This document shows, one piece after another, positions 1 to 64,000 of a DNA stretch of 64,000 nt. Location of the stretch: contig NZ_WJIE01000017.1 of the NCBI RefSeq assembly GCF_009649845.1, forward strand, positions 1-64,000, given 5' to 3'. The notes beneath the pieces are model-generated. The model had not been told where the DNA came from. It worked only from the letters and a program-made list of their open reading frames with translations, and did no database searches. Position 1 is the first letter of the stretch. Every line of letters starts with the position of its first letter. Origin of the DNA: Polyangium spumosum. Lineage in GTDB: Bacteria > Myxococcota_A > Polyangia > Polyangiales > Polyangiaceae. Position numbers and translations under genes: made by a program.

Positions 1-19
1 GGGGGGTCCCCCCGAACTC

Positions 20-38
20 GGGGTCGCAGAGCGACCCC
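20..38. terminator. Small perfect hairpin at left edge
   Basis: An 8-bp perfect stem (20-27 and 31-38) encloses a 3-nt loop. It lies 124 nt beyond the stop codon of the leftward gene that ends at 162. There is no T-run on either side, so the terminator role is only plausible. Bases 1-13 form a second short GC palindrome. Nothing else is recognisable in 1-161. Confidence 0.3.
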
Positions 39-161
39 TCGGACAACAGGACCCACCCCCCCGCGCCCTTCCCCGCCTCCCCCGCGCCGATGGGGTGCAG
101 GTCAGGGGGGGCGGGCTGGGCGGAGGGTGAGGCTGTGGTCCGGAACGCGAGGGGCTCGGCG

Positions 162-2861
162 TTACTTGAAGTTCCCCGAGAAGAACGAACCGACGTTGAG
201 CCCCAGGGTCAAAAGGAAGTGGTGGGCATACTGGGGCGAGACGCGGGTGTCGTACTCGTAATAAGCGCCGAACGCGACCTTCGAGCCGAGCTGGCTCGAA
301 GACGCGTCCAGCACGGGCAGCGTCGCGGCCACACCTGCCAGAAACGTCGGCGCGAAGCTCGCGTCGCCGAGGTTGATCAGGTTCATTCCGACCTGGACCC
401 CGGGATTCAAGGGCCACGGGTTCACGCCCTCGTCCTCGCAAAAAGGCTCCAGGGTGAAGAGCAGCCCGGCGCGGGGCGTGACGTATTGCACGCTCGACAA
501 TTGCTTGCTGTGCCGCAGCTCCGTCGGCGCCGCCGGGGTGCGGAAGCCCGACACCGGGACGAAAGCGGTGACGTAGGTGCGAAACGGAAGAACCTGCCAC
601 CCGAAGGGACCGCGGGGGCGAAGGTTCGCCGCAAAGCGTAGATTCGTGTGCTCCCGGGACAGGAGCTCCTCGAGGATCTTGTCCTTCGTCGCGCCCCGGT
701 ACAACGCGTCGCCTTTGACCTGCGCCGCGATGCGCGCCTCCACGCGATAGAGCCCCTTCGCGTCGTTGTCACCCGGGGGCGCGTCCAGCTTCATCCCTGT
801 TTTCGGGCCCGTCTGGTGGTCCTGCAGAGACCAGATCTTCTCGACCTTCTCCACGCCGTCGCGTTGCACGGTCACGAGGACGCTCTGGGGACCGAAGAGC
901 GCGCGCACGGCGCTGAACTCCCTTTCGGCACGGACCCGGATCTCGCACTTCCCATTGCGCACGTCCTCGTTGTTGATGGCCCGCGTCTGTCCATTCCAGG
1001 CGACTTTCTCGGAGCCGTCGCAGCTCACCTCCAGCAAGTTGCTCACCGGCAGCGGCACGCTCTCGCGGCGCGCCTTCGTCGCGAGCGTGACGTCGAGCTC
1101 CAGCAGCGGCTCGAATCGGTTCGCCACGAGGATCGGCCGGGGATCCGAATCCTTCTGCTCGTAGGTGCGGATCACGCGCATCAGCGCGAGCCGCGGCCGG
1201 ATCGGGCGTTCCGTCTCCCGGATGACGTCGAAGGTGATGTTCTCCGCGCCGTCGAGGAGGACACGCCAGGGCCAGGCTTGCTTCACCTTCGAGCCCGCCT
1301 TGGGCTTCTCCTCCGGCTTCTCCCCTTGCGGCGCCGGCTTCGCCGCCGACACTTGCGGGGGCTTCGGCGCCGGCTTCGTTGCCGGCTTCTTTGGCGATGT
1401 TGGCGTCTTCGCCGTCGGCGACGCGGGTTCCTTGCTCTCGCTTTTCGGCGGCACGGTTTCCTCCACGAACAGCCGCTCGGCGTGATCGTAGTAGACCTCG
1501 TGCACCGTGGGGTTCGACGCTACCACCCACACGAACTCCTCGTGTACGCTGACCTTTCGTTGCTTGACGACCTCGCGAACCTCGGGGACCTCGGGGACCT
1601 TGGGGACCTCGGGAGGCAGGCTCGGGTCGATCGGTATCCATTGCTCGATGCCCTGGGGCCGGAGCTTCGCCGGGATCGAGAGCTTCGCCGTGTTGACCAC
1701 GAGGTATCGGTTCTTGTCCGGGGGGTCCGATCCCTGGAGGGCCATCGGGTTCACCACGGCGATCCCCTCATCGACCTCGCCGGATGCGCTGTCGAAGTAC
1801 GACTGAAATTTGGATATTTTGGGATCATCGGAGCGTCGCAGGCGATAATCGACCTTCAGCTTCCCCTCCACGCGAATCGACTCCAGCACCTCGAGCGAGG
1901 TCACGCCGAACTTGCCTTCCGCGCCGAAGAGTTCGACCTCCTGCATGCCGAGCGGCAATGCGGTCGGCACGTCCCGAAGCACGTAGGTGGAGTAAGAATC
2001 CTGCACCTGCTCCGCGCGAATGTCGTGCGCGCCGAGCCGCACGTGCGTGAGCCCATACAAACGGGATCCGCAGTTCCCCGATGCGTCTCCGGGCGCGGCC
2101 TCGAAGGAGATGTTCTGCAATGACGCTCCACGGACGAGGCTGGTCACGTGTCCGCGTGGCACGAATCGGCACGTGTCGATGTTCACGTGCACCGTGGCGG
2201 CGAGCTCCTTCGAGTTGGCCTTGGTGTACTCCATCTGGATGCGACCGCGCTGAATGGGCTCGCTGAAGCGGAACACGACGCGCTCATCGCGCACCTCGAC
2301 CTCGCACTTATCGACTTGCTTGTCCACGCCCACGGGCGGCGTGCTCCATGCCTTGCAGGTCGGGCTCATCCCCAGCTTGTCGAGGGCGGGACGGGCCCAC
2401 CCGACGAGCTTCGCCTCGTACTTGTCGGGCGAGACGATGAGAGGCGCGAACATGGTGGTCCCCGTCGTTTGCGTCGTCACGTCGACGACCTCCCAGCTCT
2501 CGTCGGCGACGTTGTCCCCCGCCTCCGTCGTGCAGAGGGCCATGCCGGTCTGGGAGATCAGGCCGATGAACCCGCCGTTGTCGCGCAACGCATTCTCATA
2601 CGTGGCCTTCGCGAGGATCCCGCCCGTGCTGACCAACCAACGTGGCGCATACCTGTCATTCGAGATGCTGCATTGCTTGTACGGCGTGCCCGCCGTCTGC
2701 ACGAGGACCGCGGTCGCCGTGAAGCGGGAATCGACGCGCACTTCGATCTTGGCCGTGCCCGGCTTCTTCGAGGCAGCCTTGCCGCCTTCCTGCGCCGCCT
2801 GCACGACGCCGGCGGACGCACAGAGAACGAGCAATGATATCCAGGGACGATTCCACTTCAC
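162..2861 (-). CDS. Large exported protein of unknown function with barrel-like C-terminus
   Basis: Encodes 899 aa. The GTG start at 2861 is chosen because a strong GGAGGTG lies 5 nt upstream and a typical Sec signal peptide follows (short basic start, hydrophobic core, cleavage near VQA-AQ). The open frame extends further upstream, but there it reads out-of-frame Arg-rich repeats of the neighbouring gene. The mature part has no domain I can name. A Lys/Pro/Ala-rich linker lies at about residues 464-524. The last 150 residues alternate aromatic and small residues and end in an aromatic residue near the C-terminus, as outer-membrane barrels do. The start overlaps the stop of the upstream gene (GTGA), so the two are probably translationally coupled. 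Envelope location is inferred; function is unknown. Confidence 0.75.
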   Translation of the reverse strand: MKWNRPWISLLVLCASAGVVQAAQEGGKAASKKPGTAKIEVRVDSRFTATAVLVQTAGTPYKQCSISNDRYAPRWLVSTGGILAKATYENALRDNGGFIGLISQTGMALCTTEAGDNVADESWEVVDVTTQTTGTTMFAPLIVSPDKYEAKLVGWARPALDKLGMSPTCKAWSTPPVGVDKQVDKCEVEVRDERVVFRFSEPIQRGRIQMEYTKANSKELAATVHVNIDTCRFVPRGHVTSLVRGASLQNISFEAAPGDASGNCGSRLYGLTHVRLGAHDIRAEQVQDSYSTYVLRDVPTALPLGMQEVELFGAEGKFGVTSLEVLESIRVEGKLKVDYRLRRSDDPKISKFQSYFDSASGEVDEGIAVVNPMALQGSDPPDKNRYLVVNTAKLSIPAKLRPQGIEQWIPIDPSLPPEVPKVPEVPEVREVVKQRKVSVHEEFVWVVASNPTVHEVYYDHAERLFVEETVPPKSESKEPASPTAKTPTSPKKPATKPAPKPPQVSAAKPAPQGEKPEEKPKAGSKVKQAWPWRVLLDGAENITFDVIRETERPIRPRLALMRVIRTYEQKDSDPRPILVANRFEPLLELDVTLATKARRESVPLPVSNLLEVSCDGSEKVAWNGQTRAINNEDVRNGKCEIRVRAEREFSAVRALFGPQSVLVTVQRDGVEKVEKIWSLQDHQTGPKTGMKLDAPPGDNDAKGLYRVEARIAAQVKGDALYRGATKDKILEELLSREHTNLRFAANLRPRGPFGWQVLPFRTYVTAFVPVSGFRTPAAPTELRHSKQLSSVQYVTPRAGLLFTLEPFCEDEGVNPWPLNPGVQVGMNLINLGDASFAPTFLAGVAATLPVLDASSSQLGSKVAFGAYYEYDTRVSPQYAHHFLLTLGLNVGSFFSGNFK

Positions 2862-3493
2862 GATCCACCTCCCATGCCCCCGCCGCCGCCGCTTCCGCCG
2901 CTCCCCCCGCTCCCGCCGCCGCCGCCGCTCCCCCCGCTCCCGCCGCCGCCGCCGCTCCCCCCGCTCCCGCCGCCGCCGCCGCTCCCCCCGCTCCCGCCGC
3001 CGCCGCCGCTCCCCCCGCTCCCGCCGCCGCCGCCGCTCCCCCCGCTCCCGCCGCCGCCGCCGCTCCCCCCGCTCCCGCCGCCGCCGCCGCTCCCCCCGCT
3101 CCCGCTTTCGCAGAGCTCCCTTTGACCGGACGCGATGGTCTTGCCCTCGACGTCCTCCTTCTCGACGCAGTCCGGCTCCATGCCCTCCTCTTGCATTCCG
3201 AAGGGCTCCTCCAGGTACCGGAACTTCGAGGGGCAACTGTCGTCGGGTTTCGCGCAATAGCGCGTCGCGCAGACGCAGATCTCGCCCGTCCCGGCGCAAT
3301 AACGAAGAATGTCGGGGTCCCCCTCGAGCGGCACGCCGCATTCGAAGGGTTGTTCGGTCCCACGACACGTGCTCTCGCAGCTCGCGCCTGCGAGCCCCAC
3401 CGCCAGCGCCACCCAGGCGCTCCGCGTGAACCAGCCGGCCCACCGTCGAGCGGGGCGCCGCGACGCGGCGCCCGCCCTACCATCCGTTTTCAT
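2858..3493 (-). CDS. Exported Cys-rich protein with Gly/Ser repeat tail
   Basis: Encodes 211 aa. The ATG at 3493 follows a GAGGAG nine bases upstream. An N-terminal basic and hydrophobic export signal is followed by a Cys at about residue 38 in a weak lipobox (AGASC), so it may be a lipoprotein. The middle part has many cysteines in short spacings and suggests a small disulfide-bonded domain. The C-terminal third is built of seven exact GSGGSGGGG-type units plus partial ones, encoded by a 27-bp tandem repeat. Its stop overlaps the start of the following large exported protein. Gly/Ser linkers are common in myxobacterial lipoproteins, but they usually sit behind the lipid Cys; here the linker is at the C-terminus. 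Function unknown. Confidence 0.7.
   Translation of the reverse strand: MKTDGRAGAASRRPARRWAGWFTRSAWVALAVGLAGASCESTCRGTEQPFECGVPLEGDPDILRYCAGTGEICVCATRYCAKPDDSCPSKFRYLEEPFGMQEEGMEPDCVEKEDVEGKTIASGQRELCESGSGGSGGGGGSGGSGGGGGSGGSGGGGGSGGSGGGGGSGGSGGGGGSGGSGGGGGSGGSGGGGGSGGSGGSGGGGGMGGGS
2899..3105. repeat. 27-bp tandem repeat, seven exact copies
   Basis: Seven perfect 27-bp units run from 2899 to 3087, followed by a partial copy to about 3105. They encode a nine-residue Gly/Ser unit on the minus strand. No spacer sequence separates the units. The perfect identity suggests recent expansion, and the copy number is likely to vary between strains. Confidence 0.9.
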
Positions 3494-3603
3494 GAAGCCC
3501 ATCTCCTCGATTCCGTGAAAAGTGACAAAGCGCCAGCTCTGCAACGAGCAGGCCATGACACCCGGTGGACGGAATCTCGGGAGATCTGGTGAGGAGGACT
3601 GGT

Positions 3604-3628
3604 GGGAGGCGCAAGGCTTGCGCCTCCC
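3604..3628. terminator. Perfect 11-bp stem-loop between leftward genes
   Basis: Arms at 3604-3614 and 3618-3628 are perfectly complementary with a 3-nt loop. It lies 59 nt beyond the stop of the leftward gene 3687-4310 and 111 nt upstream of the next leftward gene. A terminator is the simplest reading, though no T-tract follows. The rest of 3494-3686 shows nothing clear. Confidence 0.5.
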
Positions 3629-3686
3629 CTCGTGATTTTGCGCCGGGGCCGGGAGCCTCGGGTGGGAGCGCGGGCGGGAGCTCGGT

Positions 3687-4310
3687 TCAGCCCTCCCCCT
3701 GCTCCTCCGCCCCCGGACTCGCCCGCAGGTGGATCCGCTTGTATTCCTTCGACGCCGGCCCGTGCACCTCGCGCACCACCCGCTTGAACGACAGATACTT
3801 CTCGTACGCCGGTCCATACGCCGTCGCGCGGGCCGTCTTTGCGTTCGCCAGCGACGTGTTGGCCTCGACCGATTCGCGGATTTCCTTGATCACCTGGGGC
3901 GCGCTCTGGCCGAATTCGCCCGTCACGATGTCGTCGGCCCACGGCGCGCCGAGGTGATCGTCCACCGCGTCGAGCAGGTCCTCGAGCGCGTTCACCTTGT
4001 CCGTATCGGTCGGCTGCCGCTTCAGGGTATCCGGCACCGAGAGCGTCGGCACGTACGCCAATGCAATCGCGCGCGCCTCGCGATAAGGCTGGTCGATCGC
4101 CACGAGCGCCGCATTCGCCTCCGCGCCCTCCTTGCCCGCCGCGCTCTCCCCCGCGAGGACGGACTTGTGCGCGGCGAGAAACGCCTCGCCCGCCCCCTTC
4201 AGCACGTCCCCATACACCCGCGACACCACCGGCCGCGCATTCATGTCCTCGCCGAGCTCCTGGCAACGCGTGAGCAACCGATAGAACCGCTTGTAGTCAA
4301 TCGCACCCAT
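3687..4310 (-). CDS. Soluble helical protein of unknown function
   Basis: Encodes 207 aa. The ATG at 4310 has GGGAGG about nine bases upstream. There is no signal peptide or membrane segment. The sequence is rich in Ala, Glu, Lys and Leu and predicts as mostly helical throughout, with a basic C-terminal third. I recognise no family motif. It is flanked by a hairpin downstream and a long repeat-rich non-coding stretch upstream, so it is probably monocistronic. Function unknown. Confidence 0.65.
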   Translation of the reverse strand: MGAIDYKRFYRLLTRCQELGEDMNARPVVSRVYGDVLKGAGEAFLAAHKSVLAGESAAGKEGAEANAALVAIDQPYREARAIALAYVPTLSVPDTLKRQPTDTDKVNALEDLLDAVDDHLGAPWADDIVTGEFGQSAPQVIKEIRESVEANTSLANAKTARATAYGPAYEKYLSFKRVVREVHGPASKEYKRIHLRASPGAEEQGEG

Positions 4311-4834
4311 CAGAACATCCTCCCGACCAAACAGCGTGTGCTGGTTCGGTGTGGACGGTACCAGAAAATCCGTGAGCCGGGCGGCAGAACCGTGCTGCTG
4401 TACACGATGGGCGTGGAGGCGTACCCGAAGGCGGGGCGGACGTGCAGGAGGCGAGGCGGGGCGCGGAGGAGCGAAGCGCGGGCGCGCGCGAGGAAAAAAC
4501 TCGTCCGTGGGAGCAAAACGCTCGGAGGTGAGGAGCAAAACGCAAACGCGCAGGAAGGAAACGCAAACCCGTAGGAGCGAACCGCAAACCCGTAGGAGGG
4601 TTGGCGTGTGATGTAGCTACCTTTACTCGATGTGCAGGAAGCAACCGCGCGGGGGCGAGGAGCAACGGCACGGGCGTTCGAAGGGCCGGCGCGTCGGTTT
4701 CGTGTGGTCGTTTTCGTGAAGGGCGAGGGCGATGGCGTGTGGTCCGGGGCGCTTCGGGAGGGGCGGCGGGAGGGGCGGGTTGACCGAGGGAGTGTGGGTG
4801 GGGTAACGTGGCGGGAGTTTCGGGGGAGGCGTGG
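4311..4834. repeat. Non-coding stretch with degenerate ~21-bp repeats
   Basis: No credible gene lies in these 524 bases. Between about 4420 and 4690 a degenerate repeat of about 21 bp recurs. The clearest pair is at 4560-4600, where the unit CGCAAACCCGTAGGAG is seen twice. Decayed units containing AGGAGCAA or GCAGGAAG continue on both sides. It lies between the divergent genes 3687-4310 and 4835-5065, so it could hold their control region, but I see no clear promoter. Confidence 0.6.
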
Positions 4835-5065
4835 ATGCGCGCTCGACTGCTTCTTCTGCTCGGGGTTGCTACGATGGTGATGGGGTGCAGGCACGCGACC
4901 ACGCCAGACTGCAAGAGCCCCGCGTGGTGTGCGGAGCAGACCCCATTGTGCCACAACAGTTGCGGCAACCGAGGCGCCGCGCCGAATTGCAGCTCGTGTT
5001 GCGAGGAGATGCGCAAGCGCTGCGAGAACTGCGAAGGGCCCTTCAACTTCGGCGACTGCGATTGA
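4835..5065 (+). CDS. Small Cys-rich lipoprotein
   Basis: Encodes 76 aa. The ATG at 4835 is preceded by GGGGGAGG at good spacing; an in-frame GTG 27 bases earlier lacks this. The signal peptide ends in a lipobox-like VMGC. The mature chain of about 55 residues contains eleven cysteines besides the lipid Cys, including an adjacent Cys pair and several CxxC spacings, so it is probably a small disulfide-stabilised extracytoplasmic protein. It lies 17 bp before another lipoprotein gene, probably co-transcribed. No family recognised. Confidence 0.65.
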   Translation: MRARLLLLLGVATMVMGCRHATTPDCKSPAWCAEQTPLCHNSCGNRGAAPNCSSCCEEMRKRCENCEGPFNFGDCD

Positions 5066-5082
5066 CCTTCGAGGAATGCACC

Positions 5083-5463
5083 ATGCGAACGTTACTCATC
5101 CTCATCGCCGCCGTCGCCGCCTCCGCCTGCGGGCGTTCGGAGTCCAACCAGTTCACGCTCGAAGCCGGAAAGGTCGCGCGCGTGGAGAGCTGTCACCTGC
5201 GGATGGACCATACGGTCCTCCGAGACGACGTCCATTATGCGGCGCTCGCGTACACGTGTGACGTGCCCGCGTCGGCCCTGAACGAGAAGAGCTGGTGGGG
5301 CGACAAGCCCCAGCCCCTGGGTTTCTCGATGAACTTGGGCGACTGCCTTCCGCTGGACACGGCCTATTATTGCGTGGAGGCGATCGAGGAGGGCAAGGCG
5401 TCGCTCGAGGCGACGTACAAGAAGCCGCGGAAGGCCGAGCAACACCTGGAGCGGATCCGGTAG
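5083..5463 (+). CDS. Lipoprotein of unknown function
   Basis: Encodes 126 aa, ATG at 5083 with GAGGA upstream. A short signal peptide ends in SACG, giving a lipid-modified Cys at residue 16. The mature part contains four further cysteines and looks like a compact periplasmic domain with no motif I recognise. It follows the Cys-rich lipoprotein by 17 bp and faces the fur-like gene, with a hairpin between them. Function unknown. Confidence 0.7.
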   Translation: MRTLLILIAAVAASACGRSESNQFTLEAGKVARVESCHLRMDHTVLRDDVHYAALAYTCDVPASALNEKSWWGDKPQPLGFSMNLGDCLPLDTAYYCVEAIEEGKASLEATYKKPRKAEQHLERIR

Positions 5464-5483
5464 CGTCCCCCGGAGGCGCTACC
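5459..5483. terminator. Hairpin between convergent genes
   Basis: A 7-bp stem (GGTAGCG at 5459-5465 and CGCTACC at 5477-5483) encloses an 11-nt loop with an inner TCC/GGA pair. It overlaps the stop codon of the rightward lipoprotein gene and ends 2 nt before the stop of the leftward fur-like gene, the expected place for a bidirectional terminator. Confidence 0.5.
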
Positions 5484-5485
5484 CC

Positions 5486-5932
5486 TCACGCACACCTGTC
5501 ACACGTCCCGCGGAACTGGATCTCCAGCCCCTTCTTCCGCAGCGCCCGCGGGATCCCCCGCGTCGCCTTCACCTCGACGATCTCGTCCGGCAAACACGCC
5601 ACCTCGCCGCAGCTGTTGCAGACGAAGTGCGGGTGCGTCCCGCTCTCGTGCTCGCCGCCTTCACGCACGAGCTCGAAGCGCCAGACGTGATCCCCCACGT
5701 CCGTGCGTCGCACGAGGCCGACCTCCGTCAGGTCGATCAGGTTGCGGTAGATCGTCGCGCGGTCCCAGCCCTCGGGCGCGAGCTCGGCGCAGAGGTCGCC
5801 GTGGCTCACGGGCGTCTTCTGCGCGAGCAGCCGGCGGAGCACGGCCAGGCGCGGCGCCGTCGCCCGCAAGCCCTTGTTCCGCACGAGCGACCGCAACTCG
5901 TCGATGCTGGGAGGTTCCGAGGGACGCGGCAT
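5486..5932 (-). CDS. Fur-family metal-responsive repressor
   Basis: Encodes 148 aa, the usual length for Fur, Zur or PerR. Residues 10-85 form the winged helix, including the typical ATIYRNL segment of the recognition region. Then come HPHFVCNSCG and a terminal CDRC, the two CxxC pairs that hold the structural zinc. Which metal or peroxide signal it senses cannot be told by eye. A TAGGGA ends six bases before the ATG and may be a -10 element of a very short-leader transcript. The 232-bp gap to the divergent DUF4139 lipoprotein gene would be a natural site for its operator, but I found no clear Fur box there. Confidence 0.9.
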   Translation of the reverse strand: MPRPSEPPSIDELRSLVRNKGLRATAPRLAVLRRLLAQKTPVSHGDLCAELAPEGWDRATIYRNLIDLTEVGLVRRTDVGDHVWRFELVREGGEHESGTHPHFVCNSCGEVACLPDEIVEVKATRGIPRALRKKGLEIQFRGTCDRCA

Positions 5933-6164
5933 GCCTTGTCCCTACCCCGACCTCGGCCCCGTCGCAATGGGGACAACGGAGAAGGCGCAACGCGGATGCT
6001 GTTGCAGATGTCCACCCCGTGTAAGGAGATGGCCCCCCTCGCCGTTCTTTCTGTCTCGAAGCCGCAGGAGGCGGTTTACCATCCCCAGATCGTTGGGGCG
6101 GGTCGTTCGTCGAAGGGCGTTCGGCGCGCCGCGCGCCGCCGGCTCCGCACGTAGAGGTCTCCCG

Positions 6165-8387
6165 ATGAAAAAGATTCTGGCTCCGATCGCGCTGCTCCTG
6201 CTCTCGGGCTGCGCCAGCAAGGCCACGAGCTTCGTCAAGAGCGACACCACGCTCGGTCGCGTCGTCGTCTACCGCAACGGCATCGCCTACTTCGAACGTT
6301 ACGCCGAGATCGACGGCGACGCGCTCCGTCTCAGCGTGCCCGGCGACAAGATCGACGATTTTCTGAAGTCACTCACCGTGACCGACGCGACCACGGGCAA
6401 ACCCGCCCCGATCGCCTACCCGACCACCGGCCACGCGCTCGCCGGGCAAGAGCAGAACCAGCAACAAGCGCAGCAGAACGGGAGCGGAAACCTCGTCAAC
6501 ATGGAGATCCAGCTCCAGGGGCCACGACCACACAAGCTCCTGCTCTCGTACGTGACCGAAGCGCCGTCGTGGAAGCCGAGCTACCGCGTCTCCGTCGGCA
6601 AGGACGGCAAGATGAAGGTCGAGGCCTGGGCCATCGTCGACAACACCTCCGGCGAGGACTGGAACAAGGTCAAGCTCGGCGTCGGCTCGAGCTCGGCCCT
6701 GTCGTTCCGCTTCGATCTGCGCTCGGTCCGCATGGTCCAGCGCGAGACGCTCCAGTCGAACGATCTCTTCGCGCAAGCGCCGCCCATGGGCGGCTCGACC
6801 TACGCCGGGCAGCCGTTCGCCCCGGGCATGCCGGGCAAGGGCAACCGCGTGGTCGCCGAGCTCGACGACGCCAAGCTCGCCGCAGTGGACGCGCCGCGCG
6901 ACGAGGAGCGAAACATGCCGGTCGCCAAGGCCAACAAACGCGGCATCGCGCAAGGCACGTTCGGCGGGCTCGGCGGCGGGCGCGCAGCAGGCGCCGCCGC
7001 GCCCACGAAGCCCGCGTCTCGACCGATGGAGCCGTGGGCGGAGACCAAACCGAAGGACGACTCGGGGCTCTCGCGGCTGGCGGCGCAGTACAGGAACTCG
7101 CGAAGGCAGGTGGTCGTGGAGGGCTTCGCCGACGGGCGCGACGGCGACAAGTACGGCGCTTCGCTCGATCGGGCGAACCGCGCGCGCGAGCAGCTCATCC
7201 GCGCCGGGCTCGATCCCTCGCAGGTCGTGGCCGTGGGCAACGGCATGCAAGCAGGCCGCGCAGGCGGCGTGCGGATCGTCGAGGCGCCGCCGGAAGAAGC
7301 ACAACAAGCGCAGATGCAAAACACCGCGACGCTCGACCCAGGAAAGGCCGCGAGCGCCGAGCCGATCGGGACGTCGCACTTCGAGTCGCCCACGCCGATG
7401 ACGGTGCCGCGTTTGATGAGCGCGATGGTGTCAATCCTGAACACGGAGACCGAAGGCGCCTTCGTGTATTTCTACGATCCCGAGAGCACGCGCGGAAATT
7501 CGGCGTTCCCGTTCCGCGCGGTGCGCCTCAAGAACCCGACGGACTCGGTGCTGGAGAGCGGGCCCGTGACGGTGTTCGGCGAGGGGCGGTTCATCGGCGA
7601 GGGCATGAGTGATCCGATCCCGGCGCGCTCGTTCGCGTTCGTGCCCTTCGCGCTCGATCGGCAGATCGTGGTGGAGCGCAAGGACGAGACGCGCGACGCG
7701 ATCGCCCGCATCCTCAGCGTGCAGCGCGGCGTCTTCTCCACCGAGGTGAGGCACACGAAGAAGAAGACGCTCGTCATGACGAACCGCCTGCAGGACAAGG
7801 CGACGGTCTACGTGCGGCACACGGTCGCGCCCGGGTTCAAGCTGTCGAAGGCGCCGCCGTCGCAGGAGCGGTTCGGCGAGTCGTACCTCTTCAAGATCGA
7901 GATCCCCGCGGGCGCGAAGGTCGAGGTCGACATCGAGGAGGAGACGCCGCTCTTCAAGAGCACCGACATCCGGAGCAACGTCGGGATGGAGATGGTGCGC
8001 GTGCACCTCTCGTCCGCGGCCGTCGCGGGGCCGCTGAAGGAGTCGGTGACGAAGCTGCTCGATCTGCAGAAGGAGATGGCGAACCTCGAGCAACGCATCA
8101 GCTCGTCGCGCGAGCAGATGGCCGAATACCGGCAGCGGCTCGACGAGCTGCACGCGCAGATCGTGACGCTGAAGGTCGTGAAGAGCGGCGGGCCGCTCAT
8201 GCAGAGCCTCGAAAAGAAGATGCAAGAGGTGAGCGACCGGATCTCGAAGGCCACGATCGATCTCGTGGCGCTGCAAGAGAAGCTCATGCTCGCCCGCATC
8301 CGCTTCCAGGACGGCGTCTCCGAGCTCTCGCTCGAGAAGGAGACGACGGGTGCGGACACGAAAGACCCTGCGGGGACGAAGATCTAA
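6165..8387 (+). CDS. DUF4139-like lipoprotein with an OmpA-like insertion and C-terminal coiled coil
   Basis: Encodes 740 aa. The ATG at 6165 starts a lipoprotein signal peptide ending in LLSGC. The segment after the Cys and the region from about residue 415 to 610 resemble the mucoidy-inhibitor/DUF4139 group (RVVVYRNGIAYFER at the start, later paired beta strands). Between them, at about 313-364, is a piece resembling the OmpA C-terminal fold: VEGFAD, then a helix with RANRAREQLIRAG, then VVAVGNG. A Gly/Ala/Pro-rich linker precedes it. Residues 625-730 are heptad-rich and predict as coiled coil. An anchored periplasmic scaffold is inferred; real function unknown. Confidence 0.75.
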   Translation: MKKILAPIALLLLSGCASKATSFVKSDTTLGRVVVYRNGIAYFERYAEIDGDALRLSVPGDKIDDFLKSLTVTDATTGKPAPIAYPTTGHALAGQEQNQQQAQQNGSGNLVNMEIQLQGPRPHKLLLSYVTEAPSWKPSYRVSVGKDGKMKVEAWAIVDNTSGEDWNKVKLGVGSSSALSFRFDLRSVRMVQRETLQSNDLFAQAPPMGGSTYAGQPFAPGMPGKGNRVVAELDDAKLAAVDAPRDEERNMPVAKANKRGIAQGTFGGLGGGRAAGAAAPTKPASRPMEPWAETKPKDDSGLSRLAAQYRNSRRQVVVEGFADGRDGDKYGASLDRANRAREQLIRAGLDPSQVVAVGNGMQAGRAGGVRIVEAPPEEAQQAQMQNTATLDPGKAASAEPIGTSHFESPTPMTVPRLMSAMVSILNTETEGAFVYFYDPESTRGNSAFPFRAVRLKNPTDSVLESGPVTVFGEGRFIGEGMSDPIPARSFAFVPFALDRQIVVERKDETRDAIARILSVQRGVFSTEVRHTKKKTLVMTNRLQDKATVYVRHTVAPGFKLSKAPPSQERFGESYLFKIEIPAGAKVEVDIEEETPLFKSTDIRSNVGMEMVRVHLSSAAVAGPLKESVTKLLDLQKEMANLEQRISSSREQMAEYRQRLDELHAQIVTLKVVKSGGPLMQSLEKKMQEVSDRISKATIDLVALQEKLMLARIRFQDGVSELSLEKETTGADTKDPAGTKI

Positions 8388-8409
8388 CTCCGCCGGGGTG
8401 CTTGCCATC

Positions 8410-8439
8410 TTTACACCTTCTCCCGGAGGGCTGTACGCT
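8410..8439 (+). promoter_or_regulatory. Candidate sigma-70-type promoter
   Basis: TTTACA at 8410-8415 and TACGCT at 8434-8439 are separated by 18 bp, 33 nt before the ATG of the DUF898 gene. The match to the vegetative consensus is fair. The Gly-rich start of that gene has no strong ribosome binding site. Confidence 0.4.
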
Positions 8440-8472
8440 CGCCCCTGACTCGCAAACAGGGACGGTGCACGG

Positions 8473-9471
8473 ATGAACCCAGGCGGTTACGGTGGCGGCG
8501 GCGGCGGGGGATACCCGCCCGGCGGTGGTTATCCTCCCGGCGGTGGTGGGGCAATGCCGCCTCCTGGTGGTGGCGGAGGCTGGGGCGGTCCCCCGGGCGG
8601 CAGCGCGCCTCCTCCGGGCGGCGGCGGAGGTTGGGGACAACCTCCGGCCGGCGCCCCGGGCATGGGCGCTTATGCGCCGCCGCAGGGTGGTTATGGCCCG
8701 CCGCCCGGCGCGCCGATGGGCATGGGCGGGGGTTTCGCCGGCGGGATCGGCGGGCGCGTCGTGTTCAACGGCGACGGCGGCAAGCTCTTCGGCACGTACC
8801 TGCTCTTCGGGGTCGTGCCGGTGATCGCCGCGTACTTCGTCTTCGGCATCATCTACGGCATCGGGTTCGGCCTCGAGAGCGCGATCGGCACGGGCGGCAT
8901 CGTGATGGCGCTGTTCTCGCTCATCGGCGGGCTCGTCCTGTTCGCCGGCGTGCTCGTGGCCTCGGTGCTCTTCGCGAACAAGTTCTACGGCTTCTATTAC
9001 GAGGCGCTCGCGCTCGACGGCCAGCAATGCCAGTACACGGGCACGCCGCAAGAGCTCGCGAAGGTGATGGTCCTCAACACGATCCTCACCAGCGTCACCT
9101 GCGGCATCTACACGCCGTGGGCGATCGTGCGCATGAAGGAGTTCGTGCACAGCAAGGTGCTCGTCGGCGGGCAGCCGAACCGGCTGACGTTCCACGGCGA
9201 CCCCGCGTCGCTGCTCGGCACGTACATCCTCGGCCTGATCCTCATGTACTGCACGCTCGGGATCTACGGTCCCTGGTTCGCGAACAACCTCTTCGCGTTC
9301 ATGTGGGAGAACACGAAGCTCGACGGCCGCGGCTACCAGTTCCGCAAGGATCCGGGCGGGTTCTTCGGGACGTACCTGCTCACGGTGCTCTTCACGTACC
9401 TCTCGTGCGGCATCTACTACCCCTGGGGCATCTGCAACATCCTCAAGTGGGAGGCGGAGCGCGTCGCCTGA
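8473..9471 (+). CDS. DUF898 (YjgN-like) multi-pass membrane protein with Gly/Pro-rich N-terminus
   Basis: Encodes 332 aa. Residues 1-90 are a low-complexity Gly/Pro/Tyr tail predicted to be disordered and cytoplasmic. After that come about six hydrophobic segments and repeated units of the form F-G-D-G-x-L-F-G-T-Y, T-x-G-I-Y-x-P-W and F-Y-x-x, the signature of the DUF898/YjgN family. The family is widespread and its function is unknown. The gene is followed after 13 bp by a DUF2752 membrane-protein gene, so the two are probably co-transcribed. Confidence 0.85.
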   Translation: MNPGGYGGGGGGGYPPGGGYPPGGGGAMPPPGGGGGWGGPPGGSAPPPGGGGGWGQPPAGAPGMGAYAPPQGGYGPPPGAPMGMGGGFAGGIGGRVVFNGDGGKLFGTYLLFGVVPVIAAYFVFGIIYGIGFGLESAIGTGGIVMALFSLIGGLVLFAGVLVASVLFANKFYGFYYEALALDGQQCQYTGTPQELAKVMVLNTILTSVTCGIYTPWAIVRMKEFVHSKVLVGGQPNRLTFHGDPASLLGTYILGLILMYCTLGIYGPWFANNLFAFMWENTKLDGRGYQFRKDPGGFFGTYLLTVLFTYLSCGIYYPWGICNILKWEAERVA

Positions 9472-9484
9472 CGCGCGCGTCCGC

Positions 9485-9850
9485 ATGCTCGAGAGCGCCA
9501 CAAAGCGGCTCCGCTTCGCGCTCCCGGCGCTCTCGATAGCCTCCCTCCTCGCCCTCCTCCCCTTCCCCACCTGCATCTTCCGCCTCGGGCTCGGGCTCCC
9601 CTGCCCCGCGTGTGGCCTCACGCGCGCGGCGCTCGCGCTCCTGCGGCTCGACCTCGCGGCGGCGACGCGCTTCCATCCGCTCGCGCTGCCGCTCGCGCTC
9701 GTCGTCGTCGCCACCGTCCTCGCCGCGCTGCGGCTCGACGACGAGGGCTGGAAACGGTTTGGCAGGGACGTCTCCGGGGGCAGCGCGGTCGCGATCATGG
9801 TCGTCTGGGCCTGCCGGTTCCTCGGCCTCTTCGGCGGCCCGGTGCCCTGA
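9485..9850 (+). CDS. DUF2752 small membrane protein
   Basis: Encodes 121 aa with three hydrophobic segments. The motif CPACGLTRA at about residues 40-48 is the hallmark of DUF2752, a family of short membrane proteins of unknown role found in many bacteria. The ATG at 9485 has no obvious Shine-Dalgarno and sits 13 bp after the DUF898 gene, so it may be translated by read-on. The 114 bp that follow, before vgrG, carry the candidate -10 of the T6SS island. Confidence 0.8.
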   Translation: MLESATKRLRFALPALSIASLLALLPFPTCIFRLGLGLPCPACGLTRAALALLRLDLAAATRFHPLALPLALVVVATVLAALRLDDEGWKRFGRDVSGGSAVAIMVVWACRFLGLFGGPVP

Positions 9851-9951
9851 CGTCACGCGGCGCGGCAAAGCTCTTCACCATAAAAATCCGCTGCCATGCT
9901 CGACGCGAGAACGCGGGAAAATGCCCTTGTTTTCGGCGCTGGCACGCGTGG

Positions 9952-9957
9952 TAGGAT
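9952..9957 (+). promoter_or_regulatory. Candidate -10 element for the T6SS island, placed for a leaderless start
   Basis: TAGGAT ends 7 nt before the ATG of the first vgrG. A transcript starting at the usual distance would begin at or next to the A of the ATG. TTGTTT at 9927-9932 is a weak -35 candidate with 19-bp spacing. No good Shine-Dalgarno is present upstream of this ATG. Confidence 0.35.
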
Positions 9958-9964
9958 TACAAAT

Positions 9965-12187
9965 ATGCCCATCCTCGAGCTCAAAGTAGCTTCAGGCGCG
10001 GATCTCTCCGTTCGACGCTTCACGGTGGAGGAGAGCGTCTCGACCCTCTCCACGATCGCCGTGTGGGCCCGGTGCGAAGATCCGGACGTCGACCTCGAGG
10101 GCATCATCGGCAAGGACGCGTCGCTGAAGATCGTGCACGGCGTCCGGTTCGTCGCGGGGCTCGGATCGCGGACGTGGAAGGGCGTGGTCACGCACGTCGA
10201 GCAGGTGCACGGCGTCTCGCCGCTGCCCGGGCAGAAGGCGGAGTCGACGTACTTCATCCGCATCGCGCCGAAGGCCTGGTTGCTCACGCAGCGCCGCGGT
10301 CACCGCATCTACCAGCACCTCTCGATCCCGGACATCGTCGACAAACTCCTCGGCGAGTGGGGCATCACGCCCGTCTGGAAGATCGATCGCGGCACCTACC
10401 CGAAGCTCGAATACAAGGTCCAGTACGGGGAGAGCGACTACAACTTCATGAGCCGCCTCGTGGAGGAGGCGGGCATCGCCTTCACGTTCCCCGACGATCA
10501 AGGCACGAACATCACGTTCCACGACAAGCTGGAGAAGGGCCCGAAGCGCGGGGGGCTGCCCATCTCGTACGTCGAGGAGCCGAACCAGGAGTCGGAGAAG
10601 GAGTTCGTCACGAACGTCCGGCTCTCGCACGAGGTGCGGCCGGGGCTCTGGACGCAGCGCGACCACGATTTCCGCAGGCCCTCGTACGAGCTCGCGCAGC
10701 AGTCGCCGCGCTCGCCGGCGCCCGAGGACAGGTACGAGCAGTACGTCTACCAGCCGGGCTCGTTCCTGTCGGAGACGGGCAAGGCCGACGGGAACACGCC
10801 GGTGGCCGACGACAAGGGCGTGGCGCGGCACGACGAGAAACACGGCAAGGGGCGCGCGGAGAAGGCGCTGCTCGGGCGGCGCATGGGGCGCAGGCAGGTC
10901 GCGGTCGACACGAATTGCCCCGACCTCGCGCCGGGGATGATCTTCAACATCGGCCACCACCCGCACCCCGAGATCGGCGAGGGCGCGGATCTGCTCGTCG
11001 TCGATCTGCGCATCGAGGGCTCGCCGCAGGACGAGTGGAGCATCTCGGCGCGCAGCGTGTACACGGACGTGGTGTACCGGCCGCCGATGCGGACGCCGAA
11101 GCCGAAGCTCAACAACGTGCAGAGCGCGACGGTGGTCGGCCCGCCGGGGCAGGAGATCCACGTCGACGAGTTCGGCCGCGTGCGCGTGCAGTTCCCCTGG
11201 GATCGCGAGGGCACGTTCGACGACAACAGCTCCTGCTGGATCCGCGTGAGTCAGGGCTGGGCGGGCACGGGTTACGGCATGATCGTGATCCCGCGCATCG
11301 GGCAGGAGGTGCTCGTCGGCTTCCTCGACGGCGACCCGGATCATCCGATCATCACGGGCCGCGTCTTCAACGCGACGCAGGTCGTGCCTTACGAGCTGCC
11401 CAAGTACAAGACGCGCAGCACGTGGAAGAGCAACTCGTCGCTCGGCGGCAATGGCTTCAACGAGATCATGTTCGAGGATCTCAAGACGCGCGAGCTCGTC
11501 TGGATGCAGGCGGAGAAGAACCTGCGCAAGTACGTCAAGAACGACGAGATCATCACGATCGGGCACGACCGGCACAAGTACGTGGTGCGCCACGAGATCG
11601 AGTCGGTGAGCGGGACACGCGTGGAGGTGACGAGCGTCGACCGCATCGAGATCACCGACAAGGACCGGACGCTCTACGTGGGCGGCGGGAGCCTGAAGCT
11701 CGTGAACGGCGACGAGCACGAGATCACGGACGGCAACATGAAGCTGCTCGTGCAGAAGGATCAGGACATCGTGGTCCGGCAGATGCGGCGCGAGCGAGTC
11801 GAGAAGGACTCGAGCCTGCACGTGATGGGCAACCGCAACGAGCGCGTCGACGGGACGCTGTCGCTCACGGTCGACAAGAACCACTACGAGAAGGTGGTGA
11901 AGAACGCGGCGCTCGAGGTCGCGAAGGAGATCCACCTCAAGGCGGGCTCGTCGATCGTGATCGAGGCGGCGAAGGATCTGACGCTGAAGGGCCCCGGCGG
12001 GTTCGTCCGCATCGACGCGAAGGGCGTGACGATCAAGGGCAACCTCGTGCGGATCAACAGCGGCGGCAGCGCCGGGACGGGCTCGGGCGCGAAGCCCATC
12101 GTGCCGGACGAGGCGAAGCTCGCGGTGGTGGACGAGCCGGAGCGGCCGAGGCCGATCGATCTGCGGGTCGAGGGGATCGGGCAATAA
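9965..12187 (+). CDS. vgrG: T6SS spike protein VgrG (VgrG1)
   Basis: Encodes 740 aa. The N-terminal part is gp27-like, with the usual segment around YGESDYNFMSRLVEEAGI (about 158). The gp5-like OB fold begins near residue 399 with HVDEFGRVRVQFPWDREG and continues through GFLDGDPDHPIITGRVFN. Residues from about 490 to 700 are Asp/Lys/Val repeats of the gp5-type beta-helix needle. A short tail of about 30 residues follows, with no toxin domain. Established role: trimeric tip of the T6SS tube, capped by PAAR, carrying effectors into target cells. It heads an operon with PAAR, DUF4123 and effector genes. An in-frame start 69 bases upstream lacks signals; the ATG at 9965 matches family N-termini. 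Confidence 0.93.
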   Translation: MPILELKVASGADLSVRRFTVEESVSTLSTIAVWARCEDPDVDLEGIIGKDASLKIVHGVRFVAGLGSRTWKGVVTHVEQVHGVSPLPGQKAESTYFIRIAPKAWLLTQRRGHRIYQHLSIPDIVDKLLGEWGITPVWKIDRGTYPKLEYKVQYGESDYNFMSRLVEEAGIAFTFPDDQGTNITFHDKLEKGPKRGGLPISYVEEPNQESEKEFVTNVRLSHEVRPGLWTQRDHDFRRPSYELAQQSPRSPAPEDRYEQYVYQPGSFLSETGKADGNTPVADDKGVARHDEKHGKGRAEKALLGRRMGRRQVAVDTNCPDLAPGMIFNIGHHPHPEIGEGADLLVVDLRIEGSPQDEWSISARSVYTDVVYRPPMRTPKPKLNNVQSATVVGPPGQEIHVDEFGRVRVQFPWDREGTFDDNSSCWIRVSQGWAGTGYGMIVIPRIGQEVLVGFLDGDPDHPIITGRVFNATQVVPYELPKYKTRSTWKSNSSLGGNGFNEIMFEDLKTRELVWMQAEKNLRKYVKNDEIITIGHDRHKYVVRHEIESVSGTRVEVTSVDRIEITDKDRTLYVGGGSLKLVNGDEHEITDGNMKLLVQKDQDIVVRQMRRERVEKDSSLHVMGNRNERVDGTLSLTVDKNHYEKVVKNAALEVAKEIHLKAGSSIVIEAAKDLTLKGPGGFVRIDAKGVTIKGNLVRINSGGSAGTGSGAKPIVPDEAKLAVVDEPERPRPIDLRVEGIGQ

Positions 12188-12202
12188 AAAGGGGAACTGG
12201 CC

Positions 12203-12595
12203 ATGCCTCCTGCTGCACGCATCACGGACATGCACGTCTGCCCCAAGGTGGATCCGGGGCCGAAGCCCCACGTCGGCGGGCCGGTGATCTCGGGCGAGCC
12301 GACGGTGCTCATCGGCTTCATGCCGGCGGCGCGGGTCGGGGACAAACTCATCTGCATCGGGCCGCCCGACGCGGTGTCGCAAGGCGAGCCGACGGTGAAG
12401 ATCGGGAACAAGGACGCGGCGCGGCGCGGGGATCCCACGGACCACGGGGGGAAGATCGTGCTCGGCTGCCCGACGGTGAACATCGGCTCGTCGACGCAGG
12501 CGGACGCGCTTCGCACGGACGAGCCGTTCTGCGAGGAGTGCGAGCGGGCGAAGCAGGAGCGCGACGCGGCGCGGAAGAACCGCGGCGAGAGCTGA
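12203..12595 (+). CDS. PAAR-domain spike tip protein
   Basis: Encodes 130 aa, ATG at 12203 after GGGGA. The first 95 residues are a PAAR domain: it starts with AARITDMHVCP, and Pro/Gly turns repeat as GEPTVLIG, GEPTVKIG and GCPTVNIG, with the Cys/His residues expected for metal binding at the cone tip. The last 35 residues are charged and include CEEC, perhaps a second metal site or an effector-docking tail. It lies 15 bp after vgrG1 and 3 bp before the FHA-DUF4123 gene, so it is co-translated with them and presumably caps VgrG1. Confidence 0.92.
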   Translation: MPPAARITDMHVCPKVDPGPKPHVGGPVISGEPTVLIGFMPAARVGDKLICIGPPDAVSQGEPTVKIGNKDAARRGDPTDHGGKIVLGCPTVNIGSSTQADALRTDEPFCEECERAKQERDAARKNRGES

Positions 12596-12598
12596 GCG

Positions 12599-13516
12599 AT
12601 GCAGCGGGCGATCGTCGAGCTTCGTTATGGTCCGGAGGGCGGCACGAAGAAGGTGCTCTCGCCCGGCGAGACCTTGCGCGTGGGGAGGAAGGCGAAGGCG
12701 CAATGGATCGTGTCCGACAAGCACATGTCGGGCGTCCATTTCGAGGTCGCCTACGACGGCGCGAAGGTCCTCGTGCGAGACCTGTCGAAGGGGACGGGGA
12801 CGCTCGTCGGGGGGCAGAAGATCGCGGCGGCGGAGGAGCTCGTCCACGGGGGCTGGATCCGCGCGGGCGAGACCGATTTCATGGTGTACCTCGAGGCCGC
12901 GACGCCGCCGGACGAGGACGAGATGGACGTGCTGCTCGCGGCGGAGCCGGACGAGCTCGAGCCGCTGGAGGCGCAGTGGGTCGAGGAGAACCGCGCGCGG
13001 CTGCTCGGGGACAAACGCCGGAGGGCGGCGCGGGCGGCGGAGGCGCTCTCGCTGCTCCGCGCGGTGGAGGGTCCGCTCTACGTGGTGCTCGACGCGGCGC
13101 GGACGGACCGAATCCTGACGGTGGTGCGGGAGTCGGTGGATCGATATCGGTCGCTGTATGAAGGGTTCGACGGCGAGGCGCTGGAGGACGTGGCGCCGTA
13201 CCTCGTGGAGATCGATCGCTCGTCCTCGTTGCTCGCGCGGCTCGTCGAGGAGGGCTGGGGGAACCGCTGGGGGATCTTCATCGTGTATCCGCGCAGCTTC
13301 AAGGAGCTCCGGCGGCACCTCCGGCGGTTCTTGATGGTGGCGGACGCCGAGACGCGGAAGAAGTATTATTTTCGTTTCTACGATCCGGTCGTCCTGCGCG
13401 AGTTCTTGCCGACGTGCACGCCGAAGCAGAAGGCGGAGCTCTTCGGGGAGATCCGCGCCTTCCTCGTCGAGGATCCTTTCGGGCACGTGGCGCGTTTTCC
13501 GGCGGAGGTCTCCTGA
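12599..13516 (+). CDS. FHA-DUF4123 fusion, candidate T6SS effector-loading adaptor
   Basis: Encodes 305 aa. Residues about 5-95 read as an FHA domain, with RVGR at 27-30, then SDKHMSGVHFEV (Ser44 and His47 match the phosphothreonine-binding pattern) and a degenerate version of the later NGT segment. A charged linker follows. Residues about 155-290 match DUF4123: LYVVLDAARTD, PYLVEI, WGIFIVYP, RRHLRRFL and RFYDPVVLREFLP. DUF4123 proteins (Tap/TEC group) load a cognate effector on its VgrG. The FHA part suggests that loading responds to Thr phosphorylation or to a kinase-marked partner; this is inference. It ends in TGATG overlap with the next gene. Confidence 0.88.
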   Translation: MQRAIVELRYGPEGGTKKVLSPGETLRVGRKAKAQWIVSDKHMSGVHFEVAYDGAKVLVRDLSKGTGTLVGGQKIAAAEELVHGGWIRAGETDFMVYLEAATPPDEDEMDVLLAAEPDELEPLEAQWVEENRARLLGDKRRRAARAAEALSLLRAVEGPLYVVLDAARTDRILTVVRESVDRYRSLYEGFDGEALEDVAPYLVEIDRSSSLLARLVEEGWGNRWGIFIVYPRSFKELRRHLRRFLMVADAETRKKYYFRFYDPVVLREFLPTCTPKQKAELFGEIRAFLVEDPFGHVARFPAEVS

Positions 13517-13932
13517 TGTTGCTCGTCACGAAGGCCCAGCGACGAGACGCGGGGTATTCGGCGTTCCTGGATCGCATCGTGCGGCACATGAAGCTGCATT
13601 ACTGGCGCGACGTGGGGCACTGGCCGCCGGAGACGCTGCGGCGGCGGGTCTCCCATTGCATCCAGAAGGGGCGCGAGCAGGGCTTTACTTACGAGCGGAG
13701 CCTCGCGATCTTCACGGCGAACATGATCCGCATCGATCCGCGGTTCTTCGAGCAGGAGGACATCGCGGCGCTGCTCGCCGACGCCGATCGGCCCGAGGAG
13801 GAGCGGCTCGAGGGGCTCGTGAAGGAGATCTCGCCCGACGCCTGGGCCGACGCCGGGGAGATGTGCGCCGACAAGAAGGAATACTGGTTCACGGTGGATC
13901 GCGAGATGACCGATCCGAGCGGCGAGGGGTGA
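13516..13932 (+). CDS. Small helical protein in T6SS operon, unknown function
   Basis: Encodes 138 aa. Its ATG overlaps the stop of the FHA-DUF4123 gene by one base and its stop is 4 bp before the DUF2235 effector gene, so it is tightly coupled to both. It has no signal peptide or membrane segment. The sequence predicts as all-helical, with a basic N-terminal half and an acidic C-terminal half. Position suggests an accessory adaptor for effector loading or a cytoplasmic immunity factor for the phospholipase. Immunity proteins for Tle lipases known to me are exported to the periplasm, which makes the adaptor idea somewhat better. No family recognised. Confidence 0.75.
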   Translation: MLLVTKAQRRDAGYSAFLDRIVRHMKLHYWRDVGHWPPETLRRRVSHCIQKGREQGFTYERSLAIFTANMIRIDPRFFEQEDIAALLADADRPEEERLEGLVKEISPDAWADAGEMCADKKEYWFTVDREMTDPSGEG

Positions 13933-13936
13933 GGCG

Positions 13937-15571
13937 ATGAGCGGGAATGGACAAGGCGGCGGCAGGGTCGACTCGTTCCTCAAGGCGCTGGAGGCCATGG
14001 AGAATGGTCAGGGCTTGCCGCTGACGCCGCCGACCGGAGAGCAGGAGTGCCCCATCGGCCGCATCCGGATCGGCATCTTCTTCGACGGCACCGGCAACAA
14101 CCTCTGGGTCGACGAGGCCCACGCGAACGAGACGCTGGGGCCGGACGGCGGCACGAATGGCCCGACGAACGTGGCGCGGCTCTTCCGGGCCTACCGCAAG
14201 CAGGGGATCGTGCTCGACAAGGCCTACCACCACGGCGTGGGCACCGATTTCGCCGGCATGATCCGCCGGAACCGGCCGAACATGGACGATCCGGCGGCCA
14301 AACCCTCGACGCCCGTGGTCCGCCGGAACATCGTCGGCATGACGATGGGCGCCGGCGGCAAGGCGCGTATCGACTGGGGCCTGCGCATCCTGGCCGAGTT
14401 CTTCAGCAACAACAACAAGTGGCGCATCAAGGAGAAGTATTTCGACGTCTGCGGCTTCAGCCGCGGCGCCGGCCTCGCGCGCGATTTCGTGAACCAGGTC
14501 CGCGCCCAGCGCGTCGCGAACCTGACGACGGAGACCTCGCCCGGGTTCTTCCGCCGAAACCCGGACGCGATCCCGTCGGCGCCGATCGAGCTCCATGGCA
14601 CGGGCATCCGGGAGTTTCACGAGCCGATCGATCCGGACACGATCTACCCGAAGTTCATGGCGATCTTCGATACGGTCGAGATGTGGGGCCCGGGGACGGG
14701 GACGTTCCTGCCGGACGTCGATCACACGTACGTCGAGCATTGCGTCCACCTCGTGGCGGAGGACGAGTTCCGCACGCTCTTCCCGCTGACGAGCATCTTC
14801 ATGGATCCGAACACCAAGCCGGGCCGGCAGTTCCCGGCGCAGGAGCGGCACAGGCAGCGGCGCCCGCAGCCCGACTCGCGTTATCAGGAGCCGCGCGATT
14901 ACAAGAAGTGGATGCTCGAGGTCTGGTACCCCGGCTGCCACAGCGACGTCGGCGGCTCGTACCTGCCGCGCACGAACAAGAAGCACCACCTGCAGTTCAT
15001 CACGCTCCGGGACATGCACAAGGCCATGGTGAAGGCCCAGGTCCCGATCGGGGCCGTCGAGCTGCCCTTCGACGGCATCATCCTGCGTCTGTACGAGGAG
15101 TATTGCGGGTTCCGGTCGAACAAGGACTGGGCGACCCACCTCGAGCAGCCGAGCAGCCAGTACGTCCACTGGTACGAGACGGACGAATACATGGCGCGGT
15201 TTTACGGGCCAGACCCGAACTGGACCGTGCCCTACCGCGGCATGAGCCCCGTCGTCGTGGGCCTCTCGCATGCGGGGGCCGGCATGCACGGCGCCTACGT
15301 GCCGCCGCCGGCGCCGACGCAACCGCGGTGGCCGGAACGCTTGCTCGCGATCACGTCGCGCGACTCGAACCCGTCCTACCAGCTCTTGCTCCGGCATTAC
15401 ATCCACGACTCCGCGACGGAGTCGCCGGGCTCCACGATCCTCGGCGAGGCGACGGACCGCCACGGGCGGCAACGGCTGCAACGCAAGGTCATCCCGGCGG
15501 GCGCGCAGCCGCAGTGGTCGCGCCAGGTCCCGGTCCGGAACGAGCACCGCCCGCCGCGGTCGACATTCTGA
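13937..15571 (+). CDS. Tle1-type (DUF2235) T6SS phospholipase effector
   Basis: Encodes 544 aa, ATG at 13937 after GGTGAGG. IGIFFDGTGNN at about 48-58 is the DUF2235 opening motif. CGFSRGAG places the nucleophile at Ser175; FDTVEMWG gives Asp245; PGCHSDVGGSY gives His335. These form the alpha/beta-hydrolase triad in the order and context seen in Tle1 phospholipases, which hydrolyse membrane phospholipids of rival cells. There is no signal peptide, as expected for a T6SS cargo. The C-terminal 150 residues are Arg/Pro-rich. It sits directly after DUF4123 and the small helical gene, the standard order for a VgrG cargo. No lipoprotein immunity gene lies next to it. Confidence 0.9.
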   Translation: MSGNGQGGGRVDSFLKALEAMENGQGLPLTPPTGEQECPIGRIRIGIFFDGTGNNLWVDEAHANETLGPDGGTNGPTNVARLFRAYRKQGIVLDKAYHHGVGTDFAGMIRRNRPNMDDPAAKPSTPVVRRNIVGMTMGAGGKARIDWGLRILAEFFSNNNKWRIKEKYFDVCGFSRGAGLARDFVNQVRAQRVANLTTETSPGFFRRNPDAIPSAPIELHGTGIREFHEPIDPDTIYPKFMAIFDTVEMWGPGTGTFLPDVDHTYVEHCVHLVAEDEFRTLFPLTSIFMDPNTKPGRQFPAQERHRQRRPQPDSRYQEPRDYKKWMLEVWYPGCHSDVGGSYLPRTNKKHHLQFITLRDMHKAMVKAQVPIGAVELPFDGIILRLYEEYCGFRSNKDWATHLEQPSSQYVHWYETDEYMARFYGPDPNWTVPYRGMSPVVVGLSHAGAGMHGAYVPPPAPTQPRWPERLLAITSRDSNPSYQLLLRHYIHDSATESPGSTILGEATDRHGRQRLQRKVIPAGAQPQWSRQVPVRNEHRPPRSTF

Positions 15572-15583
15572 CGCGAGGTCACG

Positions 15584-18406
15584 ATGCCTTTCTTCGAATT
15601 GAGCTTCGATTGCGGTGAGTCCTCGCTCGTGGTGCGCCGCTTCTCGATCCACGAGGCGGTCTCCACGCCGTTCACGGCCTCGCTCTGGGTGCGCAGCGAG
15701 AACCCGGCCGTCGACATCGGCGCCATCGTCGGGCAGCCGGCGATCTTCAAGGTGCGCTCCGGCTACACGAACCTCACGGGCGGAGGCCTGCGCGTGTGGA
15801 GCGGGTACGTGAGCTACATGGAGCAGACGCACGCCGAGCACCGGCAGAACAAGGTGCTCTCGACGTACCATTTTCGCATCGTCCCGCACCTCTGGCTGCT
15901 CGATCAGCGCCGCAATCACCGCATCTTCCAGCACCTCTCGATCCCCGACATCGTCGACAAGATCCTCACGGAGTGGAACGTCCGGCGCGCGTGGAAGATC
16001 GATCGAGGGCAATACCCGAAGCACGAGTTCCGGGTGCAGTACGGCGAGACCGATTTCACGTTCATCAGCCGATTGCTCGAGGAGGCCGGCATCGCCTACA
16101 CGTTCCCGGACGTGGACGACAACGGCTCGCTGCTCACGTTCAGCGACCTGCTCCACAAGAACCCGCCGCGCCCCGGGCCGCCCGTGCCTTACGAGCACAA
16201 CCCGACGATGGAGGCCGAGCGCGAGTACGTCTCGAAGGTCTCCCTCGTGCGCGACGTGAGGCCGGGCGCGCTCGTCCTCCGCGATTACGACTTCCGCCGG
16301 CCCGATTACAAGCTCCTCGGCGAGGCGCCGAAGGCGAACGACGAGGCGCGGTTCGAGCAATACCATTACATCCCGGGCGGCATGTTCGTCGAGGCCGGGC
16401 GCGGGGGTGACACGCCGTTCGCGGACGACAAGGGCATCGCAAGGCACGATCAGCCGACCGGCGAGAAGCGGGCGACGCGCGCGCTCGAAGCGGCGCGGGC
16501 GGACCGCGGGGGGATCGCGTTCGAGAGCAACCTGAACGATCTCACGCCGGGCGTGGTGTTCCGCGTCGAACACCACCCGCACCCCGACCTCGCGCGGCCG
16601 CTGCTGACGACGGATACGATCCTCGAAGGGTCGGCGGAGGGCGAATGGCAGGTGCTCGGGCACGCGGTGTTCGCGGACGTGCCTTATCGGCCGCCGCTGG
16701 TCACGCCGCGCCCCGAGGTGCTCGGCGTGCAATCGGTGCGGGTCGTGGCGCCGCGAAACGGGACCGACCTCGACAACGCGGTCCACGTCGACGAATTCGG
16801 GCGCGTGCGCGTGCAGTTCCCCTGGGATCGCGAGGGCAACCTCGACGACGATAGCTCCTGCTGGATCCGGGTCGTGGAGGGCTGGGGCGGCGCGGGGTAT
16901 GGCTGGCTCAACCTGCCGCGCGTGGGGCACGAGCTCCTGGTCACGTTCATCGACGGCGACCCCGATCGCCCCGTGCTCGCGGGCCGCGTCTACAACGCCG
17001 AGAAGCCGGTCCCGTACAAGCTGCCGGAGCACAAGACCGTCAGCGCTTGGAAGAGCCAGTCGATGCCGGCCCTCAATGGGTACAACGAGATCAAGTTCGA
17101 GGACCAGAAGGGCGAGGAGCTCTTTTACATGCAGGCGGAGAAGAACCTCCGCAAGCTCGTGAAGAACGACGAGATCGACACCGTGGGCCACGACCGCGAC
17201 AAACTCGTGCAGGCCTGGGAGTTCGAGACCGTCGGCGGCAATCGCGTCCAGCACACCGAGAAGCAGCGGGACGAGATGAACGGGCGGCTGCAGCACATCC
17301 ACATCAAGGGCGACCGCCGGCAGCTCGTGCGCAAGGACGAGAACGAATACAACTTCACGCACCGACGCCTGCTCGTCAAGAAAGACCTCGACGCGGTGGT
17401 CAAGGGCGAGAAGCGCGAGCGCACGGAGTGGGACCTCCACCTCCGCACGCAGCAGGACCGGAAGGACCGGACGGGCAAGGACCACTCGCTCTTCGTGTAC
17501 CAGGAAAAACAGGAGAAGGTGGGCGGGAGTTATGCCCGGGAGGCGGGCAAGGAGATCCATTACCGGGCCGGCGAGAAGGCGTTCGCCGGGGCGCCCGACA
17601 TCACGCTGAAGGGGCCCGGCGGGTTCATCCGGATCGACGGCAGCAACGTGACCATTTCGGGGACGAAGGTGGACATCAACGCCGGGGGCAGCCCGGGGCA
17701 CGGGCACGGCGCGCGGCCGAGGGAGATCGTGAAAGCCGAGGAGGCCGTGCCGATCATCGGCGACGTCCACGTGCAGCCCGATTCGCCGGCGTTCGCGACG
17801 ATGAAGGCGCTCTGGGACAAGCTCGTCGCGGACCTCGCGGTCAAGCCGGAGGACCTGAAATACGCGCAGCTCAAGCGAATCGAGGAGCTCAACGAGATCG
17901 CCGCGAATGCGGACATCGAGACGCGCGAGAATGGGCTCGTGCTCTGGTCGGGCAAGGGGCCGCCGGTCGCGGGCACGGTCGCGCAGGACCTCGCCCGAGA
18001 GCGCACGGCCGAGGGGATCCCGTCGATGACGCTCGAGCAGACGCCGGGCGGGATCGAGCTCGGTCACCTGGGGTCGCGCGATCCGTGGGAGAACACGGAC
18101 GAGGCGTGGAGGATCGTCTCGAAGAGGCTCGCCACGCAGGCCTCGGGCGACGTGCACATCGTGCTCGGCATCGTGCCCATCCCGGAGGGGCGGATCGTGC
18201 GTGATGAAATCGAAATGCTCGCCAGCAACCCGAAGGTGACGTCGATCAACGTGCTGCAGATGGTGCCGAGCCCGACGGGCAAATACAAGGACGCGGGCGG
18301 CGCGACGTACGACCTCGAGCCCATCAGCATGCAGGAAGCGCTCGGGCTCGGTCCGCCGCCGCCGCCCGAACCCGAAGACGAAGGCGAAGAGGAGGCCGCG
18401 TCGTGA
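15584..18406 (+). CDS. vgrG: Evolved VgrG (VgrG2) with C-terminal ADP-ribosyl-cyclase/NADase-like domain
   Basis: Encodes 940 aa. Residues 1 to about 710 are a complete VgrG: gp27-like part, OB fold from about 401 (HVDEFGRVRVQFPWDREG), and beta-helix ending in the ITLKGPGGFIRIDG region. Beyond this lie about 230 extra residues. From about 755 to 905 they follow the order of the CD38/ADP-ribosyl cyclase fold: VLWSGK (Trp788), MTLEQT (Glu818), AWRIVSKRLA (Trp842, Ser846), then DVHIVLG and RDEIEML (Glu875). From memory of CD38 these align with Trp125, Glu146, Trp189, Ser193 and the catalytic Glu226. A Pro/Glu-rich tail ends the protein. NAD+ depletion in prey is inferred. Its stop overlaps the candidate immunity gene by 4 bp. 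Confidence 0.82.
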   Translation: MPFFELSFDCGESSLVVRRFSIHEAVSTPFTASLWVRSENPAVDIGAIVGQPAIFKVRSGYTNLTGGGLRVWSGYVSYMEQTHAEHRQNKVLSTYHFRIVPHLWLLDQRRNHRIFQHLSIPDIVDKILTEWNVRRAWKIDRGQYPKHEFRVQYGETDFTFISRLLEEAGIAYTFPDVDDNGSLLTFSDLLHKNPPRPGPPVPYEHNPTMEAEREYVSKVSLVRDVRPGALVLRDYDFRRPDYKLLGEAPKANDEARFEQYHYIPGGMFVEAGRGGDTPFADDKGIARHDQPTGEKRATRALEAARADRGGIAFESNLNDLTPGVVFRVEHHPHPDLARPLLTTDTILEGSAEGEWQVLGHAVFADVPYRPPLVTPRPEVLGVQSVRVVAPRNGTDLDNAVHVDEFGRVRVQFPWDREGNLDDDSSCWIRVVEGWGGAGYGWLNLPRVGHELLVTFIDGDPDRPVLAGRVYNAEKPVPYKLPEHKTVSAWKSQSMPALNGYNEIKFEDQKGEELFYMQAEKNLRKLVKNDEIDTVGHDRDKLVQAWEFETVGGNRVQHTEKQRDEMNGRLQHIHIKGDRRQLVRKDENEYNFTHRRLLVKKDLDAVVKGEKRERTEWDLHLRTQQDRKDRTGKDHSLFVYQEKQEKVGGSYAREAGKEIHYRAGEKAFAGAPDITLKGPGGFIRIDGSNVTISGTKVDINAGGSPGHGHGARPREIVKAEEAVPIIGDVHVQPDSPAFATMKALWDKLVADLAVKPEDLKYAQLKRIEELNEIAANADIETRENGLVLWSGKGPPVAGTVAQDLARERTAEGIPSMTLEQTPGGIELGHLGSRDPWENTDEAWRIVSKRLATQASGDVHIVLGIVPIPEGRIVRDEIEMLASNPKVTSINVLQMVPSPTGKYKDAGGATYDLEPISMQEALGLGPPPPPEPEDEGEEEAAS

Positions 18407-19020
18407 CCCATTCACCCATGTTCCAGCGCTTCGTCGAGAGCGTCGCGGGCAAAGGAACGCAATGGCGGGAGGACGTCGACATGGAGGCGCTCCGCGCGCT
18501 CGAGGACGAGGAGCGGCGCGAGGCGGAGGAGCTCCTGATGCGCCGCCTCGACGACAACGACACGCGCGCGGCGCGGGCGCTCGCCGAGATCAAATGCCGC
18601 GGCGCCGTGGCCCCGATGCAAAAGGCTTATCCGAACGCGAAGGGCCGCATGAAGGTGGCCATCACGCTCGCGCTGCGCGACCTGGAGGTGGCGCCGGCCG
18701 ATCCCATGATCGCCGAGATCCTTCGATCGGGGGACCTCGACGGAGGGGTGCCGGCGATCGCGGCGGCTCGCTCGATGAACACGCCGGAGATGGTGGACGC
18801 GCTCGCGTGGGCGGCCCTGCATCACCCGGATCCGAACGTGCGAAAGAGCGCGGGCTCGATCCTCATCTATCACTCGGGCGCAACGAACGACCCGCTCGCC
18901 TGGAAGCAGCGGCCGCTGTATTTGCCGCTCGGCTCGGAGGATCTCGCGGTCCGCCGGAGCGCGTTCCGGGAGATCTGCAAGATCGCGTCCTTCCCGCTGG
19001 AGCTCGCGGATACTTTGTAA
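18403..19020 (+). CDS. HEAT-like helical protein, candidate immunity to VgrG2 toxin
   Basis: Encodes 205 aa. Its GTG start overlaps the stop of VgrG2 (GTGA), so translation is coupled to that toxin-bearing gene. There is no signal peptide. Residues about 50-205 show repeated helical pairs of the HEAT type, for example around DDNDTRAARALAEI and HHPDPNVRKSAGSIL. A cytoplasmic location fits protection against an NAD+-consuming toxin that acts in the cytoplasm. Immunity is inferred from position and compartment only; a chaperone for the VgrG2 C-terminus is the alternative. Confidence 0.75.
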   Translation: MTHSPMFQRFVESVAGKGTQWREDVDMEALRALEDEERREAEELLMRRLDDNDTRAARALAEIKCRGAVAPMQKAYPNAKGRMKVAITLALRDLEVAPADPMIAEILRSGDLDGGVPAIAAARSMNTPEMVDALAWAALHHPDPNVRKSAGSILIYHSGATNDPLAWKQRPLYLPLGSEDLAVRRSAFREICKIASFPLELADTL

Positions 19021-19036
19021 TCGCGGAGGAACGAGC

Positions 19037-19723
19037 ATGTATCGTCTCACCGGATCGGTCGGGCAAGGCGGGCGCAACACGCACGACGACGTGCTTCTCG
19101 TCCAGAAGCAGCTCAACAAAAACGCGCATATCGCGTCCACGATCGGCGCCGTGCCCGAGACGGGGATCATGGACGAGGCGACGCTGCGCGCGATCCTCTC
19201 GTTCCAGCGCACGGTGGTGCGCCTCGGCTCCCCCGACGGGCGCGTCGATCCACACGGGCGGACCTGGCGCACGTTGCTCGGCGATCAGCCACAAGCGACG
19301 AACGTGGCCTTCGTGCAGCTCTCGGGGGAAAACGGGAATTTTTATCTGTACGAGCCGCAGGATCGGGTCTGGGGCACGCCCTCGACCATTCAATCGATCA
19401 AGAACGTCGCCGAGGTCTTGCGGCCGCACGGGTTCGAGATCGGGATCGGGGACATCAGCTTCCAGCAAGGCGGCCGGATGGCGCCGCACGGCTCGCACCG
19501 GCGCGGGACGGACGTCGACGTCCGCCCGGTGCGCGCAGACGGTCGGAGGGCGCCGGTGACGATCACGGATCCGAACTACAGCCACGAGCGGACGAAGCTG
19601 CTCGTGGAGGCGCTCCGCGCGGATCCGAACCTGAAGCTGATCCTGTTCAATGATTCGAAGATGCCCGGGGTGCGGCCCTGGGAAGGGCATCACAATCATT
19701 TGCACGTGCGGTTCGAGGAGTAG
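19037..19723 (+). CDS. Murein endopeptidase (MepA-like) with peptidoglycan-binding domain, candidate T6SS effector
   Basis: Encodes 228 aa, ATG at 19037 behind GGAGGA. Residues about 18-65 resemble a peptidoglycan-binding domain 1 (VQKQLNK then TLRAILSFQ). The rest follows the MepA (M74, LAS fold) pattern: HGSHRRGTDVDVRP with zinc ligands His154 and Asp161, and the C-terminal HHNHLHVRF with His223 as third ligand. Such enzymes cut peptide cross-links in the wall. There is no signal peptide, unlike housekeeping MepA, which fits delivery by T6SS. It lies 16 bp after the immunity candidate. No separate periplasmic immunity gene is seen. Confidence 0.85.
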   Translation: MYRLTGSVGQGGRNTHDDVLLVQKQLNKNAHIASTIGAVPETGIMDEATLRAILSFQRTVVRLGSPDGRVDPHGRTWRTLLGDQPQATNVAFVQLSGENGNFYLYEPQDRVWGTPSTIQSIKNVAEVLRPHGFEIGIGDISFQQGGRMAPHGSHRRGTDVDVRPVRADGRRAPVTITDPNYSHERTKLLVEALRADPNLKLILFNDSKMPGVRPWEGHHNHLHVRFEE

Positions 19724-19739
19724 CTCGAGCCGCGCTCTT

Positions 19740-22226
19740 TCACCTCGAATGCTGCACCCGGCCGATGGCGAGGGCCTTGAGCGCGGCCGGGTGTGGCTCG
19801 TACTGGTCTTCCTGGTAATAAAGCTCGGCGATCAGGCGCGCGCGGAACTTCTGGAAGAGGGGGAGCCTCTTCGTGATGTCCTCGGGGAGGTAGACGGGCG
19901 CGGGGCGGGCGCCGGTGCCGGTGGTCGTGTGGAGGTGGGCGCGAATCGCGGTCATCCCGAGGATCTGGCGCTTCTGGTAATGGCGGCCCTCGACGAGCGC
20001 GCGCTCCATCTGCAGGTCGAGCGTGTCGGCGCTGAGGGCGCGCCGGGCCTTCTGGAAGGCGTCGCGAATACGCAAGGTGTAGCCCTCGATGATCGGCGGA
20101 GGGCAGAGGTGATCGGGCGTCGCCAGAAATTCGCGGGCCTCGCGGATGGCCGTCTTGAGCCCCTCGTCCGTGCCCGCGACGGGCGTCGACACGGCCACGG
20201 CGGCCTCGAGCGTCTTGCGCTCGTCGAAGGGGAACGAGAGCTCTCCGGAGAGCAATAACAAGGAGGGGACGAACTTGTTGCCCGGACGAACGGCGGCGCC
20301 GAGCTCGGCTTCGAGCTGATCGACGTCCTGGGAGGCCCCACGCGAGAGGATCTCGAAGATGTCGCGGGTGTCCTCGATCTCGATGGGGTCCTTCGTGGGG
20401 GCCGGATCGTCGAGGGTCTCGTCGGCGGGTTTCTCCTCCATTTCGTCGAGGATGGCGCGCCATACGGGGACGCGGCAAATGCGGGCGACGGCCTCGGGGT
20501 TGTACCAGATCAAATGGAGGACCTCGCGGGCGTCGAGCCGGCCCGAGGGGCGGACGCCGGCGCCGAAGGCCGTGGGCGAGATGCGGCCGTCGTCGCGTTT
20601 GCCCGCGGAGGTCGTCGTATTCGAGCCCGCGGCGGCGTTGGAGGCGCCGAGGACGCCGGCGCTCGCGTCCTGCGGGGAGGCTTGCGCGGCGGCGGTGGCG
20701 GCGGCGACGACGACCTGGCCAATGGACGGCGCCGGCTGCGGCTGGACAGGCGCGGGCGGAGGAGGCGGGGCGACGACGGGCGGCGGCGGCGGGGCCGCGA
20801 CGGGCTGCTGGCCGGGGAGGGTGGACTTCCAGCTCGGCGACGAGGGGCGCGCGGGAGGCGGGGGCGGCGTGGTCTTCGCCTGCGGCGGGGGCGGGGCGGG
20901 GGGCCAGGGGGTCGGCTTGGCGAAGGGGAGCCCGCCCGAGGGCGTGGTCCGTTCGTCCCAGGTCGCCCGCGGCTGCGCGGGCTGCGTGGGTTGTGCGGTC
21001 GCGGCGAAGGGCAGGCCGCCCGAGACCATCGTGCGTTCGTCGGCGATGTTGTGGGCGGGCGCGGCGGCCTTGACGAAGGGCAGCGCCTTTTGCTGGCGCG
21101 GCGGCGCGCTGAACTCCGGTGGAATCACGGTATCGATGCCCTCATCGTCCTCGGCGATCATGGTCATCGTGGTGGCGCGCGGCTTGGGCGGCGGGGGAAT
21201 GGCCGGGTCCTGCGCGACGGGCCTGCCAGGGACGGAGGGCCCGGGGGCGATGGGGACGACGGTCGTGGCTTCGTCGAGGGTGAGCACGATGCGGCCGGGC
21301 TCTTCGAGGCGCTCGAGCTGAATGCGGCCGCGGAAGGTCAAGGTGGCGAGCTGGCGATCGGTGTCGATCCAGAGCGTATCGCAGAGCAATGCGAGGACGT
21401 GCGCGCCGCCCCGCCCTTCGAGCACGGCGCGGGGCCGGAGGCCCGGCAGATTGGTCACGAGGCGCGGGACCTGCGGGTGCATGTTTTCGAGGACGACACG
21501 CGCGTCCTCGGCGAGCTCGGCGAGCTGCTGGTCGCCGGGCGCGACATTGAAATACGAACGATCGAAATCCTCGGGCAAGGGGGCAGCGATGAGGGAATGG
21601 GGGGAGAAGCCCTGGGCATGACGACCGAGCTTGCCGCGGCGGAGGGGCCACTCCGGGGGCATGGGGCCGAAGCCGACGGACGGAATGGGGGTGGCCGGGG
21701 AGCTCACGTTGAGGCCGGGGGGCTGGAGGTTCGGGAGCTTGAGGCGGCCGAAGGAGTCGCGGACGTCGAGGCGGACGCCGACGGGGTTCGAGGTCTCGGG
21801 CCCCCCCGCGGCGCGCTCGTAGGCGAGGGACATGCGGGAGAAGCGCTGGCCCTCGACGAGGGTGCCGTCGGCGGTGAAGGAGCGGTCCTGGTGGACCTCG
21901 ATGGATTTGTCGATGTCGCCGACGATGAGGCGCGCGAAGAGCGAGCGGACGGGCAGCCCCTGGGGCGCGAACGCGGAGCCGACGAGGACGACGTCGACGC
22001 GAGACTTGACGGGGGCGAGGTCGCTCGGGGCGAAGAGGCTTCGGCCGTCGTCGTCGTCCCAGTAGCAGTCCTCCTCGTGGACGGGCTCCTGGGCGGTGGC
22101 GAGCGGCGATTTGCCCGGCTGGATCTGGCACGTCGCCTTGGCGACGAACGTGAGCGTGAAGGCGCCGGGTCCGGACTGCCAGATCATCGAGGCGACCGGC
22201 AGCGGAGAGAGGGAAACGACCTCCAT
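19740..22226 (-). CDS. DUF2169 protein (T6SS-associated) with Pro-rich central region
   Basis: Encodes 828 aa. The first 320 residues match DUF2169 by eye (an N-terminal beta-rich domain beginning with FTLTFVAKAT), a family regularly encoded beside vgrG and PAAR genes and thought to act as an adaptor. Residues about 330-540 are Pro/Ala-rich with repeated TMVSGGLPFA-like units. The C-terminal 290 residues form a second, helical domain I cannot name. It is convergent with the effector operon. TAACCT ends exactly six bases before the ATG and no Shine-Dalgarno is present, so a leaderless transcript is likely. Confidence 0.8.
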   Translation of the reverse strand: MEVVSLSPLPVASMIWQSGPGAFTLTFVAKATCQIQPGKSPLATAQEPVHEEDCYWDDDDGRSLFAPSDLAPVKSRVDVVLVGSAFAPQGLPVRSLFARLIVGDIDKSIEVHQDRSFTADGTLVEGQRFSRMSLAYERAAGGPETSNPVGVRLDVRDSFGRLKLPNLQPPGLNVSSPATPIPSVGFGPMPPEWPLRRGKLGRHAQGFSPHSLIAAPLPEDFDRSYFNVAPGDQQLAELAEDARVVLENMHPQVPRLVTNLPGLRPRAVLEGRGGAHVLALLCDTLWIDTDRQLATLTFRGRIQLERLEEPGRIVLTLDEATTVVPIAPGPSVPGRPVAQDPAIPPPPKPRATTMTMIAEDDEGIDTVIPPEFSAPPRQQKALPFVKAAAPAHNIADERTMVSGGLPFAATAQPTQPAQPRATWDERTTPSGGLPFAKPTPWPPAPPPPQAKTTPPPPPARPSSPSWKSTLPGQQPVAAPPPPPVVAPPPPPAPVQPQPAPSIGQVVVAAATAAAQASPQDASAGVLGASNAAAGSNTTTSAGKRDDGRISPTAFGAGVRPSGRLDAREVLHLIWYNPEAVARICRVPVWRAILDEMEEKPADETLDDPAPTKDPIEIEDTRDIFEILSRGASQDVDQLEAELGAAVRPGNKFVPSLLLLSGELSFPFDERKTLEAAVAVSTPVAGTDEGLKTAIREAREFLATPDHLCPPPIIEGYTLRIRDAFQKARRALSADTLDLQMERALVEGRHYQKRQILGMTAIRAHLHTTTGTGARPAPVYLPEDITKRLPLFQKFRARLIAELYYQEDQYEPHPAALKALAIGRVQHSR

Positions 22227-22303
22227 TCGTCGAGGTTAAACCAAGGGGAGCGCCGGTGACCAGGTCTTCGCGGGCGCCCGCGGATACGGTGTGGTGGTTC
22301 GTA

Positions 22304-23218
22304 TCAGTGCCCGTTCGTGGCCCCCAGCCACGCCGCGAGCTTCTCTGGGGACAGGTCGAGCACGGCGTCGCCGACCTCGTCCGGCCCTTGCTCGCGCAAA
22401 TGCTCCACGAGGGACGAGCGCTCGGCCGACGTGAGCGCGCGACGGAGCCGGCGCTCGACCATGTGCACGAGCGGACGGAGCCCCTCCTCGCGCCCCTCCT
22501 CGCGTCCCTCCGCGCGTCCCTGCACGAGCCCCTTGGCGATCAGCTCGCGGACGATCTCGCTCTGATACTCGTAATTCCGCATCTTCCCCAGCTCCTCGAA
22601 CGCCTTGCGTGCCGCCTCGCCCAGTGAAGATAGCACGAGGTCCGCGTACAGCGCCTTCCGCTCGGCACCCTCGACGCCCGTGCTCGCCGCCAGCGCAACG
22701 GCGGCGACCTCGAGCCCCTTGTCCGTTTGTCCGTGCGAAAGCGCCGACAGCACCGCAAGCTCCGGCCGCCTCGTCGCCTCCCCGATGTCCGTCACCACCG
22801 GAACACCCGCAGGGCCGAGCACCAGCGGCGCGACCGCTCCCTGACCCGGCCCGAGCTCGATCGGTTTGGCCAGGCGCGACGCGAGCGCCGCGTCGGGCGT
22901 CACGACCAGCAGGCACGCCGGGCAGCGGTAACGCGCGCGCGCACCGGCGATGTACGCCGGCCACACGAACGATTTGTCCGCGTCCCACTGGAGCTGCACC
23001 TCGACCACGATGACGAGCACCGGCCGCTCCTCCACCAGGAGCACCAGCAGATCGGCCCGCATTTCCCGCGGGATGATGTCCGTCAGGTCGGCCGCCTCGA
23101 TGCGCGCCTCGGTGAAGCGCGGCAGCGGCACCGAGAGCGCCTCGGCGAGCAGCTCCGCCGCCAGCACGGGGCGATTGCGGAACAACTCGACGAGCGCTTC
23201 ATGCAGGACCGAAGGCAC
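22304..23218 (-). CDS. Rpn/PD-(D/E)XK-type putative nuclease with DUF4351 tail
   Basis: Encodes 304 aa from the GTG at 23218, chosen because relatives begin PSVLHEALVELFRNRP; the frame stays open 14 codons upstream. Residues 40-85 hold the nuclease-like core: an Asp in RADLLVLL and the EVQLQ motif, as in Rpn and transposase-related PD-(D/E)XK proteins. After a run of Arg/Glu/Gly repeats near 240, the last 55 residues resemble DUF4351 (LVEHLREQG, SPEKLAAWL). Families like this are abundant and multicopy in myxobacterial genomes. It may be a mobile-element remnant or a housekeeping nuclease; no terminal repeats are seen around it. Confidence 0.75.
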   Translation of the reverse strand: MPSVLHEALVELFRNRPVLAAELLAEALSVPLPRFTEARIEAADLTDIIPREMRADLLVLLVEERPVLVIVVEVQLQWDADKSFVWPAYIAGARARYRCPACLLVVTPDAALASRLAKPIELGPGQGAVAPLVLGPAGVPVVTDIGEATRRPELAVLSALSHGQTDKGLEVAAVALAASTGVEGAERKALYADLVLSSLGEAARKAFEELGKMRNYEYQSEIVRELIAKGLVQGRAEGREEGREEGLRPLVHMVERRLRRALTSAERSSLVEHLREQGPDEVGDAVLDLSPEKLAAWLGATNGH

Positions 23219-23290
23219 GGGCAGCCCGGTAGGTTGGTTTGTCCTCGGGGTCAAGGGCAAACGATGAGGGCGCGCCGGCAGCGCGAGGGG

Positions 23291-24106
23291 TCATTGCATC
23301 GAGCCGCCGCCCTGGGTATCGGGCGGCAGCGGCGGCCTTCGCGCGAGCAGGTCGAGGGCGGCGCCGCGCAGGACGGCGGGGACCTGGGTGGCCTCGGCGA
23401 CCTCGGCGAGCTCGTGCCGGAGGAGCTGCGAGAGGACGGGGACGGAGAGCTCGGGGGGCGTGCCGGGGTTGAGGACGAAGGTCATGCGCACGCGGGCGCG
23501 AGCCATCCAGCGCGCAGAGCGAGCGATCTCGGAGGCGACTTCGGGCTTCTGGGGGCGCTTGGCGGCAATACGGACGACGTCGTCCTCGGTGAGGCGAGGA
23601 TTGGCGAGCAGGTTCTCGACGACGCGTGGATGGGGGTCGGCGAGCAGTTTGTCGAGGACAGCGCGGGCGGGCATGCGGGCGAGGGCGCGGCGCTCGCCGA
23701 GGGAGAGGGGGCGTCCGCCGGGCTCGAGGGCGATGCCGCGGTGCTCGATGGGGGAGCTCGGCGGGGGATCGGCGACGCGGGTTCTGCGACGGAGGAGGCG
23801 GGAAAGGCCGAGGAGGGAGGCGTCCCTGGCGAGGTCGCGGAGAGCGGTGATCCAGGCGGCGTGGGCGGGGTCGCCGAGGAGCGGGAGGAGGGCGGCGAGG
23901 ACCTCGCGGGCGGTCGGATCGGCCTGTTCGGCGCGAGAGGCGAGCTTGTCGAGGGCGCGGGCGGCGGTGGGGAGGCCCGCGGCTTCGAGGGTGCGCAGGA
24001 CGAGGGCAGTGCGCATGCCGAGGTCGGCGAGCGCAGGGACGACCTTGCAGAGGCGCGCGGCGAGGGCGGCGGAAGGGTCGTCGGGGGCGGGAGAGCGCGG
24101 TTTCAA
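23291..24106 (-). CDS. Helical repeat protein of unknown function
   Basis: Encodes up to 271 aa from a TTG at 24106; the start is uncertain since no ribosome binding site is visible and TACCCT lies 12 bases upstream. No export signal. Residues about 130-190 resemble leucine-rich-variant or HEAT repeats (DPHRVVENLLANPRLTEDD-like spacing), and the whole chain predicts as helical with many Ala, Leu and Arg. I recognise no enzyme motif. It is the last gene before a hairpin and the methyltransferase gene in the same direction. Function unknown. Confidence 0.6.
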   Translation of the reverse strand: MKPRSPAPDDPSAALAARLCKVVPALADLGMRTALVLRTLEAAGLPTAARALDKLASRAEQADPTAREVLAALLPLLGDPAHAAWITALRDLARDASLLGLSRLLRRRTRVADPPPSSPIEHRGIALEPGGRPLSLGERRALARMPARAVLDKLLADPHPRVVENLLANPRLTEDDVVRIAAKRPQKPEVASEIARSARWMARARVRMTFVLNPGTPPELSVPVLSQLLRHELAEVAEATQVPAVLRGAALDLLARRPPLPPDTQGGGSMQ

Positions 24107-24173
24107 GGGGGATAAGGGAGGGTAGCAGGGAGCGGACGCGGGACGACACGTGCACGTTCCGGAACAGCACCCA

Positions 24174-24192
24174 GCCCACGCCGCGCGTGGGC
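24174..24192. terminator. Short hairpin downstream of metH/metF-like gene
   Basis: Arms GCCCACG (24174-24180) and CGTGGGC (24186-24192) are perfectly complementary with a 5-nt loop. It lies 8 nt beyond the stop codon of the leftward gene that ends at 24201. There is no T-tract. Confidence 0.4.
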
Positions 24193-24200
24193 GAGGCCTT

Positions 24201-26111
24201 TCAGACGATGCCGTCCATCACCTCGAGCGCGAGCTCGTACTTGCCGAGCGGCGGCATGATGTACGCCCCCGCCACGCGATGACGCACCGCCGCGAGCATT
24301 TCCCGCGCAATGGCCACGCCCTCTTTTCGCGCGGCCGGGCCGCTGCCGACGCGCTGCATGCGGTCGCGCACGTCCTTCGGGATCTGCATGCCGGGGACCT
24401 CGTTGTGCAAAAACTCGGCGTTCTTGTGGCTCGCGAGCGGCAGGATGCCCACGAGGACCGGCAGGCCGAGGGGCTCGGCGTCTTTCAAGAATCGATCGAG
24501 CACTGAGACGTCATAGACCGGCTGCGTCATGACCAGCTCGGCGCCCGCGCGCTTCTTCAGCGCGAGGCGCTCCATTTCGCGCGCGTAATTCAAGGCCGCA
24601 GGCTCGGCGCCCGTCGCGCAGAAGAACGAGGTCACGCCGCCGAGCGGCTTGCCGCCAGGGTCGATCCCCGCATTGAGGCGCGAGGCGAGGCGCAAGATGC
24701 CGATCGAGTCGAGGTCGTAGACCGCCGTCGCGTCGGGAAAATCGCCCATCTTGGGCGGGTCGCCCGTGACCACGACGAGGTTGCGAATGCCGAGCGCGTG
24801 CGCGCCGACGAGGTGCGCGACCTGGCCGAGCAGGTTGCGATCACGGCCGCAGACGTGCAGCAAGGTCTCGATGCCGAGCTCCTCCTGCATGAGCACGGCG
24901 AGCGCGAGGTTCGACATCCGGGCCTGCGCGCGGGCGCCGTCGGCGATGTTGATCACGTCGACGCCACCCGTGACCAGCATCTTCGCGGCCGCGATGGCAG
25001 AGCGCGGGTCGAGGCCGACCGGCGGGTTCACCTCGACGGAGACGATGAACTTCTGGCCGATCTTGCCGGCGAGCTTGCTCTTGTCGCGCGTCGCGACGGG
25101 CCTTTGGCCGCTCGTGACGTGCACGGGCGGCTCGGGCGGGATGCTGCTGTCGGAGAAGCCGACCCAGAGCGGGCCAGGGTCGTCGCAGGCGCCGGCGGCG
25201 GCGCTCGCCTCCATACGCGCGGCGGCGGCCATGCGGCGGATGTGCTCGGGGGTCGTGCCGCAGCAGCCGCCGATGAGGCGGACGCCGAGCTTGCAGAGCC
25301 TACGAGCGAAGACGCCGAAGTACTCGGGGGTGGAGACGTAAATGAAGCGGTCGTCGACGCGGCGGGGGATGCCGGCGTTCGGGAGGGCCGCGAGGGGAAT
25401 GCCGAGGGGCAGGAGCTTCTCGATGGCCGCGAGGACGACCTGCGGGCCGTCGGAGCAGTTGACGCCGATGACGTCGCAGCCGAGGTCACGCAGGCGGGCG
25501 CCGACGTCAGCGACGGGCGTGCCGTCGGAGAGCGTGAGGTCGGCGTCGACGGAGACCTCGGCGACGAGGGGGAGGCTGTCGCCCACGGCCTTGCGGATGC
25601 CGTCGACGGCGAGGAAGAGCTCCTCGGGCTGGCGCATGGTCTCGACCATGAGGAGGTCGGCGCCGCCCTCGGCGAGGGCCTCGGCCTGTTCGGCGAAGGC
25701 GTCGCGCACGCGGGCGCGGTCGTCCTCGCCGAAGGCGGCGAGCACGAGGCCGCTCGGTCCGATGGCGCCGGCGACGTAGCCGCGGTCGCCCATGGCTTTG
25801 CGGGCGAGCCCGGCGGCGGCGAGGTTGAACTCGCGGACGCGGTCTCCGTAGCCGTGGCGGGTGAGGCGCACGCGGTTGGCGCCGAAGGTGTTGGTCTCGA
25901 GCACCTGGGCGCCGGCGCGCACGTAGTCTTCGTGGATGCGCTGGACGAGCTCGGGGCGCGAGACGACGAGCTCCTCGTAGTTGACGTTGAAGAGCACGCC
26001 TCGCTCGTAGATCTGTGTGCCCATGCCCCCGTCGACGACGAGCACGCCGCGGCGTACGGCGTCGAGGAAACGCGTGGGTTTCGGGGCGATCGAGGGCGGG
26101 ACGAGCGACAT
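24201..26111 (-). CDS. Bifunctional homocysteine S-methyltransferase / methylenetetrahydrofolate reductase
   Basis: Encodes 636 aa. Residues 1-300 are a homocysteine S-methyltransferase domain: DGGMGTQIYERG near 27, and the zinc cysteines Cys219 (GVNC) and Cys283/Cys284 (GGCCGT). Residues about 355-630 are a MetF-type reductase barrel (VEVNPP near its start, later VVTGDPPKMGDFP). The same fusion is known in Bacillus YitJ. It makes 5-methyl-THF and can methylate homocysteine, supplying methionine. The ATG at 26111 is preceded by TAGGGT ending 8 bases upstream and no Shine-Dalgarno, so a near-leaderless mRNA is likely. It is divergent from the dienelactone hydrolase gene. Confidence 0.92.
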   Translation of the reverse strand: MSLVPPSIAPKPTRFLDAVRRGVLVVDGGMGTQIYERGVLFNVNYEELVVSRPELVQRIHEDYVRAGAQVLETNTFGANRVRLTRHGYGDRVREFNLAAAGLARKAMGDRGYVAGAIGPSGLVLAAFGEDDRARVRDAFAEQAEALAEGGADLLMVETMRQPEELFLAVDGIRKAVGDSLPLVAEVSVDADLTLSDGTPVADVGARLRDLGCDVIGVNCSDGPQVVLAAIEKLLPLGIPLAALPNAGIPRRVDDRFIYVSTPEYFGVFARRLCKLGVRLIGGCCGTTPEHIRRMAAAARMEASAAAGACDDPGPLWVGFSDSSIPPEPPVHVTSGQRPVATRDKSKLAGKIGQKFIVSVEVNPPVGLDPRSAIAAAKMLVTGGVDVINIADGARAQARMSNLALAVLMQEELGIETLLHVCGRDRNLLGQVAHLVGAHALGIRNLVVVTGDPPKMGDFPDATAVYDLDSIGILRLASRLNAGIDPGGKPLGGVTSFFCATGAEPAALNYAREMERLALKKRAGAELVMTQPVYDVSVLDRFLKDAEPLGLPVLVGILPLASHKNAEFLHNEVPGMQIPKDVRDRMQRVGSGPAARKEGVAIAREMLAAVRHRVAGAYIMPPLGKYELALEVMDGIV

Positions 26112-26256
26112 CGCGGCGCACCCTAGCACAGGGGATGTCGGCGGCGGCCGCCCGAACACGCGCGTCGGGCGAGCTCCCCCTCCCCTCGCCTGGACCAACT
26201 AGGTTATGCTCCGCCCGCCCGCGCGGCTGCGCGAGGGGTGTACGGAGGCGTGTACG

Positions 26257-26934
26257 ATGTACGAACCGATCAAGTTTCCTACGAAGAGTGGGGCGGAGGC
26301 CCCGGGGGAGCTCGTGGCGCCCGAGGGCGCGGAGCGGGCGCCTGCGGTGGTCCTGATCCAGGAGTGGTGGGGGCTCAACGGGCAGATCCGTCACGTCGCG
26401 GCCCGGCTCGCGCGCGAGGGGTTCCTCGTGGCGATCCCCGACCTCTACCACGGCCGGTGGACCATCGACCCCGAAGAGGCCCAGAAGCTCATGGAGGGGC
26501 TCGATTGGGGCAAGGCGCTCGATCAGATCGGCGGCGCGGCGGCTTACCTCAAGGACCACCCGCGCAGCAACGGGCACGTCGGCGTGGTCGGGTTCTGCCT
26601 CGGCGGCGCGCTCTCGTTCGCCACGGCCACCGTCGTGCCGGAGCTCGAGGCCGTCGTGCCGTTTTACGGGCTCGCGCCGTCCGAGAAGTTCGATTACTCC
26701 AAGGTGAAGGCCCCCATCCTGGCGCATTTCGCCAGCAAGGACGAGTGGGCGAAGGCGGATGGCGCCAGGGCCGTCATGGAGCAGATGCGTTCGCGTGGAC
26801 AATCCATGGAGCTCCACGTGTACGAGGCCGGGCACGCGTTCGCGCACGAGGCGCGCAAGGACGTGTACGTCCCGGAGGCGGCCGCGCTCGCCTGGAGCCG
26901 CACCATTGCTTTCTTGCACCAGCACCTCGGCTGA
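26257..26934 (+). CDS. Dienelactone hydrolase family protein
   Basis: Encodes 225 aa, the family's usual size. The ATG at 26257 has GGAGG eight bases upstream. The alpha/beta-hydrolase core shows QEWWGLN near 32-38, the nucleophile Cys114 in GFCLGG, Asp162 in SKDEW and His193 in AGHAF, the Cys-Asp-His triad of dienelactone hydrolases. No signal peptide, so it is cytoplasmic. Real substrates of such stand-alone members are usually unknown; no aromatic-degradation genes lie nearby. TATGCT at 26205-26210 is a candidate -10. Confidence 0.92.
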   Translation: MYEPIKFPTKSGAEAPGELVAPEGAERAPAVVLIQEWWGLNGQIRHVAARLAREGFLVAIPDLYHGRWTIDPEEAQKLMEGLDWGKALDQIGGAAAYLKDHPRSNGHVGVVGFCLGGALSFATATVVPELEAVVPFYGLAPSEKFDYSKVKAPILAHFASKDEWAKADGARAVMEQMRSRGQSMELHVYEAGHAFAHEARKDVYVPEAAALAWSRTIAFLHQHLG

Positions 26935-26981
26935 TCCGAGGGGCTCGTTTTCCAGGTCGTGACCCGGTCGGAGGTTGGTCG

Positions 26982-27602
26982 ATGAATCGTTGGAACAAGC
27001 TTTGGCTTATCACCTTGCCGTGCGCCGTCGCGCTCGGCTTCGCAGGCGTGGGATGCTCGGACAATCCGGACGACGGTTCGGGCGGCAGCGGCGGAGAGGG
27101 CGGGTCGCCGGCGAGCAGCAGCTCGAGCAGCGGCATGGGCGGCTCGGGCGGCGGGGCCGGCGGGGCCGGCGGCGGCGGCTGCGGCGATACGATGACGGAC
27201 GCGATGAACTGCGGCGCCTGCGGCAATGAATGCGCGCCCGGCCAGACCTGCGCCGGCGGCGTGTGCACCTGCGGCTCGGCGAGCGTCGCGTTCGCGGACG
27301 TGCAGACGCTCCTGACGGCGAGCTGCGCCGTGGGCGGCTGCCATTCGGGCGCGGCGCCGAAGCAGGGTCTCGATCTGACGAGCGCGAACGCCCATGCCGC
27401 GCTCGTGAACGTGGCGGCCGACCAGTGCGCGGACGGGACGCGGATGCGCGTCAAGCCGGGCGAGCCGTCGGAGAGCTACCTCATCGACAAGATGATGAAC
27501 GTCGACAAGTGCGCGGGGAACAGGATGCCGCCTTCGATCGCGCTCTCGGACGACAAGATCCAGACCGTGTCGGACTGGATCTGCGGCGGCGCGATGCCCT
27601 GA
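26982..27602 (+). CDS. Lipoprotein with Gly/Ser linker and cytochrome-like CxxxxCH domain
   Basis: Encodes 206 aa, ATG at 26982 with GGAGG upstream. The signal peptide ends in GVGC (lipid Cys25). A Gly/Ser linker covers 31-66. Residues 67-97 form a small Cys-rich knot (CGACGNEC, CAGGVC). From 105 on it resembles short c-type-cytochrome-like domains of myxobacterial and planctomycete lipoproteins: CAVGGCH at 115-121 and RMPP at 181-184, where Met could be an axial ligand. The heme motif has four residues between the cysteines rather than two, so heme attachment is uncertain. It is 26 bp before a Ser/Thr kinase gene. Confidence 0.75.
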   Translation: MNRWNKLWLITLPCAVALGFAGVGCSDNPDDGSGGSGGEGGSPASSSSSSGMGGSGGGAGGAGGGGCGDTMTDAMNCGACGNECAPGQTCAGGVCTCGSASVAFADVQTLLTASCAVGGCHSGAAPKQGLDLTSANAHAALVNVAADQCADGTRMRVKPGEPSESYLIDKMMNVDKCAGNRMPPSIALSDDKIQTVSDWICGGAMP

Positions 27603-27628
27603 TTTTCTCGCGAACGGGATGGGGACCG

Positions 27629-28711
27629 ATGTATTGCCCGCGTTGTCTCAGGCGTTTCGAGGATGAAGAGCACCGCTTTTGTCCCTATGACGGGGCGAAG
27701 CTCGCCGCGACGCCCGACGTATCGTTGCTCCGCGCCAAACCCACCGCCGAGACGGGTACGGTGCTCGGAGGCCGGTACGAGGTGCGGGGGCTCATCGGTC
27801 GGGGGGGGATGGCCCGGATCTACCTGGCGCTGGATCGGAACACGAGCGAGCCGGTCGCCATCAAGATGCTCGACTCGCTGCACCTGCGCGCTCCCGGAGC
27901 GCGCGCGCGTTTCGACCGGGAGGCCAAGGCGGCGAACGCCCTCGCCCACCCGAACATCGTGAAGGTCCTCGACACGGGCGAGCGGCAGGACGGGGTGCCG
28001 TTCCTCGTCATGGAGTATCTGTTCGGCGAGACGCTCGGAGATTGGCTCCGGCGCGAGACCACGATGCCGCTCCATATCGCGCTGCCCGTGCTCTCGCACA
28101 CGGCGTCTGCGCTCGCGGCAGCGCACCGCGCGGGGATCGTGCACCGCGACGTGAAGCCGGACAACCTGTTTCTGGTCGGCGAGCCGGGCGAGCCTTACAA
28201 CACGAAGGTGCTCGATTTTGGTTTGTCGAAGCTCGAGGCGGCGAAGGCGGTGACGCAGGCCGGGGTGGCCGTGGGCACGCCGGAGTACATGCCGCCGGAG
28301 CAGGTGGTGGGGGACAAGTCGGACCCGCGCTCGGACGTGTATGCGCTCGGCGTGATGATGTATCGAATGCTCGTCGGGGAGCTGCCGTTCCGCGCGGACG
28401 ATTATGCCGTCTTGCTGGCGAGGCAGCTCATCGTGCCGCCGCGCGAGCCGTCGGAGGTGCAGCCGGGGATCGATCGGGCCACGGAGGGCGTGATCATGAA
28501 GGCGCTGCGCAAGCGGCCCGAGGATCGGTACTCGACGATGGAGGCGCTCTGCGACGACCTCGAGCGGCTCATGGGCAAGCGGCTCGGCTCGCTGTCGGCG
28601 GGGCTCTTGCCGCGAGGGCCGGACGTGTACGAGCCGAAGGATCAGCTCTCGCGGACGGCGACGAAGTTTTTTTACAACAAATTGGGGATGACGCCGCCCG
28701 CCTGGAAATGA
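27629..28711 (+). CDS. Ser/Thr protein kinase with N-terminal zinc ribbon
   Basis: Encodes 360 aa. Residues 1-25 carry CPRC and a later FCPYDG, a half zinc ribbon common before myxobacterial kinases. The kinase domain spans about 48-320: Gly-rich loop GRGGMA (58-63), Lys79, HRDVKPDNL with catalytic Asp174, DFG at 196-198 and a GTPEYMPPEQ activation end. All key residues are present, so it should be active. There is no transmembrane segment and the C-terminal 50 residues have no recognised domain, so it is a soluble kinase whose substrate is unknown. Its stop codon lies inside a terminator-like hairpin. Confidence 0.93.
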   Translation: MYCPRCLRRFEDEEHRFCPYDGAKLAATPDVSLLRAKPTAETGTVLGGRYEVRGLIGRGGMARIYLALDRNTSEPVAIKMLDSLHLRAPGARARFDREAKAANALAHPNIVKVLDTGERQDGVPFLVMEYLFGETLGDWLRRETTMPLHIALPVLSHTASALAAAHRAGIVHRDVKPDNLFLVGEPGEPYNTKVLDFGLSKLEAAKAVTQAGVAVGTPEYMPPEQVVGDKSDPRSDVYALGVMMYRMLVGELPFRADDYAVLLARQLIVPPREPSEVQPGIDRATEGVIMKALRKRPEDRYSTMEALCDDLERLMGKRLGSLSAGLLPRGPDVYEPKDQLSRTATKFFYNKLGMTPPAWK

Positions 28712-28724
28712 CCGGCGGGCGGCG
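28692..28724. terminator. 11-bp perfect stem at convergent gene ends
   Basis: Arms at 28692-28702 and 28714-28724 are perfectly complementary with an 11-nt loop containing the kinase stop codon. The next gene, on the opposite strand, ends 10 nt further right. This is the typical place for a bidirectional terminator. Confidence 0.55.
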
Positions 28725-28733
28725 CCCCTCGCT

Positions 28734-29477
28734 TCAGGCCGCCTTCACGAACTTCTGCAGCGATTGCGCGAGGTCGTGCGTGCGTTGTTGCTCGGGCGCG
28801 AGCTCCTGGAGGACGAAGTCGCGCACGGGCGGCTCGAGCTCGTCCATGTCCCGGGTATATCGCTTCTTGCCCTGATCCTCGCCCTCCTCCAGCGCGGCGA
28901 GCGCGGCGCGGTGGCCGAGCAGGTCGGCGCCGCGTTGCACGATACGCGCGAAGGCGCCCCACACGCCCGAGCTCTGCGCGGGCTCGCCGCCGAGCTCGCG
29001 CACCTTGTCGCGCAGGCGATCGACCCGCCTCTGGTGGCTCTCGCAGATCTGACGAAGCGAGCTCGTCAAATCGGCGTCGCGCACGCTGCGCAGGGCGAGC
29101 TCGTAGGTCTCGACGCTGGCCAGCTCGCCGCGCAGGAGGTCGTTCAGCCGGTCGAGCGTGTTCTCCTTCGAGGGCTCGCCCGTGCGCCGGGTCGAGGGCA
29201 CCTCCTCTTTGATGGCCTCCTTGGCCGACTCGGCGGCCGCGCGTGCGACCGTGGCGACCTCGCTCGCCGCGGCCGCGATATCCCGGCCGGCGTGCTCGAG
29301 GTGCGCCTTGGCGCGCTCGATCGATCCGCTCTCGCGCTGATCGACGCTGCTGCGCTCGATCGGCGCGTTTTCTTCGCCCCGCACCTCGTGCTCGACGTCC
29401 GTCCGTCCGCTCGTCTCGGGCTCGCTGCCTTGGGGGACGTTCGTGGAGAGGTCGGGCTGGCGCTTGTCCTGGTTCAT
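28734..29477 (-). CDS. DUF2383 ferritin-like four-helix protein with disordered N-terminus
   Basis: Encodes 247 aa, ATG at 29477. Residues 1-95 are charged, low-complexity and rich in Ala/Glu. Residues about 108-240 read as the DUF2383 (PA2169-type) ferritin-like helix bundle: LNDLLRGELASVETYELAL, then ESHQRRVDRLRDKVRELGG, then ALAALEEGEDQGKKRY. Glu and His residues are placed as in ferritin-like helices. Members are often linked to stress conditions, but the function is unknown. The gene is divergent from peptide deformylase with 75 bp between. Confidence 0.82.
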   Translation of the reverse strand: MNQDKRQPDLSTNVPQGSEPETSGRTDVEHEVRGEENAPIERSSVDQRESGSIERAKAHLEHAGRDIAAAASEVATVARAAAESAKEAIKEEVPSTRRTGEPSKENTLDRLNDLLRGELASVETYELALRSVRDADLTSSLRQICESHQRRVDRLRDKVRELGGEPAQSSGVWGAFARIVQRGADLLGHRAALAALEEGEDQGKKRYTRDMDELEPPVRDFVLQELAPEQQRTHDLAQSLQKFVKAA

Positions 29478-29540
29478 GGGGGATCCCTGGGGCGGAGCCG
29501 CTTTCGCGTCGAGCGCAGGTCGACCCTGACGTCTTCGTGG

Positions 29541-29546
29541 TAGGCT
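29541..29546 (+). promoter_or_regulatory. Candidate -10 for leaderless peptide deformylase mRNA
   Basis: TAGGCT ends exactly six bases before the GTG start of the deformylase gene, and no Shine-Dalgarno is visible. GTCGAC at 29519-29524 is a weak -35 candidate with 16-bp spacing. Confidence 0.35.
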
Positions 29547-29552
29547 CGGCCC

Positions 29553-30128
29553 GTGACGCTCCTGAAAATTGCTCAAATTGGACATCCCGTGCTCCGCAGC
29601 CGAGCGCGCGAGGTCGAGCGGGGCGAGCTCGCCACGGCCGAGGTGCAGACGTTCATCGACGACCTCGTCGAGACCATGCGCGACGCCAATGGCGCCGGCC
29701 TCGCCGCGACCCAGGTCCACGTGCCGAGGCGGATCGTGGCGATCGAGGTCAAGGACAACCCGCGTTACCCGTACAAGCCCAACATCCCGCTGACGATCCT
29801 GGTCAATCCGGTGATCGAGCCGCTCACGGAGGAGCGATTCGACAATTACGAGGGTTGCCTCTCGGTGCCGAACCTCAGGGGCGTGGTCCCGAGGTTCGCC
29901 GAGGTGCGCGTGACGGGCTGGGATCGGCACGGCGCGCCGTTCGAACGGGTGGCGCGGGGCCTGACGGCGGGGACGTTCCAGCACGAGGTGGACCACCTCG
30001 ACGGCAAGCTCTTCGTGGACCGCGTGACCGACACCTCGACGCTCTGCACGTGGGCCGAGTTCGACCGGTTCCACAAGCAGGCGTTCGTGGAGCGGATCGT
30101 GCCGTTCGTGAAACGAATGGGGGGATAA
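29553..30128 (+). CDS. def: Peptide deformylase
   Basis: Encodes 191 aa. All three deformylase motifs are intact: GAGLAATQ (47-54), EGCLS with metal ligand Cys102, and HEVDH with ligands His144 and His148 and catalytic Glu145. It removes the formyl group from new N-terminal methionines in the cytoplasm. No methionyl-tRNA formyltransferase gene lies next to it, the usual partner elsewhere. The GTG start lacks a ribosome binding site and sits at the predicted transcription start. Confidence 0.96.
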   Translation: MTLLKIAQIGHPVLRSRAREVERGELATAEVQTFIDDLVETMRDANGAGLAATQVHVPRRIVAIEVKDNPRYPYKPNIPLTILVNPVIEPLTEERFDNYEGCLSVPNLRGVVPRFAEVRVTGWDRHGAPFERVARGLTAGTFQHEVDHLDGKLFVDRVTDTSTLCTWAEFDRFHKQAFVERIVPFVKRMGG

Positions 30129-30132
30129 TGGC

Positions 30133-30435
30133 TCAGGGCCGCTTCGGGCGCGCCTTCGTCCTCCGGACGCGGACCTTGCCGCCGGGGTCTTGCCGCGCGA
30201 TGAAGGCGATCATCTTCGCGAGATCGGGGTGCGCGAGGAGCTCGGCGACGGTGTGATACCGGGCCTCGAGCTCCTTGTTCGTGAGCACGGCGTGGACGGC
30301 GTGGTGACAATCGCGGCAAATGGCGAGTGTCTCCTTTCCCCCGCGGCTCCGCGGCACGAGGTGATGATCCGAGGGATGCAAATTCGGCCGTTCACAAAGC
30401 GGGCAGGGCTCGATCGAGGGGGTGGCGCGAGGCAT
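30133..30435 (-). CDS. HNH-type small protein
   Basis: Encodes 100 aa from the ATG at 30435; the frame is open 19 codons upstream but there is no ribosome binding site for either start. CPLCERP, SDHHLVPRSRGG and CRDCHHAVH form an HNH core with two CxxC zinc pairs, as in small HNH endonucleases. The family name 'restriction endonuclease-like' is often applied, but no methylase or other defence gene is adjacent. It is convergent with the deformylase gene with 4 bp between stops. Nuclease activity is inferred. Confidence 0.8.
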   Translation of the reverse strand: MPRATPSIEPCPLCERPNLHPSDHHLVPRSRGGKETLAICRDCHHAVHAVLTNKELEARYHTVAELLAHPDLAKMIAFIARQDPGGKVRVRRTKARPKRP

Positions 30436-30622
30436 GCGGGTGGTCACACATGGTACACGGGACGCGCAGGTTGGTGATGGGCGAGGCGGCATACGTGAGC
30501 GGCCCGTTTGTCCTTCTGGACGTGGATCAGCCCACCACGCCGCGGCGCCGACGAGCGGGAGGCCCGCGCATGGGGCTTTTGAGCACGTTCGTGGCGTGGT
30601 ACCCTGACCGCGGATCTCGTCG

Positions 30623-31144
30623 ATGCAGACCTACAACCTCGCGAAGTTGAGGGCGGATCAGCCGAACCTGTGGCCGCCGCTCGTGCTGCCTGCGTGTCTG
30701 CTCGCCTGCGAGACCGCGCCCGGGACGACGAGCTCGTTCGAGCTCGCCTACTTCGCGCCAGGCGCGAACGATCCGACGATCGAAGGCTTCTCGCTGGTCC
30801 ACGCGGCCGACGTCGCGGCGGCCGACGTCGCGGCGCTACGCGTGGCGGGGCGCGAGGATCTCTTGCACGTGGCGGCCGCGGGGGTGATCACGGCGATGCT
30901 GCGGGCGCGCGACGAGCTGCGCGTGGCCCGCGTCTCGAAGCGTGGTCCGTGGCTGGAGCTGCACCTGCAGAAGTCGAACGGGCGCGACGAGGGGGTGCTC
31001 GTGGCGTTCGGGACCGACGGCGCGGATCCGGAGGGCGTGCTCGCGGACGTGGTGAAGCACGTGAACGGCGCGCCCGGGGGGCGGAAGATCGCGGGCGCCG
31101 TGGCGTTCGGCGGAGGAAAGGCCGCGATCCGGGTCCTGTCATGA
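30623..31144 (+). CDS. Soluble protein of unknown function
   Basis: Encodes 173 aa, ATG at 30623. TACCCT at 30600-30605 is a possible -10 with an 11-nt leader. No export signal or motif is recognised. It mixes beta and alpha segments and has an unusual run of repeated Ala/Asp/Val (near residues 60-75). Its stop overlaps the start of the next gene (ATGA), so the two products probably act together. The 187 bp before it hold nothing else clear. Confidence 0.65.
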   Translation: MQTYNLAKLRADQPNLWPPLVLPACLLACETAPGTTSSFELAYFAPGANDPTIEGFSLVHAADVAAADVAALRVAGREDLLHVAAAGVITAMLRARDELRVARVSKRGPWLELHLQKSNGRDEGVLVAFGTDGADPEGVLADVVKHVNGAPGGRKIAGAVAFGGGKAAIRVLS

Positions 31145-31854
31145 TCACCTTCGCCTTCGGGGCCGAGGCCTGGCCGAAGAGCCTCACGGTGTCGGACGTC
31201 GAGCGCCACAAGAGCACCCTGATCCAGCAGGCGATGTTCGCGCGGCTGACGCAGCCGGCGATGGTCTTCCGGACGCTGTCACGCGGGGCGCTCTACTGGG
31301 AGCGGTGGCTGCTCGAGAAGGACCCGGGCCGCTGCGAGGAAGAGCGCGTGGTGTCGGGCCTGGAGCTCGCGCGAGACGCAGGCGACTGGAAGGAAGCCGA
31401 GCTCCTGCTCGCGCATTGCCAGGCGTCGCCGGAGCTCGTCGGGCGGCCGTTCGTGGATGCGTGGAGCGTGATCGTGCGTGATCGCCTGCCGGAGCAGGTC
31501 GACAACGAGCAGCGGCTGGAGATCGCCTTCCAGAGGTTCCGAGGCGCGAAGGACGTGCAGGACGAGGGGGCGCGCGCCGAGCTCGCCCGCGACGTGATGG
31601 CGCGCGCGATGGAGATCGGGCAGGTGGGCTCGCCGGTGCCGGTGAACTCGTTGCTCGCCCGGATCGCCGTGGCGCAGGGCTGGAACGAGGAGGCCGAGGG
31701 GTCCTACGCCGCGCTGCTCGTGTGCCGGCCGCTGTGGATCCCGTACATCGTGCAGCTCTCGGAGCTGCAGGCGAAGACGGACCTGAAGCGGGCGTTCAGC
31801 ACGATCGAGACGGCGAAGAGCTTGCTCGGCAAGGATTTCTGGCTGGCGACTTGA
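31141..31854 (+). CDS. Helical-repeat (TPR-like) protein of unknown function
   Basis: Encodes 237 aa, with an ATG overlapping the preceding stop by 4 bp. The first 60 residues include LTQPAMVFRTLSRGALYWERW. The rest is helical, with spacing of small and large residues that resembles TPR units, for example around residues 180-225 (ARIAVAQGWNEEAEGSYAALL). No signal peptide. It is the second gene of a two-gene operon ended by a strong two-tier hairpin. Function unknown. Confidence 0.7.
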   Translation: MITFAFGAEAWPKSLTVSDVERHKSTLIQQAMFARLTQPAMVFRTLSRGALYWERWLLEKDPGRCEEERVVSGLELARDAGDWKEAELLLAHCQASPELVGRPFVDAWSVIVRDRLPEQVDNEQRLEIAFQRFRGAKDVQDEGARAELARDVMARAMEIGQVGSPVPVNSLLARIAVAQGWNEEAEGSYAALLVCRPLWIPYIVQLSELQAKTDLKRAFSTIETAKSLLGKDFWLAT

Positions 31855-31859
31855 TTGAG

Positions 31860-31908
31860 GTGGGGGGCTCCGGTCGCCTCGCTTCGCGAGGCTCCCTCTG
31901 CCCCCCAC
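31860..31908. terminator. Two-tier hairpin between convergent genes
   Basis: Outer arms GTGGGGGGC (31860-31868) and GCCCCCCAC (31900-31908) enclose inner arms GCCTCGC and GCGAGGC (31876-31882, 31886-31892) around a TTC loop. It starts 6 bp after the stop of the TPR-like gene and ends 10 bp before the stop of the opposing DUF3105 gene. It is the strongest terminator candidate in the window. Confidence 0.65.
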
Positions 31909-31918
31909 GCCCCCCGCA

Positions 31919-32815
31919 TCAATCGGCGCCTGCGTCCGCCGGCTCGGCCCCGCAATCGGCCGGGACGCCGCTGCCCGGGGCGAGGACGTCGACGCCGTCC
32001 GTGCAGAAATTCTCGGGCCCCTTCGCATAATACGTATCGAGGAAGGCGCCGAGCGCGGCCGTGTCGAGGCAATCGGCGCGGAGAAACGCGCCCCACGCGG
32101 CCGCGGCGAAGCGGACGTCGAGCGCGGGATCGGGCGTGACGATGATGCGCGACTTCAATGGCGCCGCGCATAGAGGATCGGCCGGGCGCGCGTCGAGAAA
32201 CGCCGCGAGGGTCGCGAGCTCGGATTCGCAGCCGCCCTCGCAATGGTACGAGATGACGACCGCGCCATGCTCGAGCGAGTGGACGAGAAAACCTCGCGGG
32301 ACGGGCGCGTCGTACCACTTGAACGCAGCCCACGAGGGGTAGTGAGGGCCCGAGGTCGGAGGGTTCGTCGCGTACACGACGGGGGAGCAAGCCAGGACGT
32401 GCGGAGAGGGCGTGACGGGGACGGCCATCGTGGTGACGGGACAAACGCCGGCGTCACTCGGTCCGCCGCCGCCAGCTCCGCCCGCGCCGCCGCTGCCGCT
32501 TCCGCCTGCGCCGCCTGCGCCGCCGCCGCCGCTGCCACCTGCGCCACCGCTGCCGCGCGCGCCGCCACTTCCGCCTGCGCCGCCGCCGCTTCCGCCTGCG
32601 CCCCCCTGCCCTCCCCCGCCGCTTCCCGACGAGGAGGACGCCGAGGACATGCCGGACGACGCGTCAGGCGCGTCGGCGCCTGCGTCTTCCGGCGCAGGCG
32701 ACACCGTCTCGACCGGCGAGCACGCGAACACGACGACGGGCAACACGAGCGCGCCGAGAGCGCCCACGGCCCCGGCGCGCCACAAAAACGAGCGCTCTCG
32801 GCGGTGATTCACCAC
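31919..32815 (-). CDS. DUF3105 lipoprotein with Gly/Ser linker
   Basis: Encodes 298 aa. The signal peptide ends in VFAC (lipid Cys near 32). Residues 45-120 are an Asp/Ser then Gly/Ser/Ala linker. The C-terminal part carries TNPPTSGPHYPSWA and HSLEHGAVVI, the hallmark of DUF3105, a family of secreted proteins of unknown function. GTG codons stand in tandem at 32815 and 32812; TAGAGT ends six bases before the first and there is no Shine-Dalgarno, so a leaderless start at 32815 is preferred. Confidence 0.85.
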   Translation of the reverse strand: MVNHRRERSFLWRAGAVGALGALVLPVVVFACSPVETVSPAPEDAGADAPDASSGMSSASSSSGSGGGGQGGAGGSGGGAGGSGGARGSGGAGGSGGGGAGGAGGSGSGGAGGAGGGGPSDAGVCPVTTMAVPVTPSPHVLACSPVVYATNPPTSGPHYPSWAAFKWYDAPVPRGFLVHSLEHGAVVISYHCEGGCESELATLAAFLDARPADPLCAAPLKSRIIVTPDPALDVRFAAAAWGAFLRADCLDTAALGAFLDTYYAKGPENFCTDGVDVLAPGSGVPADCGAEPADAGAD

Positions 32816-32856
32816 CGAGCGACTCTATCAGGCAGGCGCGGCCGTCGCGCCGGTTT

Positions 32857-33336
32857 TCAGAAGCCGCCCCGCGTGCGCGCCTCGCGCTCGAGCTGCTCCT
32901 GGTACTCCACGCTGAAGCGCGCCCAGGGCCGCGAGCGCAGGCGCGGGAAGCCGATCGGCTCCCCCGTGCCCTCGCACGAGCCGTACGTGCCGTCGCTGAA
33001 CTTCGCGAGCGCACGATCGATCTCCGAGAGAAGCTGCACGTCACGCTCGAGCAGGCGCGAAGCCATGGCCGTCGCGCCCTCGATGTTCGCCTCGTCCATC
33101 TCGTCGCCGACCTCGCGGCCCGTGTCGCGCTCCTGCTCCTGGCGCGTCTCGATGCTCGCGAGTAGCTCCGCGCGCCTCGTCTCGAGCAAGGTGCGCAGCT
33201 CCTCCCGCTGCTCGAGCGTGAGCTCGGGCTCTTCGTCGATCGACTCGGGGTTCAGCGCGCCAGCGCGCGTCGCAGGCCTCGCACCAGGCCCTCGCGGCGC
33301 GATGCTCCCGATCCCTACTCCCTTTCGAGCGTCCAT
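32857..33336 (-). CDS. DksA/TraR-family RNA polymerase-binding protein, Cys-poor type
   Basis: Encodes 159 aa, ATG at 33336. Residues about 42-110 predict as the coiled coil that enters the RNA polymerase secondary channel (LTLEQREELRTLLETR, later REVGDEMDEANIEG with the acidic tip). YGSCEGTGEPIGFPRLRSRPWA follows the zinc-finger pattern, but only one of the four cysteines is present, as in the zinc-independent DksA2-like group. The N-terminal 40 residues are an extra Pro/Arg-rich extension. Its start codon stands 5 nt after a 13-bp perfect inverted repeat. Confidence 0.9.
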   Translation of the reverse strand: MDARKGVGIGSIAPRGPGARPATRAGALNPESIDEEPELTLEQREELRTLLETRRAELLASIETRQEQERDTGREVGDEMDEANIEGATAMASRLLERDVQLLSEIDRALAKFSDGTYGSCEGTGEPIGFPRLRSRPWARFSVEYQEQLEREARTRGGF

Positions 33337-33341
33337 GGTCC

Positions 33342-33383
33342 CCTTTGCCGTTCGGCGAGTGTTTTCCGGACGAACGGCAAAGG
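33342..33383 (-). promoter_or_regulatory. 13-bp perfect inverted repeat immediately upstream of dksA-like gene
   Basis: Arms at 33342-33354 and 33371-33383 (CCTTTGCCGTTCG and its complement) are perfect with a 16-nt spacer. On the mRNA sense the proximal arm ends AAAGG directly before GGGACC and the ATG, so a stem would pair part of the ribosome binding site. It could be a translational switch or an operator for a dimeric regulator. No other copy was noticed in the window. Confidence 0.6.
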
Positions 33384-33443
33384 ACATGCCCTCCGCCCTG
33401 CGCACGATTCGCACGTCGCGCGAAGGCAGAGAGGCTAGCAGCC

Positions 33444-35441
33444 TCAGCGGCGGGCGCCGCCGAACGCGAGCGTTTTGATGAGCCAGCCGATGTCCTCGAG
33501 GGCAGGCTTCGAAGCCGTCACGGCCACCTCGCCGCGCGGAGCGTCCACGGTGCCCGTGGAGCTCGACGTGATGAAGATCGGCGTGTCGCCCTGATGCGGC
33601 ATCGTGGAGACGGCGCGCATGAGCTGCTCGAAGCGCGGATCTCCGCGGCGCCCGAAGGCGCCCTTCGTGCGCTCCAGGCTCTTGACCAGCGGGCCCATCG
33701 AGAGGAAGCCCGCGCTCATGTGCTTGCCCCGGCGCAGCGGGTCGAGGTCCGTGCGGGACGCGATCGTGCCCGCGTCGGGCGCGCCGGTCTTCACGGCGAG
33801 CAGGCGCTTGACGAGCTCGTCGGGCTTGCCGCCCCCGATGGCGAGCCACGTGCGCGTCTTGCCGTCCCCCATGAGCAGGACGTGCACCTCGAGGCTCACG
33901 CGGTCCTTCTGCGTGGCGCCCTTCATTTCGAGCAGCGCCGCCGGGACGTTCTCCACCTTGATCGAAAGATCGAGCGAGTCGGGCCCGAGGGCGGCAGGGC
34001 CGCGCCCCACCTTGACCTTGGGGATCACCTTCGAAAGCTCCGGCCCGAGCTCCTTGCGGAGCGGATCCTGGAAGCCCTTGCGGTTGTACACGTCCGCGAC
34101 CTTGCGGAGCTGCTTGGCGAGGTTCGCCGAGCCCTCCTCGTAGCCCACGAGGCTCCAGCCGATCCACCCGTTCACGAGGGCCTCGGCCTCTTGTTGTGGC
34201 GTGCGCTTCCCGCCCTTGGCCTCCGGCTCCACGACGCGTCCGCTCGCCGTGACCGTCTCGACGTCCTTGCCCATGGGCCAGTCGAGCAGCTCGCCGACCG
34301 CGCGGTGATCGGCCTCGGAGCCGACGTTTAGCTTCGCCAGGCCCCCTTCGAGCAGGAGCCGGAGCGTGCGCAGGATGGGCTGGAAGCGCTTCGGATCGGA
34401 GCCGCGGCCATAAACGACGCTCGCGCTCTCCTTCGGCGCGCGCCAGAAGATCGCGGGCGGCGGGCCGGCGCGCTCGGGGCGCTCGCCCATGAGGCCGCTC
34501 ACCCAGGAGCTCTTGCCGCGCATGGCGAGCGCGGCGCTCGCGCGCAGGCACGAGGCCGGATCCATCGAGACGTCGAAGGTGAGTTTGTCCGCGTCCGCGG
34601 CGAAGGCGACGACCTCGTCCGCGAGGGCCGTCGCGGCGTCGACGAGCGCGCGATCGAACTTGGGCTCGCCGATCGAGAGCTCGGCCTGCGCGATCACGGG
34701 CAAACCCTGGACCTGCGTGCGCAAGAGCGAGCCGTACCGAGCCTCGGCCGGCGCGACGCGCAGCTCGAGGTGCACGTCCGAGCCCGCGCCGGGCTGGGTC
34801 GGCAAGGTACGCGTGAGGTACGGGGCGAGCGTGGTGACGTCCTTCTCCTTCGGCCCACACACGAGCCGCGCCGGCGTCGATCCCGCGGACGCCGCGATCA
34901 CGCACGTCGAGCTCGACCTGCCGCCGACGCGGAACATGCCGGGGCCGAGCTCGGTGAGGGGACCGGCGCCCTCGACGGCCATCTTCGCCTTCTCGAGCGA
35001 GGTCAGGCCGAGCGAGAAGGCGACGAAGGCGCCGGCGCGCTTCGATTGTGTCTCCAGCGAGGCCACGGCGAAGACGGGCGCGTCGAGCGCGACGACGGCC
35101 GCGAGGCTACGCACGTCGACGCTCGAGGAGACCACGTCGCGCAGGAGCAACCGGACCTGCGCCTCGACGCCGGTCAAAAGCGGCTCTTGCGGCAGGGCCG
35201 CGCACGTGCCGAAGTTGTTCAGCGTGGCCGCGGGGCTCTTCCAGCCGAAGAGCGCGACGACGTCCTGCGGCTCGGGGACCGGCGAGAGGTCGTAGGCCGT
35301 CTCGGCCGGCGCCGCGACCGCGACCGGCGTGGGCTCTTTCTTCGAGGCGTCGGCCGGCGTCTTCGTGGGTTCGACGGCCGCCGGAGACGGTCCACACGCG
35401 AGTGCGAGGAGGGCAAAAGCCGAGAGGAGCGACGTGCGCAT
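33444..35441 (-). CDS. Large lipoprotein of unknown function
   Basis: Encodes 665 aa, ATG at 35441. The signal peptide ends in LALAC (lipid Cys16), followed by a Pro/Lys/Ala-rich linker to about residue 48. The rest is a long mixed alpha/beta chain with no motif I recognise. It contains four further cysteines and several Lys-rich segments. TATAAA ends 7 bases before the ATG with TCGACG 17 bp further upstream, so the mRNA probably has almost no leader. It is followed by the dksA-like gene after a 107-bp gap. Function unknown; periplasmic location is inferred. Confidence 0.75.
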   Translation of the reverse strand: MRTSLLSAFALLALACGPSPAAVEPTKTPADASKKEPTPVAVAAPAETAYDLSPVPEPQDVVALFGWKSPAATLNNFGTCAALPQEPLLTGVEAQVRLLLRDVVSSSVDVRSLAAVVALDAPVFAVASLETQSKRAGAFVAFSLGLTSLEKAKMAVEGAGPLTELGPGMFRVGGRSSSTCVIAASAGSTPARLVCGPKEKDVTTLAPYLTRTLPTQPGAGSDVHLELRVAPAEARYGSLLRTQVQGLPVIAQAELSIGEPKFDRALVDAATALADEVVAFAADADKLTFDVSMDPASCLRASAALAMRGKSSWVSGLMGERPERAGPPPAIFWRAPKESASVVYGRGSDPKRFQPILRTLRLLLEGGLAKLNVGSEADHRAVGELLDWPMGKDVETVTASGRVVEPEAKGGKRTPQQEAEALVNGWIGWSLVGYEEGSANLAKQLRKVADVYNRKGFQDPLRKELGPELSKVIPKVKVGRGPAALGPDSLDLSIKVENVPAALLEMKGATQKDRVSLEVHVLLMGDGKTRTWLAIGGGKPDELVKRLLAVKTGAPDAGTIASRTDLDPLRRGKHMSAGFLSMGPLVKSLERTKGAFGRRGDPRFEQLMRAVSTMPHQGDTPIFITSSSTGTVDAPRGEVAVTASKPALEDIGWLIKTLAFGGARR

Positions 35442-35448
35442 GGCCCGC

Positions 35449-35477
35449 TTTATACGGTGGGCCGACGCGGGCGTCGA
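35449..35477 (-). promoter_or_regulatory. Candidate promoter of the 665-aa lipoprotein gene
   Basis: On the minus strand TCGACG (35472-35477) and TATAAA (35449-35454) are 17 bp apart, and the ATG follows 7 bases later. The -10 is the most AT-rich hexamer nearby. The predicted transcript would start at or next to the start codon. Confidence 0.4.
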
Positions 35478-35543
35478 GGAGAGCCGGAATCACGCGCGGG
35501 CTCGGGCTTGCCTTCCGCGCGGCCTCGTCCTACGCCGAGCTTC

Positions 35544-36269
35544 ATGCGCGTACGGACCCGCCTCGAAAAGCTGCTCCGCATCACGACCCTCGGTCTGCCG
35601 GCGGTCGTCGTCGTCGTCGCCGCGGCCTGCGGCGGCGAGACCACGCCGCCTCCGGCCACACCCGAGCCGCCCCCGGCCGCGACGCCGGCCCCCGCGCCGG
35701 AGGAGACGGCCGCGCCGGAGGCACCTCCGCCCGAGCCGACCGCGAAGCCGGAGGCCGAGCCGCCGCCGCCGCCGAAGGACGCCGAGGAGCGCCCGCCGGT
35801 GCTCATGAGCTCGGAGAAAGAACTGCAGTCGATCTTCACGACGAGCCCGGGCGCGAAGCTCGAGCTCGGCGACGACGCGGGCCGCGCCGTCTTCCGCATC
35901 CGCGAAGGCTCGCTCGGCTCGGCCCACATCATCACGTTCAAGATCGACCCGAAGGGCAAGTCGACGGGCGTGCCGATCGGGAAGATCTACCGGATGCTCG
36001 TGCAGATCGAGAACTCGGCGGAGACGCCCACGCTCGAGACCCTGGACAAACCCTTCGAGTTCAGCTTCCCCGCGGGCAACAAGAAGGACGCGAACCTCGC
36101 GATCGGCGAGCTGAAGGTCGACGACAAGGGCCGCGAGAAGATCACCTGGACGATCTACGCGCCCGAGAAGATCGACGACGCGATGGGCGTGGCGCACTTC
36201 AAGATCAAGTCGATCGGCAACTTCTACATGCACGTCACGGCGAAGCCCCCGACCGAGGCGCCCAAGTGA
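35544..36269 (+). CDS. Lipoprotein with Pro/Ala/Glu-rich linker
   Basis: Encodes 241 aa, ATG at 35544. The signal peptide ends in AAACG, giving lipid Cys29. Residues 32-85 are Pro/Ala/Glu repeats, probably an extended spacer across the periplasm. The C-terminal 150 residues form a beta-rich domain with no motif I know. It is divergent from the 665-aa lipoprotein gene and its 3' end overlaps the convergent oxidoreductase gene by 35 bp. Function unknown. Confidence 0.75.
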   Translation: MRVRTRLEKLLRITTLGLPAVVVVVAAACGGETTPPPATPEPPPAATPAPAPEETAAPEAPPPEPTAKPEAEPPPPPKDAEERPPVLMSSEKELQSIFTTSPGAKLELGDDAGRAVFRIREGSLGSAHIITFKIDPKGKSTGVPIGKIYRMLVQIENSAETPTLETLDKPFEFSFPAGNKKDANLAIGELKVDDKGREKITWTIYAPEKIDDAMGVAHFKIKSIGNFYMHVTAKPPTEAPK

Positions 36270-37473
36270 CACGCGCCTGATCGAGCGCGACGCCGAGCAA
36301 CGCCCCGCCGAGGTCGAGCGCGCTCCGTCCGAGCGCGCGCCGATCGACCCGTTCCCCCGCGAAATACTCCATCCCCGCAGCGGCGAGCGCGCGCGAGCGC
36401 GTGACCCATCGCTCGACGAGCGGGCGCGCGCCGCCGTAGACGAAGCGCGCCGCCCGGGCGCGCACGCGAAGATCGAAGCCGAGGCGGCTCGCGTGGAGCA
36501 CGCGCGGGAACGAGGCGAACGAGAGGTCGCCCGAGCGGAGCGCCCGCGCGAGGAACGGGCCCGCCACGGCGCCGTACTGGATCGCCTGCGCGATCCCCTC
36601 GCCGAGCGCCGGATCGATGCCCGCGGCCTCGCCCACGAGCAACACGCGCGGCCGCGCGAAGGGCTCGTGCAGCGAGAGGCCTCGCTCGGCGAAGCGACGC
36701 AGCGACGCGGCGGGCGCGGGCACGCCTCGAGCGGCGGCGCGCGCGAGCAAACGATCACCCGGCCCGGGCTCGGTCGCGGCGCGCTCGGGCACGCCCTCGG
36801 CGCGGAGCTCGTAGATGCCCCGACAAACCAGGGGTTCTCCGCGGACGAGGGTCGGAAAGTCCCAGGCGTACCCGGGCAAACCACGGTCGCCGAGGTCGAA
36901 GTGGAGCAGGTCGCGGGGCTCGTCTTCGCTCGCCCTCTCCGTGTCGAGCTCCACGGCCTGGGCCATGAACGCGCCGCGGGGCAAGCCGAGCGCGCGCCGC
37001 ACGACGCTTCCGACGCCGTCCGCGCCGACGACGGCGCGGGCGCGGATCTCGCCGATCGAGGTCTCGAGACGCGCCGCGTGTTCGCCGACGACGAGCCCCG
37101 TGACCTTCACGCCATCGCGCACCCGCACGCCGCGCGCCATGGCCACCGCGGCGAAGGCGTGATCGAACTCGACGCGCCGGACGACACGACCGATCGGAGG
37201 CCCGTCGGCGCGCGTGGCGAGGCTTCGGCCCGAGGCGTCCACGGACAAACCTCGAATGGGGACCGAGGGGACGTCGACGCGCGCGCCGATCGACGCGAGC
37301 AGTTTGTCCGCGCGCGCGCCGATCGCGCCCGCGCAGACCTTCTCCCGCGGGTACTTGCCTCGCTCGATCACGAGGATCCGATCGGCGAGCCGGGGCGACG
37401 TGTGCGCGAGGAAGAGGGCCGTCGAGATGCCGGCCGGGCCGCCGCCGACGATCACGATCTCCGCGTCGAGCAT
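36235..37473 (-). CDS. FAD-dependent oxidoreductase, geranylgeranyl-reductase-like
   Basis: Encodes 412 aa. The N-terminal GGGPAG (10-15) is the dinucleotide-binding loop, followed by the ERGKYPREKVCAGAIG segment typical of geranylgeranyl-reductase and related flavoproteins. GADGVGSVVRRALG near 150 and LLVGEAAGIDPALGEGI near 290 are the other two FAD motifs. These enzymes reduce isoprenoid chains or hydroxylate aromatics; the substrate here is not evident. The gene begins 13 bp after the argJ-argB fusion, so it is read from the arginine operon although no link to arginine is known. Confidence 0.85.
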   Translation of the reverse strand: MLDAEIVIVGGGPAGISTALFLAHTSPRLADRILVIERGKYPREKVCAGAIGARADKLLASIGARVDVPSVPIRGLSVDASGRSLATRADGPPIGRVVRRVEFDHAFAAVAMARGVRVRDGVKVTGLVVGEHAARLETSIGEIRARAVVGADGVGSVVRRALGLPRGAFMAQAVELDTERASEDEPRDLLHFDLGDRGLPGYAWDFPTLVRGEPLVCRGIYELRAEGVPERAATEPGPGDRLLARAAARGVPAPAASLRRFAERGLSLHEPFARPRVLLVGEAAGIDPALGEGIAQAIQYGAVAGPFLARALRSGDLSFASFPRVLHASRLGFDLRVRARAARFVYGGARPLVERWVTRSRALAAAGMEYFAGERVDRRALGRSALDLGGALLGVALDQARVTWAPRSGASP

Positions 37474-37486
37474 GGCGAGGGCGGGC

Positions 37487-39610
37487 TCAGCTCATGGGGA
37501 ACTCTTCGCCCTCTTTCGGAGCGCCTGCGCGGATCATCGTGCCGACGCCTCGCGAGGTGAAGAGCTCGGCCACCACGTTGTGCGGGACGCGGCCGTCGAT
37601 GATGTGCACCGTCTCGACGCCGCCTTCGAGCGCGCGCAGGATCGAGGCCGCCTTCGGGAGCATGCCGCCCGTGACCGTGCCGTCACGCATACGCGCCTCG
37701 AGCTCCTCGGCGCTCATCTCCGAGACGAGCAGGCCGTTCGAAAGGATGCCGGCGACGTCCGTCAGGTAGATGAGCTTGCGCGCGCCACACGCGACCGCGA
37801 CCTCGGCGGCGACGGTGTCGGCGTTGATGTTGTAGGTGCTGCCGTCCTTGCCGAGGCCGATCGGCGAGATGACGGGGATGTAACCCTTGCCGAGCAGGAG
37901 CTCGAGCACATCGGGATCCACACGCGCGACCTCGCCGACGTAGCCGAGGTCCTTGCCGGGCGGCATGTTCATCTTGCGCGCCTCGATGAGGCCGCCGTCC
38001 TTGCCGGACAGACCCACGGCCTTCGTGCCCGCGCGCGCGAGCGAGGCGACGACCTCCTTGTTGATCTGGCCCGTGAGGACCATCTCGACGATCTTGAGGC
38101 TGCCGGCGTCGGTGACGCGCAGGCCGTCGACGAACTCGCTCGTCTGCCCCATCTGCTCGAGCGTGCGCGAGATCTCGGGGCCGCCGCCGTGCACGATGAT
38201 CGGCCGCAGGCCCACGGCCTGCAGCAGGCGCACGTCCTCGGCGAAGCGATCCTTGAGGTCGGCGCGCACCATCGCGGCGCCGCCGTACTTGATCACCGCG
38301 CGCGTGCCGGCGAAGCGCTCGATGTAGCGGAGCGCCTGCACGAGCGTGTCGGCCTTGAGCTCCGGCGTCTTGTGGTCGAGGCTCGGATCACGCCGCACCG
38401 GGCCCTCGGGGTCGACGAGCACCGCGGCGTAGTCGGCGTTGATTCGTACGTAGTCGTAGGAGAGGTCGCAGCCCCACGCCGTCGCCTCGCCCGGGCCGTC
38501 GCCGACCTCGACGTCGACGAAGACCTCCTCGCCGCGGAGGAGCGCGCGGAGCGCGTCGGCGTCGAAGGGCTGCGGCTTGCCCTGCGCGAAGACGAGCACG
38601 TTCTGCATGCGCACGCTCGTGACGCCCGGATCGAAGCGGATGTGTTGCTCCGACGCGCGCGCGCCGATCGCGGCGAGCACGCGGCCCCAGTTCGGATCGG
38701 TCCCGAAAAACGCGGCCTTCGAGAGGTTCGACTCGGTGACGGCACGCGCGAGCGAGCGCGCGGTCGTGAGGTCCTCGGCGCCACGCACGGTCACCGTGAC
38801 GAGGTGCTGCGCGCCCTCGCCGTCGCCGGCGATCGTCCGCGCGAGCTCCTTGCAGAGGTCGACGATCGCAGCCGCGAAGGTCTGCGCCTCGGGCGAGTCG
38901 CGGCGCGTGATCGGGTCGTTCTCGGCCATGCCGTTGGCGAGGACGAGGACCTGATCGTTCGTCGACGTGTCGCGATCGACGCTGACCATGTTGAACGTCT
39001 CGTCGACGGCGCCGCGCAGGATCGCGTCGAGCACGGTGACGTCGATGGCCGCGTCCGTCACGAGGAACGCGAGCATCGTGGCCATGTTCGGGTGGATCAT
39101 GCCCGAGCCCTTGGCGATGCCGGCGATCCGCACGCGATCACCGCCGAGGAAGATCTCGCGCGAGGCGAGCTTCGTGCAGGTGTCGGTCGTGAGGATCGCC
39201 TCGGCCGCGGGCGCGGGATCCTGACCGAGCTTCGCGATGAGGCCGGGCACGGCGGCGGCGACCTTTCCATGCGGCAAGGGCACGCCGATGACGCCGGTCG
39301 AGCAGGTGAGCACCGCGTCGACGGGCACGCCGAGCGCGTCGGCGACGGAGGAGGCCATGCGCTGGTTGGCGAGCACGCCCTCCTCGCCGGAGAGGCAGTT
39401 CGCGTTGCCGCTGTTCGCCACGATCGCGCGCGCGTCCGTGCGCGGCAGGCGCGCGACGTTCCAGTCGACACACGCCGCGCGAGACTTGGAGCGCGTGAAG
39501 CAACCCGCCGCGACGGCGGGCAGCTCCGAGAGCACGAGCGCGAGGTCGGGGCGTTTGACCTTGATGCCGGCCGAGACGCCGGCAAACGAGAATCCAAGCG
39601 GTATCTTCAC
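37487..39610 (-). CDS. argJB: ArgJ-ArgB fusion: ornithine acetyltransferase plus acetylglutamate kinase
   Basis: Encodes 707 aa in one frame. Residues 1-394 are ArgJ: the self-cleavage motif KGSGMIHPNMATML has the nucleophile Thr178, preceded by CSTGVIG, and the module ends in the usual YVRINADY. A linker of about 25 residues leads to ArgB at about 418-707: VIKYGGAAM (439-447), HGGGPEI and later NADT. ArgJ recycles the acetyl group from acetylornithine to glutamate; ArgB phosphorylates N-acetylglutamate. After ArgJ autocleavage the kinase would stay joined to the beta chain. The GTG start has GAGGTGG upstream. argC precedes it by 66 bp. Confidence 0.93.
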   Translation of the reverse strand: MKIPLGFSFAGVSAGIKVKRPDLALVLSELPAVAAGCFTRSKSRAACVDWNVARLPRTDARAIVANSGNANCLSGEEGVLANQRMASSVADALGVPVDAVLTCSTGVIGVPLPHGKVAAAVPGLIAKLGQDPAPAAEAILTTDTCTKLASREIFLGGDRVRIAGIAKGSGMIHPNMATMLAFLVTDAAIDVTVLDAILRGAVDETFNMVSVDRDTSTNDQVLVLANGMAENDPITRRDSPEAQTFAAAIVDLCKELARTIAGDGEGAQHLVTVTVRGAEDLTTARSLARAVTESNLSKAAFFGTDPNWGRVLAAIGARASEQHIRFDPGVTSVRMQNVLVFAQGKPQPFDADALRALLRGEEVFVDVEVGDGPGEATAWGCDLSYDYVRINADYAAVLVDPEGPVRRDPSLDHKTPELKADTLVQALRYIERFAGTRAVIKYGGAAMVRADLKDRFAEDVRLLQAVGLRPIIVHGGGPEISRTLEQMGQTSEFVDGLRVTDAGSLKIVEMVLTGQINKEVVASLARAGTKAVGLSGKDGGLIEARKMNMPPGKDLGYVGEVARVDPDVLELLLGKGYIPVISPIGLGKDGSTYNINADTVAAEVAVACGARKLIYLTDVAGILSNGLLVSEMSAEELEARMRDGTVTGGMLPKAASILRALEGGVETVHIIDGRVPHNVVAELFTSRGVGTMIRAGAPKEGEEFPMS

Positions 39611-39676
39611 GGGCCACCTCGGAGGTTGGGGAGAGCCGCGCCGGCGAGGCGACGCGGGGGAGCCCTCATCGGTCGA

Positions 39677-40723
39677 TCAATGCGAGGAAAGCGGCGGCGC
39701 GCCGATCATCGCGCAGAGGTTCTGGAGCGCCTGCGAGGCGGCGCCCTTGAGCAGGTTGTCGAGCGCGGACGTGACGACGACCGAGCCACGCTCGGCGTCG
39801 GCGCGGACGCCGAGGCGCGCGTACGGGGTGTACGCGACCTGCGCGAGCGTGACGTCCTCCGGCGCGCGCACCTCGACGAGGTCGGCAGGGGCGTAGGCGC
39901 GCCGGAAGAGCGCCTCGACCTCTGCGTGCGGGACCTTGCCCGAGAGGCGCGCGAAGGCCGTGACGAGCAGGCCGCGGCGCACGGGCAAGAGGTGCGGGAC
40001 GAAGGTCACGGAGGCGCGCACGCGGCCCGCGCGGGAGAGCGCTTGCTCGATCTCGGGCGTGTGCTGGTGATTGCCGACGCGGTACGCCGAGAGGTTCTCG
40101 TCGACCTCCATGAAGAGCAAGCGCTCCTCGACCTTGCGGCCCGCGCCCGAGACGCCGCTCTTGCCGTCGACGTACATCGACCCGGGATCGATCGCGCCCG
40201 CCTCGACGAGCGGCGCGAGCGCGAGGATCGCGGCCGTCGCGTAACAACCAGGGTTCGCGACGAGGCGCGCGTCCCTCGCGCCGCCCGCGCGGGTCGACGC
40301 GGAGGCGACCTCCGGCAGGCCGTAATGCGCCTCGGCGAGCAGCTCGGGCGCGGGGTGATCGAAGCCGTACCAGCGCGGATACGCGGCCGGGTCCTCCAGG
40401 CGAAACGCGCCCGAGAGATCGACGACGCGCACGCCGTGCGCGAGCAGCTCCGGCGCGAGGCGGGCCGAGACCTCGGCGGGCGTCGCGAGCAGCGCGACCT
40501 CGCCCTGCCGAGCGACGTTGACGGCCTCGCTCATCGGCGCGACGGAGAGCTTCGCGACGCTCGCGGGCACGCGCACGTGCTCGCCGAGCTTCGAGCCCTT
40601 CCATCGATCCGCGACGACGCCCACGAGCGAGAGCGAGGCGTGCTCGGCGACGAGCCGCGCCAGCTCGCTGCCAGCGAAGCCGCTCACGCCGACGATCGAC
40701 ACGGGAACTTTGGACGCACTCAC
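39677..40723 (-). CDS. argC: N-acetyl-gamma-glutamyl-phosphate reductase
   Basis: Encodes 348 aa. The N-terminal GVSGFAGSEL is the NADP-binding turn and NPGCYAT holds the catalytic Cys160; GNHQHTPEIE later is also conserved. It reduces the product of ArgB to the semialdehyde, the third step of arginine synthesis, so with the ArgJ-ArgB fusion it covers steps 1-3 and 5. The start is a GTG at 40723 behind a good promoter candidate with no Shine-Dalgarno. Confidence 0.95.
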   Translation of the reverse strand: MSASKVPVSIVGVSGFAGSELARLVAEHASLSLVGVVADRWKGSKLGEHVRVPASVAKLSVAPMSEAVNVARQGEVALLATPAEVSARLAPELLAHGVRVVDLSGAFRLEDPAAYPRWYGFDHPAPELLAEAHYGLPEVASASTRAGGARDARLVANPGCYATAAILALAPLVEAGAIDPGSMYVDGKSGVSGAGRKVEERLLFMEVDENLSAYRVGNHQHTPEIEQALSRAGRVRASVTFVPHLLPVRRGLLVTAFARLSGKVPHAEVEALFRRAYAPADLVEVRAPEDVTLAQVAYTPYARLGVRADAERGSVVVTSALDNLLKGAASQALQNLCAMIGAPPLSSH

Positions 40724-40732
40724 GGGCGCGCT

Positions 40733-40761
40733 TCCCTACAGAGCGGCGACGGCATTGTCAA
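40733..40761 (-). promoter_or_regulatory. Promoter candidate for the arginine operon
   Basis: A perfect TTGACA (minus strand, 40756-40761) and TAGGGA (40733-40738) are spaced by exactly 17 bp. The GTG of argC follows 9 bases after the -10, so the leader would be about two bases or none. Confidence 0.5.
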
Positions 40762-40828
40762 ACGGTTGTGCGCGCTTGCCGCGTGATGGCACCTCGGTTG
40801 CTCGTCCCAGCCGCAAGCGAGGTGACCT

Positions 40829-41269
40829 GTGCGGATGAGAAGCAACGTGGGCGCCCAGGACGGACGACGAAAGAGGCGCACGGAACGCGGGAGGCGCGGC
40901 GCGTGGATCCTCCTGCCCGTCTTCGTGTTCTCGATGCTGGTCGTGGGCTGTACGGCCACGCTGTCGGCGGGGAGGCCAAACGTGGGCGGGTACGACGTGG
41001 CCTATGCGGACGCGGTCCCGGTCGCGATCGACGACTATCCGGCCGTGGAGTACCGCGGCCGGATCGCCTACCTGGTCGAGGGTCGCTGGTACTGGCCGAC
41101 CGACGACGGCTGGGTGGTGTTCCTCGAGGAGCCGCCGGAGCTCGGCACGTACCGCACGCGGGTCCAGACCGCGCCGCGCGCCGTGCCGCCGCCCGCGGTC
41201 GAGTACGGCTATCCGGGGGTTCGTCCGACGAAACCGCAGGAGCTGCATCGCGAGTATCGTCCGCGCTGA
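40829..41269 (+). CDS. Small lipoprotein of unknown function
   Basis: Encodes 146 aa from the GTG at 40829, chosen since GAGGTG lies five bases upstream; an ATG two codons later is possible. A long basic N-terminus (about 24 residues) precedes the hydrophobic segment, ending in lipobox VVGC at about Cys41. The mature domain is Tyr/Trp/Asp-rich (GRWYWPTDDGWVVF) and Pro-rich at the end, resembling short envelope proteins of unknown role. It is divergent from argC and lies 42 bp before another lipoprotein gene. Confidence 0.7.
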   Translation: MRMRSNVGAQDGRRKRRTERGRRGAWILLPVFVFSMLVVGCTATLSAGRPNVGGYDVAYADAVPVAIDDYPAVEYRGRIAYLVEGRWYWPTDDGWVVFLEEPPELGTYRTRVQTAPRAVPPPAVEYGYPGVRPTKPQELHREYRPR

Positions 41270-41311
41270 CCTTCGTCCGCGCGGACCGACGAGAACCAGG
41301 GGGAGGTTTCA

Positions 41312-41791
41312 ATGCACAATTCCATCGTGAAATGGGCTCGCTCCGCGGCGTTCGTCCTGACCTTGGCCGCGAGCACGGCCGGGTGCGCGGCGGACGCGGC
41401 CATCTACGTGCCCGTCGGGCGCGACTCGGGCGAGGTGACGCAGCGCTGGTCGATCGGAGGTCGCTTCGACCGGCGCCTCTGCAGGACCTACGGCGCCGAC
41501 CGCATGGAGCTCATCATCCGCGACACGGCCGGCGGCATCGTGGCGCGCGCGTACCAGCCCTGTGAAGAGATGCAGATGACGGTGGATCTGCCCGAGGGCA
41601 GGTACTTCGGCGAGGCGAAGCTCATCGCTCGCGACGGCTCGGAGGTGAGCACCACGCTCGAGCTTCAGCCCTTCCGCATCTACGAGGACACCGAGACGTT
41701 CATCGACACGGACTTCCCGCGCTCGTCGATGCTCACGGTGCTCTCCGTCGACACGTCGGCGTCCTCGTCGGTCGACGAAGAGGCCCCCTGA
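41312..41791 (+). CDS. Lipoprotein of unknown function
   Basis: Encodes 159 aa, ATG at 41312 with GGGGGAGG upstream. The signal peptide ends in TAGC (lipid Cys25). The mature part is mainly beta (RMELIIRDTAGGIVAR, MTVDLPEGRYFGEAKL), like an immunoglobulin-type domain, with two further cysteines that could pair. The C-terminus is Ser/Thr/Asp-rich. It probably forms an operon with the preceding small lipoprotein. Function unknown. Confidence 0.75.
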   Translation: MHNSIVKWARSAAFVLTLAASTAGCAADAAIYVPVGRDSGEVTQRWSIGGRFDRRLCRTYGADRMELIIRDTAGGIVARAYQPCEEMQMTVDLPEGRYFGEAKLIARDGSEVSTTLELQPFRIYEDTETFIDTDFPRSSMLTVLSVDTSASSSVDEEAP

Positions 41792-41871
41792 TCCACGGGA
41801 CACACCGCGGCGGGCGCGGCGACCGACGAGGACAGACGCGTCGGCCTTGATCTGCGTCCCCATCTTCATCC

Positions 41872-43440
41872 ATGCTCTCGACGCTCGCCTCCGGCTCTTC
41901 GGCCGGGCGGCGCCTCGCCCACGTGCTCGTATTCGACGCGCTCTTTCACGGCCGTTACCGCGTCATCCGCGTCATCAAGGCGGGCGGCATGGGCGCGGTC
42001 TACGAGGCCTTCGACGAGGCCACGCGTCGCAGGCGCGCGCTCAAGGTGATGCTGCCCGGCACCATCGAGGACCCGATCCTGCGCGAGCGCTTCGCGCAAG
42101 AGGCCACGATCACCGGCGGCATCGAGAGTGATCACATCGTCCAGGTCTCCGACGCGGGCATCGACGAGGGCACGCGTATGCCCTTCCTCGTGATGGACCT
42201 GCTCACGGGCGAGGAGCTCGGCAGCATGCTCGAGCGCCGCGGCGCCCTGCCGCCGGCCGAGGTCGTGCTCTACCTGGGACAGGCGGCGCTCGCGCTCGAC
42301 AAGACACACGCGGCGAACATCGTGCACAGGGATCTCAAGCCCGCGAACCTCTTCGTCACGACGCGCGACGACGGCAGCCCGTGCGTGAAGATCCTGGATT
42401 ACGGCGTCGCCAAGGTGATGGTGGAGACGACGTTCCAGCGGCGCACGGCCATCGTCGGCACGCCGCTCTACATGGCGCCCGAGCAGGTCCTGGGCGACGG
42501 CGCGATCGGCCCGCGCGCCGACGTCTACGCGCTCGGCCACCTCGCGTTCACGTTGCTCTCCGGCGAGGCGTACTGGATGAACGAGGCGAAGAGCTCGCTC
42601 TCGCTCTTCGTGCTCTTCAAGAAGATCATGCTGGGCCCGCCCGAGCCGGCGACGACCCGCGCCGCGCGGCGAGGCGTGAAGCTCCCGCCCCCGTTCGACG
42701 CCTGGTTCTCGCGGGCCGCGAACCTCGAGCCGCAGCGGCGCCCCGAGCGCGCGACCCAGGCGATCGCCGAGCTCTGCGAGGCCCTCGGCGTCGTGACCTC
42801 GAACCCCACGATCGCCGTGGCGCTGCCTCCGCCGCCGAGCCCACGCCTCGCGCCCGCGCGACCTGCGCCCGTGGAAAGACCGATGCTCTACGCCGACCCG
42901 CCTCCGCCTTCGGCCGGGGCGCGGCCTCCGAAGAGCCGTGCGAAGCCCGTCGACGAATCGTGGGAGGACAACGTCCCGCTCTTCCGCGACCCGGCGACGG
43001 GCGCCTACAGCGAGCGGTACCTGCGCCTGACGCTCGACGAGGCGATCGGGAAGGCGAAGATGACGGGCACGAAGTTCTCGATCGTCTTCTTCGATCTGCC
43101 GCTGCGAGGGCAGGATCCGACGAGGGACAAGGCGTCGATCGACGCCGACGTGCGCGAGCTCGTGAGCACGCTGCACGGGCTCTACGGTCGGAAGAACTTC
43201 CTCGGCCGGTACGGCCCGTCGAGCCTCGTGCTCATCGTGCCCGACGCGGGCAGCAAGTTCTCCCGCACGCTCGCGAAGGCGCTCGGCGAGAAGCTCCGCG
43301 AGGAGTTCAGCAAACGCAAGGAGACGCGGCGGCTCTCGCTCCGGCTACGCGTCGGGGCAGAGCGGGTCGATCCGCTGGAGAAATCGGCGAACGATCTGAT
43401 CGAGCGCGCCGCGCGGGCCGCATTGCAGAACGACGGCTGA
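41872..43440 (+). CDS. Ser/Thr kinase fused to a degenerate GGDEF-like domain
   Basis: Encodes 522 aa. The kinase spans about 28-300: KAGGMGAVY loop, Lys58, HRDLKPANL with Asp154, and DYG (176-178) in place of DFG. A Pro/Ala-rich linker follows at about 320-365. Residues about 368-515 have the layout of a GGDEF domain: DPATGAYSERYL, FSIVFFDLPL, FLGRYGPSSLVLIVP, and a final ANDLIERAARAAL. The signature GGDEF is replaced by GPSS (448-451), so cyclic-di-GMP synthesis is not expected; a nucleotide-sensing or docking role is inferred. No membrane segment. The ATG at 41872 has no clear ribosome binding site. Confidence 0.85.
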   Translation: MLSTLASGSSAGRRLAHVLVFDALFHGRYRVIRVIKAGGMGAVYEAFDEATRRRRALKVMLPGTIEDPILRERFAQEATITGGIESDHIVQVSDAGIDEGTRMPFLVMDLLTGEELGSMLERRGALPPAEVVLYLGQAALALDKTHAANIVHRDLKPANLFVTTRDDGSPCVKILDYGVAKVMVETTFQRRTAIVGTPLYMAPEQVLGDGAIGPRADVYALGHLAFTLLSGEAYWMNEAKSSLSLFVLFKKIMLGPPEPATTRAARRGVKLPPPFDAWFSRAANLEPQRRPERATQAIAELCEALGVVTSNPTIAVALPPPPSPRLAPARPAPVERPMLYADPPPPSAGARPPKSRAKPVDESWEDNVPLFRDPATGAYSERYLRLTLDEAIGKAKMTGTKFSIVFFDLPLRGQDPTRDKASIDADVRELVSTLHGLYGRKNFLGRYGPSSLVLIVPDAGSKFSRTLAKALGEKLREEFSKRKETRRLSLRLRVGAERVDPLEKSANDLIERAARAALQNDG

Positions 43441-43444
43441 CGAG

Positions 43445-44725
43445 ATGCGTATCGCCGTCGCCCTCCTCGGCCTGTGGCTGGCCGCGTGTACGAAGGCGCC
43501 CGCGCCGCAGGCCGAGGCGCGAGAGACGTATTCGTTCCCGGCGGAGTTCGAGCCCCACGCCTCGATATGGCTCGCCTGGCCGAGGTACGAAAACAAGGCG
43601 GGGAAACCGACCGAGCCCGTCCTCATGGGCATCATCCGCGCCCTCCACGGCCACGTCTCGGTGGACGTACTCGCCCAGGACGAGGCGGAGGCGCGCGCCA
43701 TCCGGGATCGATTCGCTCGTGAGGCTGTTCCCTCGGACCACGTGAAGATCCACGCGGTGCCACACGCGGACATCTGGCTGCGCGACATGGGGCCGATCTT
43801 CGTGAAGACGAGCGGCGGCGGGCGCGCGGTCGTCGATTACGCGTTCAATTCCTGGGGATATCCCGGCTTCGATCGATCGAGCAAGGCGGCGCGGATCGAG
43901 GACGCCGTCGACCGAAGCGTGGCTCGATTGCGGGGCTTGCCGGTCGTGCCGTCGAGCCTGTCGAGCGAGGGGGGCGATCGGGAGTCGAACGGGGCGGGGA
44001 CGCTGATGCTCACCGAGCGCGTGGAGCGGCAACGAAACCCGGGGCTCTCCCGCGAGCAGATCGAGGCGGAGTTTCGAAGGACGCTCGGCGCCCGGAGCTT
44101 CGTGTGGTTGCCGCAGGGAATCGTGGAGGACGACGCGACCTGGGAGGGCCCCTTGCCGGGGGGCATTTACACGCCCCTCACGCCCGGGGGGCACGTCGAC
44201 GAATTCGCGCGTTTCGCGGACGCCCGTACGATCTTGCTCGGCGAGGTGACGGAGGAGGAGGCGCGGGAGGACACGATTCGAGCCATGACCCGCGAGCGGC
44301 TCGAGCGGGCGCGCGCGGCGATGGAGGCGTCGGTCGATCAGGACGGGCGACCCTTCCGGATCGTACGAGTCCCGATGCCGGAGCCGCTCTACGACACGAT
44401 GGGGCCCGGCGACGGCGTCTACGAGACGATGAAGGGGATGCGGTACACGAGCGGCGTGCCTTTTCCGAAGGGCGAGCCGGTGCGAATCATCGTGTCGACG
44501 AGTTACCTGAATTTCCTGGTCACGAACGGCGTGGTCCTCGTGCAGGTGTATTTCAAAGAGGGGCGCTCCCCGCGCGTGAAAGAGAAGGACGAAGCCGCGC
44601 AGCGGATCCTCGCGGAGGCTTTTCCGGGGCGGAAGATCGTGCCGATCGACGCCGAGGCCGTGAACCTGGGCGGCGGCGGCGTGCATTGCATCACGCAGCA
44701 GGAGCCGGCCGCGGATCCTCGCTGA
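43445..44725 (+). CDS. Agmatine deiminase / peptidylarginine deiminase-family lipoprotein
   Basis: Encodes 426 aa, ATG at 43445, 4 bp after the kinase stop. The N-terminus is a lipoprotein signal ending in LAAC (Cys15), which is unusual because agmatine deiminases are normally cytoplasmic. The fold motifs are complete: ADIWLRDMGPIF near 105, EGGDRESNGAG near 178, GGHVDEF near 245, and LGGGGVHCITQQEP with nucleophile Cys415. Expected reaction: agmatine or peptidyl-arginine to the citrulline form plus ammonia, here outside the cytoplasm. An extracellular substrate is inferred from the signal. Confidence 0.88.
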   Translation: MRIAVALLGLWLAACTKAPAPQAEARETYSFPAEFEPHASIWLAWPRYENKAGKPTEPVLMGIIRALHGHVSVDVLAQDEAEARAIRDRFAREAVPSDHVKIHAVPHADIWLRDMGPIFVKTSGGGRAVVDYAFNSWGYPGFDRSSKAARIEDAVDRSVARLRGLPVVPSSLSSEGGDRESNGAGTLMLTERVERQRNPGLSREQIEAEFRRTLGARSFVWLPQGIVEDDATWEGPLPGGIYTPLTPGGHVDEFARFADARTILLGEVTEEEAREDTIRAMTRERLERARAAMEASVDQDGRPFRIVRVPMPEPLYDTMGPGDGVYETMKGMRYTSGVPFPKGEPVRIIVSTSYLNFLVTNGVVLVQVYFKEGRSPRVKEKDEAAQRILAEAFPGRKIVPIDAEAVNLGGGGVHCITQQEPAADPR

Positions 44726-44734
44726 AGCGCAGGC

Positions 44735-45559
44735 CTATTCCCGCACCCACTTCACCCGGCCAAACCGCGAGGCCCGGTGGAAGTTCCCCATCCCGAGGAT
44801 CGGGGACCAGGCGACGCCGCCGTTGTTCTGCATCGCATAAAAGTTCATCCGCCACACATCCCCGGACGCGGGCGGCGACGCCTTCGCCTTGAGGAACGAT
44901 TTCCAGGGGATCTTCGCCTCGACGGTGTACCCCTCGTCCTTGTCCTTGTCGTCGTCGATCGTGCCGCGCAGGACGACCGCGCTCTCGAGCCCCGCGCTCC
45001 ACGCCTGGTGCCCGAAAGGCCCGGCCGGACCGCCATAAGGTTTGCCGTAATCGTCGAACCGCGAGTCGAAGACCAGGTTCTGCGGGTTCACCTGGATCTC
45101 GTAATAATCCTTGTTGTCCCCGTCGCCGTCGGGGTCGATCATGATCTCGACGGTGTCCCGCTCCCAGAGGTGCGGATCCAGCGCGTCCGTGGGGAAACCG
45201 CCGCGGATCGTCGCGTCTTTCACGTCGAACCCGACATAAAGGAACTGGTCGTCCCAGACGATACGCGCGCGGCCCTGCACGGGGATCCGCGGGTTTGGCG
45301 CGCCAGTCGACACGTCGACGAACGGGCCCGTGTCCGCGGCCTTGCCCCACGCAGGTTCGTCGAGCTTGCCGTCGATCGTGATCGTCTCGCCCGACGCGAG
45401 GGCCTTGACGGTGATCTCCTTGATCACGCGCCGCGGATCCTCCGCCGGCGCGCCCTTCTTGTCCGCCTCCGGCGGGGCGATCGAATCTCGCGAGCACGCC
45501 GCCGCGAGGAGCGCGCACGCGACGAACGGCGAGGCTCGACGCATGCGCGCGCTCGCCAT
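44735..45559 (-). CDS. CBM9-like lipoprotein
   Basis: Encodes 274 aa. Its ATG overlaps the stop of ffh (TAATG). The signal peptide ends in LLAAAC. From about residue 55 it follows the family-9 carbohydrate-binding/DOMON-like pattern: ITIDGKLDEPAWGKA, then ARIVWDDQFLYVGFDVKD, then ERDTVEIMIDPDGDGDNKDYYEIQVNP. Such domains bind sugars or other ligands at the cell surface and often stand alone. It is the last gene of the ffh operon, with 9 bp to the convergent deiminase gene. Confidence 0.85.
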   Translation of the reverse strand: MASARMRRASPFVACALLAAACSRDSIAPPEADKKGAPAEDPRRVIKEITVKALASGETITIDGKLDEPAWGKAADTGPFVDVSTGAPNPRIPVQGRARIVWDDQFLYVGFDVKDATIRGGFPTDALDPHLWERDTVEIMIDPDGDGDNKDYYEIQVNPQNLVFDSRFDDYGKPYGGPAGPFGHQAWSAGLESAVVLRGTIDDDKDKDEGYTVEAKIPWKSFLKAKASPPASGDVWRMNFYAMQNNGGVAWSPILGMGNFHRASRFGRVKWVRE

Positions 45560-47232
45560 TACTTCCGGCCCTTCTTCCGCGCGTCGCGCTCGCGCTTGCG
45601 TTGCGACTTCTTCGCGTTTTTCTCGGCCTGGCTCAGGGTGCGCATCTTCGTCATGCTCGGCCCCTCGGCGCCGCCGCCCGGCATCCCCATGCCCGGCATG
45701 CCCATCCCGGGGAAACCAGGCATTCCCATGCCCGGGAAGCCCGGCATGCCCATCCCGGGGAAACCAGGCATCCCCGGCATCCCGCCCATGCCCGGCATCC
45801 CCGGCATGCCCGGCATGCCGCCGCCCATGCCGGCCATGGCCTTCTGCATGTTCCGCATCTGGGCCATCTGCTTCATGCCCGGGATCTTGCCCATCATGCC
45901 GAGGTTCTGGCCGAGCCCCGACATCATCTGCTTCATGAACAGGAACTTCTGCACGAGCTCCGCGACGGCCTCGGCCGTCGTCCCCGAGCCCTTCGAGATA
46001 CGCTCGGCCCGCCTCGGCTCGCGGATCAGCGCGTACGGATCACGCTTCTCGAAGCGCGTCATCGACTGGATGATCGCCTCGATCCGCACGAGCTCCTTGT
46101 CGTCGAGGTTCACGTCCTTGGGCAGGCCGCCCGGGAACATGCCGCCGAGCGGGAGCTTGTCGACGAGGTCCTTCAGCGACCCCATCTTCTGGATCATGCG
46201 GACCTGCTCGAGGAAGTCGTCGAGCGAGAAGTCGCCCTGGAGCAAGCGCTCGGCGTCCTTCTCGGCCTTCTTCTGATCGACGACCTGCTCGAAGTCCTGC
46301 ATGAGGCCGACGACGTCGCCCATGCCGAGGATGCGGCTCGCCATGCCGTCGGCGCGGAACTCCTCGAACTTGTCCGTCGTCTCGCCGATGCCGCTGAAGA
46401 GCACGGGCGCGCCCGTGACCTCCTTGATGCTGATCGCCGCGCCGCCGCGCGCGTCGCCGTCGAGCTTCGTGAGCACGACACCGCTGATGCCGAGCCGCTC
46501 GTGGAAGGACCGCGCGGTCTTCACCGAGTCCTGGCCGATCATCGCGTCGACGACGAGGAAGATGTTCTCCGGCGCGACACGCGACTTGATCTCCGCGAGC
46601 TCCTGCATGAGCTTCTCGTCGATCGCGAGCCGGCCCGCGGTGTCGTAGATGATGACGTCGCGGCCGAGCTTCTTCGCCTCGGCCTCGGCCGCCGCGCAGA
46701 TCTCGACGGGCGTCTTGCCCGCGATGTTGAAGACCGGGATCTTGATCTGGTTGCCGAGCACCTTGAGCTGCTCGACGGCCGCGGGGCGCTGCATGTCCGC
46801 CGCGACGAGCATGGGCTTCTTGCCCTGCTTCGAGATGTACCGCGCGAGCTTGGCGCAGGTCGTCGTCTTCCCCGAACCCTGCAGACCCACCATCATGAGC
46901 CCGGTCGGGCGGCCCGACGCCCACACGATGGGTTCCCCCTCGTGCGCCATCATGGCCTCGAGCTCGTCGTGGCAGATCTTGACGAAGTGATCACTCGCCG
47001 AGACCTGCATGGTCTCGCCCTCGTGTTTCACCTTCGCGTCGAGCGTGCGGCCGACGGCCTTCGCCTTCACGCGGCTCAAGAAGGCCTTCACGACGCCGAT
47101 CTCGACGTCCGCTTCGAGCAAGCTGAGCCTCACCTCGCGAAGCGCGGGCTCGATGTTGGACTCGGTGAGCTCCGTGAGCCCCGCGAGGCGGTTTCTGGCC
47201 TGCCGAAAACCTCGAGCGAGCGTGTCGAACAT
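45559..47232 (-). CDS. ffh: Signal recognition particle GTPase Ffh with Met/Gly/Pro repeat tail
   Basis: Encodes 557 aa, longer than the usual 450-500. The NG domain is normal: P-loop [10 protein letters not shown] (116-125), [15 protein letters not shown]. The M domain shows [10 protein letters not shown] and [10 protein letters not shown], close to the family motif. After the M-domain helices, residues about 464-517 consist of GMPGMPG and three GFPGMGMP units, then a basic tail. Ffh binds SRP RNA and signal sequences and delivers ribosomes to FtsY at the membrane. It is the third gene of a four-gene leftward operon. No obvious Shine-Dalgarno precedes the ATG at 47232. Confidence 0.95.
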
Positions 47233-47312
47233 ACGGCGCGCTCTTTAGCACGAGGCGCGCGCGCGCCGTACCCCCCAGGGCGCGTTTTCCCTTGCCAGGC
47301 CCGGAAACTCCG

Positions 47313-47714
47313 TCAGCGGCGGCGCAGGCGCAGCTCGGTCGACGCCTTCTCGCAGGCCGGCATGGCCTCGTCGCGGCTCTTCTCGATCTTCGCCTCGGCC
47401 GCGGCGAGGTCGGCGAGCAGGGTCGTCGGCACCGGGCTCGGGCCGCCGAGCGCGCGCTTCACGGACGCGACGCCCTCCTTGCCCTCGACGAGCAGCCGAT
47501 ACGCCTCGGCGCAACTGTCCCGGGCGCGCTCGGCCTGCGGGCTCTTCGCCGGCCTCTTCACGAGCGCGTCGATCAAGGCCCTTCGTCCGCCGAGGTCCTC
47601 CGCCGGCGCGTCGCGCAGCGCGTCGATCGCCCCGAGCAGCACGCGCTCCTCCTCGGCCTCGGCCGACATGCAGCCGCAGGCGAAGACGAGGCCCAGGGCG
47701 ACGCGGCCGATCAA
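47313..47714 (-). CDS. Small lipoprotein, translationally coupled
   Basis: Encodes 133 aa from a TTG at 47714 that overlaps the stop of the preceding gene (TTGA). The signal is short and ends in FACGC, giving a lipid Cys near residue 15. The mature part is helical with two further cysteines (DSCAEAYRLL and MPACEKAS) and many Ala, Glu and Arg. No family recognised. The start codon is rare, but the frame, overlap and lipobox agree. It lies 80 bp before ffh. Confidence 0.65.
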   Translation of the reverse strand: MIGRVALGLVFACGCMSAEAEEERVLLGAIDALRDAPAEDLGGRRALIDALVKRPAKSPQAERARDSCAEAYRLLVEGKEGVASVKRALGGPSPVPTTLLADLAAAEAKIEKSRDEAMPACEKASTELRLRRR

Positions 47715-48253
47715 TCCGCGCCCGCGCGCTTCGGCGGCGGACCCATCTGGATGCGCTCGCCGATGTACGAGCCGACCATCGTGAAGAGCAGGCCGATCAC
47801 CGCGAGGATCACGTACATGAAGAGCGGCAGCGTCCGGACGGTCTGCGACTTCATGAGCTGAACGACCGTGGGGATCGCGACGAGCAAGGTCGCGACGACG
47901 GGCTCGGCCACGGTCTTGCCGGGCGAGATCATGCCGAGCAAGATGCCCCCGACGAACCAGACGGGCACGGCGATCATCATCCCGTAGCGGCCCTCGAAGT
48001 CGAAGGCGCTGACGACCATGGGCAGGCCGACGACGATCGCGGCCGTGAGCACCGCCTGCACGAGCAGCGCGATGCCGGCCCACGGGAGGCTGAAGCCGTC
48101 CTTGCGGTGGCGCCCGTCGCCGTCTTCGCGGCTCCGGCCGAGCTCCATCGACGTGCCGCACGAGACGCACCGCCCGCTCGGAGGGACGGGCGAGTTCGTC
48201 ACGCCGCAGGAGGGGCAGACGACGGAGGAGAGCTTCTTCGCGGACGTTGCCAC
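47711..48253 (-). CDS. Zinc-ribbon membrane protein
   Basis: Encodes 180 aa from the GTG at 48253. CPSCG and CVSCG at about 13-34 form a zinc ribbon. Four hydrophobic segments follow between about 58 and 165. It is the first gene of the operon that includes the small lipoprotein, ffh and the CBM9 lipoprotein. A promoter with TTGCCC and TAGCCT ends exactly six bases before the start codon and no Shine-Dalgarno is present. Function unknown. Confidence 0.75.
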   Translation of the reverse strand: MATSAKKLSSVVCPSCGVTNSPVPPSGRCVSCGTSMELGRSREDGDGRHRKDGFSLPWAGIALLVQAVLTAAIVVGLPMVVSAFDFEGRYGMMIAVPVWFVGGILLGMISPGKTVAEPVVATLLVAIPTVVQLMKSQTVRTLPLFMYVILAVIGLLFTMVGSYIGERIQMGPPPKRAGAD

Positions 48254-48259
48254 GCGCGT

Positions 48260-48288
48260 AGGCTAGAAAAGCGAGGGCACGAGGGCAA
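48260..48288 (-). promoter_or_regulatory. Promoter candidate for the ffh operon, leaderless arrangement
   Basis: On the minus strand TTGCCC (48283-48288) and TAGCCT (48260-48265) are 17 bp apart. The GTG of the first gene follows six bases after the -10, at the expected transcription start. Confidence 0.45.
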
Positions 48289-48392
48289 GAGATCCCCCAC
48301 CCGGCCCCGAAACACCGGCCAGGCAGGCGGCGGAAATCCGACGCGAGGAAGAAGGAACCGCGCCCGCCCGGCGATGTCCGTCGGTTATACTC

Positions 48393-49106
48393 GTGAGCGG
48401 ACACCCCTACGCCAACCCCACCTCGCTCGTGCCCCGCGATCCGTCGTCCACCCTCGCCGCGCCCCGCCCGCCGTCGCTCGACGCCGCGGGCTCGGATCCC
48501 GAGCTCATCGCGCTGCCCGCGCCGCCCAAACGCGAGCGCACGGCGACGGTGGTGCTGATGGGCATCACGACGCTCGCGGCCGCCTGGATGGCGTTTGTTC
48601 TCTCGGGAGAGGCGAGGTACGCGCTCACGCCGGGCGAGCTCGTGGAGGTGCCGGACCTCGCGACGCTCGCGCCCACCGCGGACTTCGCGAACCGCTACGT
48701 GCGCACGACGGCCCTGCTCGGCACGACGGGGGCGATCCGGTACGGGCGCGCGGCGGAGGGAGACTCGTTCCGGCTCGCGCCCGTCGCGGGCAACGAGAAG
48801 ATCTGGGTGGAGATCCGGGTGCCCGAGGGCTTCGAGGGCCCGCGCTTCGTGCCGCCGACGAGTTTTGCCGGCAGGCTCGTGCCGTTCCGTGAAGCGGGCC
48901 TGCGCCACGCGCGCCTGCCCGAGGCGGTGGCAGCGCAGACGAACAAGGCCGTGCCCGAGGACGCCTGGGTGCTCATCGACGGCAGCTCGCCGCGCGCGTC
49001 GCGCTGGGCCGTCGCGCTGGTGGCGCTGTTCCTGGGCTTCGCCGCGTGGAACCTCGCGGGCATCGTGCGGGTGCTCGCGCGGGTGCGAGACGGCGAAGCG
49101 CGCTGA
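48393..49106 (+). CDS. Two-segment membrane protein of unknown function
   Basis: Encodes 237 aa from the GTG at 48393. Hydrophobic segments lie at about 50-70 and 205-230 with an extracytoplasmic domain of about 130 residues between them. No motif recognised. TATACT at 48386-48391 is a good -10 but too close to this GTG for the mRNA to include it; a later in-frame GTG at 48430 may be the true start, removing 12 residues. It is divergent from the ffh operon. Confidence 0.65.
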   Translation: MSGHPYANPTSLVPRDPSSTLAAPRPPSLDAAGSDPELIALPAPPKRERTATVVLMGITTLAAAWMAFVLSGEARYALTPGELVEVPDLATLAPTADFANRYVRTTALLGTTGAIRYGRAAEGDSFRLAPVAGNEKIWVEIRVPEGFEGPRFVPPTSFAGRLVPFREAGLRHARLPEAVAAQTNKAVPEDAWVLIDGSSPRASRWAVALVALFLGFAAWNLAGIVRVLARVRDGEAR

Positions 49107-49157
49107 CGTCGGGGCGGGCGAGAGCGCACGCGAGGCCGCGTGCTAGCGTCAGCGGTG

Positions 49158-49328
49158 ATGAAGCTCGAGCTCGGCATCCCGGTCTGGCTGCTCTGCGGCA
49201 TCCTCGGCGCGTGGATCGCGACGACGAAGGGCCGCGGCGGCTGCTTCTGGTTCCTCGCGTGCGCGGCGCTCGGGCCGATCGGCCTCGTCTTCGCGGCCGT
49301 CGTTTCGAAGAAGAAGCCAAACGACTGA
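49158..49328 (+). CDS. Small membrane protein
   Basis: Encodes 56 aa, ATG at 49158 (a GTG directly before it is possible). Two hydrophobic segments, IPVWLLCGILGAWIA and CAALGPIGLVFAAVV, are joined by a Gly/Lys loop, and the C-terminus is basic. TAGCGT ends 8 bases before the ATG. It resembles short 'PLDc N-terminal'-like or hypothetical membrane proteins; no function can be given. Confidence 0.6.
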   Translation: MKLELGIPVWLLCGILGAWIATTKGRGGCFWFLACAALGPIGLVFAAVVSKKKPND

Positions 49329-49727
49329 AGGCGTGACGCGCGTCGACCGGGACGCTCGCGCCGCGGACGACGCGGGCGCATCACGAGCGCCTCGGACGTC
49401 TCGATCGACGCCGCGCCGTCGCGTCCGGCGCGTTTGCGCACGCTCGGGTCGGTGGCGGATAGACGGGGGCAAAATCGACGCACGCCCGAGCGCGCGGGAC
49501 GAACGCGGCGCGTGACGCTCTCGACGGGATCGATCACGCGTCGACGGACGCGGGGCGAAACGAAGACGATCCGTGGAGAGCTCGCGCCGCGTGGTCCGTG
49601 AATTCCCCGCGTGAAGCGGCGCGTGTTCACGGTGGCTGGATGCACGAGGCGGGATCGAACCTCGGCCGCTGCCTTGCATCGCGGGGTGCACGCGTGGGCA
49701 GCACGCGAGACAAGGAGAGGTATCTCG
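49329..49727. other. Non-coding stretch, nothing clear
   Basis: These 399 bases are GC-rich with short open frames on both strands that show no family features, no ribosome binding site or export signal worth calling. AAGGAGAGG near the right end is the ribosome binding site of the next gene. I see no RNA gene. Confidence 0.5.
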
Positions 49728-50561
49728 ATGAAGAACTCGATCAAGCTCCTCATGGCGGCGGCGCTCGCCACGAGCGCACCCTTCCTGAGCAGCGAGGCTC
49801 TGGCGGACGGCGGCTACGACTACGGCCCGCAGTTCGGGCAGGTCGACGCCAAGTTCCTCGACAACGGCGATGTGCAGCTCGGCTTCGAGCAGTCGAACAT
49901 CCGGCGGCAGTGGGGCCGTTACTCGATGCAGGCCGATCTCCAGACGTCGTACCGTTGCCTCGATCGGCGCGGGCAGTACACGGGCGGCGTCATCACGCGC
50001 CGCAACCCGTGGCAGGACGCGGGCTCCTTCCAGGCGAGCCGCCAGGGCATCATCCGCGGCCAGTTCCTCATGCCGCGCGGGCACCTGCTCGGCCGCGACG
50101 CCTGCCGCGGCAGCTACGAGAGGCCGGTGATCATCCGGATCTCGCTCGCCGATCTCCGCCTGCTCGACGAGACGAACAACAAGTACCACTACCGGGATCG
50201 CGTGACCTGCGGCGGCGACTACGGGTACGACGCGCCGCAGTACGTCCCCGGCAAGGGCGAAGGCCAGTACGTGCCCAGCAAGGGCGAAGGCCAGTACGTG
50301 CCCGGCAAGGGCGAAGGCCAGTACATCCCCGGCCAGATCGATCAGCAGTACGGCGCCGAGGGCCAGTACGACTCGCAGTACGACAGCCAGTACGACTCGC
50401 AGTACGACTCGCAGTACGGCTCGCAGTACGGCTCGCAGTACGGCTCGCAGTACGACGCCGCCCCGCTCGGCGGTCAGTACAGCAGCGGCAAGGGGGAAGG
50501 GCAGTTCGGCGTCGGCAAGTCCGACCTGGGCAAGAGCGGCGGATACGCGCCGGTGAAGTGA
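49728..50561 (+). CDS. Secreted protein with Gln-Tyr repeat tail
   Basis: Encodes 277 aa, ATG at 49728 behind a strong AAGGAGAGG. The Sec signal peptide probably ends after SEALA near residue 26. Residues 27-168 form a compact domain with two possible disulfide Cys pairs and no known motif. The tail has three nine-residue units (QYVPGKGEG type), then eight four-residue units (QYDS or QYGS), then Gly/Lys-rich sequence. Repeated Tyr/Gln/Gly resembles adhesive or matrix proteins. Secretion is supported; a role in extracellular matrix or surface coating is inference. Confidence 0.8.
   Translation: MKNSIKLLMAAALATSAPFLSSEALADGGYDYGPQFGQVDAKFLDNGDVQLGFEQSNIRRQWGRYSMQADLQTSYRCLDRRGQYTGGVITRRNPWQDAGSFQASRQGIIRGQFLMPRGHLLGRDACRGSYERPVIIRISLADLRLLDETNNKYHYRDRVTCGGDYGYDAPQYVPGKGEGQYVPSKGEGQYVPGKGEGQYIPGQIDQQYGAEGQYDSQYDSQYDSQYDSQYGSQYGSQYGSQYDAAPLGGQYSSGKGEGQFGVGKSDLGKSGGYAPVK
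50238..50459 (+). repeat. 27-bp and 12-bp coding tandem repeats
   Basis: Three 27-bp units lie at 50238-50318 and eight 12-bp units at 50364-50459, all in frame within the secreted protein gene. The 12-bp units begin CAGTAC and differ mainly at the third or fourth codon. Confidence 0.85.
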
Positions 50562-50637
50562 TCTTCGCCGTCCGCTGAACGGTTCGGTCGTGCGTTCCTC
50601 CGCCCGGTCCCGGGTTCACCTGGGATCGGGCTTCTTT

Positions 50638-51813
50638 TCACCACGACCCTTCGCGGAGTGGCTCGGCCCCGAAGAGCTCGGCGAGCACCTTGCGGTACTG
50701 ATCGGCGAGCCGCACGAGGTCGTGGAAGACCGCAGCGACGTCGTGCTCGCTCGCGAACGCCGTGACGGGCTCGGAGAACGAGAGCACGACGACGTCCGCC
50801 GCGAGCGACAAGCGGCACACGCCCGAGGTCTGATCGTTCGCCGTGAGCAAGAGCCGGTAAAACGGCTCGTGGTTCGACGAGGGCAGACGCACGAGCGGCA
50901 CGCGCAAGATCACCTGCAGGCCCGCGCCGTCGAGGCGCACGGTCACCTCGGAGGGCGTCGCGTCTCCGCCGAGCGCGCGATGATGGATCCGCCACGACCG
51001 CGGACCCACGCGCGCCTTGTTGGCGACGATCCCCAGCGCGCCGAGCGCGTCGCGCACCACGCGCTCGGCCCCGGCCGACTCGGTCTCGAACGCGTGCGGC
51101 AAGAGGATCCCGCACGACTCGCAACGATCACTCTCCGCAGAAAACGCCTCGGTGCAGCCAGGGCAGCGGTGGATGAGGGTGCGATCACCGAGCCCCTCGG
51201 CAGGCACGTCGAGCGCGCGGAGGTCACGCGAGAGGAGCCCGACGGGCAGGAGGTTCCGGGCACGATCGAGCGGATCCCGACCGCCGCGCCGCCCCGTCGT
51301 GATCACGCCGATCACCCTGCCCGCCGCGTCGATCACGGGCGAACCTCCGCGCCCGGCGCGCGGGCCGAGGTCGGGATCGAGCGCGGCGAGCTCGCCGCCG
51401 CGGCCCTCGGCGCACACGACGGCCATCGCCGTCACGAGCGCGTCGCCCGGCGTCGCGATCAGCGTGGTGACGGGCTCGCCGAGCCGCGGCACAGGATCGG
51501 CGCGCAAAGGCAGCGCCGGCGCGCCGAGCGGCTCGAGCGGGAGCACGAACGCGAGGTCCCGCTCGGCGTCCACGGCGACGACGCGCCCCGCGGCGCGCCT
51601 GCCCTCGTCGGTCGAGAGCGTCACCTCGGCCCCGAAGCCGACGGTGCGCCAGCTCGTCACGATCACGCCGTTGCCGAGCGCGACCCAGCCCGTGCCGATC
51701 GACGCGCCCGAGGCGACCGTCACGACCGAGCGGCGCGCCACGCCGAGCACGCTCTCCCCCGGGCCACCTTGCTGCATGGGATCCTCGAGCGTCGAGGCGA
51801 TACGCGAGCTCAT
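50638..51813 (-). CDS. Trypsin-fold protein with degenerate active site and zinc ribbon
   Basis: Encodes 391 aa, ATG at 51813 overlapping the upstream stop (ATGA). Residues about 25-200 follow the S1/HtrA-like layout: IGTGWVAL, IVTSWRTV, DAERDLAFVLPL, GRGGSPVIDAAGRVIGVIT. By eye the catalytic His is replaced by Arg56, Asp86 is kept and the nucleophile Ser is replaced by Gly156 (a Ser lies two positions later). Residues about 214-232 form a CPGC/CESC zinc ribbon, and the last 150 residues resemble a type III chaperone-like or sensory fold. No signal peptide. A non-catalytic binding role is inferred. Its partner is the next entry. Confidence 0.75.
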   Translation of the reverse strand: MSSRIASTLEDPMQQGGPGESVLGVARRSVVTVASGASIGTGWVALGNGVIVTSWRTVGFGAEVTLSTDEGRRAAGRVVAVDAERDLAFVLPLEPLGAPALPLRADPVPRLGEPVTTLIATPGDALVTAMAVVCAEGRGGELAALDPDLGPRAGRGGSPVIDAAGRVIGVITTGRRGGRDPLDRARNLLPVGLLSRDLRALDVPAEGLGDRTLIHRCPGCTEAFSAESDRCESCGILLPHAFETESAGAERVVRDALGALGIVANKARVGPRSWRIHHRALGGDATPSEVTVRLDGAGLQVILRVPLVRLPSSNHEPFYRLLLTANDQTSGVCRLSLAADVVVLSFSEPVTAFASEHDVAAVFHDLVRLADQYRKVLAELFGAEPLREGSW

Positions 51814-53543
51814 CCGGACGCGATCCTCTTCAGCGCCGTCATCATCAGCTCGAGCGCCGCCTGCTTGGGCACGTCGCGATGCGCGTGCGCCACGATCTCC
51901 TTGAGCCGCTGCGACGTCTGCTGCGGCAAGCGCGTGCGCGACAGGAGCTCCGTCAGCGCGCCGAGCGCGAGGAAGTGGCGGAGCGTCACGTCCTGGGGCG
52001 CGAGCTCGATCTCCTCGACGTACCGCGCGAGGTGCTCGCGCGCCTGCGCCGCCGTCGCGAGCGGCTCCACGAGGAACGCCCGCTCCTTCGGGAGAGCCGC
52101 GCGCGCCGCGACGATCCGCTCCATCGCGAGCAGCACGGGCTCGGCCATCGGGATCGGCGACGACGACCTCTTGCCGCCGACAGGCTCGCTCGGCCAGAAG
52201 GTCCGCGTCACGCCCGACGCGCTCCGGTAGAGGTACGAGACCGCGTCGGGCACCTGCTCGCCGAACTCGTAGATCGCGCGGTAGACCGCGGCGCGTACGA
52301 GCAAGAGCATCGTGAGCGGCCGCTCCTCGTAGCTCAGCGCCGTCGCGAGCGCCTGCGCCTGATGCAAGAGCTCGCAGAGTTTGTCCGCGGGCGTCAGGGC
52401 CCTGCGGGCCGCGGCGTCGTCGAGGTCCGGCGAGCCTGGTCGCGCCGCGCCCTCGACCGCGGGCATGCCCGGCACCGTGCGCCTGCGCGCGCCGGGCGAG
52501 GCGAAGGGCATCGGCGTCGTGAGCGACGGGATCGCGCCGAGGCGCGCCGTCTCCGGCGGCGGCTCGCGGTCGATCGGAGGCGGCGCGGCGAACGCGGACG
52601 TCTGCGGGACGCCGAGCCGCGCGGTCTGCGGCACGCCCTCGGGCGAGGGCGCGAGCACGGGCGGCATCCCGTCTTCCCCGCGGAGCGTATCCGTCAGCCC
52701 GAACGGCGCGAGCACCGGCGGCAGCTCCTCCTCCGCGACGGGGCCACGCGACGCGTCGGCCGCGAACGCCGGCGCGAGGATCGGCGGCAGATCGTCGTCG
52801 GGCGGCGACGCGTTGTCCGCGGGCCGCAAGGTCGACGGCGGCGGCGGCACGACCGATCGCCTTTGCGGCGCAGGCTGCAGCGTGGAGAGCGAACGCTTGC
52901 GCCCGAGCGACTCCCAGCCTCCGCCTCCGCGCGCGTCTCCGTGCGCCGCGGTGCGCGCGTCGAACGACGCGACGAAGATCTCCGCGTACCGCTCCGACGT
53001 CGCCATCATCTCGCGGATCACGTGCCGCACGAGCGGCGGCGGGGCCGCGCCGAGCTGCGTGACGAAGCGCAGGAGGAGCAGATCGTCGCGCAGGCAGACG
53101 CGTGACGTCATGGCCTCCGCGTCGCAGAGCTCGAGCGAGAGCCGCATCGCCGGGACACGCTGGCTGCGCGGCAGGCGCGCCACCGGTGACTCCGCGATGA
53201 GGTGCATCGACTGCATGTCGAGCGACAGGAACACGCTCGACTCCTTGCCGATGAGCGCCCAGCCCGGCCCCTCGGGCAGGTTCACCGCGCGCGCCGTCAG
53301 GTTCGTCTCGGCAGAGACCACGAGGCCGAGCGCGCGGGCGTACTCGCCGCGCCGGAACGCCTCCGTCGCCCGCTCGAGGTTCGAGGGATCGAGCGCCGCG
53401 TGCCCGCGCGGCACGAACCTGCGCATCGAGTCCTCGAGCGCGAGCGGGGCGCGGTACTCGCCGCAGGCGTCGCAGCGTGGCCCGTGGACGGGCCATCCGC
53501 ACACCGTGCAGAACTCCCGGGCCGTTCGGCTCGCGGCTCCCAC
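51810..53543 (-). CDS. Zinc-ribbon protein of unknown function, partner of the trypsin-fold protein
   Basis: Encodes 577 aa from the GTG at 53543. That start puts a zinc ribbon (CTVCGWPVHGPRCDACGEY) right at the N-terminus, and TATCCT ends 7 bases upstream; the frame stays open 13 codons further. Residues about 30-190 form a folded domain; residues about 200-370 are Pro/Ala-rich with repeats like PPVLAP and PQTARLG; the C-terminal 200 are helical. Such cytoplasmic zinc-ribbon proteins with long linkers are common in myxobacteria. Translation is coupled to the trypsin-fold gene by ATGA overlap, so the two probably form a complex. Confidence 0.7.
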   Translation of the reverse strand: MGAASRTAREFCTVCGWPVHGPRCDACGEYRAPLALEDSMRRFVPRGHAALDPSNLERATEAFRRGEYARALGLVVSAETNLTARAVNLPEGPGWALIGKESSVFLSLDMQSMHLIAESPVARLPRSQRVPAMRLSLELCDAEAMTSRVCLRDDLLLLRFVTQLGAAPPPLVRHVIREMMATSERYAEIFVASFDARTAAHGDARGGGGWESLGRKRSLSTLQPAPQRRSVVPPPPSTLRPADNASPPDDDLPPILAPAFAADASRGPVAEEELPPVLAPFGLTDTLRGEDGMPPVLAPSPEGVPQTARLGVPQTSAFAAPPPIDREPPPETARLGAIPSLTTPMPFASPGARRRTVPGMPAVEGAARPGSPDLDDAAARRALTPADKLCELLHQAQALATALSYEERPLTMLLLVRAAVYRAIYEFGEQVPDAVSYLYRSASGVTRTFWPSEPVGGKRSSSPIPMAEPVLLAMERIVAARAALPKERAFLVEPLATAAQAREHLARYVEEIELAPQDVTLRHFLALGALTELLSRTRLPQQTSQRLKEIVAHAHRDVPKQAALELMMTALKRIASG

Positions 53544-53633
53544 CGCGCAGAGGATAAAGCGAACCCGGCCCTCCGCGGGCACAATGTGCGCCCTGCCGTG
53601 ATCCGGGCCGCTTTTTCCGGCCTTTCGCCTCGA

Positions 53634-55592
53634 TCAGATCAGCGGGTTCAGGTGGAGCGGCGCCCGCGTCTCCCGCAGATCCACCTGGATACGCCGCACG
53701 AAATGCGCCGCAAACGCGGCCCAGGTCACGAACGTGACCACCCCGCTCACGAGCCCCGCGTTCCGGCCGAAGCCGATCGTCGTCGAGGCGAGCGTGCCGA
53801 GCACGACGAACGCCGAGGCCACGATCGCGAGCGGCACGAACCATCGCAAGGCGATCCGCGACCGCTGCTCCGCGCCGAGCCGCGGCAGCGCCCAGCGCAG
53901 CCACACCACCGAGAGCACGAGCGCCCAGCTCTTCAGGAGGAACAGGAGCGCGCCCAGGATCTTCAGCGCGCCTTCGCTCTCCTGCGCCGCGCCCGGCACG
54001 CCCGGGATCTGCCAGCCGCCGAGGAAGATCGCGCTCGCGATCCCGCAGGCCACGAACACGTGCGCCCACTCCCCGAAGTAGAACAAGAGCTGCCGCGCGC
54101 TCACCCTCGCCGGCGGCGCGAGCTCGTCCCCGCTCGCCTCCGCCTCCCGGAGCGCGGACGACGCGCGCCCGTCGGCCGTGATCATCGACGTCAGGAACAC
54201 GAGGAACAGCACGAACGTCGCCGGGTTGCGGAACACGAACCAGTGCCAGGGCCACCCGCCCGCGTCGAGCGGCGATCCGCCCTGCCCGCCTTGCGCCGCC
54301 ACCATGTCCTCGAGCCGGAGCGATCCCGTCGAGAGCACGACGCACACGATCGCCACCACGGCCGGCAGCTCCTGCAAGAGCACCCGCCCCGCGCCGCGCA
54401 AGCCTCGCAGCACGGACCACGGCTCGCTCGCGAGCGAGCCTCCCGTCACGAGAGCGAGCCCGAGCAGCGACGCGAGCGCGAGCAGGAAGAGCATCCCCAC
54501 GTCGAGGTCCGCGCCCACGAGCCGCTGCGAGAACGGCATCACCACGAACGTCGTCGAGATGGCCGCGAACGCGAGCACCGGGGCGAGCTTCGACAGGATC
54601 GGATCGGCGTCCGGCGGCGCGATCGCCGAGGCGACCTCGCGGTGCACCTCCGAGGCGAGCCGCGCGACCGGCGAGCGCGCCGCCGCCTTCTTCCCGGACC
54701 GCGCAGACGCGAGCCGCGACGCGACGCGGCGCACGAGCCACGCCACCAGCGCGCCGAGCGGCGTCGCGAACACCAGCATCGTCGCCGCCGACAAACCGAG
54801 GATGATCGCCGCGCCGAGCAGGTCCGACGGCGCGCTCGCGTGGAAGCCCTCGATCGAGATCGGCACGGCCCGCGGCTCCTCCGCGCGGCGCTGCACGACC
54901 ACGATCGGCGCGCGCTCCTCGCCGCTCGGGATCACGTCGGCCACGCCGGTCACCTTCACGCCCTCGAAGCTCGTGATCACGTCGCCGCCCTCGATCTTCG
55001 CGGCGGCCGCGGGGCTGTCGGGACGAACCGCCGCCACCACGAGCCCGCTCGACGTGGGCGCGTCCTTCGAAACCGTGATCCCCAGGAAGTCGAGCGCCCG
55101 CTGCCCGTCGCGCTCGCGGGCCAGCGCGACGGCGCGCCGCGGCGCCTTCGGCCGCACGTCGAGGATCACGTCCTTGACCGAGCCCGTCACCGGCAGCGCG
55201 CCTTCGGACTTCGTCTCCAGCGTGACCGTCACGTCGCCGCGGAACGTCGTGTGCGCCGACTCGTCCCCCTGCCCGCAGAACCGCGCGACGAGCGCCTCGC
55301 TCACCTGAGCGCTCACCTTGTCGGTCGTGATCTTCGCCTTGTCGACGACGATCGTCTGCCCTTCGATCGCCGCTTCTCCGGGCCGCTTCAGCGTCCCGCG
55401 GAACGTGATCGTCGCCTCGCGCGCGTCGCCTGTCGGCAGGTTCGTCCCGAGCACCTCCAGCCGATCGCCCGACTCGAGCTCGCGTGGCGCCACGTCGACC
55501 ACCCGGAGGAGGTCGGGCGCGGTGTCGTTCACGTTACAGCCCGCCGCCAGGATGCAGGCGAGTGCGAGCGTGATCCATCGAGGTCCGGGCAT
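53634..55592 (-). CDS. Lipoprotein joining a PDZ domain to a NuoH-like membrane domain
   Basis: Encodes 652 aa. The signal peptide ends in LAAGC (lipid Cys19). Residues 25-150 are beta-rich, possibly an IPT/TIG-like sandwich. Residues about 168-245 read as a PDZ domain (FLGITVSK, VAAVRPDSPAAAAKIEGGDVI). From about 255 on there are eight or more membrane segments with NuoH features: TGGSLASEPWSVLRGLRGA, QELPAVVA, an EAEASGDELA segment in the place of the EAE loop, YFGEWA, and FLGGW. NuoH is the quinone-site subunit of complex I, but no other nuo genes lie here. A quinone- or lipid-linked membrane protein is inferred. Confidence 0.75.
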   Translation of the reverse strand: MPGPRWITLALACILAAGCNVNDTAPDLLRVVDVAPRELESGDRLEVLGTNLPTGDAREATITFRGTLKRPGEAAIEGQTIVVDKAKITTDKVSAQVSEALVARFCGQGDESAHTTFRGDVTVTLETKSEGALPVTGSVKDVILDVRPKAPRRAVALARERDGQRALDFLGITVSKDAPTSSGLVVAAVRPDSPAAAAKIEGGDVITSFEGVKVTGVADVIPSGEERAPIVVVQRRAEEPRAVPISIEGFHASAPSDLLGAAIILGLSAATMLVFATPLGALVAWLVRRVASRLASARSGKKAAARSPVARLASEVHREVASAIAPPDADPILSKLAPVLAFAAISTTFVVMPFSQRLVGADLDVGMLFLLALASLLGLALVTGGSLASEPWSVLRGLRGAGRVLLQELPAVVAIVCVVLSTGSLRLEDMVAAQGGQGGSPLDAGGWPWHWFVFRNPATFVLFLVFLTSMITADGRASSALREAEASGDELAPPARVSARQLLFYFGEWAHVFVACGIASAIFLGGWQIPGVPGAAQESEGALKILGALLFLLKSWALVLSVVWLRWALPRLGAEQRSRIALRWFVPLAIVASAFVVLGTLASTTIGFGRNAGLVSGVVTFVTWAAFAAHFVRRIQVDLRETRAPLHLNPLI

Positions 55593-55601
55593 GGCCCGGG
55601 C

Positions 55602-56414
55602 TTATCCATCGCGCCGCGGAGAAGGGCCAAGTTGAGGGCGGACCGGCAGGAAATACCGGGCGTTGTCGAGCTCGTTCACCCCCACGTAGAGCTCCGCCTC
55701 GAACACCTCCTTCAGGCGCCGGTACGTCATGACCTCCTCGATCGACCCGTGCGCCACGAGCCTGCCCGCCTTGAGCAGCGCGATCCGATCGGCGTACTGC
55801 GCGGCGGCGTTCAGGTCGTGCAGCACCATCAGGCACGCGAGCCCTCGCTCCTGCACCTCGCGACACACGAGCTCCGACAGCGCGATGAAGTGCCGCACGT
55901 CGAGGTGCGCCGTCGCCTCGTCGAGCAGGAGCACCGGCGCCTCCTGCGCGAGCGCCCGCGCGATCGCCACCCTCTGCTGCTCGCCGCCGGACAGCTCCGC
56001 GACGCCCCGCCCCGCGAGCGACTCGAGCTCGCACGCGGCGATCGCCCTCTCCACCGCCTCTTCATCGTGCTTCGACGCGCGCATCCACGCCCCCTGGTGC
56101 GGCGCGCGCCCCATCATCACGATCTCCCGGACCGAGAACCCCACCGCGGGCTCGGACGTCTGCGGCACGAGCGCGATCCTCTTCGCGATCTCCCGACGAT
56201 CCAGGCGCGAGAGCGGCTCGCCGAGGATCCGTACCTCGCCACGCTGGGGCGGGAGCGCGCCCGAGATCACCTTCACGAGCGTCGACTTCCCGGCGCCGTT
56301 CGGGCCGAGGACCGCGCAAATCTCGCCTTTTCGCACGGAGAGCTCGATGTCCTCGAGGGCGAGGCGCCCGGACGCGTAGCGGACCGAGACCCGAGACAGT
56401 TCGATGGCATTCAT
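55602..56414 (-). CDS. ABC transporter ATP-binding protein, heme/siderophore (FecE/HmuV) type
   Basis: Encodes 270 aa from the ATG at 56414. Walker A is GPNGAGKST (37-45), the signature LSGGEQQR, Walker B VLLLDEATAHLD, and the switch His in VLHDLNAAAQYAD. The closest recognisable group imports iron-siderophore, heme or cobalamin through an outer-membrane and periplasmic relay. No permease or binding-protein gene is adjacent, so its partners must be elsewhere. It begins 9 bp beyond the NuoH-like gene in the opposite sense of reading order: it is transcribed first, and the NuoH-like gene lies after its neighbour's stop on the other side. Confidence 0.9.
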   Translation of the reverse strand: MNAIELSRVSVRYASGRLALEDIELSVRKGEICAVLGPNGAGKSTLVKVISGALPPQRGEVRILGEPLSRLDRREIAKRIALVPQTSEPAVGFSVREIVMMGRAPHQGAWMRASKHDEEAVERAIAACELESLAGRGVAELSGGEQQRVAIARALAQEAPVLLLDEATAHLDVRHFIALSELVCREVQERGLACLMVLHDLNAAAQYADRIALLKAGRLVAHGSIEEVMTYRRLKEVFEAELYVGVNELDNARYFLPVRPQLGPSPRRDG

Positions 56415-56518
56415 GGTATCCGCGACATTTCCGCCTCTCGGACGATTCACGCAGTCAGCACCTTGCGCATGTCCGTCACAGGTGGTCCAATTCGTTCGAG
56501 CCGCGCGAAGGGGAGATC

Positions 56519-57250
56519 ATGGATACGGTGAAGGAGACCTCGGGGGCCAGTGCGACGCCGCGACGCGTCATCAAGCGGTACTCCAACCGTAAGTTGTACG
56601 ATACGAAGGACAGCCGCTACGTGACCCTCCAGCAGATCGGGGAGATGGTCCGTGCCGGCGAAGAGGTCCAGATCATCGACAACGCGACCAAGGAGGACAA
56701 GACCGAGGTCACGCTGGCGCTCATCATCTCGGAGGACCTCAAGTCCCAGCCGCGCAGCGTGCCTCTCGGGACGCTGCGGGATCTGATCCAGGAGCGCGGC
56801 GAGCGCCTGCTCAACACGCTCCGCGAGGGTCCGATCGGGCGGCTCATCCCCGGCGGCGGGCCCGAGGGCGCGGAGACGGTCGAAGGCGCCGCCGCGCCCG
56901 TCGCCCCGGACAAACCGCCCACGCAACCGCCGCCCGCGCCCGCGGCTGCCGCTGCCGCTCCGGGGCCGGTCGACGCGGACAAACCTGCTGCCTCCGCCCA
57001 GGGCGCGAAGGCGCGTTTGTCCGAGATCGTCGAGAGCTCGAAGCAGACCCTCGACCAGTGGCAACACGCCGTGGACGAGCGGATCCGTCACATCCTGCCT
57101 GGCGTGGGCCTCTTCCGGGAGCTGCAGGCCGACGTCCAGCGCCTCTCGCAGCGCGTCGAGGAGCTCGAGGCCCTCGTGCGCAAGCTCGGCGGTGACGTTC
57201 CTCACACGCCCGAGACGCCCGCGCAGAACGACACCTCGGCCGAGGAATAG
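56519..57250 (+). CDS. PhaR-like DNA-binding regulator
   Basis: Encodes 243 aa, ATG at 56519 behind GGGGAG. Residues 18-75 match the N-terminal domain of polyhydroxyalkanoate regulators: VIKRYSNRKLYDTKDSRYVTL then VRAGEEVQIIDNATKED. A Pro/Ala-rich linker follows, then about 100 residues of coiled-coil helices (RLSQRVEELEALVRKLGG). PhaR controls storage-granule genes and binds granules; no pha genes lie here, so the target is unknown. It lies 30 bp before the sigma factor gene and may share its transcript. Confidence 0.85.
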   Translation: MDTVKETSGASATPRRVIKRYSNRKLYDTKDSRYVTLQQIGEMVRAGEEVQIIDNATKEDKTEVTLALIISEDLKSQPRSVPLGTLRDLIQERGERLLNTLREGPIGRLIPGGGPEGAETVEGAAAPVAPDKPPTQPPPAPAAAAAAPGPVDADKPAASAQGAKARLSEIVESSKQTLDQWQHAVDERIRHILPGVGLFRELQADVQRLSQRVEELEALVRKLGGDVPHTPETPAQNDTSAEE

Positions 57251-57280
57251 TCGGCGCAGGGCTCCTGTTCCAAGCACTCG

Positions 57281-57985
57281 ATGGCGTTTTTCTTCAGCAA
57301 GAAGCCAGCTTCGGTCGCCCAGGACCTGAGCATCTCCGGCGGCGGGGGTGGCTTACCTGGGCTCGACACCTTCGAGGTGGAGCTCCTCGGCCACCTCGAC
57401 ACGCTTTATGCGGTGAGCTGCCGCATGACACGGAGCACGACCGAGGCCGAGGATCTCGTCCAGGACACGGTCGTGAAGGCCATGCGCGCCCGCGACCAGT
57501 TCGAGCCGGGAACGAACCTCAAGGCCTGGCTGCTCCGCATCCTCACGAACACCTTCATCAACCGGTATCGACGCGGCGGGCTCGAGCGCGACATCCTCGA
57601 AGGCCCGGACGTCGATTCGCTCACGGACGGCTGGATCGGCGCGACCACGATGCGCGGCATGCGTGATCCCGAGACGGCGGCGCTCGCGCCTCTGGTCGAG
57701 GCCGAGGTGCAGAAGGCGCTCGACGAGCTGCCGCCCGAGTTCCGCGTGGCCGTCGTGCTCTCGGACATCGAGGAGCTCTCCTACAAGGAGATCGCCGAGG
57801 CGATGGGCACGCCGATCGGCACGGTGATGTCGCGGCTGCATCGCGGCCGAAAGCTCTTGCAGAAGACGTTGCGCGACCATGCGGTCGCACTGGGCATCGT
57901 GAGCGAGGGATCCGTGAACAAGGCCGAGCAGGCCCCGACGGACCTCGCGGCGTACCGGAAGCGAAAGCGGAGTGCAGCGGTATGA
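57281..57985 (+). CDS. ECF-type RNA polymerase sigma factor
   Basis: Encodes 234 aa. Region 2 lies at about 35-105 (CRMTRSTTEAEDLVQDTVVKAMRA, FEPGTNLKAWLLRILTNTFINRYRR) and region 4 at about 150-205 (LPPEFRVAVVLSDIEELSYKEIAEAMGTPIGTVMSRLHRGRKLL). Region 3 is absent, as expected for ECF factors. Its stop overlaps the start of the anti-sigma gene by 4 bp, the standard coupled arrangement. The signal it answers to is unknown. Confidence 0.95.
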   Translation: MAFFFSKKPASVAQDLSISGGGGGLPGLDTFEVELLGHLDTLYAVSCRMTRSTTEAEDLVQDTVVKAMRARDQFEPGTNLKAWLLRILTNTFINRYRRGGLERDILEGPDVDSLTDGWIGATTMRGMRDPETAALAPLVEAEVQKALDELPPEFRVAVVLSDIEELSYKEIAEAMGTPIGTVMSRLHRGRKLLQKTLRDHAVALGIVSEGSVNKAEQAPTDLAAYRKRKRSAAV

Positions 57986-58854
57986 ATGGTCTCAAGGTGA
58001 TGACCGACGAGTGCTCGTTGTTCTCGCGTTGCATGTCGGCGTATGTCGACGGCGAGCTCGATCCTGGTCACGCGGTCGACATGGAGACGCACGTCCTGCG
58101 CTGCGGCACGTGCTCCGAGCGCGTGACGTTCCTCCGGTCGATGCGCGCGAGCATGAAGCGCACGGCCGAGAGGCGTGTCCCTGACGCGATGCGCGCGCGC
58201 CTCCACACCGCGATGCTCGCCGAGAAGCGCCGCGTGAAGGAGGCCGATCGCGAGGTCTCCGGCGGCAAGCTCGTGCACTGGAAATACGCGGCGACGCTCG
58301 CGGCTGCGGCCGGCGTCGCGCTCACCGTGGCGGCCACGAAGAACCAGGAGGACGCCATCTCCGCGACGCCCGAGCTCGCGCGCAGCGGCGCAGCGTCCGA
58401 GATGACCGTGGCGGCTGGCATGGACTCGCTGCTCGACGACCTCGTCGCGCTCCACGCGCATCCTTTGCCGCCCGAGACGACGAACCCCGAGGAGCTCAAC
58501 CGGTTCGATCCGCTCGTCGGCGTGCCCGTTCGTCGGCCTGCGTTCCAGCCCTTCGTGGCGAGCTTCAACGGCGCGCGTGTGCACGCGATGCGTGATCAAC
58601 GCGCCGCGCTCCTGCAGTACACCGTCGAGGGCAAACACCGCGTCACGGTGTACGTCTTCGACCCGCGCGCCGTGCAGCTCCGGGCCACGCGGCTCGAGCC
58701 ACGCGTCGTGCGCTCGCGACCGGTCTACGTGGGCCGACTCCGCGGCTACTCGGTCGCGGCGGCCGAGAAGAGCGGCGTCGGATACGCGCTCGCGACCGAC
58801 CTCGACGACGACCGCAGCGCGCAGCTCGTCCTCGCGGCTGCCGCGCAGCAGTAA
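57982..58854 (+). CDS. Anti-sigma factor with zinc finger
   Basis: Encodes 290 aa. The first 60 residues carry the ZAS-type motif with a His and the CGTC pair (HVLRCGTCSERV). A hydrophobic segment near 105-120 (AATLAAAAGVALTVAATK) probably crosses the membrane. The C-terminal 165 residues form an extracytoplasmic domain of beta type that would sense the signal. It keeps the partner sigma factor inactive at the membrane until release. Start is ATG overlapping the sigma gene stop. Confidence 0.93.
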   Translation: MNGLKVMTDECSLFSRCMSAYVDGELDPGHAVDMETHVLRCGTCSERVTFLRSMRASMKRTAERRVPDAMRARLHTAMLAEKRRVKEADREVSGGKLVHWKYAATLAAAAGVALTVAATKNQEDAISATPELARSGAASEMTVAAGMDSLLDDLVALHAHPLPPETTNPEELNRFDPLVGVPVRRPAFQPFVASFNGARVHAMRDQRAALLQYTVEGKHRVTVYVFDPRAVQLRATRLEPRVVRSRPVYVGRLRGYSVAAAEKSGVGYALATDLDDDRSAQLVLAAAAQQ

Positions 58855-58863
58855 AAACGAGAA

Positions 58864-58894
58864 GGGGTGCGGCGGGACGAACCCGACGCACCCC
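58864..58894. terminator. Hairpin between convergent genes
   Basis: A 13-bp stem with one mismatch (58864-58876 and 58882-58894, GGGGTGCG... ) encloses a 5-nt loop. It lies 10 bp after the anti-sigma stop and 24 bp before the stop of the opposing ggt gene, so it can serve both. Confidence 0.6.
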
Positions 58895-58917
58895 GGCCCT
58901 CCCCCGACAAACTCGCC

Positions 58918-60699
58918 TTACTGCACGAGCCCGACGCCGCCCTTGCGCGGATCGGCGCCGACCGACAGCACACGCGCCCCGTCCGGGCCCTCCTGGATCG
59001 AGACGGCCTGCACGGCGGAGAAGTTCGGCTTGCTCGTGTCCACGACCTCGCCGCGCTTCTCCAGATCGGAGATCACCTCCGTGCCGACCGCCGCGTCGAT
59101 GAAGAGACCACCCGTCGGCGGCGTCTCGAAGCGCGGCGCCGCCACGGCCTTGTCCACGGGCAAACCGAACACGAGGTGCGACAGGAGCACCTGCGTCGTC
59201 CCCGTCGCGATACGCGTCCCGCCCGACCCGCCCAGCGCGAGCACGGGCTTGCCGTCCTTCAGCACGATCGTCGGCGTCATGCTCGACGTCGGACGCGCGC
59301 CTCCGCGCGGATAGTTCGGCCCCTTCGACATCCCGTAGAGCTTCTCCACGCGCTCGGCCGTGAAGTCCGCGAGCTCGTCGTTCAGCACGAACCCGCCCTC
59401 CGTCACGAGCTTCGCGCCGAACATGTTGTTCACCGTCGTCGTGATCGACGCGACGTTCCCCTCCGCGTCCACGGTCACGATGTGCGTCGTGCCCGCGTCG
59501 TTCACGGGGAACTTGTCCGCGGGCGTCGTCGACGTCATCGAGATCTTCGCGCGCCGCGCCTTCATGCGCTCGGGGCTCACCATCTTCGCCACGTCCATCT
59601 TCACGAACGCGGGATCCCCGAGCAGGCGCACCCGATCCGCCACCGCGCCGCGCATCGTCTCCGCGAGCAGGTGCGTGTACGCCCCCGAGTTGTGCCCGAG
59701 CGCTTCGAGGTCCGCCTTCGCATGCATGTGCAAGGTCTCGAGCATCATCACCCCGCCTGCCGAAGGAGGCGGCATCGTGGCGATCTCGTAGCCCTCCCAC
59801 CGCGTGCGCATCGGCTCTCGCTCGAGCACCTTGTACTCCTCGAGATCCTTCTTCGTCATGCGGCTCTTGCCGGCGCGCGCCGTGGCCAGGATGTCCGCCG
59901 CGATCGTCCCCTCGTAAAACGCCTTCTTCCCCTCGGCGCCGATCCTGCGCAGCGTCGCCGCGAGCGCCGGGTTCTTCACGGTCTCGCCCACCGGCACGAT
60001 CGCGCCGGCCTTCGCGAAGAGCCCGTACCGCGGCGCCGCGAGCAGCCACTTCTCGTTCCACTTCATCGCGCGGACCATGTGCGCGCTGACGGGAAACCCC
60101 TTCTCTGCCGCGTCTGCCGCGCCGCGCACGAGCTCGGCCATCGCGAGCTTGCCCCACCGCGCGTGCATCTCCGCGATCCCCGCGACCTCGCCCGGCACGC
60201 CCGTCATCACGCCGCGTTTGCCCTCGGGCGCGGGCCGCTTCGCGAGCTCCGTGGGCACGAGGTCTTTTGGCGCGGTCTCCCGGAAGTCGAGGATCCGGAT
60301 CTCCTTCGTCTTCGCGTCGTAGACCGTCGCGAACCCACCACCGCCGATCCCGCTCGACACCGGGTGCACCACGCCGATCGCCAGGGCCCCCGCGATCGCC
60401 GCGTCCACGGCGCTCCCGCCGCGGGCGAGCACGTCCATCGCGATCGCCGACGCCGTCGCGTTCTCCGTCGCCACCGCGTATTTGTGTTTCGCCGGCGCGG
60501 CGGGCGCGTCTGCCGTTCCTTGCGGGATCAGGTTCGCGGGCGGCGCGGCGGGCGTGGGCGCGGGCGGCGGGGCCTTCGCCGTGGCCTCGTCCGGCGAGCG
60601 CGCGGCCGGCGCGCTGCTGCAGCCCGATCCGGGCAGGGCGACGAGCAACGCGAGGGCGGCGGCAAACGATGCCGTCGAGAGGGCACGGAGAGTTCGCAT
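58918..60699 (-). CDS. ggt: Gamma-glutamyltransferase (exported, lipoprotein signal)
   Basis: Encodes 593 aa, ATG at 60699 with AGAGGAG eight bases upstream. The signal peptide ends in GSGC, so it may be lipid-anchored, with a Pro/Ala linker to about 55. The GGT fold is complete: FRETAPKD near 139, VPGEVAG near 168, the autocleavage and nucleophile Thr404 in DAGTTHIVTVD, and GGSGGTRIATG near 480. It cleaves the gamma-glutamyl bond of glutathione outside the cytoplasm. It is divergent from gshB with 98 bp between, so synthesis and breakdown of glutathione share one control region. Confidence 0.94.
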   Translation of the reverse strand: MRTLRALSTASFAAALALLVALPGSGCSSAPAARSPDEATAKAPPPAPTPAAPPANLIPQGTADAPAAPAKHKYAVATENATASAIAMDVLARGGSAVDAAIAGALAIGVVHPVSSGIGGGGFATVYDAKTKEIRILDFRETAPKDLVPTELAKRPAPEGKRGVMTGVPGEVAGIAEMHARWGKLAMAELVRGAADAAEKGFPVSAHMVRAMKWNEKWLLAAPRYGLFAKAGAIVPVGETVKNPALAATLRRIGAEGKKAFYEGTIAADILATARAGKSRMTKKDLEEYKVLEREPMRTRWEGYEIATMPPPSAGGVMMLETLHMHAKADLEALGHNSGAYTHLLAETMRGAVADRVRLLGDPAFVKMDVAKMVSPERMKARRAKISMTSTTPADKFPVNDAGTTHIVTVDAEGNVASITTTVNNMFGAKLVTEGGFVLNDELADFTAERVEKLYGMSKGPNYPRGGARPTSSMTPTIVLKDGKPVLALGGSGGTRIATGTTQVLLSHLVFGLPVDKAVAAPRFETPPTGGLFIDAAVGTEVISDLEKRGEVVDTSKPNFSAVQAVSIQEGPDGARVLSVGADPRKGGVGLVQ

Positions 60700-60797
60700 G
60701 GCAAGGCTCCTCTGCGCGGCCGGGCAGCCACGCGTGCGCTAGGATGCCCCGTCCGCGCCGCGGGGATCAACCACGGCCGATGGAGGAAAGCCAAACC

Positions 60798-61748
60798 ATG
60801 CGCTTCGTGTTCGTGATGGACCCTCTGACCCGCGTGAGCCACGACAAGGACACGACCTTCGCGTTCATCCGCGCAGCGCAGGCCCGGGGTCATCAGAGCT
60901 TCCACTGCCTCCCGCAAGACCTCTACGTCTCGCAAGGGTTTCCGTTCGCCACGGCGCATCGCGTCGAGATCCTCCCCGATCCGCCGTACATCACGCTGCG
61001 CCGGGACGAGGGCGCCGTGCGCTTGCCTCTGCACGACGTCGAGGCCGTCTTCATCCGCAAGGATCCGCCCTTCGATCAGGCCTACCTCTACGCGACGCTC
61101 ATGCTCGAGCCCGCGCGCGGCAAGACGCTCATCATCAACGACCCGCGTGGCCTGCGCGACGCCAACGAAAAACTCTACGCGCTCGGCTTCTCCGAGTGGA
61201 CGCCGAAGACCTTGGTCACCGCCGATCGCGACATGATCCACGACTTCGTCCGCGACGTCGGCGGCACCGCGGTCATCAAGCCGCTCGACGGCGCCGGCGG
61301 CTGGGGCGTGATGATGCTGCGATCCGACGACAAGAACGCCCGCGCCATCGCCGACATGCTCACGGGCGAAGGACAACGGCTCGCGATGGTGCAGGAGTTC
61401 CTCCCGGCCGTGTCCGAGGGCGACAAGCGTATCCTCCTGCTCGACGGCGAGCCGCTCGGCGCGATCCTGCGTGTCCCGCGCGGCGACGAGATCCGCTCGA
61501 ACATCCACGTCGGCGGCCGCGTCGTCCCGACCGACCTCACGCCGCGCGAGCGCGAGCTCGTCCGCTCCGTCGGCGCGCGCCTCAAGGCCGACGGCCTCGT
61601 CTTCGTGGGCCTCGACGTCATCGGCGAGCACCTCACCGAGGTCAACGTCACGAGCCCGACCGGCATCCAGGAGCTCAGCCGCTTCACCGGCCAGGACCAG
61701 GCCGCCCGCGTCATCGAGTGGGCCGAAAAGACGGCGCGCACGCGCTGA
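60798..61748 (+). CDS. gshB: Glutathione synthetase
   Basis: Encodes 316 aa, ATG at 60798 after GGAGGAAAG. It matches prokaryotic GshB: VFVMDPLTRVSHDKDTTFAF at the start, RKDPPFDQAYLY, KPLDGAGGWGVMML in the ATP-grasp loop, and EVNVTSPTGIQEL at the end. It adds glycine to gamma-glutamylcysteine in the cytoplasm. No gshA is in the window. TAGGAT at 60740-60745 is a candidate -10, leaving a leader of about 45 nt. It is divergent from ggt. Confidence 0.96.
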   Translation: MRFVFVMDPLTRVSHDKDTTFAFIRAAQARGHQSFHCLPQDLYVSQGFPFATAHRVEILPDPPYITLRRDEGAVRLPLHDVEAVFIRKDPPFDQAYLYATLMLEPARGKTLIINDPRGLRDANEKLYALGFSEWTPKTLVTADRDMIHDFVRDVGGTAVIKPLDGAGGWGVMMLRSDDKNARAIADMLTGEGQRLAMVQEFLPAVSEGDKRILLLDGEPLGAILRVPRGDEIRSNIHVGGRVVPTDLTPRERELVRSVGARLKADGLVFVGLDVIGEHLTEVNVTSPTGIQELSRFTGQDQAARVIEWAEKTARTR

Positions 61749-61788
61749 AAACTTGGCCCGCTCGCCTCGCCTTGGCGAGCCTCCGGCC

Positions 61789-62103
61789 ATGGCTCCACCT
61801 GCCCACGTCTGCGCCGTCTGCGCCGCCGAGGCCTCGGCGACGTCCTCGCTCGTACGTGTCTACGTCGAAGGACGCACGCTCCACCTCTGCCGCAGCCACG
61901 CCGCCTCCGTCGTCGCCGTACGCCCGGAGACCTTCGAAGAGCTACGCGCCCTCTTCGTCGGCGCCGCCGTCCGCACGGACGGCGGCGTCGAGCGCAGGTC
62001 GCCCATCCCGCGCCGCTGGGGCGAGGATCGGCGCGCCTTCCCGCCGAGGCCCGAGGGCCGCCGCGTCTCGAGCGGCCGCCGCGCCACCGATCCCCACGAT
62101 TGA
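61789..62103 (+). CDS. Small zinc-binding-like protein
   Basis: Encodes 104 aa, ATG at 61789. CAVCAAE near residue 8 and HLCRSHA near 32 form a CxxC and CxxH set that could bind zinc, as in short proteins that carry a broken zinc ribbon. The C-terminal 45 residues are Arg/Pro-rich and disordered. No export signal. It lies between gshB and folK, 40 and 22 bp apart, probably co-transcribed. Function unknown. Confidence 0.65.
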   Translation: MAPPAHVCAVCAAEASATSSLVRVYVEGRTLHLCRSHAASVVAVRPETFEELRALFVGAAVRTDGGVERRSPIPRRWGEDRRAFPPRPEGRRVSSGRRATDPHD

Positions 62104-62125
62104 GCGGGCGCCCTACACGCGCTGT

Positions 62126-62614
62126 ATGAAACACGCCCGGCGTATCGCCCTCGCCCTCGGCTCGAACCTCGGCGACCGCGAGGCCACCCTCGCGCGCGCT
62201 ATCGCCGACCTCCGCGCCACACCCGGGTTTGTCGTGGTCGACTGCTCGCCGCTGTACGTCACGCCGCCCGCGGGCGGGCCACCTCAGGGGGATTACTTGA
62301 ATGGCGCCGTCCTCCTCTCGACGGCCCTGCCGGCGCGGGAGGTCCTCGAGCGCACGCAGGCCATCGAGCGAGCGCTCGGCCGTGTCCGGCCCGATCCCGT
62401 GCGCTGGGGCCCTCGCACGATCGACATCGACATCCTCTGGATCGAGGGTGAATGCATCGACGAACCCGGCCTCGAAGTCCCGCACCCGCGCCTCGAAGGC
62501 CGCGTCTTCGCGCTCCGCCCGCTGCTCGACGTCGCTCCCGACGCGGCGCACCCGCGCACGGGCAAACGTTACGACGTGTTGCCTGCGGCGAGCTTGCCGA
62601 TCACGCGGGCATAA
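62126..62614 (+). CDS. folK: Hydroxymethyl-dihydropterin pyrophosphokinase
   Basis: Encodes 162 aa, the usual size. ALALGSNLGDREATL opens the fold and the family signature WGPRTIDIDIL is complete, with VPHPRLEGRVFALRPLLDV following. It transfers pyrophosphate from ATP to 6-hydroxymethyl-dihydropterin in folate synthesis. No folP or folB is adjacent. The ATG at 62126 lacks a strong ribosome binding site. Confidence 0.95.
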   Translation: MKHARRIALALGSNLGDREATLARAIADLRATPGFVVVDCSPLYVTPPAGGPPQGDYLNGAVLLSTALPAREVLERTQAIERALGRVRPDPVRWGPRTIDIDILWIEGECIDEPGLEVPHPRLEGRVFALRPLLDVAPDAAHPRTGKRYDVLPAASLPITRA

Positions 62615-62623
62615 CTGTATCTT
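62594..62623 (+). promoter_or_regulatory. Promoter candidate, leaderless arrangement
   Basis: TTGCCG (62594-62599) and TATCTT (62618-62623) are 18 bp apart, overlapping the end of folK. The ATG of the next gene follows exactly six bases after the -10 and no Shine-Dalgarno is present. Confidence 0.4.
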
Positions 62624-62629
62624 CGCGCC

Positions 62630-63262
62630 ATGCGAATGCTTCGACTTTCCTTGATCGGGATTTTTCTTGTGGGTGCCCTTCCTCTCGTCGCCGCTTGCGG
62701 CGGGAACGTGACGCAAAACGGGCAAGGGGGTTCGGGCGGCGGCAGCGGCGGCGCCGGCGGCGCGGGCGCGGGCGGCGGGTCGGTCGACGGCAAGCTCGCT
62801 TGCATGGATTTCTGCCACCTCGCCGACGTCAACGACTGCCAGATGATGTTCGGCGATTGCACCACGTTCTGCGACGAGGTCTTCGCAGAGGGAGGGCCGG
62901 AGTGCGAGGACGAATTCGGCGCGCTCTTCGCCTGCTACCTCCCCACCGCCAAGAGCTGTCCGGACGAACCGCCGCCCGAGTGCAACGACGAGGCCGCGGC
63001 GGCACAACAATGCCAGGCGCAGAACGGCTGCGTCGAGGGCGAATGCTTCGGCAGCGCCGGTATGAACGGCGAGACGAGCTGCGGCTGCACCTCGACCTGC
63101 AAGGGCACGCCCTATTCGACGAGCTGCGAGACGCCCGGCGGCGGCGGGATGACGACCTGCACCTGCTCGATGGGCGACACGGTCGTCGGCACCTGCACGA
63201 ATACCGATGCCAATGAATGCGGCGTGAAGACGAGCTGCTGCGCCGAGCTCTTCAACCTCTGA
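62630..63262 (+). CDS. Cys-rich lipoprotein with Gly/Ser linker
   Basis: Encodes 210 aa, ATG at 62630. The signal peptide ends in VAAC (lipid Cys near 23), followed by a Gly/Ala/Ser linker to about 50. The mature domain has over 20 cysteines in spacings like CHLADVNDC, CTTFCDEVF and CGCTSTC, so it is likely a disulfide-stabilised extracytoplasmic domain of the type seen in many myxobacterial lipoproteins. Function unknown. It ends one base before the stop of the convergent CBS gene. Confidence 0.8.
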   Translation: MRMLRLSLIGIFLVGALPLVAACGGNVTQNGQGGSGGGSGGAGGAGAGGGSVDGKLACMDFCHLADVNDCQMMFGDCTTFCDEVFAEGGPECEDEFGALFACYLPTAKSCPDEPPPECNDEAAAAQQCQAQNGCVEGECFGSAGMNGETSCGCTSTCKGTPYSTSCETPGGGGMTTCTCSMGDTVVGTCTNTDANECGVKTSCCAELFNL

Positions 63263-63263
63263 G

Positions 63264-63668
63264 CTAACCCACCTCGGGCGCGGGCGGCATCACCTTCTCC
63301 ACGAAATACCGGAGCACGTCGAGCGGGGTGATGATCCCGACGAGCCGCCCATTCCGTATCACCGGCAAATGGTGGATCTGGGCCGTCCGCAGGATGTTCA
63401 TCACCTCGTCCGTCGTGGCGAACTCGTCCACGACGATCGGCGGGTGGCTCATCACGTCGCGCGCCGCCGCTCCGGGCGTCAGCCCTTGCAGGAGCGTCGC
63501 CATCAGATCCGTCTCGCTCACGAATCCGACCACGCGCTCGTGCTCGTCGACGACCGGGACGCCGCCGATCCGCGCGTCCACGAGCAGCCGTGCGATCTCC
63601 TCGAGCGGCGTCCCGAGCGAGACGGCCTCGGCGTGATGCGTCATGATGTGGCGCGCGTGTCCCTTCAT
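63264..63668 (-). CDS. Two-CBS-domain protein
   Basis: Encodes 134 aa from the ATG at 63668. Two CBS repeats occupy almost the whole chain: ARHIMTHHAEAVSLGTPLEEI with GGVPVVDEHERVVGFVSETDL, and VMSHPPIVVDEFATTDEVM with HHLPVIRNGRLVGIITPLDVL. Such stand-alone pairs bind adenosine nucleotides and act on partner enzymes or transporters. The frame is open 13 codons upstream but relatives start near the first motif. Partner unknown. Confidence 0.9.
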   Translation of the reverse strand: MKGHARHIMTHHAEAVSLGTPLEEIARLLVDARIGGVPVVDEHERVVGFVSETDLMATLLQGLTPGAAARDVMSHPPIVVDEFATTDEVMNILRTAQIHHLPVIRNGRLVGIITPLDVLRYFVEKVMPPAPEVG

Positions 63669-63752
63669 GGCCGGGGAAGAATGCAGCCTCGCGCCTTGCC
63701 TGTCCACCCCTCGCGAGCGTCCGTCCTCACGTGAGCGGGCCAGAATTCCATA

Positions 63753-64000
63753 TCAAACGAGGCGCGAGCGTCCCCGCGCCTTGAGCGCCGCCACGACCTC
63801 CTTCACGTCCTGCGCGCGCGCCCGGGGCACGACGAGCAAGGCGTCGTCGGTCTCCACGACGACGATGTCCTCCACGCCGACGAGCGCGATCACGCGTTTG
63901 CCCTCGTCCGCGCCCGCGCGCAGGTCCATCACCAGGTTCCGCCGCGCGTCGACGAAGAGCGCGCCCTTCGGCGCCGCATTCTGCTGCGCGTCCTTCTCCG
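63753..64000 (-). CDS. Mannose-1-phosphate guanylyltransferase, C-terminal part (runs off the window)
   Basis: The last 82 codons are visible; the start lies beyond base 64000. They contain RRNLVMDLRAG, then VIALVGVEDIVVVETDDALLVV and PRARAQDVKEVVAALK, the conserved end of ManC-type enzymes that make GDP-mannose from mannose-1-phosphate for polysaccharide and glycoprotein building. The stop codon TGA is at 63753-63755. Confidence 0.85.
   Translation of the reverse strand, partial: EKDAQQNAAPKGALFVDARRNLVMDLRAGADEGKRVIALVGVEDIVVVETDDALLVVPRARAQDVKEVVAALKARGRSRLV

Follow-up and report, generated by a model that had tools for sequence, protein, structure and literature searches.

The 64,000-nucleotide stretch of DNA analysed here, from the soil bacterium Polyangium spumosum, (the window) encodes a predicted lipoprotein, termed PDZ-NuoH', in which a periplasmic beta-sandwich and PDZ domain are joined to a membrane domain of NuoH fold. 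The protein is not the NuoH of the host's own complex I (complex I-1); it very probably descends, as sequence shows, from NuoH of another complex I, one of the 11-subunit type (complex I-2), whose NuoL and NuoM subunits have been kept as well, eroded and, in the window genus, fused to each other. We favour, with a probability of about 0.6, the reading that what selection has retained is a ghost membrane arm, with a function, deduced indirectly, in the periplasm.

The PDZ-NuoH' open reading frame starts with ATG, and Pfam assigns its product to PDZ_2 at residues 170-222 (E 4.5e-8) and, over residues 270-596, to NADHdh (PF00146; E 2.8e-42, 145.5 bits); in a search of the whole genome this locus scores 147.7 bits. 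The observation is far beyond chance. A lipobox-type Cys, by which the protein is a predicted lipoprotein, is present in 40 of 41 homologues (the exception is in genome G122), Gly171 of the PDZ is invariant in a 23-row alignment, and the motif [NSD]P[FWLY][LIV] forms the C-terminal end in 34/41. An AlphaFold2 model (pLDDT 77.4, pTM 0.58) superimposes on NuoH/ND1-type chains with VIA Z scores of 23.7-26.2 over about 270-330 residues among the 50 matches listed, the best Foldseek E being 2.3e-12; residues 25-252 model at pLDDT 89.3, and the weak fold matches of the beta-sandwich are to a type II secretion chain, NFAT1, plexin and antibody domains. The chain has no trypsin-like protease domain, since Pfam at E up to 0.1 reports only NADHdh and PDZ families. 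HExxH in a membrane domain is the zinc motif of site-2 proteases; none was seen by eye in the sequence, and the membrane fold is that of NuoH. The architecture proposed in the initial annotation, a lipid-anchored beta/PDZ part joined to a NuoH-like membrane part, is thus borne out by lipobox, Pfam and fold models, and structure prediction gave the NuoH fold and not a different one; the quinone-site motifs it quoted are present, but partly as worn remnants whose intact forms are found in relatives. Matches to PDZ-NuoH occur in 138 of the 144 genomes of the order, the weaker ones including ordinary NuoH.

Table 1. Positions in the window of the PDZ-NuoH' gene, its parts and its neighbours.
Feature	Coordinates	Strand	Remarks
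PDZ-NuoH' gene, 652 aa	53634..55592	-	lipoprotein signal, beta-sandwich, PDZ, NuoH-fold membrane domain, ninth TM, conserved C-terminal tail
Signal sequence and lipobox, Cys19 (residues 1-19)	55536..55592	-	Cys19 invariant in the 23-row alignment
Beta-sandwich, weakly Ig/IPT-like (about residues 25-147)	55152..55520	-	model; fold matches Z 5-7
HtrA/DegS-type PDZ (about residues 168-244)	54861..55091	-	Pfam; VIA Z about 10 to DegS/DegQ PDZ
NuoH-fold membrane domain, cytoplasmic face eroded (about residues 255-605)	53778..54830	-	Pfam, fold comparison, universal-residue counts
Ninth TM helix and C-terminal tail ending in HLNPLI (residues 606-652)	53637..53777	-	tail conservation, dN/dS
ABC-transporter ATPase, directly upstream	55602..56450	-	conserved neighbour in 10/34 readable neighbourhoods; complex membership without evidence
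590-aa protein (577 aa in the initial annotation), downstream	51810..53582	-	sub-threshold zinc-ribbon match only; adjoins in close relatives only
391-aa trypsin-fold pseudoprotease	50638..51813	-	lacks catalytic His and Ser; adjoins in close relatives only

The genes of complex I-1 are split between two other contigs, with A B C D G H I on C5 and E F J K L M N on C1, several of them named by eye; within the range tested, the PDZ-NuoH' gene thus belongs to no nuo operon. Complex I-1 has its own intact NuoH (NuoH1). The genome's sole NuoD match (on C5) and sole NuoJ match (on C1) both belong to complex I-1. No second NuoD is present in any of six window-genus genomes, nor a second NuoJ in the genus. 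The site that holds nuoIJK-2 in G133 and G108 is empty in G000 and G096, where dapA adjoins the next flanking gene. By NuoD, NuoJ and this site, the window genome contains no matching Nuo set lacking its own nuoH, and pairing of the protein with an orphan peripheral arm of the same genome was rejected, NuoD being single in 6/6.

The origin of the gene is apparent from relatives. The NuoH half of 12 sampled relatives (Sorangium and others) keeps 67-69 of the 69 residues universal to NuoH, with 96-100% kept in each cytoplasmic segment, and these canonical relatives carry complex I-2. At least 10 of the 144 genomes have a nuoD2 that shares 71% identity or more with the one in G072 (other matches listed reach at most 46%); all 10 nuoD2 genomes listed are among the 12, and the remaining two (G090, G114) have a second NuoJ and nuoM2. 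Two NuoJ are present in 11/12 canonical genomes as against 0/13 eroded ones, the exception, G143 (89% complete), having one. The nuoABCD-2 clusters contain no nuoH in 10/10 read, and their contigs no NuoH except in G133, where the gene of complex I-1 lies about 1 Mb from the cluster; in seven genomes (G066, G072, G074, G143, G136, G108, G140) full NuoH and NuoD number exactly two each. By elimination, canonical PDZ-NuoH would serve complex I-2.

Of complex I-2, the clusters read contain A-D, I-K and L-N. Its H is the PDZ-fused one, E, F and G were not seen, and the letters A, B, C, E, F, G, I and K were assigned by eye from sequence. PMC11238625 describes an 11-subunit complex I without NuoEFG in Desulfitobacterium hafniense, and complex I-2 (A-D, H-N) appears alike. 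It differs in that its genes are split over several loci, that H carries a lipobox, beta domain and PDZ and M a periplasmic extension, and that the window genus retains, among the matches listed, H', L' and M'.

Trees indicate that the loss was repeated. In a complex I-1 protein tree, the window genus, G130 and G134 are separate eroded lineages inside a 16-row canonical clade (100/100), and the starred branches force four changes. An N-domain tree likewise nests the window genus and G130 in the canonical clade (99/95); it places G134 with proteins of family f6, outside that clade, and the history of G134 is to that extent less clear than in the complex I-1 tree. Eroded proteins of other families form long branches in the NuoH tree. 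At deep nodes the NuoH half of the canonical clade may have been replaced later; with or without such replacement, the trees put the window genus inside the canonical clade.

Erosion of the NuoH half is one-sided. The window protein keeps 33/69 universal residues overall and 12/44 on the cytoplasmic side; among 29 eroded proteins retention is 25% in cytoplasmic, 51% in transmembrane and 97% in periplasmic positions, the last being only six columns and the topology and segment ends being set by hand; a rank test on this retention takes no account of kinship and is not read as a probability. Nineteen further, more eroded fusions (L054-L059, L066, L067 and eleven others, their alignment fitted to the existing one) keep 96/836 cytoplasmic and 88/114 (77%) periplasmic universal residues. 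The 41 classed proteins exclude L031, cut by a contig end, and L054-L059, L066, L067, L070 and L073, so that the most eroded proteins are among those left out; L028, L051 and L052, lacking an automatic start, were cut by rule. Judged by these residues, the window protein no longer has the conserved cytoplasmic loops that meet NuoB, NuoD and NuoI and form the quinone cavity. The reading frame is nonetheless intact in 6/6 sampled genus members, and dN/dS is 0.13-0.33, within the range of neighbouring genes, showing that the gene is still under selection; dN/dS is 0.06-0.18 for residues 601-652 (seven pairs listed) and reaches 1.05 in one pair for the 25 codons 476-500.

Other interpretations are less likely. 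The protein could be a sensor of quinone or proton-motive force, as the initial annotation suggested for quinone, its NuoH-like cavity reporting to the periplasmic PDZ: Glu408 and the acidic residues Glu483, Glu485 and Glu508 are still present in 6/6 window-genus proteins, so a residual proton or quinone role may persist, and Lys554 is kept in 29/29 eroded proteins. Glu408, however, is kept in only 13 of these 29. The quinone cavity of complex I is, according to PMC8357420, formed with NuoB and NuoD, whereas the host has no second NuoD. This absence and the cytoplasmic losses weaken the sensor proposal without removing it, and we consider it unlikely. That the gene is a functionless relic, wearing away since the loss of complex I-2, is quite unlikely too: 36 of 69 universal residues have gone, and the C-terminal membrane part is barely recognisable (31 bits or less) in the f3, f5 and f10 relatives tested, but intact frames, dN/dS like that of neighbouring genes, maintenance of the same architecture in several families, the near-invariant lipobox and the periplasmic retention in both protein sets all speak against simple decay. 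Very unlikely is an alternative NuoH for complex I-1, swapped in conditionally and bringing a periplasmic regulatory domain. The NuoH fold is there, and relatives have an intact NuoH at this gene, but most of the cytoplasmic side is lost, the operon's NuoH1 is itself intact, NuoH1 and PDZ-NuoH form separate clades (100/99 for PDZ-NuoH), and erosion goes with absence of the second complex.

An HtrA-like pair, in which the PDZ protein recruits substrates for its trypsin-fold neighbour, would agree with the HtrA/DegS type of the PDZ and with the neighbour's Trypsin_2 domain (E 2.2e-13), but is scarcely credible, since alignment of the neighbour to DegS places Arg and Gly where what we take to be the catalytic His and Ser would stand, inspection by eye shows no signal peptide in it, so that it should be cytoplasmic whereas the PDZ is periplasmic, and the 590/391-aa pair follows PDZ-NuoH' in only 5/34 readable neighbourhoods, all in close relatives. 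Co-occurrence with the 391-aa and "577-aa" neighbours extends no further than these relatives, and a conserved operon of the three genes was rejected for the same reason. The 34 readable neighbourhoods are from 38 (in L039, L043, L057 and L066 gene calling found no PDZ gene); calling was partial for L042 and L206, and L272 was read by frames.

The favoured reading, a ghost membrane arm, draws on a second set of genes. Elsewhere in the window genome, on another contig, is a 1288-aa fusion of eroded NuoL and NuoM, present in 6/6 sampled genus members; close to it are upstream genes that it shares with the nuoLMN locus of G133. In M' subunits the TM5 Glu is lost in 21/21, the TM8 Lys in 21/21 and the TM12 Glu in 19/21, and the TM5 Glu is kept in 1/19 L' subunits, these positions being located by motif; by this measure the L'M' partner does not look like a proton-pumping antiporter-type unit. 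In the window genus the change at the TM7 and TM8 positions of M' is a mild one, Lys to Arg, and Pfam Proton_antipo_M still recognises the M' half at 151 bits. Neither the periplasmic extension of M nor the soluble domain inserted in L has a significant Pfam match.

PDZ-NuoH', L' and M' are consecutive on one strand in 13 genomes read; in G139 a 1017-aa gene bearing M', with no L' part detected, adjoins PDZ-NuoH'. Remnants of N2, J2, K2 or I2 were not found beside the ghost loci among the called genes of the loci read. The same search returned cross-matches to L-/M-type proteins and the unfused complex of L071/L072, and nothing else. Since the genomes of 14 of the 29 classed eroded proteins have no M2-type match among those listed (at least 40 in all, from listings sorted by score), H' may act without L'/M', or L'/M' may be too eroded for detection; Fisher tests on this co-occurrence ignore kinship and are not taken as probabilities. 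Adjacency in the 13 genomes and shared retention suggest a putative complex of PDZ-NuoH' and L'M', and favour the early suggestion that the protein is part of an unknown membrane complex, the likely partners being eroded subunits encoded outside the window. Within complex I, subunits A, J, K and N separate NuoH from NuoL and NuoM, so that the old geometry cannot simply persist.

The sequences show that, where complex I-2 is absent, the PDZ-NuoH gene was kept while its cytoplasmic face, the docking surface for NuoB/NuoD/NuoI and part of the quinone cavity, eroded and its periplasmic loops stayed, the NuoH half remaining intact in relatives that still have the complex. We propose that PDZ-NuoH' and the NuoL'-NuoM' fusion make up an assembly in the membrane without electron transport and probably without proton pumping, which would work through its periplasmic domains with the membrane parts as scaffold. 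The PDZ of DegS binds exposed hydrophobic C-termini; by analogy the lipid-anchored beta-sandwich/PDZ might bind such C-termini in the periplasm, though we hold peptide binding to be doubtful.

Its components resemble several known systems. With NuoH/ND1 of respiratory complex I, PDZ-NuoH' shares the membrane fold and NADHdh family, but it adds the lipid-anchored beta/PDZ domain, has an eroded cytoplasmic interface, and is encoded alone in a genus without a second NuoD or NuoJ. Its PDZ is of the same fold and sequence type as that of HtrA/DegS, but is attached to a NuoH fold and not to a protease domain. Mrp antiporters and DAB-type complexes are complex I-related, ion-moving systems that, as here, have NuoL/M-type membrane subunits outside complex I; here, by contrast, the TM5 and TM12 Glu and TM8 Lys are mostly lost, and what is retained includes a NuoH-type subunit that bears periplasmic domains. 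A full-text literature search found, among the matches listed, no paper on PDZ-NuoH or on a complex I with a PDZ head on NuoH. PMC12361115 mines complex I genome-wide, and its main text does not mention "myxo", "pdz" or "orphan".

The worn electron side, together with the maintained outer face and PDZ, points to a new job for respiratory parts. On a broader and tentative view, to which we give somewhat less than even odds, complex I became, on more than one occasion in Polyangiales, a non-redox machine of the envelope: the subunits that carry electrons and reduce quinone were lost, and three membrane subunits with additional soluble domains stayed on as a complex without electron transfer or proton pumping. 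These would be H with its lipid anchor, its beta-sandwich and its PDZ, M, whose extra domain is a periplasmic beta domain, and L, into which a soluble domain is inserted. Taken further, this view implies that the periplasmic domains already did a second job where complex I-2 is intact, as in Sorangium and others; that enzyme would then be a complex I whose periplasmic head, for peptide binding or sensing, is built in. Automatic annotation may label PDZ-NuoH' genes as NADH dehydrogenase subunits, and complex I would then be overcounted. If our reading is right, the family offers a complex I whose NuoH bears a periplasmic PDZ head, and repeated losses of it (window genus and G130 by two trees, G134 by one), making up a natural series that begins with an intact 11-subunit complex I and ends in a gutted membrane arm. 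Such a series would let one ask which parts of the enzyme remain useful once redox chemistry is gone, and would supply sequence sets of NuoH, NuoL and NuoM freed from coupling, in which residues still constrained would reflect structure or a periplasmic role, and residues lost would reflect coupling.

The initial annotation had described PDZ-NuoH' as a lipoprotein with PDZ and NuoH-like domains encoded outside any nuo operon, and its account of lipid anchor, beta-rich region, PDZ and NuoH-like part is borne out by Pfam, alignment and AlphaFold2 fold matches. Residues 1-19 form a lipobox signal; all 23 rows of an alignment share its Cys19, and among homologues a lipobox-type Cys occurs in 40 of 41, the exception being that of genome G122; Pfam places a PDZ domain at residues 170-222 (E 4.5e-8) and NADHdh (NuoH) at 270-596 (E 2.8e-42, 145.5 bits). 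An AlphaFold2 model built from the protein and 28 relatives (pLDDT 77.4) gives a predicted membrane part that matches NuoH/ND1-type chains at Z 23.7-26.2 (best 50 matches); a model of residues 25-252 (pLDDT 89.3) predicts a PDZ of HtrA/DegS type (Z about 10), preceded by a beta-sandwich all of whose matches are weak (Z 5-7). Over the last 52 residues, tail HLNPLI included, dN/dS is low in the window genus, at 0.06-0.18 (7 pairs listed). The tail, which as [NSD]P[FWLY][LIV] ends 34 of the 41 homologues, is probably inherited, because some unfused NuoH of other phyla (loci L141, L142) end alike. HLNPFI, HVNPLI and YLKPYV tails occur in several unfused NuoH (L132, L133, L137-L143; Gemmatimonadetes, Latescibacterota, Binatia and Deltaproteobacteria MAGs), and such a tail may mark one clade of complex I.

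Features located in the window (plain positions), in genomes (G, with contigs C) and at loci (L)
Feature	Position	Strand	Size	Remark
PDZ-NuoH' gene	53634-55592	(-)	652 aa	
L'-M' fusion, window's own genome	G000:C5:530790-534656		1288 aa	
NuoL2	L205:8018-10657; L263:9457-9984			inserted soluble domain resembling PEGA repeats by eye, no Pfam match; one Arg near its start kept in 19/19 eroded NuoL
Type I restriction-modification-like genes	L264:10366-12625 (G096)			directly after L'-M' fusion; matching-length genes there in four other genus mates, absent in window's genome
Ordinary operon NuoH	L117:8272-10041; L118:9694-11460		about 590 aa	usually about 330 aa; apparent large insertion near N-terminus
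Truncated second nuoD2	L109, about 12.9-13.1 kb; G133:C2:1003406		103 aa	about 2.3 kb from intact nuoD2
Run resembling type VI secretion effector cluster	10025-22226			by eye
PAAR-like protein	12230-12595			by eye
Large VgrG-like protein	15584-18406			by eye
Signal recognition particle protein Ffh	45559-47232	(-)		by eye; long Gly-Met-Pro-Phe repeat tail
Secreted-looking protein	49728-50561	(+)		QYDSQYDSQYGS-type repeats

PDZ-NuoH' differs from the host's working NuoH. The ordinary host enzyme, complex I-1, is encoded by nuoA, B, C, D, G, H and I as an operon on contig C5 and by E, F, J, K, L, M and N on C1, several of these letters being assigned by eye; the genome gave a single NuoD and a single NuoJ match. 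A tree separates the PDZ-NuoH proteins, as a single clade (100/99), from 16 NuoH1 and 4 NuoH2.

The window protein as query found matches in 138 of the 144 Polyangiales genomes, the weaker ones being partly ordinary NuoH. A beta/PDZ profile, searched against 282 phylum genomes, gave near-full-length hits among the matches listed in order families f1, f3, f5, f6, f8 and f10 and in three genomes of the same class (G273, G351, G312), the remaining listed matches covering mainly the PDZ part. Columns at least 90% identical in 36 unfused NuoH (16 NuoH1, 4 NuoH2, 16 from named loci) were taken as universal, giving 69. In a set of 41 PDZ-NuoH proteins, from which the most heavily eroded fusions are omitted, 12 ("canonical") keep 67-69 of these columns and 29 ("eroded") 16-46, with 33 in the window protein. 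Intact NuoH halves (68-69/69) are found in named records: Sorangium cellulosum So ceGT47, a MAG of Sorangium, and four further MAGs that carry the label Polyangiaceae, Myxococcales or Myxococcota. Erosion is seen in two other named Myxococcales MAGs, with 24 and 19 of 69.

Canonical genomes carry components of a second enzyme, complex I-2. Among the matches listed, 10 of the 144 order genomes, every one canonical, have a NuoD that shares at least 71% identity with the G072 protein, and no further match exceeds 46%; the remaining two canonical genomes (G090, G114) each have a second NuoJ and an M2-type gene. Two NuoJ were found in 11 of 12 canonical genomes, against none of 13 eroded genomes tested. 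In the complex I-2 clusters inspected, nuoABCD, nuoIJK and nuoLMN lie mostly at separate sites and no nuoE, F or G was seen; nuoH is absent from all 10 nuoABCD-2 clusters inspected, and in seven genomes with nuoABCD-2 the number of full NuoH and of NuoD is exactly two each (G133 and G109 have an extra, low-scoring hydrogenase-like pair beside their sets). By elimination, therefore, the canonical PDZ fusion supplies the NuoH subunit to a complex I of the 11-subunit type. Complexes of this type are already known, their electron donor being called an open question in PMC11238625.

The window genus lost complex I-2. In a NuoD1+NuoG1+NuoH1 tree, a clade of 16 among the 23 rows (100/100) holds the canonical genomes together with G130, G134 and the window genus; these last three are separate eroded lineages, and starred branches force four class changes. 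In the beta/PDZ tree the window genus and G130 again fall within the canonical proteins (99/95), but G134 groups with f6 proteins, so that both trees support two losses only. The nuoIJK-2 site is empty with both flanks present: in G000, the window's genome, and in G096, dapA directly adjoins the gene that in G133 comes after nuoK2.

Erosion of the NuoH half is confined largely to one side of the membrane. Sides were assigned by hand from the model helices and the known topology of NuoH, in which the N-terminus is periplasmic. Taking the 29 eroded proteins together, retention of universal columns is 25% on the cytoplasmic side (44 columns), 51% in the membrane (19) and 97% on the periplasmic side (6), the window protein retaining 12/44, 15/19 and 6/6; in 19 further fusions, the most eroded and the three class-level ones included, it is 96 of 836 residues on the cytoplasmic side and 88 of 114 on the periplasmic side. 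On its cytoplasmic face NuoH contacts the peripheral arm and joins NuoB and NuoD in building the quinone cavity (PMC8357420).

In several eroded genomes PDZ-NuoH' is followed on the same strand by an eroded NuoL (L') and then an eroded NuoM (M') with an N-terminal extension. The three are consecutive in 13 genomes inspected (G057, G051, G122, G063, G129, G098, G015, G080, G124, G132, G084, G118, G034), L' and M' being one 1254-aa gene in G015. All five genus mates sampled carry an L'-M' fusion (1276-1279 aa); in the window genus it lies close to the genes that G133 has upstream of its nuoLMN, with no nuoN after it. L' gave no Pfam match at E 0.01 (three tested), the single M' tested scores 42 bits, and the M' half of the window-genome fusion scores 151 bits with Proton_antipo_M; M' aligns with canonical NuoM2 at 31-38% identity across 658-688 columns (7/7). 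Among the matches listed, at least 40 of 144 genomes have an M2-type gene: the 12 canonical ones and 28 more. By the helix names of the key NuoM/NuoL residues, M' has lost the TM5 glutamate (21/21), the TM8 lysine (21/21; Arg in the window genus) and the TM12 glutamate (19/21), all three retained in six NuoM2 and host NuoM1, and L' has lost the TM5 glutamate in 18 of 19. PMC4938563 terms NuoL E144 fully conserved. In the window genus L' comprises roughly the first two thirds of NuoL.

PDZ-NuoH' has an uninterrupted reading frame in each of the six genus members. Within the genus dN/dS is 0.13-0.33 for the gene, 0.12-0.29 for its NuoH part and 0.28-0.36 for L'M'; comparison genes give 0.07-0.29 (eleven neighbours), 0.5-1.4 (two fast neighbours) and 0.38 (NuoH1). 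With open frames and low ratios PDZ-NuoH' does not resemble a pseudogene and, judged by these substitution rates, it is still selected. Against two genus mates the secreted-looking repeat protein gives dN/dS values of 1.06 and 1.37, most of its neighbours lying at 0.07-0.29; either fast evolution or misaligned repeats would produce this.

An HtrA-like pairing with the trypsin-fold neighbour had also been suggested. That 391-aa protein aligns with DegS, with Arg and Gly at the His and Ser positions, and co-occurrence proved limited: it and the next neighbour (590 aa, earlier given as 577) follow PDZ-NuoH in only 5 of 34 readable neighbourhoods. The upstream ABC ATPase is kept in 10 of these, PhaR and a sigma factor on the opposite strand in 13; they look like stable synteny instead of complex parts.

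The observation stands: PDZ-NuoH' is an orphaned complex I subunit that carries a PDZ head and has eroded on one side. A plain leftover of the former arrangement fits poorly: in complex I NuoH has no contact with NuoL or NuoM, and for 14 of the 29 classed eroded proteins no M2-type gene of the same genome was detected among the matches listed, both of which count against it. We infer that H' and L'M' assemble in the membrane, that the assembly carries out no electron transfer and probably no pumping, and that it would be retained for its periplasmic side, where the PDZ domain may bind hydrophobic C-termini, as that of DegS does. Among the matches listed in full-text literature searches there was nothing on an orphaned PDZ-NuoH or a gutted membrane arm. 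The descent of the protein, the loss of complex I-2, the one-sided erosion, the continued presence of H', L' and M' and their selection are each documented here; the meaning of the finding is larger than the initial annotation recognised, the evidence pointing to a gutted complex I membrane arm with a putative function.
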